Position numbers and translations under genes: made by a program
The notes under the pieces: generated by a model
Database searches by the model: none
Seen by the model: only the letters and a program-made list of their open reading frames with translations
Told to the model about the DNA's origin: nothing
Shown here: piece after piece, positions 1-64,000 of the stretch
How the letters are laid out: each line of letters starts with the position of its first letter
Numbering within the stretch: position 1 is the first letter of the stretch
From: Physcia stellaris
Taxonomy: Eukaryota; Ascomycota; Lecanoromycetes; Caliciales; Physciaceae
Length of the DNA stretch: 64,000 bases
Reading direction: 5' to 3'
NCBI GenBank assembly: GCA_018902385.1
Contig: JABSSW010000012.1
Span: 765,124-829,123 of the forward strand

Positions 1-1957
1 TCTGCCGATGAGTTGCTTCCTTTCTTGAAGAAGGTGGGTTTGCTATGTGGATTATGTTGTCAATCACTAATTACTTCACAGCTTGAGACCTACCACGGCA
101 AAGGCGACAAGGACAGGCACGGCTTTGAAGGTCCGGTCAATGTCTCCGTACGTATATTTCCGAGCATTTTCTTCTCTTTTCGTGATGCCGCAGGGGTTTT
201 GAGCCATGTTCTTGAAGCAAAGGGAACATTTGAGCTATCCCAGAGTCTGGTGTGGTGTTATCTTGCCTCTGATGAATCGTCATTGATACGTTCACTATGA
301 CAAAACGCTTGCCCGTCTCTAGCACAAATCATATGAAGACGACATGAAGATGACATCATCCTTCAATTTCGTCCCAAGTCGGGTAATCGCATGATCTGTC
401 GGTGCATCATAAGTATTAGTACCACTTACTACCAGACAATGGGCTAGAAACATGTCGTATCTCTCTAAATATAATTTTAAAGGGCAATACTGACTCCGAT
501 ATCTCCATAGAAAGGCACACACACATGCAGCCGCGCGGAAGATGCCTTTGTGGAAGCAGCTGCGAAGCTCGGATACCCAGAGTCGCATGATCTGCAGAAC
601 CTCGATGAGAACAACGCCATAGAGCGCTATTATCGTTATGTTGGACCCAATGGACGGCGCCAGGACGCTGCTCATCGGTACCTGCATCCGAAGCTGCAGA
701 GCAGAGACTACCCCAACCTGCATGTGCTGGTCGAGAAACAAGTCTTGAAGGTTCTAGTCGACGACAACAAGCGAGCCAGCGGTGTCGTATACCAAACCAA
801 CCCCAAATGGCTGGCCAACCCCGAATTCTTAGCTACAGCATACACCGCACAGCGTGAAGTACGTGCTCGTAAGATGGTAGTACTTTCAGCAGGTGCAAAC
901 GGCACACCAGGTATTCTCGAGCGGTCGGGAGTCGGTGATCCGCAAGTCCTGAAAAACGCCGGTATCGATGTCCTCGAAGATCTGCCTGGCGTTGGAGCCG
1001 ACTATCAGGATCACCATCTATCATTGTGGGCGTATCGAACAAATCTTACCCCACAGGAAACCATCAATGGTTATCAAGATGGTCGCTTCGACATTGCAGA
1101 AAGAATCAGAAACAACGATGAACTTCTGGGTACCAATGGGATGGATGCCCAAGGCAAGTTTCGGCCGACTGAGGCCGAAGTTGAAGCTCTTGGACCAGAA
1201 TTCAAGAAAGCTTGGGACCGAGACTTCAAGGACGCGCCAAATAGACCTCTGATGATCCTCGCTTTGTACACCTGGTAAGACGCTTACCGCTTGTAGGGCA
1301 ACCGCCATACTGATGGATGACAGCTATTACGGCGACCACTCTGTCCTTCCAGACGACGCTGAATACGTCTCCCAAGCCAATTGGACCGCTTACCCATACT
1401 CTCGTGGCCACGTCCACGTGACTGGCCCATCCATGCACGACCCCGTCGACTTCGACACCGGGTGGCTAACAGACGCCGGCGATGTGGATGTTAAGAAGCA
1501 CATCTGGGCGTACAAGGTCTCTCGCGAGATGTGGCGCCGCATGCCAATCTTCCGCGGCGAGCTGGCAGCAACCCATCCTCGCTTCCCCGAAGGTTCTAAA
1601 GCCGCCGTCATCGAAAAGGCAGACGGGCCAGTGATTACCGACGATAACTCGCGCATCGAGTATTCAGCCGAGGATGACAAAGCGATCGATCAGAGGGTTC
1701 GTGAAGTACTTTCGACAACTTGGCACTCGCTAGGAACGTGCAAGATGGCGCCAAGAGAGAAGAAAGGAGTGGTGGACAAAAATTTGAGCGTTCATGGTGT
1801 CCAAGGCCTCAAGCTGGCCGACTTAAGTGTTCCTCCTGAGAATGTTGGCGCCAATACTGGGAATACTGCCTTCTTGATCGGAGAAAAGGCGGCGGATATA
1901 TTCATTAAGGAGCTGGGGCTCAGCAAAGATAGGACTCATTCTCAGGCTAGATTGTAG
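1..1957 (+). CDS. Alcohol (methanol) oxidase, GMC oxidoreductase, 5' end cut off
   Basis: FAD-dependent oxidase of the GMC family, of the peroxisomal alcohol/methanol oxidase type, which converts short alcohols to aldehydes with release of H2O2. Exons I infer: 1-33, 82-147, 511-1274 and 1324-1957. They join in frame to 498 residues plus stop; family members are about 660 residues, so the N-terminal FAD-binding part lies left of the window. Seen: the GMC signature-2 block (AGANGTPGILERSGVG), the C-terminal catalytic His in WHSLGT and the partner Asn in GANTGN. The protein ends in ARL, a PTS1-like tripeptide that would send it to peroxisomes. The intron 148-510 is long (363 bp) beside introns of 48-49 bp. 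Substrate is inferred from family resemblance only. Confidence 0.9.
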
Positions 1958-2525
1958 CTACACTCGCCCTGAACAACATTGGGTGCAGAAACCTGATAGA
2001 CACACGGTTGGCCGAGTTCGGAGAAACATTATTGATTCCAGATCGTTCTTGTCCGAGGCGAATGCTAATAGCAATGTAAAACAGGATTGTCAAGACTGCT
2101 CATGCAGCGTTTTTGAACATGACTTAACAAATTCTCGACAGGTTGTATGTAAGAATTAGATCTTGCTGCCACCAAAAGCAAAGAGCGTGGCATAAGACTG
2201 AGAATGATCCTCAGCGCAGACGCTTGACCATTGTATTAGCATGGACCAGCTCCAGTAATCAAGACAGAGTAGGTACGGATAGAGCAGATCAATCATGTGA
2301 AGAATCCAAACAAATGTGAATTATTTGCGCATTCTACCGCACGGTTAACAAATAAACCAGGTAACCCTAAAAGGGGCTGCATGTCAACAAACAAAGAAAG
2401 GCGCAGGAGGTGAATCTGTGCAACTACGGACACCGAATAAAATTTTGGGTTACGCAAGTGACATTCGCACCGTCAAGATTTCTGAACCTGTACCACCAAT
2501 TAGGAACGGTCCCAGCCGTTCCAAA

Positions 2526-3602
2526 ATGTCGTCAAATTGGCGTGCTAGGGACACCGCAATCGCGAGCGAGGCTACTGCTACTCCTCATATTGCTCGTCTT
2601 AGTTGGGTACGGCCTGGTAGTGGCGAAACAATATCCACACAGCCTACGGTCCCCACGGAAAGTACGAGACGTGACGAAGATGCAAAAAAAGCAATCAGCG
2701 AAGGGAGGCGGCTTTATATAGGCAATTTGCCCTATATGGCCAAAACTGCTGATGTCGCTGGAATTTTTGCTGGTGGCGATTATGTTGTGTGAGTCAAGTC
2801 TGGGTATTGCGCGCTGGAACATTCGGCTGACATAAGAAGGGAGCGCATCAGCATGTCTCTTGACCCGTTCACAGGGTGAGTAAAGCAAAGGAGCTTTATG
2901 TGAGGTTCCCAGCTTGACTGAAGCAGGCGTAACCCATCGTACTGTTTTGTGGATTTGCAAAACAAGCAGCAGGCGGATAAGGCAATCGTGTCGTTGAATG
3001 GTCTGGTAGTTCTGGGCCGCCCAGTGAAGATAGGACCGGGCGTGGCCAAACCTGAGCGCGCAGGTTTGAGTGACAGCAGTCCGTCATGGAAGGGCGAGAA
3101 AAATCAATCCGAAGTCTCGTACGACAGATGGGAGAGAAACGACGCTGTCGACCACTGGGAAGGTTATACAGAGCAAGGTCGTCGTGTATTCGTCGGGGTC
3201 TACCACGGATGTCGAACCACTATGATGTCGAGCAAGGGGTACGACAATTTTTTCATGGTTACAACGTGTAAGTTTGGAAGCTTTTACGAGAGTATGTATG
3301 GCCATAGACTAACTGCGCCCAGTGAGTGTGTCAGTAAGGTCATTATTCCGCCAACTCAGGACAGAGGCAATCCACAAAAGCGTGGATGGAATGACCGCTA
3401 TCTTTTTGTAGATTTTGCGACCGCTGATGAAGCCGAGCATGCTGTGAAGGCAATGAACGGTGTTCAGAGCTGGGGAGTCAAGGTTCGCGTCGCAATGAAC
3501 GATGTCGGAGACTCCTGGAAGGTTGGAGAGAGACAAGCTTGGGATGAGGCGCAACTGGAGCTACAGACACCCGACATTGTTCCGACCCCAGGCTCCGACT
3601 GA
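2526..3602 (+). CDS. Two-RRM RNA-binding protein, 1-nt frameshift in RRM2
   Basis: Cytoplasmic or nuclear RNA-binding protein of a fungal two-RRM family; the RNA target is unknown. Exons inferred: 2526-2788, 2840-2875, 2927-3267, 3323-3602. RRM1 has RNP2 LYIGNLP and RNP1 RNPSYCFVDL, the latter appearing only after splicing the 36-nt second exon. RRM2 starts with RRVFVG and ends with YLFVDF. Between them the frame breaks: after VFVG the family-like continuation GLPRMSNHYDVEQG is in another frame, and one base is missing at the GGGG run 3195-3198. Unspliced, the original frame happens to stay open through the 3268-3322 intron, which can mislead gene finders. The first ATG after the upstream in-frame GTG was chosen as start (MSSNWRAR). 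Either an assembly error or a recent null allele. Confidence 0.82.
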
Positions 3603-4452
3603 ATGTACTGGTAGGATGAAAGGTACCATGATTGATCGAGTCTCGACAATCTAAGAGGGTCCGATACTTCTCTCGACATCAGTCTAGCAAGTCAGGCCCA
3701 ATGTAACAGTGGTGACAAGGGTTGCTTCTCTCGAGCTTGCAGCTTCAGCTTCATAATTGCGGATGACTTGCGCCACTTTTACAAATGGTACAAGACCTTG
3801 TTACCATGAAAGGATCTTTGGGCTGTGGCCTGTGGGAAGTGCTGCTGTGTTGCCCCGGCGATTGGGTTAATCTTTCCCATTGGGGTCTCAGGGCAGCTGT
3901 CAGAGGTAGCTAGCCGGCCTAATTGAGGCTCGTAGCGTGAGACATGCGTCATTGTGCATTTTTTTCGCCAATGTGCTGATCGCAGCTGATGCTTCCCCCC
4001 AACGAGCGCACGAGCAGTATTTGCATTGACGATGGCCACTCATCCTCTTCCTATAGCTAATGATCACGAGTCAGGCGAGTCAGGCTATACTCATAAACAA
4101 AGCCCAAACCCTTTCACGCTCCCAGAAGCGGCCACCCCCACGTCACACCACAGGTCGGACCTTCACTTCATCCCAAGCACCCGAATTCATATGATTGCAT
4201 AGGCTTTGACTCAAGGCCAATCATTACCCTACTCCTGGGCTTTATATCCAGCAAGAACCTGATACTTTCCACCTCGCAACATCAGTCGCCCCGAAACTGA
4301 GAGTCTACTTGTTCACCATCCTTCTGAACTTTCTTGGGGCCGGGATACACAATCTATTTGTCTTGCAAGTGAGTACTCGACCTTTATATTCCCATCTACT
4401 GAATACAAATTGGCAAGAAGGAACCTAGCTTACAAGAAGTAGACCATCCAAC
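3603..4452. other. Intergenic region, no gene seen
   Basis: 850 bp between the RRM gene and the SCOC-like gene. It contains only short non-homologous open frames. The segment 4300-4450 carries a possible 5' UTR intron donor (GTGAGTACT near 4370) for the next gene. I see no RNA gene or repeat. Confidence 0.5.
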
Positions 4453-4994
4453 ATGGCAGAAACCATCAAACCACCCTCGCCCGGTGCCCGTCCTATCACT
4501 CCTATCCGTAACATTTCCGAGACCATGTTTCCCGTAACACTCATGAAGACCTCGGAGCAGAGCCATGCTTCAACCGAAGATCCAGAGCGTCTTGCTCGTC
4601 CTCGCTCGATCAGCCGCAAATCTAGCGGACCACTCATTGTCTCTCGCGATGAGCCCGATGTGAAGAAACATAGCGAATACCCTCCAGACGATGCTCGAGG
4701 CATGAGTCCTCGCCGGAGCAGTGCGGAGTGTGAAGAAATGACTACTCAGACTCGGGACTCTATTCGACAGTGAGTTCACCTACATCAATGTCATGATCAT
4801 GGCTAAACTCCTTAATTTCAAGAACTGCAAGCAATCTCCAGTCAGGCCTTGATGCCATTACCGCTAAGATCGAGAGCGTTAAAGCCGAGTACGATCAGCT
4901 CGAGAAAAATAACCTTGCATTACAAGACTACATTGGGGGCCTCACCCGCAGCATGTCGAGCTCCACAATGCAGTCCACCAAGGCGAAAAAGTAG
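4453..4994 (+). CDS. SCOC-like short coiled-coil protein
   Basis: Two exons, 4453-4769 and 4823-4994, give 162 residues. The first exon is a disordered Ser/Pro/Arg-rich leader. The second encodes a heptad coiled coil (IESVKAEYDQLEKNNLALQ) followed by DYIGGLTRSMSSST and a basic KAKK end. This pattern, a short coiled coil then a Y-I-x-x-L stretch and a basic tail, resembles the SCOC/SLO1 family, which binds the Golgi GTPase ARL1 and acts in trafficking and autophagy in animals. Function in this fungus is inferred by resemblance only. The start is the first ATG of the open frame. A generic coiled-coil protein is the alternative. Confidence 0.72.
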
Positions 4995-5269
4995 TGAGCT
5001 CTCTTACGGTAAACATGGTACGATCAGCATCCGTATCTGAATCTTGGCGATCATTGCAGGCGTCCAAGCATGATAAATGCACATAGGAAAAGCATCAGCC
5101 TTATTGGCTTTATACCCGGTATTGTTATTGAGCAAGGCGCTGGCTGGAAAGCGAACATGATGAGTTTACCCTAGCATTAACGGTAATAAGGTACCATGCA
5201 TCTGCACTTTCCATACCGTGGGTCGGGCGGCAGAAGAATACAAACATCGAACACAACCTGCTGCATTTC

Positions 5270-7270
5270 TTATTTCCTCACTCTCCTCGCGTGCCTGACA
5301 AGATTCTCAATCACCCCCTCAAACGCCTCCTTATCCCCCAACGCGGCATCCTTTCTCCTCAGCCAGTACTCTAACACCTCCCTTGCTCTCTCCGTACACT
5401 CCTCTAGCTTTCTGACATGAGTCTTCAATTCTTCATCCGTAAACCCGTGCAACGCCGCCTCCGTAGTCGCACACAGATGCTTCGTAGCCACTAGGTCCAG
5501 TTCCGGCGGCGGTGCAGGTCCTTTCCTGCGTTTCGACTTCGGCCCCCCGGAAACCTGCTGATCCAAGCTTACGGTTGATGAGTTTTCCTGCTTCAACCGC
5601 GCCCCTCGCGAGCCATCTCTGCGGCTGCGGTCTGAAGACGCGCGGGAGGGACTATCGGTGCGGTTGAGCGTAGAAGGGAGGATGAGTTTCTTCTGCTTCG
5701 AGGCGGGGAGAATCTCGTCGAGGTCAACGGGGACGCCGAGAGACACGAGGAAGAGGCGGCGGATGCGGGAGCGGACCCAGTTCGGAGGCTGCAAAGGCGG
5801 AGGAGCGACAAGTTGGGCCCAGAGGGAGGCGGAGCGAGGTGTCAGGAAGATGGGATTGGGATTGGATGATTCAGAGGGGGTCGGTGTGGCTTTGGGGGAT
5901 GGCCGAGGGTTGTCTTTGGTTGAAGGAAAGATGGCGTCGAGCTGGGGGTTCGTGGCTTCTAGGAGGTCGTCTAATATGGAGATGGAGGAGAAGTCGATAA
6001 GGGGCTACGACAGCGGGTCGATCAGCTGGCGTTCACTCAGGCAGGGAAATGAAGGGCTTGTTGGGTAACGATATATGTACTGCAAGGATATAATTACTTA
6101 CAAAAGGGGATTCTGGGATTGGTGCTGGTGTTTTTGGTGGTTCCCAACTTTCTTGTACAGTCTGAGGCTCGGGCGATTGCTCGAAGCCTTCGTCGAAATC
6201 GCCAAAGTCCTCATCGCCAGCACCAGCCTCGAAGTCGTCAAAGTCGTCACCGAAACCCTCTTCAGCTTCTGATTGCCCTTGCAAAAGATCACCTGCTGTC
6301 TCTGTCACATTATCCTCTGAGCCATCCTCGTCCTCGTCGTAATTCATTGGACCGAAGCCACCGTCTGCAGCTATAGGGGAAGTACCCTCCAATGATGGTC
6401 TCCGTTCACCGAAGGCTAAACGTGTGGATCTACTCAAAGAAGAAGTTGGTAAACCTGACCCGGTCATTGGTTCGCTGGACAGCATCCAGGTCTAGATAGA
6501 AGACTAACCAGGTACATCCGCTTTCCTTTCAAGGACATCGGGCTCTGCGTCTCCCTTTCTTATTTCATACGCCTCGGTACCAGGGACTTCCCCGTGCGCT
6601 GGTTTCGAGTCTATCCGAGTCACCACCATTCTTGGTACTGGGACCTCCGTAGAGCTAGTACTTTTCGGTTCGCTGGCGGAATCTGCCTCGGGACTAGAAG
6701 TGGGCTTGATGACATCTGGTACAGCATCTGCATTGCGGATTGCATGAGCAGGAGTTCCAGGTACTTCGCCATGGCTCGGAGACTGAGGATCGATTTTTTC
6801 TACGACAGTCCTAGGTATGGGGTTTCCGCCAGGCGTCGATGTTCTGTCGGGTTCAGGCAGGCCTGAGCCACGTCTACTATCTTTACCCTCAGGCACTATC
6901 TCAAGCTCATCAGGTACGGCGTCTTGGCTTCTCATTCTGTATGCTTCCGTGCCTGGAACTTCGCCATGGCTTTCGGTGTCATCAACCTAGTGGAAAGGAG
7001 AGCCTTAGCGTAATACACATAGCAAGACTAGAATTATTCACTGTTGAACCAACCTTTTCGACTCTGGTGGTGGGTATCGGGGAACTCTTGCCAGAGGAGG
7101 ACGACCGTTGACCTTCCTGCGCATCTGAAAAGACATCACCTTCGTTTTCGGAGTGTTCTGCGGGGTTATCAGAGCGTGTTCTCAAAGATATCACGGATAC
7201 ACAAACCCAATTCATGGGCACCTGGGTCTTCCAACTCCACACTCTTTCGAGGAGGTGCTAGCTCAGACAT
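5270..7270 (-). CDS. Laa2-like (DUF5102-type) trafficking protein with repeats
   Basis: Five exons on the minus strand: 7270-7222, 7157-7054, 6986-6509, 6454-6102, 6004-5270; 572 residues. The N-terminal half carries three copies of a unit HGEVPGTxAyxxRxxDAxPDxxE, each preceded by a V-(E/T)-(K/R)-(V/I)-D block. The middle is very acidic with FGDDFDDF and DEDFGDFDEGF, which resemble gamma-ear/AP-1 binding motifs. The C-terminal part has NWVRSRIRRLFLVSLGVPVD and ILPASKQKKLILPS, a conserved fungal block I associate with Laa2-type AP-1 accessory proteins, then a basic linker and a helical tail. Gene structure is well supported by frame joins. The Laa2 assignment is from memory and tentative; an alternative is an AIM21-like actin-patch protein. 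Confidence 0.8.
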
Positions 7271-7543
7271 TTTGATGCTCGTTACTCAATACGAAAATAA
7301 GTGAAGGCTCACTGATAAGCTCTGTAAACTTTCATTAGTGCTTGGCAACCATTTCTCTGTTCCAAGCATTTTTGGAGAGATTGGCGTCAAACGCGCTAAA
7401 TACAGCCCTACAGGCATCGCGTCTGGACTTCAAACAGATTTACGTAGTTTTTCTTGAGAACTCTCATTGCGCAGATTTAATAGTTCGACCTTCCGATTGT
7501 TCCAAAGTCGAAGCTTTCCTCTGAGGTAGGGGAACACAGAATC

Positions 7544-9687
7544 ATGGCCAATAACACTCCTAACTGGTCATTTGGTGCTCAGAGCAATAGCGGAGGCAAT
7601 AGCAACCTTTTCGGACAAAATAATGCGAAACCCTCTAGCAATATATTTGGATCAACAAGTGACGCACCTGCGTCTTCGAGCTCGAATACCTTCGGTACAG
7701 CAGCCACTACTTCTGGAAGCGGAGGCTCGTCATTATTTGGCTCTACGTTGAACACAAATCAAGGGAATAACCCATTCGGCGGCGGCAGCAGCACAGGTGG
7801 ATCAAGCATATTCGGAAGCGGAGGAGGCAATCAGTCAGCCTCCGCAGGCTTCAGCTTTGGAAAGAATCAACAGCCTCCGTCTCCTGCTACAACCCAGGCT
7901 TCCGCTCCTTTTGGAGCTGGCGGTACCAGTGGAGGTGGATTGTTTGGAAATATAGGAGGAAGTACTTCTTCTGCTGCTCCGTTTGGTGCTTCTACTCCTA
8001 CAAGCAAACCTCCCTCAAGTTTTTCATTTGGAGGTCCATCAACGACGCCTGCTGGACCACCTCCTTCCAAACCGCTTTCTTTTGGCGTTCAATCAACGAC
8101 TCAACAGTCACAGTCTACTGCACCGGACTCTGGTAACACGGCACCAGCATCAAATGCATCGTCTGGCTCCAACCTCTTTGGTAATGCCAACAGCAAGCCA
8201 GAGACTAGCCTGTTTGCACCAAATCAGTCTTCAAACTCATCCAATCCTACAACCTCTTCGCAATCCAGCACCAGCTTATTTCCACAAGCTTCAGAGAGTT
8301 CTGGATCCAATATCTTTGGCAACCGACCTGAGGCACAACCTACCGCTGGACTTTTCAACAACTTAGGAAAGCAGAATGATAATAAACCCTCCACTACCGA
8401 TACCTCTAAAGCGGAAGCTCCAAAGCCTCTTTTCCAGAACCTTGGTGGGCAGTCTACCGCATCAGCCTCGTCTGCCCAGACGAGCGCCCCGTCTCTTTTC
8501 CCTAACCCGATTTCCAGTTCTGCATCGAATGCATCGAAGCCGTCATTCAGCTTCCCCTCTCTATCATCTAAACCTGCTGAATCGACTACGCCGACAACTA
8601 CAACCTCTAGTCTCTTCAATCGCGGGGGAGCCCAAAATGCGAGCTCATCCAGTTCTGCGCCGGCTCCACCCTCAACAGCATCAACTGATATGTTCGCTAA
8701 GATTAGTAAACCCACTGAGAAGCCTGCGGAAGCCGTCAATGGCACGTCAGCTTTAAGTAACCCATCTCTGACGGCAGCACCTACGTCGTCTTCCAACCCT
8801 TTCTCCTTTCCCCCGGCAATTTCTACCCCTGCTGATCAACCCTCGGCGAGTAAGACTGCAGATCCTCCCATTGCAACCGCGGGAAAACCGAACCTTGGAG
8901 CGTCGACTTCCGGTCCAGCACCGAGTGCACAATCAAGACTGAAAAACAAGTCTATGGATGAGATAATCACTCGGTGGGCCTCTGATCTTTCCAAGTATCA
9001 GAAAGAATTCCAGCGACAAGCGGAGACTGTCGCAGCCTGGGATCGAATGCTGGTTGAGAACAGCGACAAGATCCAGAAACTGTATGGTAGCACTTTAGAG
9101 GCACAGCGAGCAACCTCGGAGGTTGAGAGACAGCTCACATTAGTCGAGAATGAGCAAGCTGACCTTGAGCGTGACTTGGATGCATATGAGAGACAAGTTG
9201 ATGAGATGATGTCAGCTCAGAAAGGCTTAGGAGAATCGTACCAAGGCCCAGATACAGAGCGGCACAGAATGTAAGTCGAGAATCTTTCGAACGTGGATTA
9301 TCTAACAGTGCTCCAGGTACGATCTTGCGGACAAAGTCAACGGCCGACTCGACGAGATGGGCAAAGACCTAAGCAGCATGATTGAGGAGATCAATGATGC
9401 GTCTTCGAACTTGAATAAGAACAATAAACCCGATGATCCTGTAAGCTTACTATCTGAGTTAATCAGTTGTCCTGTACTGATCATGCTCTCAGCTATCTCA
9501 AGTTGTTAGAGTTCTTAACAGCCATCTCACTCAGCTTCAACAGATTGACCAAGGTGCTGCTGCATTGCAGCTCAAGGTAGCCGCGGCTCAAAAAGCTAGC
9601 TTGGGCATGGGGCAAACAAACGGATATGTTGGGCCAGCCAGCGACGCAGCTGATGGCTTTTATCGTTCTTTCATGGGGCGAAGATGA
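7544..9687 (+). CDS. NSP1: Nucleoporin NSP1 (Nup62 family)
   Basis: Central-channel FG nucleoporin. Exons 7544-9270, 9317-9440 and 9493-9687 give 681 residues. Residues 1-455 are low-complexity Ser/Asn/Gly/Pro with many FG, LFG and SFG repeats (SLFG, NIFG, FSFG), the disordered permeability barrier. From about residue 465 (SRLKNKSMDEIITRWASDL) to the end is the Nsp1_C coiled-coil domain that trimerises with Nup49/Nup57 and also joins Nup82. Length and order fit the family. The start MANNTPNWSFG opens directly into the FG repeats. The reading frame has large antisense shadows because of its composition. It is convergent with the IF1 gene. Confidence 0.97.
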
Positions 9688-10122
9688 TGTAGCATTAAAT
9701 TGAAGCAGAGACTTCATAACGGAATGGACGGATACCCCTGGATGTTGACGGGATTAATCAATACCCTTTGTTTGTGCTTGCTAGTTCAACGAGTTCAGCG
9801 TTTATTGTACAGCTCGATCACCTCCCTCGCCAGTGAGATTATACGGCACTCAGAGCGGTGCGCAACGCTAATAGGTAGATGTTCAGTCGGGTTGTGTTTG
9901 TACTAGTAGAAGATACAGGAACGAATACATGTGATTGGAAAGGCTTCGCTGCTGGAAGACTGATCTTTCCAGCGAATCCTCTCCACTATCAGGGAGGGTT
10001 TCTGTTTGATCACCTCGTCGTGCTTCACTTGTCTGCCCCCTCTTTCGAACCCTGGCTCATTCGGTCCTCACTAAACTGACTGTCAGCCATCTTGTACTTC
10101 TCGAATAGTTAAACCCCATAAG

Positions 10123-10521
10123 TTAGACGTACACTTGCTGGTCAAGCTCGTTCAGGTGTTTTTGGTGTTCCGCAATCTTCTCCTTCAATGCTGCAAGCCT
10201 GCAATCGCAATTAGTAAATGCTGATTCCGCGAGCTCTGATAAAATGTACTTCTCCATCTCCTTCTTGCGTACGTAGTAATTCTCATCTGCCTGTTCTCTC
10301 TTGTTGAAGGCATCTCTAGTAAGCAAATATCAGCAGCGCAGAACTCTACGGAGAAGCTGTCTGAATGCGTAATGCCCATACCCTTGGGATGAGCCGCCAG
10401 ATTTGGGAGCTCCAGTGTCTCCTTCGGCAAATCTAGCTGCCGATGTCGAGAGCGCACGGTAAGCTGGAAGAGGGGTTCTCAGGGCCGGCTTGACGCCTTG
10501 GATGATGATTTGTCGATTCAT
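10123..10521 (-). CDS. INH1: Mitochondrial ATPase inhibitor IF1
   Basis: Small mitochondrial inhibitor of F1-ATPase hydrolysis at low matrix pH. Three exons on the minus strand: 10521-10382, 10315-10250, 10198-10123; 93 residues. The N-terminus MNRQIIIQGVKPALRTP.. is basic and hydroxylated, as expected of a matrix presequence. The inhibitory helix DAFNKREQADENYYVRKKE continues across the second intron into KLAALKEKIAEHQKHLNELD, the dimerising His-containing coiled coil. The two introns use donors GTATGG and GTACAT and a CTAAT branch. Each exon is too short to stand out alone. It faces NSP1 tail to tail and is divergent from the 14-3-3 gene. Confidence 0.94.
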
Positions 10522-11513
10522 TCTAGCAACAGTATCAGACAGACAGGTAGCGCTTTCAAGAAGGATAAATGCTGATGAGTGGTTTGAAGCTGGGATTGCT
10601 ACGGAGCGAACGACATTTGGAGCGAATCTTTGTGGGAGGACCAAGATTCTCCAAATCACGTGAAAGCAGTGCTGCAGAGGTGCGATCTGAGGTGCGGAGA
10701 CCACCGAAGTCTACTATCAATATCCTGCCCTCAATAGATTCAACACAGGATATAGTGAAGGCTCTTCGTATTTCTAGATTACTACCTGCACGCCGAACCA
10801 ACATCCCCTGACTGCTGCGATTGCCACAGAGTCTGTCTTAACACTAGCGAAATAATCCGAGAGCATACCGATGATAAGAGAACTTCTCCGCAAATGAAGC
10901 AGAGGTGAAATCGAGAAGGCCTCCTTCACATGTCGAGGCCACTAAGCAACGCAAACGAACAGCACAGTTGGATTGCGGTCAAACGGGTAATAATGAGGCT
11001 GATTCGGTGTTATCGTTAAGTCGCCAAGGCTTCTTCTACAATGGGTTAGCCGTCGATCATTTGGTCGAATTGAACGTCAACTTATCCCGGTCTAAGCCTC
11101 CAAACACGCTCAATCTTCTCTTTCAACTCCTCCATCTACGATCCAAAAGCTCTTCCCGTTAATAGACTAGCTATTCCTGCGACTTCCTTAAAGGTAAGTC
11201 TTTTCCAGCAGAAACCCTTCCAATTCCTTGCGTTCCTTGTCCTCACGATAGCAATAAGCTCGCCGTCAGGCGAAGGCTCCGCAAACCGTGTCGCAATCTG
11301 TGATCTGGCATCCCCTAGTGACCGACATCAGCGCTCGCGGACCGGCTTAATTCAGTTCGCTGTCATGCAACACAAACATCGATGATAGCACTATATCTAT
11401 GTCCTTCAACCTAGCAAGCATTTGGTGTTATCGTCAGGCATCAGTAGGCTTACGAGTGTAACTTCAGGGGAACCCGACCTTACAGAATTATTCCATTGAA
11501 GACCTAGACGACC
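10522..11513. promoter_or_regulatory. Divergent intergenic region IF1 / 14-3-3
   Basis: About 1 kb between the start of the IF1 gene (minus) and the 14-3-3 gene (plus). It must hold both promoters. I see no coding exon with family resemblance and no clear TATA element; short open frames here are unsupported. Confidence 0.45.
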
Positions 11514-12523
11514 ATGCCGGATAGTGTGTATTTGGCTAAGCTGGCCGAGCAGGCCGAGCGCTATGAAGGTCAGTCGGCTGCGCTGCTGAAAGGCAACGTC
11601 ATACTGACTGCAAATCGTAGAGATGGTGGAGAACATGAAAGCCGTCGCTCGAGCAGATCAAGAGCTCTCCGTGGAAGAGCGCAATCTACTTTCTGTTGCC
11701 TACAAGAACGTCATTGGCGCTCGACGTGCCTCATGGAGAATCGTCACCTCAATCGAGCAAAAGGAGGAGTCAAAAGGCAATGAATCTCAAGTTGGCCTCA
11801 TCAAAGAATACCGTCAAAAGATCGAGGCAGAGCTAGCCAAAATCTGTGAGGATATTTTGGAGGTCCTCGACAAACACTTGATCCAGTCTGCCCAGAGTGG
11901 GGAGTCGAAGGTCTTCTACCACAAGATGTACGCTTCATTGAAATCACTTGTAGTAATTATGCTAATGCATTTTGTAGGAAGGGTGACTACCACCGCTATC
12001 TTGCTGAATTCGCGCTTGGTGATAAGCGCAAGGAATCCGCCGACAAGTCATTGGAGGCATACAAGGCAGCAACCGAGGTTGCGACTACCGATCTTGCACC
12101 CACTCACCCAATCCGTCTTGGTCTCGCTTTGAACTTTTCAGTCTTCTACTACGAGATTCTCAACTCTCCAGATCAAGCTTGCCATCTCGCCAAACAAGCC
12201 TTCGATGATGCTATCGCCGGTATGTTCCTCTTTACCACCCAAATCATTTTGATTATACTGACAAGCGCTACAGAGCTTGATACCTTGAGCGAAGAAAGCT
12301 ACAAAGATTCTACCTTGATAATGCAGCTTCTTCGTGACAATTTGGTACGTTTGACTGCAAGAGCTGTATATATCCACCGTTTCACTGACATCTGACATAG
12401 ACGCTCTGGACCTCGTCGGAAGCCGAACCTGCCGGTGGCGAGGGTGGAGCTGCGACTACGGAGAGCAAAGAGGCCGGCGATGCACCTCGTGAGAACCCGG
12501 AGCCGGAGAAGGCTGCCGAGTAG
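11514..12523 (+). CDS. BMH1: 14-3-3 protein
   Basis: Phosphoserine-binding dimeric adaptor of signalling, cell cycle and metabolism. Five exons: 11514-11568, 11621-11927, 11978-12219, 12274-12344, 12401-12523; 265 residues, the usual size. Seen: [20 protein letters not shown] (14-3-3 signature 1 region), the phosphate-pocket residues in [18 protein letters not shown] once the third exon is joined, and [20 protein letters not shown] (signature 2) across the last intron. The C-terminus is the acidic, Ala/Glu/Gly-rich variable tail. Intron positions give clean in-frame joins. Confidence in both identity and structure is high. Confidence 0.97.
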
Positions 12524-13777
12524 ATCTTTCCTATTTTCTTTTAGAGAAGCAATAACTGTTAAGCTTCTTCGCAAGGAAAATTAGAAATAGAGGACAGCAA
12601 TCGAGGTGTCGTGCAGTACTCGCTGTTTTCCGGTATTTTAGCTACGGCTCTTCTTCCAGCATGGCGATGGGGGATCCTCCAGCTGGTAGTGTATCTACCA
12701 AATGAACATGATGAAGACGTGACTACGCATACAACTTGCAACGCCTTCTTTGTCGAATTACAAGCACTTTTACTGATTGTCCTCTTTATCGAAAGGTTGA
12801 TACTCGACATTAGGTAGGCTGATGCTCCTCTTGGGAAATGCTATCCAAGCCCAAAGCTACAGCACCTATCTACTATCATAGCCCCTCGAATCATTGACCG
12901 CGATTAAGATGTTCGCGTTGCATTTGCTACAGCCTCCTCGCTTCCTCTATCATCGAGCGAAGGGCAGACGCAGTCAATGCTATATTTAAATACCACAAGC
13001 CAGGCCAGCCAGCATTCATTTACGTGCGGACATTGGATCGATGCCGCTGCAAATTTTAGACTTGCTCTCTAAAGTTCAACCACCGGGAACGAGTGGAGCA
13101 ACCTTACAAGAACATCCAGCAACCACATGCATTGAGAAATCAGAAAACTCTCTTTTAGAATTAGCGAAGCTATGAGGATCCCTAATTGTAAGTTCTCACT
13201 ATTGGGCCGAGATGACTCCCTATGTGCTGGTAGCAGGGTCCAATCTGAAAAAAATAGACCCGTATTTTCGACATGATTTGGCTATTCATGATATCAACTT
13301 TTGCGCGATACCGCACAAGAGTAAGCATTGGCTGTGCAGCAGGCCTTGTATGCTCGAAGCTTTGAGCGAGGAGTCCTGGGACAGATATCAGAAGAAGTGA
13401 GAGCACCAGCCTGTGATCATCATCATTCTTTACATCATAAGAGAGCGTGGCAGTCATGTGGTAAGAAAATAGTACGGGCAGGTTTCCTTGGGAGCATGAG
13501 TACGAATCATATTGCAGCATCAACGCAGCCTCATGCAGGTGTGGTGGGTAGGACTTCAAGCTCAGCCATCTGTTGCTCATCTCCTACATTTTTCTCGATC
13601 GTTTTCATGACTTCTTTTGTACAGTTTTCATCCCTATAAATAGTCACATGGTTTCAAACAACTTGCTGATGTGAACCGTGGTATTATTCTTTAACCTCCA
13701 TTGTGGGAAGTAATAGCTATTTTACTCGACCTCTATTTTGTCAAAATTTTCACAGACTCCCCCACTGCTTGTACACC
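12524..13777. other. Intergenic region, no gene seen
   Basis: 1.25 kb between 14-3-3 and the STAND gene. Several 60-130 codon open frames on both strands lack family resemblance and splice logic. The last 150 bp (13640-13777) contain the likely promoter of the STAND gene. Confidence 0.5.
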
Positions 13778-16492
13778 ATGGAAGCACTCGTTGCACTGGG
13801 AGCGGCAAGCAACGTAGTATCGTTTGTTGATTTCGCTAGCAGATTAGCTGCGCAAATCTCAGAGTACTCTGCAGCAGCAGCCGGCGCCCCTAAGAGAATT
13901 CAAGACCTTGAGGCGCGGTTAAACATAGTCATCCGGACACTCAACGGCCTTTCTGCCAAAGATATATTGATCCTAGATCAGGAGAAGCAGACGATATCAT
14001 TGTGTATCGATCAAGTCAAAGAATTAAGGGCTCTGCTTGACAAAGCCAAACTCAAACAACGGCCAAGCAGCGTAGCCAGTCCATCATGGGGTAGAAGGCA
14101 ACGCGATCGTATAGAGATGACCTGGAAAGCGCTAAAATCTCTCCGTGCTCAGGACAAAATACAGGAACTCCAAGAGTCACTGGAACGGCTTCTAAATCTG
14201 CTGAACTTGCAGATGAACGTCAACACCAGTATGGCGCTGGATAAAAGTAAAGAAGAGATCTTACAGAAGATTGAACAGCTTCAACTTTCCTCGAAAGGCT
14301 CGGAATATAATACATCAAACGGATCTAGCGTAAAGCAGTCGATACCTATACTACAGAATCCGAATTTCGTACCGCGAGCTGCCCTTACCGATGCGATTGA
14401 GCAGCGTTTTTCGACGGGCCAGCGAACTGTTGTCCTTTGCGGTTTAGGAGGTGCTGGAAAAACGCAGATTGCACTGGAATATGCATTCCGGAAAAGGGAA
14501 CAGTCGCCAGACACTTCAGTCTTCTGGGTCTATGCAAGCACTACCACAAACTTCGAAGAATCATACAAACGCATCGCCACTGTGTGTAACATACCTGGCC
14601 ATCAGGATCCGCAAGTCAATATCTTACAACTTGTTCGGGATTGGCTAGAGATCCACACAGATCACGAGTGGTTGATGGTGATCGATAATGTTGATATTGC
14701 GGATACCCTCTTCCATGAGCGAGTGAATGGGAGAACCCTGACCGAGTATATACCGCAGACGCAGCGAGGAAGCCTCCTATATACGTCTCGTAATCGCGAT
14801 GTTGCGGTGGATATCCTGCATGGTGGGGATCCTATACATGTAGGGCCTATGAGTCCAAATGAGGCCCACAAGCTACTCAGCACCGTTGAACCTTTGGAGA
14901 GTGAGGAAGCAGACATCTCCAGCTTATTACGAGAATTGGAATATATTCCATTGGCGATCACGCAGGCTGCAGCTTTCATGAGCAAAAGGCACAAGTCTGC
15001 CGGTCAGTACCTCGATCTATTTCGAGGAAGCGACTCTGCCAAAGCACAACTTCTAGCTCACGAATTCGTTGATCATGGTCGGGAAGCTAGATCGCGAGAG
15101 TCAGTCGCAAAGACTTGGATGATCTCCTTTGCTCACATTAGCGAGGTCAACCCCAGAGCCGCAGAGATGCTTTCCTTGATGAGTTGTTATGATCAGCAAA
15201 GCATTCCGCAATTACTTTTGAGATATGACAACGAGGATGGATTACAATTCGATGACGCAGTAGGACTGCTTCTCGCTTTCTCCTTGATTCGAGTGGCCAG
15301 TACGGGCACTACTTACAGCATGCATCGTTTGGTACAAATTGCGATGACTACGTGGCTATCAATGACTAGTGAATTGGCAAAAATCAAATACAACCTACGG
15401 GCACTTTCTATGGTCACTGTACATTATCCTGATTTTGCAGCTCTTTCACAAATCTCCCCAAAGGATCTGTTCGAAGCTGAAACAATACTTACTCACGCAG
15501 AAAGGGTTTTAGCCTATGCAATCTCAAAGCCTGAGAAACAGGATAGCTTAAATCGAGCACATTTGTCGTTTAAGATGGGAGTTTATTTTAACTTCCGTGG
15601 ACGTTGGAATGAAGCAGAACCGAGGTTAAAGGAAGCGTACACCTTGCGATCTGCGATACTTGGCCCGACTAATCCGCTCATGGTGCAGACTGGCCGCGAG
15701 CTTGGTTGGGTGTACTATAACACTTATGACTACGATTCATGTGAAAACCTTATACATCCAATATGGGAGAACATCGCAGAAGAGGTAGATAGAGAGGAGC
15801 AAGTAAGGGATATAATCAGAATACTCGTCCTCACTTTGATCAAGAAGAAAGAGTACCACCTTGCTGAGTCACTAATCAAGCAATCAATCTCCAAACTCCA
15901 AGATTCTACACAAATGTCAAATGCGTGGCTTACATGTCACTATCTACTAGGTCGGCTTTATAGGTATCAGGGCAATGGTGCAGAAGCCAAGCGGTTATAC
16001 TACCTGGCTTTACATGATTGTGGACTCGAAACTACACAGCTCAATGTGCGGGACGTTATTTCATGTATACAACGCAATGAAGAGGTGACGCTTAGACTGG
16101 TTGTAGATACTTTGGGCGATTTAGCAGATCTGCTGGAAGAAGAGGGTCGGTTAGAGGAAGCGGAGTCAATGTTTCAAATCTTGGTAGATGTATGTGAAGA
16201 AGTATATGGGGCAATGGGTATTTTCACAATAAACTCTGTATTCAATTTAGCCCAGAGTCAAGAGGAATTGAAGAAGTATGAGAGCGCGGGCTTGATGTAC
16301 CAGAGAGCATACACAGACAGCGAAACGTTGTATGGTCCTTCACATTCCCTTACTTTGGAGTACAAGCAAGACTTTGAAGATTTCGAGGCTAGGATGGAAC
16401 AGAGGAGGCAAGACTCTGACATCGAAGCCGATGCTGAGCAAAATACCCAGCCAACGTCCTCGCAGGCATCGGACACAAGCACAATTATCTAG
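13778..16492 (+). CDS. STAND/NLR protein: SesA/HeLo-like, NB-ARC, TPR
   Basis: Single-exon gene of 904 residues. The upstream in-frame GTG at 13703 is not a likely start; ATG 13778 begins MEALVALGAASNVVSFVDFA, the hydrophobic opening typical of SesA/HeLo-like N-terminal domains of fungal STAND proteins. Residues 30-190 are helical/coiled coil. NB-ARC: P-loop GLGGAGKT at 222-229, kinase-2 WLMVIDNVD at 298-306, a GSLLYTSRNRD sensor block, a GxP-like YIPLAITQAA motif, and MHRLVQ at about 515. The C-terminal 300 residues carry degenerate tetratricopeptide repeats (for example RWNEAEPRLKEAYTLRSAIL) and end in a Ser/Thr/Gln tail. Such proteins are fungal NLRs that oligomerise on ligand binding and can trigger cell death. 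Ligand unknown. The het-C gene is 1.5 kb downstream on the opposite strand. Confidence 0.93.
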   Translation: MEALVALGAASNVVSFVDFASRLAAQISEYSAAAAGAPKRIQDLEARLNIVIRTLNGLSAKDILILDQEKQTISLCIDQVKELRALLDKAKLKQRPSSVASPSWGRRQRDRIEMTWKALKSLRAQDKIQELQESLERLLNLLNLQMNVNTSMALDKSKEEILQKIEQLQLSSKGSEYNTSNGSSVKQSIPILQNPNFVPRAALTDAIEQRFSTGQRTVVLCGLGGAGKTQIALEYAFRKREQSPDTSVFWVYASTTTNFEESYKRIATVCNIPGHQDPQVNILQLVRDWLEIHTDHEWLMVIDNVDIADTLFHERVNGRTLTEYIPQTQRGSLLYTSRNRDVAVDILHGGDPIHVGPMSPNEAHKLLSTVEPLESEEADISSLLRELEYIPLAITQAAAFMSKRHKSAGQYLDLFRGSDSAKAQLLAHEFVDHGREARSRESVAKTWMISFAHISEVNPRAAEMLSLMSCYDQQSIPQLLLRYDNEDGLQFDDAVGLLLAFSLIRVASTGTTYSMHRLVQIAMTTWLSMTSELAKIKYNLRALSMVTVHYPDFAALSQISPKDLFEAETILTHAERVLAYAISKPEKQDSLNRAHLSFKMGVYFNFRGRWNEAEPRLKEAYTLRSAILGPTNPLMVQTGRELGWVYYNTYDYDSCENLIHPIWENIAEEVDREEQVRDIIRILVLTLIKKKEYHLAESLIKQSISKLQDSTQMSNAWLTCHYLLGRLYRYQGNGAEAKRLYYLALHDCGLETTQLNVRDVISCIQRNEEVTLRLVVDTLGDLADLLEEEGRLEEAESMFQILVDVCEEVYGAMGIFTINSVFNLAQSQEELKKYESAGLMYQRAYTDSETLYGPSHSLTLEYKQDFEDFEARMEQRRQDSDIEADAEQNTQPTSSQASDTSTII

Positions 16493-18026
16493 AGCAGACA
16501 TCAATATACTGCTTCGATGAGCCATCCATTTCTCAAAACTCTCAACCCAATCGACCCAGCAGACTTGTAGCGTCCAAATCCGTCCACTTGCTGCAAACAA
16601 TCTTGAGCTGGAAAAAAGCCACCAAATTGCAGAAGACGTCGGGGGTGCATCTGGAGGGCATGGGGCCATGATTACCGAGACTGCTTTCTCTAGCTTGCGA
16701 GTCGCCAGAGGGCATGGGCTGGTGCTTGATCCTCGGTGTCCATGATGGAAAAGTGGAAGTAGTACCCCTGACGAATGGAGGACGACACTATTATAGCTGC
16801 TGAATGAGCCTCTCATAGCAGCTGCATGGACGGCACTGGTCGAGCTAGCATCCTCCCACCGGCTGTCAAATCAAGCCGACGTCTTTAGCTTGGCTTTGCT
16901 TTGCGTCGCTGCCAGCATCAGGGGAGAGAAGAACAACCGACAACAACGGCTGCATCGCAGCAAAATCACCCCAAAGAAAATCGAATGCTGATTTCATCCA
17001 TATATCACCGCTCACATCATATACAAAAGTCGATCCAAGAGAGAACGGACATACAATATCCCGACTGCGGAAAGAATATTGCGTCCGAAGGTCCTTTCAT
17101 ATCATTGATTTTGGTATTGAATTTTGATGACGGGCAATCTCGCTGCGATCCAACGAATCCTTCACGTCTTTACTCAACGCTCATTCGTATCAAGGCCAAA
17201 CGAACAAAGACAGACGTACGAGCATAACACACCAAAGAGACTACATCTACCAAGTAAGGAAAAGTCGAAGCCCTGACCGAGGAACCAACGAGAGAATCGG
17301 AAATCCAGGCCCATACGTCAAGACCACAAGCAAGAATCTCTCATGATTTTCTACACTCATCCCACACGATCTCTAACAAAAGCACAACATCCCTCTCTCA
17401 GGTAGCGCTATACCCCAGAGCAAGTTCCGATGAAAATGCTGGCTCATTTGCACGGATGTCAACTCCTCCAGTTGCACCTCCCATGAGTATTCGAAATGGA
17501 ATACTCGCTGATCCGCTACTCTCTCTGTTATCCCAGATCTCATCCCGTCGTTTCGACAGCTAAGGGCGGGTACCTGAAAACCTTGTCTGGTAGTTTCTGG
17601 TATGCCTAGTCTTTGCAAGGTGGGAAGCGAAAGCGTCATGTCTCTAGATGTGGGTTGGATAAGTGGATCAAGAATGAGATTTCTGCTTTGCTTTCCGGGT
17701 GAATTGCTTTCGGGGTTGTTTAGCTCTGGCTGTTTGGCTGCTTTGGATATGCCGAAAGGAGTGTTTCGGCATCTTGAGTTTTTCGCGAGTATGGACTTTT
17801 TTTCTCTTTCTTTCTTTCTTTGTATGATTTGTATGAGAAGGGAATCTACGGCAAAGATCACGCAGACTTCGGAGAATTTAAATGCAGACGAGCAGAGTAT
17901 TCATGTAAGGAGAGATCTCCTTTCCTTGAACCGAGATACCGTTCTACATGCGAGGAGGCTAATCCAGACTTTGATCAACAGTTACATGCACTTTGCATAC
18001 TCGGACTCTTCATGCCAAGAGGTCAT
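16493..18026. other. Intergenic region between two convergent genes
   Basis: 1.5 kb between the 3' ends of the STAND gene and het-C. It carries a CT-rich run (CTTTCTTTCTTTC around 17806-17820). Open frames on both strands lack recognisable domains. I see no RNA gene. Confidence 0.5.
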
Positions 18027-21000
18027 CTAATAGCCATCGCCATATCCGCGACGTTCTTGATAATCCCCACCCTGACCATATCCGCTGTCCCCTTGATCGT
18101 AGCTCCTCTCTTCATATTCCCGGCTCTCTTCCTCACGTTCTCCTCCGAACCGCTCCTCTCTGGCGTACTCTGACCGTTCACTGAATTGTTCCCGTTCGCT
18201 GGACTCTTCTTCGCCTCCAAACCCGCCTGGCATTCCACCGTATCCTCCGCTGCCGCCGTAAGCGGGTCGTTCGGATTCATCACGGTTTCCGCCACCGTAG
18301 CCACCACCTGATTGGTATTCAGAACGCTGCTCCTGGAAGCGGTTTTCACCACCATAGCCTTGAGACCCGTAGCCACCTGAGCCAAATTCCTGCCTTGACT
18401 CTCCATAACCTTGGGATGCGTAACCGCCTGAGCCGTACTCCTGCCTCGACTCCCCGTAGCCCTGCTGTTCGCCGTAACCGCCAGACTGACGACCATATTT
18501 CTTGCTTTCGTCATTATCTGAGTCAGAGTCATGTTTCTTGTGGTGTTTCTTCTTCTTCTTCTTCGAACTGTCCGAGTCCGAGTCCGAATCTTTCCGAGAG
18601 CCACCGCGGCCTTGGTATTCATCCACATTGGAGTACATCTCTCCCCTGGAATCTCTACCTTCTCGACGAACTTGAGACTGCCATCGGTCTTCGGTCTCAT
18701 ATCGAGTCTCGGTAGTCTGTTCGAAACCGCCTCCATAAGTAGGCCGAGACTCGCGAATTACCTGCTCACCGTAGCCAGTGCGACCCGATTCTTCTTGCTG
18801 GTAACGCTGGTATTCCTGGCGTTGACCGCCCCCAGGGAACGATGTCTGGCTGTATTCTGCCTGCCCATAAGCCGACCGTCCGCCGCCTTGCTGCGGGTTG
18901 TAGCCGGTCTCAGTGACCGATTGGGTGTAGGACCCATCTTCTTCGAATCTCTGGCTTTGATACGTTTTCTTTTTGGACTCTGAGCCGCCGAAAGCACCTC
19001 CCAGAAGATCCCCGCCAATGCCACCAACGAGGCCCCCTAGTATGCCTCCAACTGCGCCACCACCGACCGCCTCGCCAGCCAATTTGCCGAGCCCTGATGA
19101 GTCTCCACCACTGCTGTGACCGCCACCGCCGGTGTAACCAGCGTCATATTGCGATTCGCCAGCCAGAGCGGATGAGATATCTCCCAGGATAGCACCCCCA
19201 GCCAAGCCACCAATGGCTCCGGAGCTACTTGCAGTCTTTGATGTCGGCATACCGAGGGGCTTGCCGCAACCGTGTCCTGTGTCGTGGACACCCTCTTTAT
19301 GATTTCGCCCTTGCTCGACACCATCGCGGCTCAGTTGATCTCGGAGAACTTCGCGTTCCTGCTCGTCTTTGGAGCCCCACCATTGTTGTACTACACCGAA
19401 CATTAGTCGTCGACCGTCCACTGCACCATCTTGACCAAAGTCACGAAGATTTGGGTGATGGAAGATCCCGTTGATGATTCTTGTTAGTGTTCGGTCTACA
19501 TCGATACGTTCGTCGTCCCAGCAGGCTATGAGTTGTGGGACGACCCATTTCAGAACCTGGCTTGCAACTTTGCCGGCTGGCTCGTTAAGCACATTAGAGA
19601 AATGATCCTTGGACAGCATGGAGTGTGTTGGATCTGAAGAGTAATCATCATGGAACACAATCAGCTGCTTATCCTTGCTGCTTTGGATTATTTCGGATGA
19701 GCCTGTGTTCAACTCGGCTTTAACTTGATTGATCACAGGTAGAACAAACGGCGCTATCAAACTAAAGACAAACATGTTCAATTGGTCTACGAAGAATCAG
19801 CGAGTTCACTTTCCAGACAATGGTCTACTTACCTTGCAATTGCTCAATCAAAGCGGGCAATACCGGTATCTTCTCAATCGCCTCGGTAATTGATTGCATC
19901 ATCTCGTCATGCCACTCGAGGATAGGATTGATTTCGTTACATATCTCTTCAACTTCCCTGGTAAAGGCCTCGGGCTCTCTGGGGCTTATATGAGTGTGTT
20001 GCATCTGAGCAGCTTGGGCATTGGCCTGGAGCTCGTTGGCTTTGCCAGCTTGATCATTGTCGCCGAATAGTCCACTAGGGACCTGTTTCAAGAGGTCTTG
20101 TAGAACACTCTGATCACCCTGATTCTGGGATGACTGAACAGTGTCTTCGAGCTGTTGGATCTCAGATTGGGTAGCTTTATCGGAAACCTCGCCCATGACA
20201 CTGTGAAGGAAATCGACGCCTCCAAATGTGCCGGTGATGATGGGATAAACAGCCCGACCGGTTTCTGGGAGTTGTATCTGCGTCCGGCGTCCAACATGTG
20301 GGAACACCGACCTTTCACCGAGTTCGATAAGAACAAGTTCGGTGTAATTTGAGTGCGCCGAAAAGTCCTCCAGACAATGACATCCAGTCCCTAACAGCCG
20401 CAACGCTTCGTAAAGCTCCGCCTTATTGCGGCTACGCGCATACTGTCTCCCTAATTGGATGCTTCGACTGAATAAATTGCGGACCAGGCCTGCAGATGTG
20501 GCGATGTACATATTTTCTGTAGCGATATAATTCTTCAGGCCTGTCTGTGGATTTATTGCAAGCTCTCGGCGTTCGTCCACCGGACCTCGAAGTCTCCTGT
20601 CGTATTGACGAGCATCTTCATTATCCGCGTAGTCTTTGGGGTTGTCAATGTGCTCTTCTGGTCTGTAGCAGCCTAGGCGATCGAAGGTGACCTCGAATTC
20701 CTTAGTGCCATAGCCAAAACTCATGAACCCCAAGACCTTCAGCAGGAGGACTATGGCCGCAGCACTAACGTATTTAACAGTGCCTACGTCGACAGCTTGA
20801 CTGTAGTCACGCAACCAATTGCCAAAGTAGACGCGCTTGACGTCAAGCTTGCCGAATTTCTTGCCCCCAGCAGCTCGGGACATGAGTATGTTGAGGAGGG
20901 TATCTTCGATGTCGCCATGACGCCAATTTTGGCCCTCAATTTTAGCTAGTGAAGCTGTTGTCCACATTAGACTCCGGGCAACATAAAGTTCTGTTCCAAT

Positions 21001-21115
21001 GCAAGAAAGGCTCACCGATATTTCCAGCCCCAAAAGCGAATGCCGGCGAGCAGAGGAATACTAGAGCAACTCCGCATGATAGCAGGAAGGAGGAGGAAAG
21101 TTTGAGAGACGGCAT
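18027..21115 (-). CDS. het-C: Het-C family protein
   Basis: Homologue of the Neurospora heterokaryon incompatibility protein HET-C (Het-C family). Three exons on the minus strand: 21115-21016, 20954-19833, 19786-18027; 993 residues. Residues 1-28 form a signal peptide (LLSCGVALVFLCSPAFAFGA). The conserved core starts with KIEGQNWRHGDIEDTLL and includes FGNWLRDYSQAVDVG, GCHCLEDFSAHSNYTE and VFPHVG. From about residue 650 the protein becomes a Gly/Tyr/Ser/Glu-rich repeat tail with many GGYGSQGYGE-like units, as in Neurospora HET-C. The polymorphic specificity segment lies in the middle of the core in Neurospora. The role in this species, allorecognition or a more basic secretory role, cannot be read from sequence. 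Confidence 0.95.
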
Positions 21116-21459
21116 CCTAATGGTAGCCCGTCGGTTATGGATTGCAGGTAACAGAATGTAGGAAGGAAGGTTTATGCAGGTGGTCTTCGTTTTAGAGCGC
21201 CGAGGGATGAAGTCCGGAGCCCCACGTTTAACGGCTCGACGGGAGAGCCCCTGGCAGATTAGGGCTGTATACCCCACCGATAACTACCCGTAACAGTGCT
21301 TATCGCGAGGTTACCCTAGCGATGTCCCCAAAATTTTCATTTTTAGAGTAGGTCGATAGTAAAACACAAACGCTTAGCTCACCATCAACTTCAGCTTGAG
21401 CTGTCTGAGTAACAGCCATTTCTACTACCTCCGATCTTGATTTCACAGGGTTCTCAATC
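21116..21459. promoter_or_regulatory. Divergent promoter het-C / argininosuccinate synthase
   Basis: 344 bp separate the two start codons. A TTTAGAGTAGG stretch near 21340 and A/T-rich tracts are present. TGACT-like sites expected for general amino-acid control (GCN4/CPC1) should be sought here; I did not find a convincing one by eye. Confidence 0.4.
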
Positions 21460-22963
21460 ATGAAGGGCAGGGTTTGTCTAGCATATTCCGGTTAGCTGCG
21501 TTCGAAAAGAAATTCTAGAGACAAAATTCATTGACGGCGCCCAGGTGGTCTTGATACCAGCTGCATCTTGCGCTGGCTTCTCGAAGAAGACTATGAAGTC
21601 GTCTGCTTCCTTGCCGATGTCGGCCAGGAGGAAGACTGGGACCAGGTCCGTTCCAAAGCGAAGAAGATTGGTGCATCAAAGATGATCATCATAGACCTAC
21701 GACGCGAATTCGTTGAGCAGCTTTGCTTCCGTGCTATTCAATGCAATGCGCAATATGAAGGCAGATACTTGCTTGGGACAAGCTTGGCTCGCCCCGTCAT
21801 TGCTCGCGCGCAAATGCGCGTAGCTCAAGAAGAGAAGTGTGATTTCGTGAGTCACGGATGTACTGGAAAGGGAAATGATGGCATTCGCTTTGAACTGGCG
21901 TTCCTTGCGATTGATCCAAAGATTCAAGTCATTGCTCCTTGGAGGATACCGAAATTCTTTAACCGGTTCCAAGGTCGCAATGACTTGCTTGACTACGCCG
22001 CTGCCACGGCGATCCCGGTGACATCTACCAAAGCTAAGCCGTACAGCATGGATGACAACATAGCTCATTGCAGCTACGAGGCTGGTATGCTTGAAGACCC
22101 AGCTCTCCCACCACCAAAAGATATGTGGACTCGAACCAATGACCCTCGGACCGCGCCTGACGAGCCTGTTGATATTGGTCTTGTCTTCAAGAATGGGCTA
22201 CCAGTCGAGCTCCATGTTGGTGACAAGAAATATACAGATAGCCTTGAGCTCTTTATGACCCTGAACGAGATTGGTAAAGTAGCTGGCATTGGGAGAATCG
22301 ACATAGTGGAAAACCGCTTTATCGGACTGAAGAGCCGGGGTTGCTACGACTCACCTGCAATGACTATCCTCAGACTTGCACATCTGGACGCCGAATCACT
22401 CGTCATGGACGGCAAAGTCCGTTCTCTTCGCGACCAGTTTGTCACACACCACTGGTCCGAACTTCTCTACAACGGCCTATATTTCTCCCCCGAGCGAGAA
22501 TTTATCGAGAATTCTCTGGTCTTCAGTCAGAGACGTGTGGTATGTAATTGTAAATTTCAAAAATGTGTCATCAAGGACATGTGCAACATGCTTGCTACTT
22601 CACTGTAGGTTGCTAACTGTTTCTCTGGTCTAGAATGCCGAAGTACGACTCACCTGCTACAAAGGATCCGTGTCTATTTTAGGCAGGAGTTCGGAGACTG
22701 AGAACCTCTACTCCTCGGAAGAAGCCTCCATGGATTCCCTCGTTGATTTCAGTCCAGTGGATACCAGTCAGTCTCGGAGCTCCTTTTTTATCCCCTCGAC
22801 TGCTACTCCTTTGTCAATTCCCTGCACTTTGGTCGCTGGGATAGCAAGCGGTCTGCTGACTAATGTGTGTTGTGTAGCTGGTTTTATCAACGTAAACGCC
22901 ATTCGATTGAAGAAATACGGGATGCAGAAAGTCGAGGAAGGACAGAGTCTGAGCAAAGCATGA
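21460..22963 (+). CDS. ARG1: Argininosuccinate synthase
   Basis: Joins citrulline and aspartate using ATP to make argininosuccinate, the penultimate step of arginine synthesis, cytosolic. Four exons: 21460-21490, 21545-22539, 22634-22766, 22878-22963; 414 residues, the usual length. The first intron splits the ATP-binding AYSGGLDTS motif exactly in the first Gly codon of SGG. Also seen: GTSLARPVIA, the HGCTGKGND aspartate/ATP loop and the GRIDIVENRFIGLKSRGCY block. The end is GFINVNAIRLKKYGMQK. All joins are in frame. Expected regulation is general amino-acid control; divergent from het-C. Confidence 0.97.
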
Positions 22964-23402
22964 AATGCGGCTACTCACTTGGGATCGGGTAAGCTTTGAT
23001 GTGGAATGATTACTATGAGCAAGCGTCAGACGTCTAGCCAGGTCCACAAAAGGGCCATCATCGTTTTAGCTGTGCTGCTGTTTTCATGGTATGTCCGTAT
23101 CACCTGCTGCGTGTATCGTTTCCCCATATCAAACGCTCTAGATGACTAAAATCGGAACAGATACCCATCACCTTAAGAAGCGTGTCATTTAGCCATCATC
23201 ATGAATAGAACTCCGAATTAATGTCCAACTTGAACAATCATGCCTCCTGTGTAGCCTCAGAGATTTGATGGTAGTGAATCAATCTCGCATGCTCTAGGCT
23301 GCTAGGCATGACTCCATTGGCATCTAAATCCGAATGCCTGTAACACGGAGATGCTGAAAGAACGGTAAATTCGAGGTTCATATTTCAACCTGTCGAAAGT
23401 AG

Positions 23403-23460
23403 ACAAATTCCCAGATTGGGAGCACGGATTTACAACTTCCTGATTGGGAGCATGGATTTG
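23403..23460. repeat. 29-bp tandem repeat, two copies
   Basis: Copy 1 spans 23403-23431 and copy 2 23432-23460. Both share the core GATTGGGAGCA(C/T)GGATTT with a few mismatches in the first half. A third, partial form (ATTCCCAAACTTGGG) follows near 23490. Confidence 0.8.
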
Positions 23461-24207
23461 CCCGCTCATTTTCCATACTTTCATAAACCTATTCCCAAAC
23501 TTGGGCCGAGTGGCCTCCCCAACGAAATTGACAAACAGTTTTAACCGAGATTTTCATGCTGACAATGACGAAGACAGACAATTTCCACAGTTGGAAACAA
23601 TAGGGTTGTCTGCGAGTGCCAGGACCAGCACAAGGCGCCCTCCGAAGATTGGGCAGCGCCTCATCTTCGATGAAATCAAAGAAAACATGTGCTGAGGTTT
23701 CTGTTCCAAGGTCGTTGAAAGCAGAAAATTACTCAATGTCGGGCAAACGGAGCTATGTTTTCCATCTTTGGTATAGAGACTAGCAATAGCGGTTCTCGAC
23801 TTCAGGCAGTCTCTTGGTTTCGACGAGGTCACAAAACATCTAAGATAAGATATCTCTTCCAAGGCAGTTGTAAGTAGAGAACTTTCCAAAACTTGGAAAC
23901 TGACTCCAGTCGTCTCTTTTGTTGTGATCTCGGTTTCCTAGTTTCGGACAGATGGTTGTTATTCGACGAGATTGTATCGACAACTGATCGATATAATTTT
24001 TTTTTGACATCGTCGAAAACCGTCAATGTTCCTATATGAGGTAAAAGTGGGTTCCAAGGTAAGAACAGCTTCTTCTAGCTTTCTTTCGGACAGCGAGGTT
24101 CCGATGCATGCGTAATGCTAATTCGCGATTCAACAATATTCCTCTTACCAGGACGTGAATAGTATCTAAATTTCTAGATTTAGTGTCCCTGCAAATTTTT
24201 TCCAAAC

Positions 24208-24281
24208 AAGAGCACTAATCAATCAATAAGGCCTGAATCATTCAAGAAAGAGCACTGATTTAATCATAGGCCTGAGTCTAA
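24208..24281. repeat. Approximately 40-bp direct repeat, two diverged copies
   Basis: Copy 1 begins AAGAGCACTAATCAATC at 24208 and copy 2 AAAGAGCACTGATTTAATC at 24247; both continue into AGGCCTGA(A/G)TC. The copies differ by small indels. Confidence 0.7.
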
Positions 24282-24701
24282 CAAGCACGGATTTTGGTTG
24301 AAGTACTTTTCGGCTTTATAATCCCATAGGTCCTGTCGAAGGGACGTTTCCTGGGCGTTTGTAAACAGCTGTTACAGCGTCAAATCCATGCCGCAGCGTC
24401 TTCAATATGTTGCAAGTACCCAGATATTCCGAGACAAAGCAGAGCCGAAGTCTGGGACCGTGCTTGGTCCTCGCCGAAGCTTAGTGAAAAAGTGAAGGGG
24501 CCAGCCAAGTCAATGTGTAGAAGGAGTAATTGCGGCTGTTTAGGGCCGATGCTAATACATCCGGTATGGTTACCGCCATCATCCGAGATCTGTCTCGCTG
24601 GCCGTGCTCTCGTGGGAGGTAGTAGAGGTGCCGACGTTGTGCTCATCGACCCTTTCCCTAGGCTTTCTTCCTGGGTGATTGGCTAATATTTGTCGAATTG
24701 T

Positions 24702-25539
24702 TTATTTCACAGTTCCTCGAAAGCCAGAGTAAGCACCGTCCATATCGAACGCCAATTCTCTTGCCTCGTCCTCTCCTAATTCTTCGTTTGCTCTCATACC
24801 ATTGAGCCGAATAAGCCAGCTGATTATCTTTCCTCTGTTCTCAAAGTCCGTCTCCGTAACCTGTTTGACAGATTGGATCAACTCGGACAAAAGAGGATGT
24901 AAGGTATCTTTCGAGTAGTATTTTAATTTCAGAGCATCCATGAAGGTAATGAAACTCTCCGTTGCGAGCAGAATCTGCTGTCCCGTCGCTGAAGCTCCGG
25001 ATTGTGTGGAAGTCTGGGTTGTAACGGGTTGCGCCTGGGGTGCATCGGCGATAGTAGCAGGAAGGCCGATGCGCAGACGCTCGGTGGCGCGAGGGACCTC
25101 CATCTATATCATTCAGTATAGGGGTTATTGCCGTGATAGTTGGACACCTACATCCCACTCGCGCTTGAAGCTCTCAAGATCTCCAAATTCTCGTGCAACG
25201 GTTTCGTCTTTCAGTATCGATTTGTATTGCTTCAGCAATCGATTGCAGATCTCGGTGTATTCATTCTCCGAGATGGAGTCCTTCGTGTAGTGTTTCTCTA
25301 GGCCATCCAAGGTAATAATGATACTGTATAGTTCTGCAAGAGAATCTATGAGATCACGCTCGGCTGCGGTCTCGGCCAGCTTGACTTCCTAGGTCAAATT
25401 AGACTTGCTCTTTGTTAGGAAAATCCGAAGCCGGACATACTTCGTCGAGACTGATGGTTGCGTGCAATGCTGAGCTCGGCATGTAGCTGTGAGGTGTTGG
25501 GGCGTATGGCAATTGCCTTGGCGCCGGTGAATGCATCAT
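24702..25539 (-). CDS. VPS28: ESCRT-I subunit VPS28
   Basis: Endosomal sorting complex subunit that links ESCRT-I to ESCRT-II for multivesicular body formation. Exons on the minus strand: 25539-25441, 25388-25152, 25103-24702; 245 residues. N-terminal core: ISLDE/EVKLAETAAERDLIDSL then DGLEKHYTKDSISENEYT and CNRLLKQYKSI. The C-terminal four-helix domain includes TFMDALKLKYYSKDTLHPLL and ISWLIRLNGMRANEEL. All introns are phase 0. The start MMHSPAPRQLPYAPTP is the first ATG pair in the open frame; a non-coding or short upstream exon is possible. It lies downstream of the Rab4 gene on the same strand, as expected by chance. Confidence 0.94.
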
Positions 25540-25888
25540 TGTTTGCGGAATTCCGACAATATCAGTAAGTGATGAAGGTATGATAAACCTTGATACGAGA
25601 CAAGCGTACCTTTTGAATTGAGGTAGCAGCCTGAGGGCGTTCGATGGGTTGATTGAAGCACATTTTGAATTTTGTAAATCCGTTATCGCCGATGCTAGTC
25701 TCAGTATGTCCACAAATGACATGTGAAAGGGCATGTGTGCTTGCAGGATGTTCGCACGAATAATGTGCGGTGTGGTTCGCAACGATATGTAGCCGTACCA
25801 AAAAGCGCTAGTAGACGGAACAGTAAAATGTACATGTGCTGATACGGTGGTCCAGCACGCTTTGCATCCTGGGTTCTTGGAGCCTCGC

Positions 25889-26923
25889 TCAACAGCATCC
25901 ATTTCTTCTCCTTCGGCCAGAACCGTCAAGCCTAAAGACAGCTTCCCACTCTCTCATACCGGCACCCCAGCCTGCCGTACTAGCTCTTGGTCTTCCCTTC
26001 TTTCTTCTCCTGGCCAAGCCGCCTTCCTCGTTGACGGTAGTTGCCCCGCTCTTCACACTTGCTCCGTCTTCTCCAGCCCATCCGGCATCACCGTATTGTA
26101 TCCCACTCATTGGATCGTCAGGGTCAATTTCTCCTAACTCAAGCTTCGTCAATATCATCCTCGCCAATCTCGAAAAAAGTTCATCGACGCCAGTGCCGTC
26201 GAAGGCTGATACTTCGACGGAGACGGGAATATCGTTTCCTGAAGCCCAGCCAGAGGCCACCGAGGATGATACTTGACGCCCTTCAGAAGACATAGTAGCT
26301 GTTTGGTGGGTGCTATATCTTGGCGTAGCTCTATCTCCTTCACTAATTTCATTGGTTGCGTTTGCTTGGCGACTTGATGGCGCGGTAGGAGTACGAGGCG
26401 TATCGTGGTCACTGATCAAGTCATTGTTACGGGGATGATCCGAAGTTAAGTCGGACTTGTTGCCAGCTAGTATTAGGGTGAGATTAGGAGAAGCTAGGGC
26501 GCGCGCATCGTTGAGGAAGGTTGGAAGAGCGGAGAAGGAGCTGTAGGAGGCGAGATCGTAAACCAAAATTGCGCCAGCAGCGCCACGATAGTACGATCGT
26601 GAGACGGAGCGAAACCGTTCTGTGCCAGCCGTGTCCCAAAGTTGTAACTTTATACGTTTTCGCCGTGGGCCTGTACCAACTTTGATAATCTTCGACGAGA
26701 ACTCGACCCCAATAGTTTGGGATGACAGGATGCGCCCTTCTGACTGTTCAGCATGGTGGCAAAGCCTCTAATATGACGAGGCGTACATTCGTTCTTGACT
26801 ATGCGGTGAAGTAAACATGATCTGAGAACGTAAGTCCCAACTTTGTCCTCAGGCGAGGGTGCGAACGAACTTGCCGCTACCGGAAGGACCCAGTAGGATT
26901 ACTTTCGCAAGGTAATCGTACAT
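25889..26923 (-). CDS. Rab4-like small GTPase with long insert
   Basis: Endosomal recycling Rab of the Rab4 group. Exons on the minus strand: 26923-26871, 26821-26787 (35 nt), 26736-25889; 311 residues. The first two introns interrupt the P-loop region and switch I: GPSGSGK, then SCLLHRIVKNE, then TIGVEF. Also seen: WDTAGTERFRS (switch II), SYYRGAAGAILVYD, AGNKSDL and the G5 EVSA. The protein ends in NGCC for double geranylgeranylation. It is about 100 residues longer than animal Rab4. The extra sequence is a Ser/Thr/Pro-rich insert between NKSD and EVSA and a basic Gly/Arg-rich hypervariable tail. Confidence 0.93.
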
Positions 26924-27368
26924 GCTTCCGAGTTCCTACAATCTATAGTCAGCTTCGTACTTCTCTACAATGTGCAATGGAACGACATCGAACCTGCTCG
27001 CGATCCGGCCCTGACGATAGCATTGACAAATTCGAGCCGCGACGTGGACGTGCCATGATGGGAGAGAATAGTGAGTGCTACTATGCTTCGCCTATGACAT
27101 ACAGTCACGAATCAATGTCTCAATTAATGATGTGTATAATCATCAGCTTTAGTGATGCTCAAAACCTGATCGATTTGCTCCTTCATGTGCCCTGAATCTC
27201 TTCAGCCAATCAAATGTTTTTTTCGGACCTAGCTCCATCGCTTCCAGCCCCGAAGCTCTCTCAACGTTTTCACCCTCACACGACTATCTAATTATCCCAG
27301 CTAGATCACGTCCGTGTGCCCGACTCTATACACTTTGTGACCCTTCTTTTTGCTCACTCAGAAGAGTC
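26924..27368. promoter_or_regulatory. Divergent promoter Rab4-like / ATP synthase g
   Basis: 445 bp between divergent start codons. A short open frame at 26977-27195 on the plus strand has no family resemblance and is taken as chance. Confidence 0.4.
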
Positions 27369-28255
27369 ATGTCATCAGCCCCCTCACGGTTAATGCTGCG
27401 GCATAACCGTGTTGTCGCACGCCGTTCCGCCCTCCGCCATGCTTCCACCACCTCTGAAGCAACACAAGCAGCCTCGAAAACCGCAGCAAAAGGGAAGGAA
27501 ACGGTATCAGCAGCGTCATCGAAAGCTTCCGAGGGGTTGTCCAAGGTCACCTCGTCGGCAGGACCAGCCCTTAGCGGTGCTGCGCAAGGGGTCAGCAATT
27601 CCATCAATCAAGCCAGCGGAAGATTGGGAAGACTCATAAGTTTTGCACAATGTAAGTGGCCATCATTTAACAGAAATAGAGAAGTCAATTGATGCAAGAT
27701 ACATCCAAATCTAAATTCGGGCTCGCTGTATTCTCGTATGAGGCAAAAGTCCATTGAGCGACAAGAAAAGCTTTCTCGGCCCTTACCTGTTACTAAGTGT
27801 CAGAGTATCGCTGATTTCTATAATACAGCTATGTATCCACCAGCAGTATACTACTCAAAAGTTGGATTGGAGCTGTCAAAGCTGGTCTTCCAGGGTCAGA
27901 AGATGACGCCCCCGTAAGCGGATCCCTTAAGAACCTTGAACAGACAAGCTACAGTCAGTTAACCATGGGCGAATTTAGAAATTTGCAAGCTTTCCAATCC
28001 TATGCACAGCCGCTCATCAATGTCATCCGACACCCCGCAAGCGCGTTCACTCAGACCACAACTTCAAGTGCAGCAACTCCCGAAGGTATTCTCAGCCGGA
28101 TACGAAATATGGATAGGAGACAATGGGCATCCGCTGGTGTGATTGGAGCAGAGGTTCTTGGATTCTTTACTGTGGGAGAGATGATAGGTAGATTCAAGCT
28201 GGTGGGTTATAGAGGAGATGTGCAACACCACGAGACCGCTACACCACTTGGTTGA
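27369..28255 (+). CDS. ATP20: ATP synthase subunit g, mitochondrial
   Basis: Membrane subunit of F1Fo-ATP synthase needed for dimer formation and crista shape. Exons 27369-27651, 27829-27913, 27979-28255; 214 residues. The N-terminus RLMLRHNRVVARRSALRHAS is a presequence-like basic helix. The Ala/Ser-rich linker follows. The G domain spans SMYPPAVYYSKVGLELSKLV, then after the last intron NLQAFQSYAQPLINVIRHP. The single membrane helix WASAGVIGAEVLGFFTVGEMI carries the GxxxG-type dimer motif region. The last intron ends 14 nt after an in-frame looking ATG (27965) that could be mistaken for a start. Confidence 0.94.
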
Positions 28256-28662
28256 GGGGTGGCACTTCTTCTCTTCTAGTCCCTCGGCGCAATATCTGAC
28301 AAAAGGAAAAGGCTTCTGCGGCATTTGCGATAGACAGGCAAGATTAATGCGCGTCTTCTCTCTTTGCACATATGTACATTCTCAATAGAACTGTCTCCGT
28401 GTACAACAATGCAGATTAGAAAAGTTCGGGGCACTCGAACTTCATTCAAGGCTTCCTCCATGCCGAGCTCGTAGTAGATCACCAAATGTCTGATGGGAGG
28501 CTCAGACCGCTCAGAATTTGGAAGGCTTGGCATTTGATATCCGCAGCCGAAGTCAGTCGTGAGAACAACTGCTGTCCTAACCGTCAGACATGTGCACAAA
28601 ATACGCTCAACTCATGAAGGAGATTGATTCGGTTTGGTATTGAACGCATGTGGAAGTTTAAT
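28256..28662. other. Intergenic region ATP20 to ROK1
   Basis: 407 bp with no supported gene. The reading frame of ROK1 is open upstream of its ATG to a TTG at 28624, but no conserved residues precede the chosen ATG. Confidence 0.45.
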
Positions 28663-30879
28663 ATGGATACATTCAAACTACTTGCAAGGTCCACTAATCT
28701 GCAAAAAACTGGCCCAGTTGCGGGCAAGTCGAGGCAAAATGTACCTTCAGCAGGTTACACGTCTCGATCGGCTCCTAAAAGTGAGTATGATAATAATGAG
28801 ATAAAGTCCTCAAGATCCAGTCGAGAGCCTCGTGGGACGAAGCGCAAAAGAATCTCGAGAGAAGAGGTGCAAAGTCCGGCAAAGTCGGGAGAGCATGGAT
28901 TCCCAATACTCCCCAATCCAGATTACAAGTCGTCACTTCTTAATACCAATACTAGTGTAGATGAACGGCCATTAAACGAGACAAATGCTTCTAAAAGGAG
29001 TGTTACTGTTTCGAGACAGATTCTCAAGCGGAATAAACTCAAGATAACAGTTCTGAACGATGGACAACAAGCGAAGAACAATCTAGCTCCCAATCTATCG
29101 AAAAATTCAGATACTGCTCATCAGAACGTTTCAACACAGATTTTTCCAGAACCTTTGGTCTCTTTCAGCGAACTGCCTACTCGATATAAAATCTCGAGAA
29201 GACTAGCCGAAAATCTTCAAGCCCAAGCTTATCGTTCTCCTACCGAAGTCCAGGTTGGCAGTTTGCCGCTATTGCTTGGCTCGGATCAAGAACGTGGACT
29301 TGCAAACGGCGACTCTAGGAAAATTAAGAGATCGAAGATCAAAAACTCGCATGTAGACCTGCTGACTGTGGCCCCAACCGGGAGTGGCAAGACGCTAGCA
29401 TTTATGATCAATCTTATTCACAATTTACTAGAAGCTCGTCGAAAAAGACCAGCTCAAGATGCAGAGAAAAGCGTTGGACATGAAGTTCAAGCACTGATTC
29501 TAGCTCCTACACACGAGCTTGCTGACCAGATCGTCAATGAAGGCAGGAAGCTAGCTCTCGGCACAGGCTTGAAGGTGTCTGCCATGAAGAAAGGGATGAT
29601 CCTTCAGACCGAAGCTTCTGCTACTCCCAAACAGCTGCAGGATGACTCGGATCTAGAGAGTCAAGAGGAACCCTCGGATGAGGACTCCTCAAAGCCCCGT
29701 CCGGCCGTGAAGTCCGACATCGTCGTCAGCACTCCCATGCTCCTCGTGAACGCAATATCAAACAGCCAGTCAAATCCGCCCAAAAATCTCCCTGCAATTC
29801 GATACCTTGTCCTTGACGAAGCAGATGTCCTCCTTGACCCTCTTTTCCGCGCCCAGACCCTCAGCATCTTGGATGCCTGCATCAACCCTCTCCTCCAAAT
29901 AACCTTCTGGTCCGCGACTATAGGCTCGTCGATCGAATCACTCGCCCAGTCTACCATTCTCTCCCGCCGCCGCAACCTCGGAATCACCTCCCCCCACTAC
30001 CTCATTCGCGTCGTAGTCGGCCTCAAGGACAGCGCAATCCCCACCATCACCCACCGCCTCACCTACGCGGCCACCGAGCAAGGCAAGCTCCTCGCCCTCC
30101 GCCAACTCCTCCACCCTACCGCCCCCTCGGACGACAAAGGCCCCCCGCTCCGCCCGCCATTCCTAGTATTCACGCAAACCATCCAGCGAGCAATCGCACT
30201 GCACTCCGAGCTGCTCTACGACATCCCCCCCGAAGCAGGCGGCTCCTCTCGGATCGCAGTGCTGCATTCCGATCTCTCCGACTCCGCGCGAGCGGCCATC
30301 ATGGCCGGCTTCCGCAAAGGCGAGATCTGGATCCTTATCACCACCGACCTGCTTTCCCGTGGCATGGACTTTAGAGGTATGAACGGGGTCGTGAATTACG
30401 ATATCCCCACCACCGGCGCCTCGTACGTGCATCGCGTGGGTAGGACGGGGCGCCAGGGCAGAGAGGGCGGGGTGGCGGTTACGCTGTATACGAAGGAGGA
30501 TATTCCGTACGTGAAGAATGTGGCGAATGTCATTGCTGCTGGAGAGAGGGCCAGATCCAAATCTAAAGCTAAAGGTGACGGTACAGAGAAGTCTGAGGGG
30601 CAGGAGGAAGGGGGAGTGCAAAAATGGCTGCTGGATGCGCTGCCGAGTGTTAGTAAGAAGGCTAAGCGGGAGTTGAAGCTGAGAGGTGTGGAGAGCAGAA
30701 GGGGATTTGGAGACGGTCCGAAGGAGAAGGAGAGGAGAAAGGCGAGGATTAGTACGAAGAGTGGGTATGATCGGAGGATGGAGAATAGGAGGAAGGGGGC
30801 TGCGAAGGGGGTACACCGGCGTGGTGTTCGGGAAGCAGAAGACGGGAATGAGGATGAGTGGGGAGGGTTCGAGGATTAG
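28663..30879 (+). CDS. ROK1: DEAD-box RNA helicase ROK1 (DDX52)
   Basis: Nucleolar helicase of 18S rRNA processing in the small-subunit processome. Single exon, 738 residues from ATG 28663 ([11 protein letters not shown], the usual opening of ROK1). Residues 30-160 are a basic Ser-rich leader. Q motif near SPTEVQ, motif I APTGSGKT at 237-244, Ia APTHELADQ, motif II DEAD in [13 protein letters not shown] at about 385, motif III WSAT at about 416, motif [13 protein letters not shown], motif [13 protein letters not shown] at about 590. The tail [20 protein letters not shown] is a ROK1-family block. Acidic insert [10 protein letters not shown] sits between Ia and II. An ATG five codons upstream (28648) is an alternative start. 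Confidence 0.95.
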
Positions 30880-31377
30880 CACTCTGAGTTCAACTGACTA
30901 TCAAGGCTCCATCTCTCTGGTATCGATTCAGGAGGTTCAGGGATCAAGACTCAAGTATTGACCCAACAGGACGGGACATAATTGTACTTCAATTCTAGGG
31001 CTCTAAGTTCCATTCAAATCGCACTAATTTACAAAAGATCGCAATTGATAGCAACGTCTATTTCCATAGATACACTGCAAAGGAGTCCGCCCGCTCAAAG
31101 TCAAAAGCGAGTTTATTAGTATTTATGTATTTGGAAAGTAATTTTGGAGTATCCAAGGCACCTAGCCTAGGTGAACGACGAGCAAATGCCACTTTGAAAG
31201 TAATACCGCGGTACCCACGAGATCTGGGCGCGTCTAGAAGCTTAGAAGTGAAGAAGTACGCCAGACAGACCGGGTACGATGCCGACGCCCCCTGCCCGAC
31301 CCAAACACCTAGCATCCGGCGAGAAGATATATCCCAAGCGAATTCGGGTTATAAGGGTATCAATAACCGCAAGCCCC
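30880..31377. other. Intergenic region between convergent genes
   Basis: About 500 bp between the 3' ends of ROK1 and RAX1. No supported gene or RNA. Short open frames only. Confidence 0.45.
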
Positions 31378-32673
31378 CTATAATCGGTGACCTGGTACGA
31401 ATATAAATAGGACGATTAAGCATACACCCAGCAGGACGGTGAAGAATAGAACCATCAAGGCCCGCTTGTTGAGCAGCTTTCGAACGTAAGGCTCTCGGAT
31501 CCGGGACCAGTTCATAAAGGTATATTCGCTGAGACCAGCAAGGGCGAGGACTGGGTCGATGCCATATTGCTGGGATGAGATGGCGTAAACTCCAATCGTA
31601 AATGGAAGGATCAGCTAAGAGCTTCATTAGTCGAGATATGGCAGTCGGAATTAAAAGAGAATTTACCCAGCAGCGGATGTGCTTCGGCTTATCTAGCAGT
31701 ATGCATGCGAATCCAGCCCATAAGCCACCGAACATAGATAGCAGACCAACACAGAGTCGCAAGAATGAACTGGGCGGAACTAAGTTGCCGAGTGCTTTGG
31801 CACGTAGAAATCCTGGAAATGCGTCACGCTCCATAGCTTGAAACGTGTAGTCCTGCGCTGCATCGAAAACTTCAGGATCATCGCGTCCCTCTTCTTCAAT
31901 AGCATGTACTATATCGTTTAATAGTCCTTGCGGTAGGATAATTTCTCTTTCTGCTCCTGGCAGGAGGTAGGTGTAGAGGATTTTCTCTGCGCTCGCTCGA
32001 AGATCCGGTCTTGCGACTGCGTGTGTCGGCGAACCTGAATCGGTACGAGTTGGTGAATGTCCGGTCATGAAGCTCGCTCTTGGTCTGTCGAGAGTACCTG
32101 AAGGTCTGTCAAGTGTACCCGAGGGTCTGTCGCCTGAGCTCCGCTGGCCTGAATACTGCGAAGTGTAGCTGCTTTGCGGGGAGTGATTGCTGCCATTTGC
32201 ATTACCATTCGTGTTTCCCTTCTCTTGTCGGAGGTATGCCGAGAGTTGCTGGTCTTTGAGTTTTTGATTCTTATCAAGGTCGGTAACTGGACCTGACGGG
32301 TCATTCATATCGCCAATGTGGTCGAGTATATATGACGAGCGCTTCGATCCAGTTTTCTCCAAGTCGGGTGTATTGAGGAGCATCGAGCGGCGCAATCCTC
32401 GAATGAAGTGACGGCATAAAGAGGTGTGTTGAGTGACATCGAGCCTGGAGCAAGCATTAGCGAAAATCGATGCATCATACTTTCAACGAAAGTCCCTTCA
32501 TACCAGAAATCGAGGTAGTCCACAGATCGCTGTATATCCCTCATGTAGATGTAAAACGAGAACAGATCGACGGGTGCCAAAGTATTTCGGTTCAGCACTT
32601 CACCTAAGGTGGGTAGTCGATTTCTATTCAGGTCCGGTACCCCAGGGGCTGGGAGATGAGTACGGTCCCCCAT
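31378..32673 (-). CDS. RAX1: RAX1-like RGS-domain membrane protein
   Basis: Membrane protein with an N-terminal RGS-like domain; in yeast RAX1/RAX2 mark the bipolar budding site, in moulds it is one of several RGS proteins. Exons on the minus strand: 32673-32504, 32444-31667, 31614-31378; 394 residues. RGS part: LPTLGEVLNRNTLAPVDLF, YIYMRDIQRSVDYLDFW, then CRHFIRGLRRSML after the first intron. A Ser/Arg-rich loop contains three short tandem GxLDRP-like units around 32060-32130. Then LRAKALGNLVPPSSFLRL and membrane helices VGLLSMFGGLWAGFACILL, QYGIDPVLALAGLSEYTFM and a last one in ALMVLFFTVLLGVCLIVLF. All joins are in frame. Confidence 0.93.
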
Positions 32674-33613
32674 TCTTGGTTCCCGAGTGACCGGAGTATT
32701 CTGAGCCTGATCTTTCTTGCCAATTTGGAGTTGTGGTCTGGCGGTGAAAGTGGCATTAATTGTTGATCTCCTGTCTCTTTTCCTGCAAACTCACACGTCT
32801 CGAAAGCTCTCAATCAAGGCCGCAGGCCACAGTGTCTGATCCTCTGATAGCAAGACACTACGACAGCTGCGCTTCAAGGTTACAATGCGCACCAGGTGGC
32901 CCGGTGGCCGTATACGGTCGTGATGTCGCGTTCATGCAGGAGGTGAAGTTGGGGCGCTTGGTTGGTTTGAAGGCTGGAGCGGCTTCTCGGGCCGAAGTTG
33001 TCGCCATCAATTAAGCGAAAGGATCCACCATGCGAGCCATGCTTCGCCCTCGTCACCTTCGTTCACCGAATTAGTCCGTACCCTTTTCGCAAACGTGAAC
33101 CGGCTTTCTTTTCTTCGCAGGGCTTGAGTGACACACTATTCAAGCTCGAAGCCAAATTCAGGCTGGCATTTAAATTCGGAGCGACAACGTCGTGCCAATG
33201 GTGCTGGCATGGAACAGTATATCATGAGCTTACTGCGAGGTGAAGCTACTACGGGCAACCCAGTAATTAGGGACCTTTGGACAGTTGACGCGACAAAGTT
33301 TATGATAAAACAGCGAATATTTATATACCCTAAGGAGCACGAGGCACATGAGAATGATTGGACACGTGAATACAGCCTTCCTAGCCGGTAGAAGCTAATG
33401 GTCAATGGATGTAAATGCCGATGTAAGAAGTATTTGTTTGGGTCGACGCGAGTAGAGATCTCTCGGGAAATCTAGGTCGACCGTGGATGAGCAGTAAAGT
33501 TATGACAGTCTCCCAGAGGCGGACTGAAAGCTTTCGTACACAAACTTTCACTCGAAATATAAGCCCATATTAGCACTCAAGTCACATAATTAGAAGAAAA
33601 GTGCCTGGGTTCA
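32674..33613. other. Intergenic region, no gene seen
   Basis: 940 bp between the start of RAX1 and the CorA remnant. Small open frames on both strands have no domain resemblance. If the CorA gene was once complete its 5' half should have been here, but no trace is visible. Confidence 0.45.
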
Positions 33614-34336
33614 CAGTCTGAGCAGCGTACCCGTACCTCGAGACAAAGCGCAAGCACTTTGGACCTATATGGACGATCTCTGCGACCTAATCTTATGGCC
33701 TGTGATGCTTTGTACGCTTTGCGAGAGGTCTTCGAGCTTGTCGCACAAGCAGAGTTACAATTTCTCACGGACTGTGCCAGTATGCTCAACAAAGTTGAAG
33801 ACTCGGACTATTCCCCAGAGCCGGACTGCTTACCCAATCTCAAGAATCTGAAACAGTTACTGTACAGGCACCTACACCAGAACCAAGAAGCTTGATGTAC
33901 TCTCAAGAACATGCAGTCTCCACTTTGGCCACGAGCCGTGGGCGACAAACTTCGACAGAAGACCGAAGGCTCGGCTCAACATCTCAAGGATGATTACTCC
34001 TATCTCTTGACAATGAACAAGCAGCTATACGAGCTCTACACCGAGGCTGTTGGGACTTTGATGAACGAAATTGTTATCGCCGAGTCAAGGGAGGCTATTA
34101 TGCAGACAACCCGCATGGGAAAGCTTACGTTCCTTGCTTTCCTGTTCCTACCATTGTCATTCACAACGTCTTTCTTTGGTGCAAATCTCCAAGAGCTTGG
34201 GGGCGATAAAGATACGTTGAGCATCTGGGTTTGGTCCCTCGTATCAGTACCTTTGCTGCTGTGTGCCATTCTCTTTTACACTCTCGATATATTGCAGAAA
34301 TGGCGTGGCTTCAAAGTATACGTGTACGGCATCTGA
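33614..34336 (+). pseudogene. C-terminal remnant of a CorA-like Mg2+ transporter
   Basis: One reading frame runs from about 33590 to 34336 but is broken by a TGA at 33893-33895. Before it: an ALREVFELVAQAELQFLTDC helix and NLKNLKQLLYRHLHQ. After it: DDYSYLLTMNKQLYELYTEA, ESREAIMQTTRMGKLTFLAF and two membrane helices, as in the C-terminal third of fungal CorA-like proteins. The signature GMN that closes the pore helix reads GAN here (SFFGANLQEL). No N-terminal half is present upstream. Truncation, an in-frame stop and loss of the signature Met together argue for a pseudogene. A short unrecognised intron over the TGA is possible but no donor fits. Confidence 0.65.
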
Positions 34337-34545
34337 AACAGGGCTTCGAATGGATAGCCATCCTTGGCTTCACCTAAAACATGGATTTGTTAACCTGGGG
34401 AACATACATAGAGAGTACATTGAATATAATTTTGTATATAATCAGCTCATACTCCATCATCACGGAGAGGATTCGATTGGATATTGAGTGCAAGCAATCT
34501 GAGAAGCTAACTATGCATTTGACAGGTGAGAGAAAGTTTTCGGAA

Positions 34546-36592
34546 TCATAACTTCTTCGATTCCAGCGTAGGGAAAGATGGAAGGCCTCTTTCAGGGAAA
34601 TTGGCTTCGAAGGCGCTCATGAACTGGAACATGAGATCTTCTCTTCCACCCTGCGCGACAAGACCCAGTCCAAACGGTCGTCCATTGTAATCCAGGATGC
34701 CAAGAGGCATCGAAGCAATGGGAACGCCTGTCAAAGTCAATAAGCTGAATGGCTAGGCATGAGAATCAGGGGACGTGATAATCGGAAGAACTTACCTGCG
34801 GCAGAAGCAATTTCGAAGAAGAGGCAGTCCGCTGAGAAGGCGAGCAAATCGAGATTTTTCTCTTTGAACAGCTTCTCTATGCCTTCATCTCGTGCAACAT
34901 GCCGGAAGTATGCTACGTCATTTTCGTACTCCTCCTGACTTGGGCGACTGTGCAATCCTTTCAAAAGCCAATCCTGGTCAGGATGATCTTGTGTGAACCA
35001 ATTAACAAGAGGCAGCCAATGAATGGTTATACACACTAACCCTTTGGCAGCTCCTCGGCCGCATGCTTTTTGTTGAATTCCACAAGCTCCTCAAGCGTGG
35101 ATATGCCATCTACGTCGGCGAGGCTGAGGTAGTGTGACACACTACTCTTCATTTCATAGACTACGAGAAGGGATTTCAATTTACAGTTATGTTGATCGGG
35201 TTCGGTACTCACGTGTTGCTGTTGTTGTACTCATGCATCCGTCGCGGTTGAGAGAGGATACTGGAGGAACAGAGACCGGATACTCAACAGAAGCAGCTTC
35301 GCGACTGCGGATAATCGAGACTGCATCATCAACTGCGTTTATCTAAGTCATCATTGTAAGCATTGAAATTACAAGTTATCTTGCAGAAAAGACGTACGAT
35401 CTGGCGATCTACTTCCTCGATCCTTTCGATAAGTTCTGGTGGGTAGTGCCATACACGAGGATCAAGAAAGCCGATTCTAAGACCTCGGAAACTCTTCGAA
35501 AGACAATCCACAAGCTCCCTAGTTTGAAAAGACTTTTTCGCATCCGGTTCCAAAAGACAGTCAGTTATGGACGCAAGATCAATGACAGACTTTGCCATGC
35601 CTCCAACAGCATCAAAGTGAATAGAGACAGGCCAGATGCCTGACATATCCACGCTGCCCGGAGTAGGTTTCAAGGTGTACAGTCCAGCACGGGTAGCTGG
35701 CGAGATGAGCGATCCTATAGAGTCTGTTCCCAGGGCAAGAGGAGAGTACCCGGCCGAGACTCCAACCGCTGAACCAGTTGAAGAGCCGCATGGGTTCTAC
35801 AATTGATATTAGCGACTCCAGTTTCTGTCACCTGGAAAAGCAACATACGGAATGTCCCATTGGCTTGTCTTCAGGATCAAGCGGTATGTAGGCCGAACGA
35901 GTCTGTCCACCGAAGGCGGACCAGCCGTTCGAAGGCGATTCTCCTCTACAAGCTTGTAAATCTTTCTGCAACCTTCAGCATTGCTTTCTTACTTTACGCC
36001 ACATAGTTCCTAACTCCAACGAGTCAGCTTCCTTTTTCTGCCAAATTTACGCTACCCATAGGGCTAGATCGTACATTCAGGTTGGTCTTTGCCAGAACAA
36101 TAACCCCCATATCATTGAGCTAGGATCAAAAGGCATCAACATGCGGACTACATATAGAGTTCCATAGCCCAGACCTTATCAACAATCTTGGATGTTTTCT
36201 GAGGGATTGAGTCCTTCAGACCAAGACTGCCGACGCTCGTTTTGAGTCCATATTTTGGACTCGTTGCAATGGCATCCTGGATAGCTCAGCGGTTGATTTG
36301 GCTACTAGTGCTGGCCTCTGACCTTGACAAGTAATGGTATTCCATGAAAACAACTTCTCACGTAACCCGATGAGCGCTCCTTATCAAGCTGTCGAGCTCG
36401 CTCTCGAAGGGTGTCAAGTGGTGCAATAGCAGTTATTGCCCGTAAGTTGACTCCCTGTCGATCATGACTTTCGATCTGTGCGAGACAGGACTCGATGAGC
36501 TCAACGCTTGTAAGTGATTTTGCTTCCAACCTCTTCTGCAAGGAGTGGGCATCCAAAGTCAATAATTCGGTGACCGTCAATGCTTTCTTCAT
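34546..36592 (-). CDS. Amidase-signature hydrolase
   Basis: Hydrolase of carboxamides (amidase signature family); substrate unknown. Ten exons inferred on the minus strand: 36592-36323, 36276-36175, 36119-36075, 36013-35998, 35943-35849, 35796-35398, 35342-35213, 35160-35041, 34987-34796, 34727-34546; 516 residues. Catalytic triad region: Lys in IPLLVK/DAIAT, cis-Ser in PCGSSTGSAVGVSAG and nucleophile in LGTDSIGSLISPA. The C-terminus PLGILDYNGRPFGLGLVAQG is typical. The fourth exon is only 16 nt; at its junction the family Glu in NLxELGTMW is missing from my model (NLN/LGTMWRES), so either that splice or that residue is wrong. No signal peptide. Confidence 0.87.
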
Positions 36593-37030
36593 GGTCCTAT
36601 AGTGTAGGCGGAAGGTCTGAGGAATATGATGATACTAATGTCTCTGTAGATTGCGTCAAACATGCAGGTTGCAACTGGAACTTGTAGGAATTCATTGACA
36701 TGGTGAATCGGCTTGACAGCGCCCTTAACCGCCTAGCGATTCATACCTCGCTCGACAGGATAAATTTGTATGAAGGCTTACCTGTTGAATCTGACTCCCA
36801 TTAGCGCACGGTATCAGCCCAAGACAACAGGTGACTGTACATAAAGTTGTCTCATTGTTTGGGGATTCGACAAGAACTGTGTGCAATGGCCGCAGATGCA
36901 CAGAATTAAAGGGCAACACACGAGTAGTTGTAATAAGCCACATCATTGAGCACGAATCTTGATATCGCCTTCCTTTTCTTTCAAAGAAGGGCAACAATTT
37001 CGTTTATGAGTCATTGTGCGAATCAAACTT
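36593..37030. other. Intergenic region upstream of the amidase
   Basis: 438 bp between the RAD1 stop and the amidase start, both genes minus strand. No supported gene. Confidence 0.45.
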
Positions 37031-38064
37031 CTATTCTGTAGCATCCTCTTCCTCTTCGTCACCTTCGCCGTCCTCGGGCAAGTAGGGTACAAATCGGAAA
37101 TCGACGAAGCTGACCCCGCCACCCTCCACTTCGATCATAAATTGAAGGCTAAGTACACCCTGTTCATCGCCCCTAATACTGACTTTGCTGGCAATAGCCA
37201 TTGCTCTGCTTGCACTTTTAATCAAAGAATATTTGTAGGTATTCACTGTTCGTTTTGGCACTTGAAAGGTCTCCAGTAGCTGAGGGTCTTTGCTGAACTC
37301 GACTGTGGTAGAGCCCATTGGACCATTGGACGAAAGCGTAAAGAAAGGCGCTACAGGAGATGCGGCAATGGTAAGGCGACTTGGCGAAGTTGAAGATAAT
37401 TCGTTGATAGCGTCATGCAACCAGCTCGCACGCATGATGATCTTTTGAGCAAGTTTTTCTCGCTGCAGAGGAATGTCCTCCCGGAATTCGGGTTCGAAAG
37501 TAGTCAGCTCGCAACTTGTGGTGACGCCCGCTTCTTCCAACACGATGCATAGTGGATCACCTTCGGCGGCGTAGCTCAGGCGACACATGCCAGTCATCCC
37601 GAGAACTCGATTTTCGAAAGCGCTAGCAGAGCCTCCACGAGGAAAGGCGCCATTGGCTCCATACGGCTGATCACGGCTTGCCCAACGATCTTTGATGTCA
37701 TTGATGCCGAAAATTTGCAACGTCTCAAGAAGTGAAGATAAAGATATCTGGAAAATAGGAAAGTGGCTTTCCTCCTCGTCTTCGTTTTCATCAACGGGTT
37801 TCGTATACGTGTATGATGTGAAGAGAGATTTCTCGAGGAAGACGAGACCTTTTCATTTGTCAATTTTGCATTAGAATCAAAGCTCAGACTGTGAAGTATT
37901 CTACCTTGCATCACTTGCGACTCTTCGGCCATGAACCGAAGACCATTCGGCGCGATTTGCACTTGTGCTTTGTGAGCAAAGCTTATGCATCGCAATAGGA
38001 GGAACAATTGACGCGCTGAGCTGGAGACAGCACTGAATAGCGGCCGCGACGGATGAATATCCAT
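37031..38064 (-). CDS. RAD1: DNA damage checkpoint clamp subunit RAD1
   Basis: Subunit of the 9-1-1 (RAD9-HUS1-RAD1) checkpoint clamp loaded at damaged DNA. Two exons on the minus strand: 38064-37905 and 37848-37031; 325 residues. N-terminal clamp fold: PLFSAVSSSARQLFLLLRCI, QIAPNGLRFMAEESQVMQG. Second part: FPIFQISLSSLLETLQIFG, LCIVLEEAGVTTSCELTTFE, and SNGPMGSTTVEFSKD. The end FVDFRFVPYLPED is followed by a very acidic tail. The intron is 56 bp and splits a Gly codon. OST5 follows 191 bp upstream on the same strand. Confidence 0.92.
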
Positions 38065-38255
38065 TATACCAGGCTTTGCCCAGCTTGAACGTAAAAGAAA
38101 TTGGGAACCGCATCCACAAATAACGACCTTGTTGTTCGCGGACCTAGTCACAGTTGACGGAGTTGGTGTTCACAGGCCGAACCGGGTATCAAATGGAAGT
38201 ATTTTACAGGCTCAACATCTTCATGTGGTATGTGAATCTTTCACCTCAGAGTCCG

Positions 38256-38646
38256 TCAAACGTATACACCCACAGCACAAATCATGTAAACAGCCCCGAA
38301 TCTGTGCACCGATTAGCCCTTGGTGACATCACTTTTCGACAGCCCATACCCAAATGCCAATGACGCAGGAACGCCCAGTAATGGAATGTTTTTGAGAGAT
38401 CGATCTTTGGAGCCGTCAGTTGTGCAACGCATATTCACACGTAGTGACTCACTCAGTCCGAAGAGACCGGTCAATACAAATCCTACCCGAAGTCAGTTCC
38501 AGGAACAGATCTTGGGGTTTCAATACTTCACTGGTCGACTAACCGATAAGCAGCAGGGTGAAAGCAACGAGGAACTGCCTCTCCTTCGAAACCACTGGGT
38601 GAAACGGGCTGCCAGCTGCTGCCTCCCAGACCTCGTTCAGAGACAT
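38256..38646 (-). CDS. OST5: Oligosaccharyltransferase subunit OST5
   Basis: Small ER membrane subunit of the N-glycosylation complex (TMEM258 family). Four exons on the minus strand: 38646-38544, 38482-38453 (30 nt), 38404-38350, 38301-38256; 77 residues. Seen: MSLNEVWEAAAGSPFHP, first membrane helix QFLVAFTLLLIGFVLTGLFG spanning the first intron, LLGVPASLAFG, and the last helix ending in AVYMICAVGVYV, the family's typical GVYV-like end. All exon joins are in frame with GT/AG borders. No single exon exceeds 35 codons, so plain ORF scanning misses it. It is divergent from GCN5 with 242 bp between start codons. Confidence 0.88.
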
Positions 38647-38888
38647 CGAAGAATTATGCCTTCCACTCAGAACTATGTGCCGATACGCAAGTAAGGGGCT
38701 ATACCGACAGTGTTACTTAATAGTGGCTGATTGATTGCAAGGACACCTGTTTGGAGCAACCAAACTAGGAAGTCGGCGCCAAGAAGTAAGTTAACCGCGC
38801 GGCCAAATGTTCCCAAAACGGACACATCCCGCAATGGCACTCCGCCTTCTCCCAGACACTGACTGAACCACGACCAGAAGCGCCGGTC
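38647..38888. promoter_or_regulatory. Shared divergent promoter OST5 / GCN5
   Basis: 242 bp between divergent start codons. An antisense open frame of about 100 codons across this segment (38673-38978) is taken as chance because it overlaps both the promoter and the first GCN5 exon. Confidence 0.5.
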
Positions 38889-40299
<1,411 letters not shown>

Positions 40300-40783
40300 C
40301 TGAGATAGCCATCGTTTACGTCGTACGATACTGGAGTAGGTGGTTGAAGTGTTCGGTCTTTGATGGCCGCAAATGTCAGAGGCTGTTCGTTTCGGCGCAA
40401 ACTTGGATGTGGATAGTTGTTACGCTTTGATGATTTGAGATACCCTCGGAGCGCAAGGTGACATGGATCACTGAAGTTGGATGATTCTGCCCAAATCATA
40501 GCGACTCGTGTATTTTAGGATATCGCTTCTTTTCCCAGCATCCATCGCTCTGCATTAGCTTCTATCCCTGGCAACGAGCCTGGGTGTGACGACCATGCCC
40601 CGTAGCCCCGCCAGCAGACGCTCATACGCACACTTGAATATGTGCACCAATGCTCGCTCAAAGCAAAGACCTCTCGCCAAGCCACAACCGTTCCCTCTCC
40701 ATCCTCTAAATCCATCCACCTCTACCTCCCGACCTTCTTCCCAAACCCCAGAAACCCGGCAGCACCCCCCCTCTTCGCGCCCC
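40300..40783. other. Intergenic region between convergent GCN5 and CSN7
   Basis: About 480 bp. No supported gene; C-rich low complexity begins near 40700. Confidence 0.4.
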
Positions 40784-41622
40784 TCATCCCCCCAACGCCC
40801 CCCTCACCCACAACCGCCCCATCCCCACCTTCCCCCCAGGCCCCCTCTTCCTCCTCATCTGCTCCTCCTCCTTCATCGCCCTCTCCACCAAGCCCTCATA
40901 CTCCCCCTCCCTCGCCTTCCTCTCCCTCGCGCTGACCCTCACATCCCTAACCTGCGCCTCAATCTCCCCCTAACACGCCCACGCACCTCGCATCCCAGTC
41001 CCCGAGAACCTGCAGCATCGCGGGCACGGAGTTCGGGCGCAGATCGCGGAGAGGTGCGAGGGAGGAGATGTCCACGCGCTGGCTCTGGGTGTCGAGTTTC
41101 GCGTCGATGAGACCGGCGTAGATGGCGCTGATGATGAGGTCTTCGAGGGCGCGGGTTGTGGGGAGGGAGAGCGCGGTCAGGAGGGAGGGGTAGGTTAGGG
41201 TTTTTGGGGAGGGGGAGAGGGCGAGGAGGGTTAGGAGGCGGAGTTTGTGGGATTGGGCTTCTGAGAGGGGGGGGAGGGCCGGCGTTGCTGTTTTGTGTTA
41301 GCTGGTGCTCTGACTTGTGATGCCGTGGGAGAGGTTATGATGGGAGGGAGCTGGAATGTGGTTGAGGGGACGAACTTTCGTAGTCTTTCCATGTTCCCCA
41401 GGCGAAGATCTCGAGGAGCGTGAGGTAGGGTGTGTATTCTTCTGCTGCGTTGCGGAGAGCTTGGATGTTGGGTGTTTGCAGCAGCTCGGCGAAGACGAAG
41501 GTGTTTGGGGCGGACGTGGCTTGTGTTATTAGGTCCACGGCTGCTCGCGGTGAGGTTGCGGATTTGGAGAGTAGGGTAAATGGTTCTAGAGCGTTCAAGG
41601 CTTTTTGCTGAATTGGATCCAT
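40784..41622 (-). CDS. CSN7: COP9 signalosome subunit 7, frameshifted near C-terminus
   Basis: PCI-domain subunit of the COP9 signalosome (cullin deneddylation). Exon 1 41622-41376, exon 2 from 41287. Seen: KALNALEPFTLLSKSATSPR, TQATSAPNTFVFAELLQTPN, YLTLLEIFAWGTWKDYE, then SHKLRLLTLLALS, ALEDLIISAIYAGLIDAKLD and MLQVLGDWDARCVGVLG. In the frame as given a TGA at 40959-40961 ends the protein just after VLGGD. Dropping one base of the five-base run at 40966-40970 restores the expected continuation (EIEAQVRDVRVSARERKARE..) to a stop near 40784. The 3' part is very G-rich on the minus strand. Sequencing error or a real truncation; the PCI domain is complete either way. Confidence 0.85.
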
Positions 41623-42866
41623 GGTTTGTGTGAGGTATATTGCGCTTTGTAGGGAATACGACGGTGCTCGGTTTAGGGTGCAATATGAAGCTTACGCCAA
41701 TTGGATCAAGGATCGAATGGCAGCGTATCTAGGAGAAAGTGTTGAGGGCAATTATTTCAGTATCAATGGGTGAGCTTTATCGATAGCAGATTGGGGCACT
41801 TCACAGAATGTAACACAATTTCCTTGAAAATGGGAAGAGCCTGCGTTCATAAATGTGATTTCATCGGTTCGCAACTACTAGCAGTATTCTGTTTATACTG
41901 CTACTCGAGGTCTCTGATAGAGCTGATCCTGCCGTCCTCCAAGTGAACCAATTTTCACACAGCACCTGTTGTTTGAGAACTGGAAGAAGACATATACCGA
42001 CTCCGTCACAGTAGTAATCTTGTCCTGGACAAGAGCCTTCTTCGTCAATTCATAAAATGAAACGCCGTCATCTCCAGACCGGTCGGCTAGGTATATCCAT
42101 CATTGCTCTCCACAATTCTCAGTTGCAACTCAGAGAGGTCAAGTTCGTTCAAAAGCTGCCTTGAGGCAAGCTTGACGGGAGCTGTCCAACGCAGTAAAAG
42201 CCTTCGGGCTCGTGAAATGAGACGATTCGATGAATACCATTCAGCAGAACCCAAAGAATGAAAGGCTTTTCGGGCTCGGAAGACTTCTAGGGTGCTTCGC
42301 TTGTTGTAATCTGCCACGGACGAGGCAAACTTCGAGCCATGAACGCTCCGAAAAGCACCATCGGCTTGATGCTTGGTATTTCCAAAAGTACCAGATCTCG
42401 AGCCCATCGAGACCGCGTGGTTCTGACTGAATGTTGGGATGATTGAGCCCACGCATGGGGAGCGTAGCCTACCCGGGGCAATTCCTCTCATGATGCTGCA
42501 ATATATAGGCATAGAGCGAATTAGCGATTGGTGCCCGTCTAGCATCGGCGGGCTCTGGGCTCCTTAAGGTCCAGGATACCTACTATCCCAGTCTTAGTCA
42601 CGCATTATGAGAGCCATTGATTCTCTGAGAATATAATCATACCTATCATGATCTGCTTTCCGTCGAACTTATTCTTGGCTTGCTTGTTTAGTCCAAACCG
42701 TGCCCATTTATTCTATCTTTATGCGACATGTGAAGCTCGTCCGAACTTCTTGTTAGACTTCATATACCACTAGACAACCAGAGATATTTCATAAGTAATC
42801 TTCAAAGAAAATTCGAGTGTTCACTTGAACACTATCTTGTACAGATCATTTTTCGACACCACATGA
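41623..42866. other. Intergenic region, one unsupported ORF
   Basis: 1.24 kb. A 152-codon open frame (42087-42545, minus) has no domain, no membrane pattern and no ATG context that persuades me. I leave it unannotated as a gene. Confidence 0.45.
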
Positions 42867-44257
42867 TCATAGATGCGGGATGAACTCAGTCCACTGTACC
42901 GTTGCAAATGCGTCGGCTGGCAATGATCGCTGGCTTAAAAAGATTTCAACAACAATATAAGTCCTCGCAAGCGTGTAGATCACGGTAACAGGTATCATCA
43001 CCGCTACTTCCCACACAGGGATGAAGACAGCCGCTCTCTCAGCCTTCTCCATACTCGACATGGTAGCAACTCTATGACTTTCTGGAAACAGCTTGTTATG
43101 CCATCTCCTCCATCGGCCAACACGGTGGCCGTCTTGGTAAGTCTCGCATATCCATAAAATGACGGCACAGATTGTCATGGCAAGGCAACTAGCCCTCCAT
43201 AGCGTCATCTCAATGGGAGTAGGAAAGTCGAAGTTCCAACCGATAAAATGAATAGCACAGTAGACCATGTCGACGAAGAAGAAGATGATAGCTTCTGGGC
43301 CCGCGCCAATGACCGGAAACCTGTCATTAGTGAATCGCGGCAATGGCCGTTCAGGAGGTCCTCTTCGGAAACGAAGATGAGGTTGAACTTCGGTCAGCCA
43401 TGATGGGGACTGGTCATCAATAAAATCAAGCGGCGTCTGTTGATAAGGCTTGCTTGCCCTATGACCAGCATTAATCAGTATATCCTCAACAGTGGCTTCG
43501 ATGTGAATGATCGTAGGACTTTCGACATCGAGTGGCTTGTTAGCCCATTGGAAATACATTGCGAGAGTGCAGAATACAAAGCTCAGCGTAGTAAGCTCGA
43601 GGGTTGTCACAGGAAGATGCTGAATGGCGCGGCCAACAGTCTGAACGATGAACCAGCCTGTCTGCAAACATGTCAAGGTCTTTTGAAAGCCATCAGCCTT
43701 ACTTTTGTCCCACACTTCTTTCTCGGTCAGCGTGGGATAGGTGGTGTATCCTTGTTGGATGAGATACAACAACTGCTTTGCATTTATGGGAAACGAACAC
43801 CAACCACGTGGCTGCAAGACGAAACCGCCCATGTTAGCATAGAAACCGTGGCGCTTGGTCCAGTTTGGATATCCAGCGGCCCTGAAAGCTTGAACTGAAC
43901 GCCCAGCTTCGACCTTTTGGCCAGTGGCAAAGCCGAGGACGAACTCTGGCGCCATGATGGCCTGAACCATCCATCGCAACTTCCTGCGGATTTGGTGCCA
44001 GTATGTCTCGTGTTTCGCTGGAATGTTCAAATGCAATACTGCCCAAGTGCACAGAAAGACTGTGAAAAGACAGGACCTTGAATCAATTAGCGATGGCCAC
44101 CGTCAAGAGTGGATGTACGGTACCATAGGATATCGAAGGTGCCACGGCCGTCGGGCTGACTGACCCAGCCCTCTTTGCGACCCTCAGCCGTGGTTTGATT
44201 ACTCGCGTGAGAACGGCGCACAACAAGCGTGAGTAAGACGATCAGGCTGGCCGTCAT
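42867..44257 (-). CDS. Fungal multi-pass membrane protein, unknown function
   Basis: Two exons on the minus strand, 44257-44124 and 44076-42867; 447 residues. Member of a lineage-expanded fungal family I recognise only by its pattern: a leader with hydrophobic start (MTASLIVLLTLVV), GTFDILWSCLFTVFLCTWAV and LHLNIPA, then LRWMVQAIMAPEFVLGFATG, a KRHGFYANMGGFVL segment, WDKSKADGFQKTLTCLQTGW, GRAIQHLPVTTLELTTLSFV and several later helices (VDMVYCAIHFIGWNF, VAVMIPVTVIYTLARTYIVV). No enzyme motif is visible. The joined first exon supplies the conserved GTFDILWSC part, which supports the start. Divergent from the lipid-droplet hydrolase with 517 bp between starts. Confidence 0.88.
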
Positions 44258-44774
44258 TGCCCAACACAGTCACTACCGCATGAAGGCGTTTTGAGATGCA
44301 CAGAAACCTCATCACTGTTCCTACTGTAATGACTCAGAGAGACAGGTGTTGCGATACGATTCACGGGGAGCAGTATTCACCGATGTTCGTGGTGACTAGG
44401 ATTGTATCAAGCAGTGGCGGGGTGTCGCAAGCTCGAGTACTTTTTCCACAGCCACATGGAAAATGCGCGTCTAGATTAGAGTACCGTAGTGCAGATCACT
44501 CTTAGCGCCTGCCACATTTCATGCTCCTGGCCATTGTGCAGGCTTCCCGCCTCAGGTGGCCTGGGAAATCCAAGGAGAGGATTCAGCGGCTGTGTGAAGC
44601 AAAGTAGGAATGCTCGCGGCCTTGCTGGATCACTCTCGGGGGAAGCTGTCCGCTGCCAGCTGACTACAGTATATAGTGAAGCCTGGACCCCTTCGTGTAG
44701 ATATCCCTTCATATTCAACATTTTCCCTCACTCAATGCTATCTGGCCGGTATCCTCAAAACTTCCCTGACAGCT
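44258..44774. promoter_or_regulatory. Divergent promoter, membrane protein / lipid-droplet hydrolase
   Basis: 517 bp between start codons. The frame of the hydrolase is open upstream to 44676 and includes no conserved residues. No clear element seen. Confidence 0.4.
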
Positions 44775-46020
44775 ATGGCTATCTCAGTCGCACAGGCAGA
44801 TCGACTGGCTTACTTCCCACCACCAGAAGATAATGCTACAAACGGTCAAGACTACCTCATATTTCTGATTGGCGGAAATCCAGGGTTAATTTCCTATTAT
44901 GAGCCGTTTCTAGAGACTCTTCATGCTCTCCTATGTTCTTCCTCTGCTGCGGAGACAGCAAGGTTTTATGTCTATGGCCGCTCTTTGGCAGGCTTTGAAA
45001 ATTCACGTCTTGCCAATGGAGAAGAATCACCAGGCCCTTTAGGACTGCCAGACCAGATTCAGAATACCGAAGATCTGATCTACAACGAGATCACGCTCTA
45101 TCGGAAAGCCAACTCATTCGAGAAACCTCCTCCGAAAGTTATCCTTATCGGTCATTCGGTAGGTGCCTACATACTGCTGGAAATGATTCGCCGGCACAGG
45201 AAGCGAATCGAAGATTTCGATGATGAAGATTTCGATCTTATTGGCGGTATCTTGCTATTTCCTACCATTGTGAATATTGCAAAATCGCCTCTGGGTCTCT
45301 TTGCTAGCGTAAGCAAGCATGATGGCCTGGGAAGCAGCATCAGAGAGTTGACTCGTGTAGACTTTCCTACGAATCCCACGCATTGCCCAGATCGTAGGGG
45401 CTTTCGCACGATTTTGGACAAATCTCATCCCTACAGCTGTTCTCTACCACATCATTAAGTTGATTATGAGATTCCCCGAGCATGCAGCCCGAACTACCGT
45501 CCGCTTCGTGAGGAGCCCAATGGGAGTGAGGCAGGGCCTGTAAGACGACATCCCTTCTCCTAAACTTCTCTCTATGCCTCCAGGCTGATAGCTGAATTAG
45601 ACATCTTGCAAAGGATGAAATGGATATGATCACCGAAGACAAATGGAACGAAGAGGTCTGGGGAGCCGCGACAGCGCCTGGAACTAACCTCCAGGATACA
45701 GCCAATTCCAACCTTGTATTCTACTGGGGTCAAGGAGTATGTCGTATTCTGGAGATTCCCCTGCTCTCTGTAGGCTAACAGTTGTGAAGGATCAGTGGGT
45801 TGCTAACACTACAAGGGACGATTTGATCGCAGCTAGGGGTCACCGGACACGTAAGGGCTCGGTCGTTCACATTGCTAAGGACTGGAAACCGACAATGTAT
45901 GTGGACGAAGATAAGATCCCCCATGCTTTCTGTATCAAACACAGTGAAACGATGGCGGAATGGGTCAGCCAACGAGTGGTGGAGATCATTGCGGTGCATA
46001 AAGTGGAGAGCAGCACCTGA
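44775..46020 (+). CDS. Lipid droplet-associated hydrolase (LDAH family)
   Basis: Alpha/beta hydrolase of lipid droplets (LDAH, DUF2305 family). Exons 44775-45308, 45361-45539, 45601-45736, 45790-46020; 359 residues. Seen: LIFLIGGNPGLISYYEPFLE (typical family opening), nucleophile elbow GHSVG at about 126-130 (Ser 128), GGILLFPTIVNIAKSPLG, then after the first intron IPTAVLYHIIKLIMRFPEHA, and near the end PHAFCIKHSETMAEWVS with the probable catalytic His. The chosen start MAISVAQADRL agrees with family N-termini; the frame is open further upstream. Substrate is debated in the family (sterol ester or other neutral lipid). Confidence 0.92.
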
Positions 46021-47192
46021 AATGAGAAAAGTGCACAGAGAGAGCACTCTCGGCTTCAAACATCGATACCGGCACCGTATCTAGCATAGTCCGACACAAG
46101 AAGATGACTCCGATGTTCGGAGAGAACAGTCAGGCTTCGACAACCATCCCAGTACTACAAAGTCGCAAGCTGACTAGCGGTACGTCACTGGTGTGGAAGG
46201 ATAGATGGGCGCTTGGTAAGCACATCAGCGTCTGGCCACTGCGGTCAGAAGCGGCAGGAAGTGACGTCTAGGAAGACGTTCCCCGAGAAGTCTAGAGTAA
46301 AGGAGTGGTGCCGTTACGTGTTGGCAGACTCTCAACGGTTGCAGTAGACAGCACCAGAAGAAGGGTCGGATGTTGAAAGGTAGCAGTCTGCTGTTGTACC
46401 AGTATTTAGTGTCGGTAGTTATTTAATTATTCCACCCCACTCTAGCCGTCTTCAAATGCTCCATGCAAATAGCAATATGGCAGGTAATATGGCAGGTTGT
46501 CTTTCCTTCCGCAATCAGGATACAGTCAGCCCAAGTAGAGAACCCAACATGCTGTTTAAGAGGTCAATTGGATTCAAGCCTTACAAGGCTTAGATACTGG
46601 CGGTCGATCGATCCTTTACCGTTCTCACGAAAATCCCATGATGGGGAGCAGTAGTCGAGGCAATGGTATTAATGGTGGGGTAAGGGGGTAAGCTCGGGTA
46701 TTTAAGGTATGTGGGCCGTGGCTTGCGGCGGCAGGGTTACTACACTTTGCTAGTGGGAGGCTAGTTGGTATTAGCAGTGAAGGTCCGCAATCATATCGAA
46801 CCTCTGTGACTCAATCCCCGTGGATCGGTGCCTGATGTAGGTAGATAATGCGAGCGGTACCTTGAAATCCCGCCAGTCTTCCAAGATAAGCACATGTCTG
46901 CTCTTTGACTCCTCTCCCACATTATCATCCCTGTTCGTCTTCCCTTGCAAATCGTGAACCCTTTGTTCTGACCAGCTTTCACGTGTGAGGAAACGGCTGA
47001 GACGGTACCTCCTTCTCTTTCCATTCAACAAAACTGATCAGAACGGAAGCGAAGCTTCTCTTCATCTCACTCACTATTCCTCTACCCCTGAACCTCCCCT
47101 CCCTCTACTCCCAGCTGTTTCTCGGCTTGACAGCAGACTCTCTAGATACAAGTGCAATAGGAGCCAGCAGCCCGTACACCCAGCGTGCTATC
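46021..47192. other. Intergenic region, no gene seen
   Basis: 1.17 kb between two plus-strand genes. A perfect 12-bp tandem duplication (AATATGGCAGGT, 46474-46485 and 46486-46497) is the only structure noticed. The arrestin promoter must lie at its right end. Confidence 0.5.
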
Positions 47193-48788
47193 ATGAATCG
47201 CATTCTCCCCAAGTCAAAGATCGAGACCACGATCGTACTCAACGATCAACAAGAAGCATTTGCCCCTTCATATACATCGCTTGACGAGATCAGTGGGCAG
47301 GTGTCAATCACTGCACCCTCAGATACCACCTTCGACCAAGTCTATATCACCCTCGAAGGCACAGCCAAAACATCCATCGAAAAAGTCGCTTCGACCTACA
47401 CAACGAGTGGCAGAACGGAGGCATACCAGAGCTTTTTGCGTCTAGTCCAGCCAATCGACGAAGCAAGCTATCCTGAGCCTCGTGTATTTGACGAAGGAGA
47501 CACCTACACTTTTCCCTTCACCTTCAATGTACCGGAGCGATTGCTCCCACAAGCATGTACCCATCCGCGAGACAACGATGCGGTGCACGATGAGCACTTA
47601 TGCCTTCCGCCCAGCCTCGGTGATCCCCTGGCTGCGAGTGAGGATGGGAAAATGCTGTTGGATGATATGGCACCCGATATGGGCGTAATCTCCTATGCTC
47701 TCAAGGTCCGGATCACAAAAGGTCGTGGACCCAGAGGAAAGCATCAAATCATCAGCGAAGAGTCTCGAAGGCTTCGAGTCATACCAGCATGCCCAGAATT
47801 GCCTCCTCTCAGTGTTCAAGGCGGTCAGACTGATGACTATAGGCTAAGAAAAGAGAAAGAAATAAAGAAGGGGATGTTCAAAGGCAAGCTTGGGCGTTTG
47901 ACAATGGAGTCAGTGCAACCGAAAAGCCTACGATTGCCACCGGTGCGAGTGGAGGCTTCATGCCCGGTCACAACGCTGGCGACTGTTAATCTACGTTTTG
48001 ATCCTGCGAACGAAAACGCAGAGCCACCACGTCTCAATCAGCTCATTGCGAGATTAAAGGTGTCGACCTTTTTTGGCAGTGTTCCCATGCGGGAGCTACC
48101 GACAAAAGCGAACGACTTCCACTACAGCAGCATTCGAGGTATCTATACCGAGACGATTCACCTTTCTTCGCGCTGTTTGGCCTCGGTACAATGGGAGTAT
48201 CATAGCACAATTTCGACCCCTATCCGACGTGACTCGGCGTTCAATACACTCTCAGGCCAGGGCACAGCTATACCTCGCCCCTCGGAGTCTTACAATGGCA
48301 AGTCATTCTACACCGCTACCATCCTTGTTCCGATCACTTTACCGAAGGGCAATAAGACGTTCACGCCAACCTTTCATTCCTGCCTTGTCTCGCGTGTTTA
48401 TGCATTGGATTTACAGTTGTCTGCGCACGCCCCTGGCATCATGCCAACACTGAATCTGAAACTACCCATCCAAGTATCTGCAGAGGGTAACATAAATGCT
48501 CGACCGTCGATATCCGACGAAGAAGCCGCCGCGATCGCTGCTCGAGAAGCAAATGGCGTCTTCCAACCGAGAAGCATAGCGCCACCGAGTCCAGAATATA
48601 CAGCCCGAGAATCACAACTCATTAGCATGCAGTTGCCGAGGCCGGAATATCCACCAAGCCCTGAATATGAGGAACACCGACAACTGGTCGGGCGACTTGA
48701 TCGGGATTACGACTCCGATCATCGTGAAGACGGGCCGCCTCCAGGCTACTCTTCTTTGGCCAGAAGGACACAATCGATGGCGGTTTAG
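47193..48788 (+). CDS. Arrestin-related trafficking adaptor
   Basis: Arrestin-fold adaptor that recruits a NEDD4/Rsp5-type ubiquitin ligase to plasma-membrane cargo. One exon, 531 residues from ATG 47193 (MNRILPKSKIETTIVLND); an upstream in-frame TTG start is less likely. Arrestin N: YTSLDEISGQVSITAPSD, DQVYITLEGTAKTSIEKV, YTFPFTFNVPERLLPQAC. Arrestin C follows from about residue 260 (LRLPPVRVEASCPVTTLATV). The tail has RPEYPPSPEYEEH and the PY motif PPPGYSS, the expected WW-domain ligand. Cargo unknown. A short upstream coding exon cannot be excluded. Confidence 0.9.
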   Translation: MNRILPKSKIETTIVLNDQQEAFAPSYTSLDEISGQVSITAPSDTTFDQVYITLEGTAKTSIEKVASTYTTSGRTEAYQSFLRLVQPIDEASYPEPRVFDEGDTYTFPFTFNVPERLLPQACTHPRDNDAVHDEHLCLPPSLGDPLAASEDGKMLLDDMAPDMGVISYALKVRITKGRGPRGKHQIISEESRRLRVIPACPELPPLSVQGGQTDDYRLRKEKEIKKGMFKGKLGRLTMESVQPKSLRLPPVRVEASCPVTTLATVNLRFDPANENAEPPRLNQLIARLKVSTFFGSVPMRELPTKANDFHYSSIRGIYTETIHLSSRCLASVQWEYHSTISTPIRRDSAFNTLSGQGTAIPRPSESYNGKSFYTATILVPITLPKGNKTFTPTFHSCLVSRVYALDLQLSAHAPGIMPTLNLKLPIQVSAEGNINARPSISDEEAAAIAAREANGVFQPRSIAPPSPEYTARESQLISMQLPRPEYPPSPEYEEHRQLVGRLDRDYDSDHREDGPPPGYSSLARRTQSMAV

Positions 48789-50018
48789 AATGCATGAAAC
48801 ACCATCCTTTATCTCATAGAGATTAAGCCGGACGCCTTCTAAGCTAGAGTTCGATCTCGTTCCAGGGATTTTCGATACTTGTGACAATATCCCTTTTCGA
48901 CAAGCATAAGACGTACCACGTTTTCCAGAACCGAGCTCTCATTACCAGAATACTTTGACATTGAGGCTCCTTATAGCGAGATCCGGTTGTATCCACATTA
49001 CGCGGGAATCTATATTAAAAAAGCACGACAATAGAGCAGAGGCAACAGGCTTGAAATGGAATAGCAAATAGCTTGTTTTACCAACCCATAACAGAGCAGT
49101 ATATGATTTGAAGGTATCATAACTCTGTAGACCAGCTCTCTTGCGATAGCTCTACTAACGCTAATTGCAGTCATGCTCGAAGAAATGAGATATTGTATCT
49201 TCGTCGAGGCGGAAGAGCCCACGACACATTCTCTGATACCAGGACAGCTATGCTAGGTAGCCTTTGACCATCTGGCACGAAGCTGCTGGTTGCTGTTAAG
49301 CCAGATGCGGATGTTGTTTGGTCTCCTCTGGTGGTTCGTGCATGGTGTAAGCGCCCAGGAAAAAGAAGATAGGGGAGAGGGAGAAGAAGAATGGCTGGAC
49401 CTGTGAGCAGCATGGAGACATCAGGAAGATTTAAGCGTAGCTCTGGTCTCGGAGATATGTCCTTTTATCTCCAAAAATCAGGGGGAATGTATACCTTACC
49501 AAACTTGCCGAACAGATTTATCCATAGTAGCCCATGACTCCCCAATCCGTCACCCGCATGAAAACAAGTAGACCTGCCTTTCCAACAAATCTCCGTACCC
49601 GAATAGAAACCACAAGTTCGTCGGCTCAAAGTGCTGCCAAGGCAGGAATCTGGCTTGACGCACTGCTGATAATGGTGGTAGGGTGGTAAGGGACATGACA
49701 ATCTCCCCATCCAAAGACCAGATCCTCAAACATGCAGGCGGTGATATGAAGCTAATAAGGAGCCACATAGCTAGCAGGAAGGAAACACAGCAGACTCCGT
49801 AACTCTGAGGAGGTATATTGCATTTCTGATGTTGAGTGATGGTCGTATGCTTTTGCTGCTATCGAGCAAATGCCCGTCCCCATCCCCCACATACATGACC
49901 CGGAGCTCACCTCTAATCTATTAAACATCCAAGGAACGCCATTACCATGCCATTACCGCTGAGCGTGCTACAAGCAAACCAGAAAAAAAGCCACCGAACC
50001 AAGATTAGCTAATCAGCT
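48789..50018. other. Intergenic region between convergent genes
   Basis: 1.23 kb between the 3' ends of the arrestin and TM9 genes. Open frames on the minus strand (about 70-80 codons) show no domain. No RNA gene recognised. Confidence 0.5.
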
Positions 50019-52430
50019 TTAATTGCCCTGCAAGAACAAATTAGCAAAGTCGCGCTCTGCGGGAAGATTGGCTGGATTGGATGGGTTCACGTACCCGTAT
50101 ATACGCCTCACAAATGCATATGCAGTCAAGAAGCCGACCGTGCCCGTCAACAAGCCGTACACCGAACACGCCAGCAGGCTGTAGCTGAAGAACAGCATGC
50201 CGGACACGAAGCCCTGGATATTGAGCTTGGTGAAGTAGAACCAGACGCAGTAGAGGAAGACCCAGAAGGCGCTGCCGCCGCCGATGAACACGGACTGCCA
50301 CCACCAGTGGTAGTTTTCGGCGCAGAGCTGGATGTATGTTGCTACGATTGTGACTTCCACCACGGTGACAATGTCGACGATGCTGACGACGGTCAGGAAA
50401 CCGAAGACGTAGTAATATCCGCTTTTATCCTGCCACAAGCTGCGGAAGACGAAGAGTAGCTCGATGAAGATGACCGCGAAGGGAACCAAGCCCGCAAGAA
50501 GGACGCTGTGGACGCTTTTGGTGTACCATGCCTGCTCTGGAATTTGGCGAGGGATGCTGCTTGTTTGCGTTGGGTGCTCGTACGGTTGGCTGTGGTCGAA
50601 ACCATACCAACTACCAACGTAGACAAGTGGAAGCTGAATGAACAGCCAGAGGAAGAGGAGACCGACGAGAGTGCCGAACGGTAGAGCTGTGCTGGAAGCC
50701 TGAGCCCATACAAATAGATTCAGGATGAAGATGGTTGAGAACAGTAGACCGGGAAAGAGCAATGCAGTCTGGAGACATGTCAGTTAAATTTTTTTTATCG
50801 GCTCATTAAATCATACCATCAAAGTGTTCTTCCTCCAATTTTGGCCACCGAATGTTTTGTAGACCCTGGCAGAGAAGTAACCTGAGAAGATACCCGCAAA
50901 GATGAAGAGACCCATGCCAACGCTCACGAATCCGCCTCGGAAGCTTGGGTTGAGGATCCCTACGCAGCTAAGAAGTAGAAGCGAAGTAGCCATAAAGACT
51001 AGCTGCATCCCGGATCCTATAAGGGGTGCCAGAAACCCAGCGTACTTAGGAGCTCGGAAAACGTCCGCATGAAGAAGCTTCCATCCAGTGATTTCGTCGA
51101 CCGAATCTTCATCAGAGGATGCATCCAGATCATCCACGTCGCCTTTCTGTTCCAGCAGGCTACCTTTCTCGATAGATCTTGGTGATCTAAGTGCGGTCCT
51201 CGATTTGACCCTCTTCATACGAATCTTCCCGTCCTCGAGCGAGCTATCTTTGATTCGACCTTTGCTATCCGTAAACACTGTTCTATGTATTATCATCACA
51301 ACCACAGCGCTCAGAAGACCGCAAATTATTAACGAGTTGACGATCGCGAGCCAGTGTATAGTGTTGCCCTCCTCTTGATTGTTGAAATACATCTCCCATC
51401 TATGCGACCATTCGACCCTCTCCTCCTCTCGAAAGTAGACAGAGTAAGAATAGGGTATTGCGAGCGTGGACCCGTCATCACTATCGTCGTCATCAGGTAT
51501 GTAGGAGGAGTGTGGGTACTGAGCGGCCAGCGTAGTTGAATTTGCTGCAAGGTTAATTTCCAGACCTTCTGTCTCTCCATGGACATCCTGAGGGCAGCCT
51601 TCGCCGTTCCTATGACGAGCCTCGATACTCTTAGGATAAACCTCAAATCCAACGATAACCTTTCGCCCATGGACCCCAGAGCGGCCAGGTGCTTTGCGCC
51701 ATCTGATGACCAATGTATGGTGATTGTGGATGAAGTACCTCGGCTTGTTGGTAACTGGCGAGAAGTCTTTGTATCCGATCTTGAATCCCGCGGCGTAGTA
51801 CTTGTGACTCTTATCGACCGTCACGAAACTTGTTGCACCAGGAAGATTGTCGACGATCCATTCCGACACGTAGCCATCTTCAATCAATTGTCGTGCCCGT
51901 TTCACCCCTTTTCTATCCACACGGTGTGTGCAGAGAAATTGGCACTCCTTATCTTGGCCCATGGCAAGATCGTAATCGGAGGTCATGATCCGGTCCCCCC
52001 GAAGTACCTCCCCCAGGTTGAGGGGCACGCTCTTCCCACTAGGATACCCAGCATGTGACTTCCCCGACGGTGGGCAGACAAAGGGTAGGTCATAGTGCGC
52101 ATACTGTAGTTGTGACTTATCCGAGTAGACCTTATTGACTTGCAATTGGATAGCTTGGTCTTCTAGGTAGGTACGAATTGACCATCCTACACCCGAAGAG
52201 AGTCAGCTGTGGCTTCACGGTGCTGTTTTTAAAGCTCCAACCCCCTCAACCGAAGTCCCTCCCAGGCCCGATATCGAACGTCACTTAGAGCAGCATATTG
52301 CCTACCATGCTTGCGAAGATATCAGTAGCAAATTAGAGAGCCTACCTGGTATGTAAAAGGACTGTGCGGAACTGATCACACAGGCGAGGGTCAGCAAACT
52401 GCCCAGGCCAATCCGGAAATCAGCATGCAT
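50019..52430 (-). CDS. TM9/EMP70 nonaspanin
   Basis: Nine-membrane-span protein of endosomes/Golgi (TM9SF, yeast EMP70/TMN family). Exons on the minus strand: 52430-52346, 52186-50817, 50768-50019; 734 residues. The first exon gives a signal peptide (LGSLLTLACVISSAQSFYIP) ending at the mature start. Luminal domain: YSDKSQLQYAHYDLPFVCPP, LGEVLRGDRIMTSDYDL, RYFIHNHHTLVIRW. Membrane part from HWLAIVNSLIICGLLSAVVV, with GWKLLHADVFRAP, YFSARVYKTFGGQNWRKN, and IFIELLFVFRSLWQDKSGYY. Fits the family in order and length. It is the last intact gene before the AT-rich block, 0.5 kb from its edge. Confidence 0.96.
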
Positions 52431-52917
52431 TGCGTCGAACAAGGCGGCCCAGATGGTTCAGTGACTTCGAGATACCGCAAGCTGATGCCAAGTGAAACTT
52501 CAGGCGCCGTTGTCCTTGGCAGGTATTCCGTACTGGTGCAGCGATTGCGGTTTGGGGATTGACGAATAGGATCTGCCCCTGATCCCACGACTGGTGTCGA
52601 CTGTGAAGGATTTCGGATTACAATCTAGTAGGTCGCAAAGGTAAACGAATGTAAGTGGCACGAAGCGCCAACAATGGACGAGTAGATCTGCGATGAAGTT
52701 AGACGTTCAGGAAGAAGGATTGATTGCTCGTGATTGTCGTATTGGAAGGCGAAACGTTCTATCTCGAAAGGGCTAAGCGTGACAGCTTCCATCTTGGGTA
52801 CTCGTTTGATTGATTGATTGATTGATTCATTAAACACTCGAAACCGATCTTAAGAATCCGTTATGCGACTAAAAACAATCGAATCAATCATCTTTTAGAA
52901 AATTTTTGACTCTATAT
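52431..52917. promoter_or_regulatory. TM9 promoter region up to the AT-rich boundary
   Basis: Normal composition with CpT and CpC dinucleotides up to about 52917, then an abrupt change. It contains the (TTGA)n microsatellite. No other gene. Confidence 0.5.
52806..52827. repeat. (TTGA)n microsatellite
   Basis: Five and a half perfect TTGA units over 22 nt, lying about 90 bp before the composition boundary. Confidence 0.9.
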
Positions 52918-53197
52918 CAATTAATTTGTTTTTGATGTTTAGTTTTTCGATTCGAACAAATCATTTCAAACATTTTTATTTTCATGATTTTTTTTCATTT
53001 TCATTTTGTACGAAAATTTTCAATTCAATGCATTTTTTTTGCAATTTTTATTTTTCGTCGTTTGTAATTGAAATTCGTAAATAATCAATGAATTTTGATT
53101 TTTCGATAAATTTTGTCGTTTTCGTCAAATTGATCGAATTGATCAATACGTTTATCAATTTCATTTTTTTTCATTTCGTTTTTTTAATTTCGTCAAT

Positions 53198-55444
53198 TCA
53201 TAAATTTTTTCGAAATTTTTTCAATTTTTTGCATTCGAAAAACACGTGTTTAATCGTTTGTTTGTTATGACGTACATAAACACATGAAATTTTCGATTTG
53301 TTTTTGTTGTATAAAAACGTTCGTAAATTTATTTTGATCGTGCGAAATTGTATTGTTATGACGTTGAATTTTTTTGTGAATTTTTCGTGTAATCGCAATA
53401 TTGTTTTATTGAATTTCGATGTAATTTTGTACAAATTTTTTTTATTGCAATTTTTTTATTTTTGATTTCATTGTTATTTTATTGATTTATTTATCACGAT
53501 TTTGACAACGTTTTTCAGCATTTGCACGTTCGTTTGTTGTGTTTTGTGATCGATATTCAATTTTTTTTTTTCGTTTTTTCAATTTTCATTTCGTGATTTG
53601 TTTGATCGTAACGTTTGTTTGTTCGTTATTTTCGATATCGATGTGAATCGAAATTCAATGCAATTTCATTTCAATATATTTGTTTCGCAATTCGTTGATC
53701 AATCAAATTATTCATTTCATCAAATATTGATCGAAATTGATTTTTGAATTGTGTATCGCTTAAATTATTGTTTGATTGTCGATACATATGACGAATTTCG
53801 ATTTTTTTGCAAATTTCAAAAACGAATACAATCGCATATTCATTGTTAAAACGATGTTATATAATTTAACAAAATAAATCGTGTATGACGTAATAAATTT
53901 CAAATACGTTTTCGTTATAATAAATTTCGTTTTTGAAAATATCGTTGTTGTATTCATTTTGTCGTTAATGTCGTTTTTATTTGTGTATATGTAATTGATC
54001 GAATTCGTTGTTAATTGTATTTTGTGATATTTTTCGATTTTCGTTTTGTTTTTCATGATACATGCAATTAACGATGTTCATCATGACGATGCGACAAAAA
54101 ATAAAATTTTTTTCATATCGTGTGTTTTGATGTTTTTTTTTTCGAATTTATTCATTAATTTTTTCAATAAATTGACGTTTTTCGATTTTTTGATAAAACG
54201 ATCGCGTATAATCGTGTCGTATGTCGAATTTATTATCAATTTCATTGCGAACGCGTTAATGAATTTGTTCAAACGTAAATGCATGAACATTGAATTGATT
54301 TCGATATTGAACGTTTTTTTCGAAATCGTTTTGTATGTTTTCGTTATGATTTTTTCGATTTGATATTGAACGTTCGTTAATTTTTTCGTAATTTTTTTGT
54401 TGTGATTTTTTTTTTCGTTGATATGTATTATATCGAATATACGTATATGAATTGTGAAACGAAAATCGTTTGTATCATTTGTTTCATTTTCGAAAATTTA
54501 ACATTTTATGTAATGTCGTCAAAATTGCGTAATGTTTTTATTGATTTCAATGTTTTCGTTTTGTTTTGATTAATTTGTGTTTTTCAATTGAATTTTTCGT
54601 TCATTATAACGTTCAAATATTTTATTTTTTTGTTTGTTTTGATTTTTTGATTGAATTCAAAAAATAATATCGATTCGATGACGTTTGTTTTTTTTTCGAT
54701 TGAAATAAATGAATTGATATTTGAAAAATGCAAATTTCATTTCATGTTTCAATGTTCACGATACGCAAATTTTTTCGTGTGTTTTGATTATGATATCGTT
54801 GCATTTTTCGAAAATATGATTTTTCGTTAACATTTTTACATCGTCGACGAATTCGTTCGTTGAAATATTTTTTTTTTCAAAATTTTCAATAAAAATGCGT
54901 TGTAAAAAAAAAAAATCGATAACATAAATGAATTTTGAAAAATGTTTATAAATATTTCGAATTATTCGATATCGTATTCGTTCGTTTTCAAAATCGTCAT
55001 TTTATTAATCAAAAAAAAATTTATTCATTTTATTAATTTTTCGTCGAAACGTTTCGTTTTGAAATTGTGTAACAATTTTAAACGAATTATATTGTCGAAA
55101 ACGTTTATCACGTCGAAAAACATAATTACGATTATCAATTTTTTATTTTATATCGAATGTATACGTTTTATCATGTAATGTAATGCGTGTTTTGTAAATA
55201 CGATTTTTTTGATTTCAAAATGAATACGTGACAACAAATCGTGTTTTTTCGTCAAAAAATTGATTCGTTTGATCAATATGAATTTCATGAATTTGTTTAT
55301 AATATTGAATAAAATTATTGATTTGTACGAAATCGTCATTGAATAAATATTTTTGTTTGATTTACGTAATGCGATCGTGATCGATTTTCGAAAATATTTC
55401 GAACAATAATTTTCGTTCAAATTGACGTTGTATATATGTTGCAA
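53198..55444 (-). mobile_element. Decayed Tad-type LINE retrotransposon
   Basis: Non-LTR retrotransposon read on the minus strand, identified from residual protein blocks. Reverse transcriptase (55444-55148): YFRKSITIALRKSNKN, then FNIINKFMKFILIKRINFLT and HALHYMIKRIHS, in the order of Tad-like RTs (IALRKPGK, LLNTxGKxxExI, EHALHxLVExIHxAW). RNase H (54056-53760): IYTNKNDINDKMNTTTI and FVICIDNQTII, where intact elements have YTDGSG and TDNQAAI. C-terminal block (53434-53198): INLRTFLYNKNK and CVYVRHNKQTIKHVFFECKK, the usual zinc-like end. Catalytic residues are lost and stops interrupt all parts. The element probably extends beyond 55444 toward 56 kb; its ends and poly(A) tail were not found. 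Confidence 0.82.
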
Positions 55445-56939
55445 ATGTGATGCGATAATATCATTTATTTATTTTCATATTTTATTGATTATGTCGTCGT
55501 CGTTTGAAATTTTGTTCGAATTTTGCTTGATTATAATTTTCGTTATTTCGTGAAACAAGTTTGCTCGTGATTTTTTTTTAAAAAAAAAATTGTGTAACTT
55601 TAAATCTTAACAACATTCGAAGATTTTCACGAAAACGAATTCGACGACGAATATTATTAATTTTACAACGTTCGCAATTATTATTTTTTAAAATTGTTTG
55701 ATTGTACGAATATAAACATGCGTGCATTGAATTTCGCGATCGTAAATCGTTTGCGCATTGAAATATGTAATGTATGAAACAAATGTTTTTCGAAATTCTT
55801 GAAATCGAATGTCGAAATTTTTTTTTCATTGAAATTCGAAATTTCAACAATCGAACAATCAATATTTCGAATTTACACATTTTTTCGAACAATACGTCAT
55901 TATTTTTTGAAAATTTTACAACGTACGAATTGAAACAATTGTAATTTTTAATTGCAATCGAATTCGAAAAATGCGCATGATTTTGTCATTTGATTCAAAT
56001 TGTATTTTTTTGAAAAAACGAAAAAACGCAAAATTGAATTTTGATTTTGATTTAATTAAACAATAATGTCGCGAAAATTAATTCGACAAAAAGAAAATTT
56101 CTTTGCGAAAATGACAAAATTTCAAATAAATTCGATTTTATCGACGACGACGACGATTATCATATGTCAATTACAAATTATTTATGACATGTCGAAGTTA
56201 ACGATTATATACATGTATTTTTCATATGAAAAAATAAGTCACATAACAACATGTCGATCAAATAATCGAATTTTCGCAATTTCGCAATTTCGCAACAACA
56301 TCAAATTGTTTCGTCGTTTTTTAATCATTTTCAATGTTTGTTTTCTGATTTCTGTTGCGCATGTCTCGTATATTTGATTTGATTAAACGTAATACGTTCA
56401 AAAATTAAAATAGTCTCGTAACATTGATTTTTGAACATAAATTTCGTTGAAAAACGAAACTTTTTAAATCGAAATTTTTTGAATTTTGCTATAGAAATTC
56501 GACGAAACAACTTATGAAAACTTCAAACGAATTAGATTCGTATTCAGATCGTATCGTAATATTGATTAATTGATACGAACTTTCGCGAATTGAACTGAAA
56601 AACAAATATTGAAAGCGATGAAACAACGACGAAACAATTTGAAAATGTTGCGAAAAATTTGAAAAATGCGAAAAATCGATTGAATGAAAAAAATGAATGC
56701 AAAAAAAACAAAATGCGACGTAAAAACGATAAAAAAACAAAAAATTGAATGAATGAAATGTTGCGAAATAAATAAATGAATGATCAAATTTCGTAAAACG
56801 CAATCGATTGACATCAATTTCGAAACATAACATGAATTTTAATCGAATTTAATTTTTTTAATAAAATTTTTTTTCATTGATGACTAATAATTTTTCGCGA
56901 AAAATCGTCTGACAACACATTCAATTCAAATATAACAAT

Positions 56940-59900
56940 GTGAAAATTGTGTTTATTCGTGATTTTAAACACGATCACGTAAAATTGATCATGAATGAAA
57001 CAATTTCGCATTTTGATATCGATGTTCACATATCGCAACGATTGATTTTGAAATTTGTTGACGATTATCGCAAAAATCGATCGAATAAAATATTAACGTT
57101 TAATAAATTGACAAAACACATTCGTTTGACGATTTTTATTGTTTTCGTCATTTTTGAATTGCAACGATATGCGAAATATAACGATTTTGATATTTTTTCG
57201 TTTATCGTCAATGATTTCGATTTCAATAATTTGTTCATTTATGCGAATAATTCGAATTTTGATTTCATTGCATTTGACGAAAAATTTCAAATTTGACAAT
57301 ATCATGACAAACATATCGACTTTCAAGCGAAAAATATGAAAAAAAAGCGAAATTTCGTAATAATGATAAAAACATTCGTCGTCGAATTCATTTTTCAATT
57401 CAAAATCAACAAAAATATTGAAATTGTGTTTGAAATGCACGTTTTCACGAAATTTATCGACGCAAATTTCGTTGATTTTTTGAACGTCGATATTAATTAC
57501 GACGAAAATGATTCGTTCGTTAAAATATTGATTGTTAAAAAAACGAAAATTCAAATCAAAATAAATGATATTAAAAAATTTTTGCAAAAAATTCGTTTTG
57601 AACAAATATTCATGATGTCACGATGCGAAATTAATGATTTCGTCGATATTTATCGTATCGTCAATATTCAAAACGTTTTTAACGAAAACAACGATTTTTT
57701 GACGATTTTTTTCGATAAGCGAAAAATTTTGAAAACGCATGTTAATAATAAAAAAAAAAATTTCGACGTTATTTTAAAAAAACAATTTTTGCAAACACAT
57801 ATCGACGATAATATTTCGAAATTTTTTAAAAACAACAAAAAAATATTGTTTGAAATTTTCGCAAAAACATATCATTTTTTTTTTAAAAAAAAACGATTTC
57901 GTCAACATCGTAAAAATAAAAAAAAAATACGATTGACAATCATGAAATTTCATTTTCGTTGTATAAAAATTTTGTTTTAAAAAATCAATTTGATTGTTTT
58001 AATAAATTCGACACAATCGATATTTTTCTTGATTGAACAAATGTTTTCATTTTTCGAATTCAAAAAAATTTTGAATTTGAAATGAACAATAATATCGTTT
58101 TTCAAAAACGTAATCGCAATATTTGAAAAAATCATCGCAAAAATAATAATATTTTTCGAACGTAATTTGATCATAACGATGTTTTGAACGAAAATTTTAT
58201 TCGTGTTCTCAAAATCGTTAAAAAAAATTGATTTTGATTTCACGAATTTTTATTTTTTTTGATCGTTTTAACGATCGTATTGATCGTATGCAATTGATTC
58301 GCATTAAATCGATTTCAATTCGCGACGACGAGAATTGAAAAATCAATTAATGTCATTTTTTCGCGAATTAAACGATTTTTGATTTGAACGTATTGATCAA
58401 AATCAATAAAAAATTCGAACAAATTATAATGAAAAAAATTTGAAATTTCGTCGTCAACAATTTTATTCAACAAATTTGACAACAAAAACAATGTCAATTG
58501 TTTTTTTTGATCGTGCAACGCATTCAAATCGATTTCAATGAAATTTTTCAAAATAAATTTTTGCAATAAAAAATAATCGCGAATTATTATATTTTTGCAA
58601 TTCGAAAAAAATTTGCAATGAAATTAATGAAAATGCACGAAAATCGAAAATGCGATCGCAAAAAGTAAAAATCGAAACAAAAATCAAAAAACATTTGAAA
58701 ATGTGCACGTGTTATTTCATTTTCGATCAATGAAAAATTTAAAAAATTCAACATCATTATACAAAATTTTTGTATATTCAAATTCATTTCGAACATTTCA
58801 ATATTCGAAAAACAATCGAAATTGATTTACATTTTTTTGTGTTTCGTTCACAATTTCAAGAATTTCGCAAAGTCACATTCGATCAAAATCGTCACGAATA
58901 ATTTTTTCAACATCGTCGCAATATCGAATTCGATGATTTCGATCATGATTATATTTCATTCGTTATCGTCGTCAATTAAATCGAATTCAACGCAAATCTG
59001 TTTGTAATTCAAAAGTTGAAAAGCGATTTTCTCATCAAACGTTTTTTCGATTTGCACATTCACGATTTTTATATCGTCAAAAAAAATGCATTTTTTTTTG
59101 TTGACGAACAACAAACGCAAATAAAAAACGTCGTCGAATTTGAAATTCATGAAATACATTCGATTTACGCATTTTTTTTTGTCGCGACGTTCACGTTTTT
59201 TTTTGCTTATTTCAAACGAAAAATTCGAAAATGTTTTGATAAAAATGATTTCGTGAATTCACAACGATTTCGCGATTTTTTTGCGAATGACAAAAAAAAA
59301 TTCATTATTGCGTTCGATTTCGTGCGTTATGCGATTCAATTCGAAATATTCGATCAATTGAATCATGCGAAAATTTTCGTTTTCAATCATTTGATTTGCA
59401 ATTTTTTTATCGTTGAAATTAACGAAAATTCGATTGCGATTTTTCAAATGCAATTGAAATCGAATGATTGCGAATTTAATTTTATCGAAAAAAAAATCGA
59501 ATATACGTCAAACGATTTCGCAAAATTTTATTCAACGCGCGTTATGAAAAATTTTGATTTCGTCAACGAATTTTTCGTTGTTTTGTCGATTCGCACGAAA
59601 TTCGTTGATTCGACGAATGATAATAATGTTAAAAAATACGTCGACATAATCGTTTTTTTTGAAAATATATTTGTACAAATATTTCACGAATTTCGCATTG
59701 ATGCAAATTTCAACGTTAATATGAATTTCGTATTTTTTCAACAATCAAAAATTGTAAAAAATCATTCATTTGTTGTTTCAATATTTTTCATCAACGAATT
59801 GACATGAAAAACGACGATATCGCGATAAATTTGAATGATGACACAAATTCGTCATCATTAATTTTTTCTTGAGAAATCATTTGATGCATTTATTTTCGAA

Positions 59901-62453
59901 ATTATGACAAAAAATTTTTTCGATATTTTTGCAATTTTTGTGAATCATTTGTTCAACAATCAATTCGTAAAAAGTTTTGCATTTGACGTTGAATTCAAAC
60001 ACTTTTTTGAAAAAAATGATTACATAAATAGCGTCGTCAATGTTGTTCGCATCGAATTTATTTCGAGAATTTGCAATGAAAAAAATATGAACATGTGACA
60101 AATTTTTTTTTTGAAATTCGATAACGTAAATGTGAACGTTAATTATTTTCATGACATGACGTTCAATAAAATCGCGCAAAAATTTTTGAATTTCAATTGA
60201 AATATTTTAATTATCAAGTCGAAACGATTGACGATATCAACGATTTCAAAAAAATTTCGTTTGAATTTTTCTCAATGTAAATTGCAAATGAAAATAATGA
60301 AAAAAATAAATTTATTGAATTTTCGAATCAAAACGAAAACGTTTTGCTTTTTGATTTTCATGTATCGAAAAATTTTGTATAATTCGACGACAATATCGTC
60401 ATTTTTTGATCAATATCATTGAATTCATAATTTTGATTCAATCGATTCATGAAATTTCGATAAAATTCAATTCGCAAAAACAATTGATTAAAACGAACGA
60501 AATTGAAATTATTAAATTTTACGCAAACAAACGCATTCATCAAAAAATGTTGAAACAATCGATTCGAATGCAATACACGATTGAATTTTTTTTTGCGATT
60601 TTGTATATATAAAACATCAAAAACGAACGAAATTTTCATATTAATACATTGACGAAAGCAAAAAAACGAAATTTTCATATTAATACATTGATTTCGCGCA
60701 ACAGAAAAACAACAAATTTATCGTATTTTTTTTGCATTAATCGATCGATTCGTTAAACGTATGCAAATTTTACATCGTGATGAAAATTTCAACAACGCGT
60801 TGAATCGTGTTAAAAATACGTTGTTGAAATTCAAAGCACGAATAACAATTCATCGTCATTGAAAATTTCACGATTTGACGAATGAAAAATTCTATTAATA
60901 AAAAAATAACTTTTGCATTTTTTTTTCTTTTTTCGATCAAATATGCAAAAAACGAAACATTTGACAAAATTTACGCAAAAAAAAAGTTAATCGAAATAAA
61001 AATCGTATTTCGATACGAAAAATGCAAAAAACGACGTATTTGAATGATGTACGAATAAAATTTCTTTTGAATCATTCGTTTCGATTTTTGTTTTCAATTC
61101 GAATATCGTTGTCGTCGTTTTTTTCGTTTTGATTACGTGCAAATTTTTCGTTTTCGTTATCGTCAAATTTCTGATCGTGTTTCTGAATCGATCGAAAAAT
61201 TGCATCGAAAAAAATTTTGCGAACACGAAAATCACGACTGTTTTCGTAATCGAAAAAATAATAATAAACATTCAACTTTATTTTTCGCAAAAAAATAAAA
61301 AAGAATATCGAAACGTCATGTAACAAAAATGTTAATAAAACATTCGAATGAAATTATCGTCGTAAATTTGCATCACGATATTTTTTTCGATTGATTTATT
61401 CGAATTTGACATTTTTGAAACGTTCAAAATAACAACAATTTCGTCGAAAATAAATTTGTTGTGCGTTTTTTTCAACATTCGCTTGAAATCATGTTGTTTC
61501 AAAACGATTTGAATTTCGAAATCGTCATTTTTCAAACGATCATCGCAATTCTTGAACGATTGAACGTACGAATTGTATTTGATCATCAATGTTTGTAACG
61601 TGTGAAATTTTTTTTCAAACAATTGTTCATCGTGAATCATACGTTTTAATAAAATCTTTTGCGAAAAATCGAACGAATATATTTGACAGAAACGACGACG
61701 ATCATTTGAATCGACAAAAAAGACATTCAACATGTGATGAATCGATTTCATGATGCGAAAAATAATTCAAACGTTGTGTAATTCATTCATTTTCGCGTTC
61801 TCATTGATAAATGACAAAACGTTGTTGAAAATAATGATTATTTTTTGAAATTTTTTGTATCGTTTGATCAATCGTTTGCGAAAAGTAAAATCATTTGTAA
61901 ATTTCAATTGTCACATAAAATCATCGAAATATTTGAAATTCAAATCACGTTTTAAAATTGCGTTTTTTTCAAAATCGTCAAACAATTTCGTTATAATTTC
62001 AAAATTTGTTTTAAAAATTATCATATCGAATGAGATTTTGTCATTGACGCAACAATGTCAATATTTGTCATCGAAAAATTTGTTGTGACATTTTTCGTCG
62101 TATTGATAAACATCGCAAAACGAACACACGTTGTAATTTTTTTGAAATTCAAACAATACATATTTTTCAAACATCACGTTTTTTTTGCGAACGATCATAT
62201 AATCGAAATTCAAATTTTTGTCGTCACGTCGAGTTTTAAAATCAAATTTTCGAATTCGAACGCGTTGTTTGACAATTTTTTTCGCGTATGTTTTTTTATT
62301 TTTTTTATTGAACAAACGTGATTTTTTTTTCGTCATTATTTTGATCGAAAACGTGTTCAAATTTTTGATTTGATTCGTGATCGACGAAATTTGCGTATGA
62401 TCGTATGAAAAAAAATCGTCGAAATCGTGATCATCGTTTTTTTTTTGAAACAA
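56940..62453 (-). mobile_element. Decayed Helitron (Rep/HUH plus Pif1-like helicase)
   Basis: Rolling-circle transposon on the minus strand. Blocks in order: tentative N-terminal zinc region 62453-62058 (CSFCDVYQYDEK); 61751-61332 with IVMQIYDDNFIRM (intact type DIVVRLRGG..); 60678-60358 with KKFNRVLHSNRLFQHFL and DIDQKMTILSSNYT; Rep 60179-59877 with VHIYVIEFQKKNLSHVHIFF, keeping the His-x-His of the HUH motif; 59744-59532 with HINVEICINAKFVKYLYKYI; 59159-58956 with FYLRLLF; helicase 58243-57977, whose Walker A (GGTGKT in intact elements) reads ENTNKI, followed by VMIKLRSKNIIIFAM; helicase end 57605-57093 with YFNERIIFVVINIDVQKINE and RLKVDMFVMILSNL. Ends and terminal hairpin were not found. 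Dead copy. Confidence 0.88.
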
Positions 62454-62759
62454 AAATTGAAAAAAAACACGATTCGCGAAACGCGCAAATCGTCGAATTT
62501 TTGACGAAAACGTACAACAACAAATTCAAAAAAAATAAAATTGTAAAAAGCGAAAACGTTGATTGAAAAAACTCGTTGATCGTTTTTTGATTTTGAAAAC
62601 GTTTTCGTCGTTTTTTCGACGCGACATCATTGTTAACAATATTGATAACATCGTTGAGAAAACGTTTAAACGTTGTTTTCGTAAAATTTGCAAAATGAAA
62701 AAACAAAATGATGATTTCGTAAAATTCACATATACGACGAATTGCTGTTTTCGAGCGTG

Positions 62760-63240
62760 TTCAATTGTAAAAATCTAAACGCGCTGACGTAAAACAGATT
62801 TCAATAATGTATTAGTTTTACGATAACGCATCGAACTATTGAAAAACGTGAAATTTAATAGATTTCAATTATTAATTATCAACATCGTATGAATATTGTA
62901 AATGTAAAACTAATCGTTGAAATTCAACGAGAAAAAAAATGAACAATCTATTTATATTCGTATTTGACGTAATAATTATGACGTTTTGATTAACGTCATG
63001 ATTATAACATCAATTCATGACGTTTCTATTAAACGTGCGCTTATAATTATGTTACATCTGAATTACATTCATTATTAATGTCAAGCATTTGCGTTACGCA
63101 AACGCGTACTCAAAATTAACGCATGAATTAGTTGTTCGATAACGCGAACGTATTACAATTGTTTTTTTTCTCAATGCGTTGATTTTCAATGCATAAAAAC
63201 AATATCAATGCAATAAATAAAAACAACATGTAAATGTCTT
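62760..63240. other. Less-mutated segment rich in TGACGT motifs
   Basis: This segment keeps more CpT/ApG than its flanks and contains repeated TGACGT/ACGTCA words within 62960-63025, partly as inverted copies, and several AACGCG words. It could be the upstream end of the Helitron or a separate element. No protein block recognised. Confidence 0.4.
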
Positions 63241-64000
63241 GATTGTAAAATTTCAAAAAATTCATTGAAATTCGTATCAAAAACTTTCAAAACTTCGAAA
63301 ACAAACGAAAAAAAAGAAATTTTCAAAAAATATCATGTGCGATATCATTTTGCGTTCATGTATCGCTTGCTCAAAAGTTCGTTAAAAATTTTTCAAATTT
63401 TTGTTCAAAAAAAAAATTTTCAATGTAATTGCGCAATCGTAAAACATGCTTTCAATGCAAATTTTGAATGACAATGTTTCAAAATCAAAAATCGAAATGT
63501 CAACATCAAAATTTGAATAACGAAATTCAAATTCAATTTCATCGAAACGTCGACGCGAATTTTTTTGTTGATAAACATGAAATTTCGTCGATTACGAAAA
63601 CAGCGTGTCGATAATTTCACGATGTTGTTTATCAACAAATTTTTTGTTCGCATTTTTTTTTTTTCATACTTTTTTTATCACAATTTTTTTCGCGTAAAAT
63701 ATTTTTCAACGCTTGCGTAACGTTTGTTTATGTATATAATCATCAACACGACAATTTATTTATTTTCAAATTATGATCGATTTTCAAAAAAATCGACGTA
63801 AATATTTTGAAACGCACGCGTCACGAACGCAAACAACAACAACAAATTAACATGTCATAATTTGCGAAAATTTCGCATGTATGACGTGTTTTGATCGTCA
63901 TGTGCGTTCGCGATGTTTTGAAAATTTGCGAAAATGTCGTTTTCAACATCATGATTCAAATTTTTGTCATTCGATATGTATTTGTTTGCGCGAACGATAC
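63241..64000. other. AT-rich mutated DNA, unassigned
   Basis: Continuation of the mutated block to the window edge. Open frames on both strands show no residual transposon motif I can name. Confidence 0.5.

Follow-up and report, generated by a model that had tools for sequence, protein, structure and literature searches.

The window, a stretch of 64,000 bases from Physcia stellaris, consists of a flank of normal composition by dinucleotide counts (1..52800), used here as a control, and a block at 52920..64000 in which, on either strand, nearly every C has a purine as its 3′ neighbour. The block contains 11,081 bases with a GC content of 0.26 and is cut off on the right by the contig edge (C12, 829123 bases). 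The 1,405 plus-strand cytosines of the block are followed by C in 0 cases, T in 61, A in 631 and G in 713, and the minus-strand counterparts (GpG 0, ApG 48) indicate that both strands are affected. Relative to the numbers expected from the base composition of the block, we observed losses of CC (0 vs 178), GG (0 vs 191), CT (61 vs 545) and AG (48 vs 515), and higher numbers of CA (631 vs 498) and TG (693 vs 564). CG occurs at 3.9 times expectation (713 vs 184) and TA at 0.41 times (631 vs 1522).

A recount of 53041-53400 found every C before a purine (39/39; G 23, A 16), as the original prediction had it, and the dinucleotide counts agree with its statement that CpT, CpC, ApG and GpG are nearly absent and CpG and CpA frequent over 11 kb. 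The observed/expected ratio of CpC/GpG is below 0.2 in the last 11 of the 64 one-kilobase windows and in none of the 53 earlier ones, which confirms that the CpY-poor block is genuine and that the rest of the window is normal.

The block overlaps two dispersed repeats. A repeat of about 2.75 kb (52806..55555) has at least 39 genome matches besides itself, many sharing both of its ends. Depletion starts about 110 bp inward from the left end of this repeat, near 52806, leaving a little-mutated edge (52806..52919), and successive 100-base steps across 52701-53100 contain 23, 9, 3 and 0 CpY. A second dispersed repeat family extends over at least 55533..61530. The original prediction had named LINE and Helitron elements. 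This naming is supported in part: a match of the 2.75-kb repeat (C24:427064-429833, 82% identical) overlaps a stop-free reverse-transcriptase (RVT_1) match, and the broken frame at 59880..60206 on the minus strand matches Helitron_like_N (PF14214) at 24.2 bits (E 4.3e-5), below the cut-off of 28.9. This weak hit was the one transposon match from a Pfam search of ten broken frames of the block. A further control was a dispersed repeat of only some 210 bp in the flank (236..446), in which CpY is not depleted (39, 42 and 48 CpY in three copies of this one short repeat, the sample that bears on a possible minimum repeat length of some hundreds of bases).

Direction and context of the changes

Nine copies of the second repeat family were first compared with a less mutated copy (L025). 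Changes were found at 211/223 CpC and 2008/2325 CpT sites, and at 740/4937 CpA and 362/4958 CpG sites. The claim that CpA is kept therefore stands as strong sparing, but 15% of the CpA sites have changed in these nine copies.

A Gypsy element provided a second comparison, with a copy of 53% GC (L033) as the reference for two partly mutated copies (L040 and L041), a saturated copy (L014) and one further stretch. CpC was changed at 64/77 sites in L040, 74/78 in L041, 111/112 in L014 and 62/77 in the fourth stretch, and CpT at 48/95, 65/96 and 65/65 sites in the three named copies. The corresponding counts for CpA are 2/88, 2/86, 21/89 and 20/79 (fourth stretch), and for CpG 2/80, 2/84 and 5/100. 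Pooled by class in the same order, 112/172, 139/174, 176/177 and 127/169 CpY sites were changed, vs 4/168, 4/170, 26/189 and 37/157 CpR sites. Alignment of copies had been set beforehand as a test able to refute the claim that mutation falls mainly on CpC and CpT and not on CpA, and the claim survived it. The CpA changes in the two stretches with heavy mutation (21/89, 20/79) may reflect an additional activity on CpA, weaker than that on CpY.

The differences from the reference are almost entirely C to T or G to A (116/120 in L040, 143/148 in L041, 202/207 in L014), in keeping with the mutation of both strands that had been predicted, and the strands are hit about equally at CpY (270/345 and 284/347, four stretches pooled). 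With A, C, G or T as the 5′ base, CpC was changed at 73/78, 66/72, 87/99 and 84/94 sites and CpT at 59/80, 75/100, 41/72 and 68/96 sites in the Gypsy copies. The target is set by the 3′ base, with only a small influence of the 5′ base. Mutated sites common to L040 and L041 number 31 for CpT (30.5 expected under independence) and 60 for CpC (58.6 expected); the two copies were mutated independently of each other. Two near-identical Gypsy copies, L033 and one on contig C5 (95%), are unmutated or nearly so, which requires recent transposition or rare crosses.

Extent in the genome and methyltransferase genes

Depletion of the same kind was looked for in a small part of the 44-Mb genome. Across 15 arbitrarily placed interior loci, 5/150 one-kilobase windows are CpY-depleted, and these lie in two blocks (L014 and L019, a Gypsy stretch being established for L014). 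Single-copy DNA was spared in the sample (53/53 flanking and 145/150 interior one-kilobase windows not depleted), and the expectation that sequence outside repeats is not depleted holds for the sampled loci. A 5.8S search, in which 39 of 2644 candidates were scored, reported one match, a mutated copy that follows the same context rule; 110 bases of it match only their own place. A 17-base conserved fungal 5.8S pattern gave no match.

Stop codons inside RVT_1 matches are mostly TGA (249, vs 33 TAA and 3 TAG; 149/150 rows), an excess that a GpG to GpA process predicts. We rejected a changed genetic code in which TGA is read as tryptophan, as TGG has become TGA in copies where the reference copy keeps TGG. 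Such a code is also opposed by a DIM-2-like frame of 1001 aa that contains tryptophans and no internal TGA.

This frame belongs to one of three PF00145 genes found in the genome by a search limited to that family, which a divergent Dnmt5 could escape. The DIM-2-like gene has normal composition. A comparison with PDB chains gave a match to 9bap, labelled DNA (cytosine-5-)-methyltransferase, which we take to be Neurospora DIM-2. The other two genes are RID-like and carry PPCQ, with motif VI EET in one (L001) and EQT in the other (L003). The homologue search that had been proposed thus yielded two RID-like genes and one DIM-2-like gene, and a filamentous ascomycete setting fits this gene content. 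Motif VI triads are described in PMC6709928, whose available text reports EET for the RID of Botrytis and Pseudogymnoascus; the shared triad hints at Leotiomycetes, but only weakly. A table in PMC4352252 apparently lists two RID-class genes in Botrytis and Sclerotinia.

A repeat-directed mutator and its alternatives

At the level of sequence, we regard the context order, the action on both strands, the near-pure C to T and G to A changes in fresh copies, the independent hits and the restriction to blocks of long repeats as demonstrated for the copies examined. Like RIP, the process changes C:G to T:A on both strands of repeated DNA in a genome with RID/Masc1-class genes (L001, L003); the CpA preference that is usual in RIP, if not universal, is absent. 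Methylation induced premeiotically (MIP), in which repeats are methylated without mutation, does not describe it, the sequence itself being altered. The copy comparisons and the sparing outside repeats support the predicted cytosine-mutating repeat defence with a different context preference, and we think it likely that this is a RIP-like, repeat-directed C to T hypermutation with an inverted target preference, probably carried out by a RID-class enzyme. Long dispersed repeats would be hypermutated on both strands in a repeat-directed manner, the single base 3′ of C setting the target (CpC > CpT >> CpA, CpG). Homology between copies would be the trigger, and the timing may be the sexual cycle, as in RIP. 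The enzyme would be a RID-class homologue, of which there are two, or the DIM-2-like protein, and its readout of the 3′ base would depart from that of the enzyme in Neurospora.

Three alternatives, APOBEC-type editing, slow deamination and ordinary CpA RIP, are set aside on the copy data. Dense C to T change on both strands could come from a cytidine deaminase, unrelated to methyltransferases, that edits single-stranded repeat DNA. For APOBEC and AID enzymes the sequence preference lies 5′ of the C, whereas the target here depends on the 3′ base and hardly on the 5′ base, and we consider a deaminase improbable. Slow spontaneous deamination of repeat cytosines methylated before pyrimidines would accord with the methyltransferase homologues present. 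Methylation alone raises mutation roughly tenfold elsewhere; CpC hits per site reach 1.8 in L040 and 3.0 in L041, vs 0.006-0.007 for every other change type, and because this several hundred-fold ratio far exceeds the methylation effect, slow decay is very improbable. A miscounted case of ordinary CpA RIP might be suspected from the CpT signals that published passages give for several species having CpA RIP. With CpA and CpG almost intact in the lightly mutated copies, and CpG above and TpA below expectation in the block, the opposite of CpA RIP, we give this reading practically no credence.

A closer relative of the preferred reading is that the DIM-2-like enzyme, and not a RID-class one, mutates the repeats, through a form of RIP that is tied to heterochromatin and prefers contexts of its own. 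The gene of normal composition is in the genome, and residual RIP in Neurospora rid mutants is thought, in the available text of PMC7296669, to run through dim-2. Reanalysed crosses, however, lack the k-mer shift without Rid1 and still have it without Dim2 (PMC12543289, in part), and species whose RIP is of the ordinary CpA type, such as L. maculans, commonly carry DIM-2-like genes (PMC4352252, in part). We therefore judge a DIM-2 mutator unlikely.

Relation to known RIP and consequences for its detection

No CpC-first, CpA-sparing signature was found in the open-access literature searched, as far as its text was available; the Clutterbuck 2011 survey, cited as the principal earlier overview of RIP types, lies outside that scope, within which the original statement that no CpA-sparing filamentous ascomycete is known to have been described still stands. 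The string "CPC" in PMC5602860 is a strain label. RIP in Neurospora crassa likewise produces dense C to T change on both strands of long repeats, with the context set by the 3′ base and with RID-like and DIM-2-like genes; there CpA comes first and CpC last (CpA>CpT>CpG>CpC, as quoted in a passage of PMC5496416), in contrast to CpC>CpT>>CpA, CpG here. Trichoderma reesei also departs from the Neurospora preference, but with CpA and CpG ahead of CpT and CpC last (same source, in part). In Botrytis, Sclerotinia, Magnaporthe, Colletotrichum, Anisogramma and Ascochyta, CpT to TpT changes occur in transposons, although the available accounts place CpT beside CpA or in competition with it, and do not list CpC among the targets. 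Transposons of Microbotryum share a C to T bias with a preferred 3′ base, but the base is the G of CpG (PMC4352252, in part), here among the best-kept contexts. A survey of 1,239 species describes CpA preference as common to RIP-like defences (available text of PMC12543289).

The position of CpC, first here and last in N. crassa and T. reesei, would represent a natural switch of specificity, and two RID-like genes with different motif VI in one genome make the link between enzyme and context testable. More tentatively, and less probably than not, a CpY-reading repeat mutator, either a RID paralogue re-specialised to CpC/CpT or an enzyme that belongs to neither the RID nor the DIM-2 family, could be the main defence of a whole fungal lineage whose species have been filed as RIP-negative by surveys that look for more TpA and less CpA.

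On standard RIP indices the block comes out negative. As the changes fall before C or T and not in the usual CA, standard detection formulas miss them. The composite RIP index is lower in the block (-0.89) than in the normal rest of the window (-0.57), so that even a genome with heavy mutation of this kind would pass as free of RIP. Since C before A is mostly spared, CAA and CAG rarely turn into stops, and the first stop codons in mutated genes arise mainly by change of TGG to TGA.

Composition and distribution of the CpY-depleted block

A recount of plus-strand C at window positions 53041-53400 reproduced the original prediction exactly: all 39 precede a purine, G in 23 cases and A in 16. Across the block (window 52920-64000), CC and GG are absent (0 vs 178 and 0 vs 191 expected), CT and AG are scarce (61 vs 545 and 48 vs 515), CG is in excess (713 vs 184) and TA is in deficit (631 vs 1522). 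One-kilobase windows depleted in CpY (CpC and CpT) number 0 of 53 before position 53001 and 11 of 11 after it, and as the window ends where its contig (C12) ends, the block reaches the contig end. Standard indices of repeat-induced point mutation (RIP) class the block as not RIP (TpA/ApT 0.43 vs 0.70 in the rest of the window, substrate 1.33 vs 1.27, composite -0.89 vs -0.57). The CpY/TpY ratio tells the two apart (0.019 vs 0.899).

The DNA bearing the mutations is repetitive. The repeat at window 52806-55555 has at least 39 matches besides itself (40 of 86 candidates scored), many of the listed matches having both ends in common; a match on C24 (82% identical) overlaps a reverse-transcriptase match without stops. 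A second family spans at least 55533-61530, where the query 56001-60000 returned 85 matching pieces, counting itself and short pieces, and a frame at 59880-60206 weakly matches a Helitron N-terminal model, under the model cut-off. At L025, the reference in the first copy comparison below, depletion fades close to the point at which homology to the window stops, around L025 position 5930. Window 236-446 holds a dispersed repeat of SINE-like size (about 210 bp; also at L014, 5661-5851, and L020, 9228-9433), for which 40 of 297 candidates were scored, giving at least 39 matches besides itself with 77-88% identity. In the three copies examined it is not CpY-depleted: they retain 39, 42 and 48 CpY dinucleotides, which is compatible with a length threshold.

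CpC/GpG observed/expected is also below 0.1 at the opposite end of C12 (L006) and at the beginning of four further contigs (L035, L036, L037, L039). Among the seven contig starts sampled (C1, C4, C8, C12, C15, C30, C60), five are thus CpY-depleted, one is partly affected (L034) and one is normal (L038), suggesting that the assembly tends to break in such blocks. Fifteen 10-kb loci placed arbitrarily in contig interiors contain 5 depleted one-kilobase windows out of 150, confined to two blocks with sharp borders (L014, L019).

Target preference in aligned copies

Relative to L025 (C49), the sites changed to T in nine copies, including the window copy, are 211/223 CpC, 2008/2325 CpT, 740/4937 CpA and 362/4958 CpG (matches below 800 bp or 80% identity were omitted, which dropped L031 and L032). 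L025 itself carries fewer mutations, with observed/expected ratios across the first 4.5 kb of 0-0.08 for CpC/GpG and 0.35-0.60 for CpT/ApG, indicating that CpC is lost first. When the window copy is set directly against its relatives the pattern is less sharp, since CpY change has reached saturation in both partners, and the leftover differences are often at CpA (103 CpA, 42 CpT and 34 CpG against L022).

The Gypsy reference copy L033 (C12:58801-61800, 53% GC) has a 999-codon frame that contains one stop, and a second copy (C5:1165011-1168009) is 95% identical, with its reverse-transcriptase frame open. The reverse-transcriptase frames of both are open, and both appear still unmutated. At least 38 further places of at least 1.8 kb match L033 at 68-82% (40 of 209 candidates scored). 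In the four mutated stretches aligned to it (L040, L041, L014 and the older L023, with many transversions; matches below 400 bp omitted), changes fall, in that order, at 64/77, 74/78, 111/112 and 62/77 CpC and 48/95, 65/96, 65/65 and 65/92 CpT, versus 2/88, 2/86, 21/89 and 20/79 CpA and 2/80, 2/84, 5/100 and 17/78 CpG (CpY vs CpR, Fisher p = 1.6e-39, 2.3e-56, 1.7e-74 and 4.5e-21). CpC exceeds CpT in L040 (p = 1.1e-5) and L041 (p = 6.2e-6), a difference undetectable in L014, which is saturated, and in L023 (p = 0.16). Only in L014 among the four does CpA exceed CpG (p = 2.3e-4).

C>T and G>A account for nearly all differences (L040, 116/120; L041, 143/148; L014, 202/207). In the four stretches pooled, CpY change is similar on the two strands (270/345 and 284/347) and depends little on the 5' base. 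Slow decay is rejected in favor of hypermutation, as CpC sites received 1.8 (L040) and 3.0 (L041) hits per site versus 0.006-0.0075 for other changes. Mutated sites shared by L040 and L041 match the expectation under independence (CpT, 31 vs 30.5; CpC, 60 vs 58.6), so these copies were mutated separately.

A process acting on CpY would create stops by TGG>TGA (GpG>GpA), in contrast to CpA RIP, which converts CAA and CAG to TAA and TAG. Stops within reverse-transcriptase matches are TGA (249), TAA (33) and TAG (3), tallied in 149 of 150 listed matches (150 of 527 candidates scored). Nonsense changes in L040 (2) and L041 (3) are TGG>TGA without exception; saturated L014 has TGG>TAA (3), TGG>TGA (1), CGA>TGA (1) and CAG>TAA (1). 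L042 (C41:45851-45960) is the sole 5.8S rRNA match among those listed (39 of 2644 candidates scored). The C and G runs of its conserved stem are now T and A and the central CG is retained, as the CpY rule requires, so this copy has itself been mutated in that way. A search with one conserved fungal 5.8S pattern of 17 bases found no unmutated rDNA unit in the assembly.

Relation to known RIP and methyltransferase genes

Neurospora RIP prefers CpA>CpT>CpG>CpC, RIP in T. reesei takes CpA and CpG first and CpC last (PMC5496416), and a survey of 1,239 species describes a shared CpA preference (PMC12543289). CpT signatures that accompany or replace CpA are described for some families in Botrytis, Sclerotinia and Magnaporthe (PMC4352252) and in Anisogramma, Ascochyta and Colletotrichum; one survey reports that CpT to TpT predominates when control species capable of RIP are aligned (PMC7882544), and Monilinia combines CpA RIP with CpC to TpT double changes. 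In the portions of the RIP literature compared, we found no description of a process that targets mainly CpC and spares CpA. The sequence comparisons give good support for a repeat-directed mutation process that is RIP-like but has an inverted target preference. RIP in the strict sense, premeiotic, triggered by pairing and dependent on the methyltransferase RID, would be the implied mechanism. The most fitting name for the process is a new RIP variant, provisional on which enzyme proves responsible.

A PF00145 search of the assembly yielded four matches in three genes, all at loci of normal composition. L002 is DIM-2-like, with a sub-threshold BAH match and E = 4e-180 to PDB chain 9bap, titled DNA (cytosine-5-)-methyltransferase, which we take to be Neurospora DIM-2. 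L001 and L003 are RID-like; both carry PPCQ in motif IV, and their motif VI triads, EET (L001) and EQT (L003), are described for the Masc1/RID group (PMC6709928). The N-terminal part of L003 is longer than that of L001, and its motif IV reads PPCQFFSDAHT.
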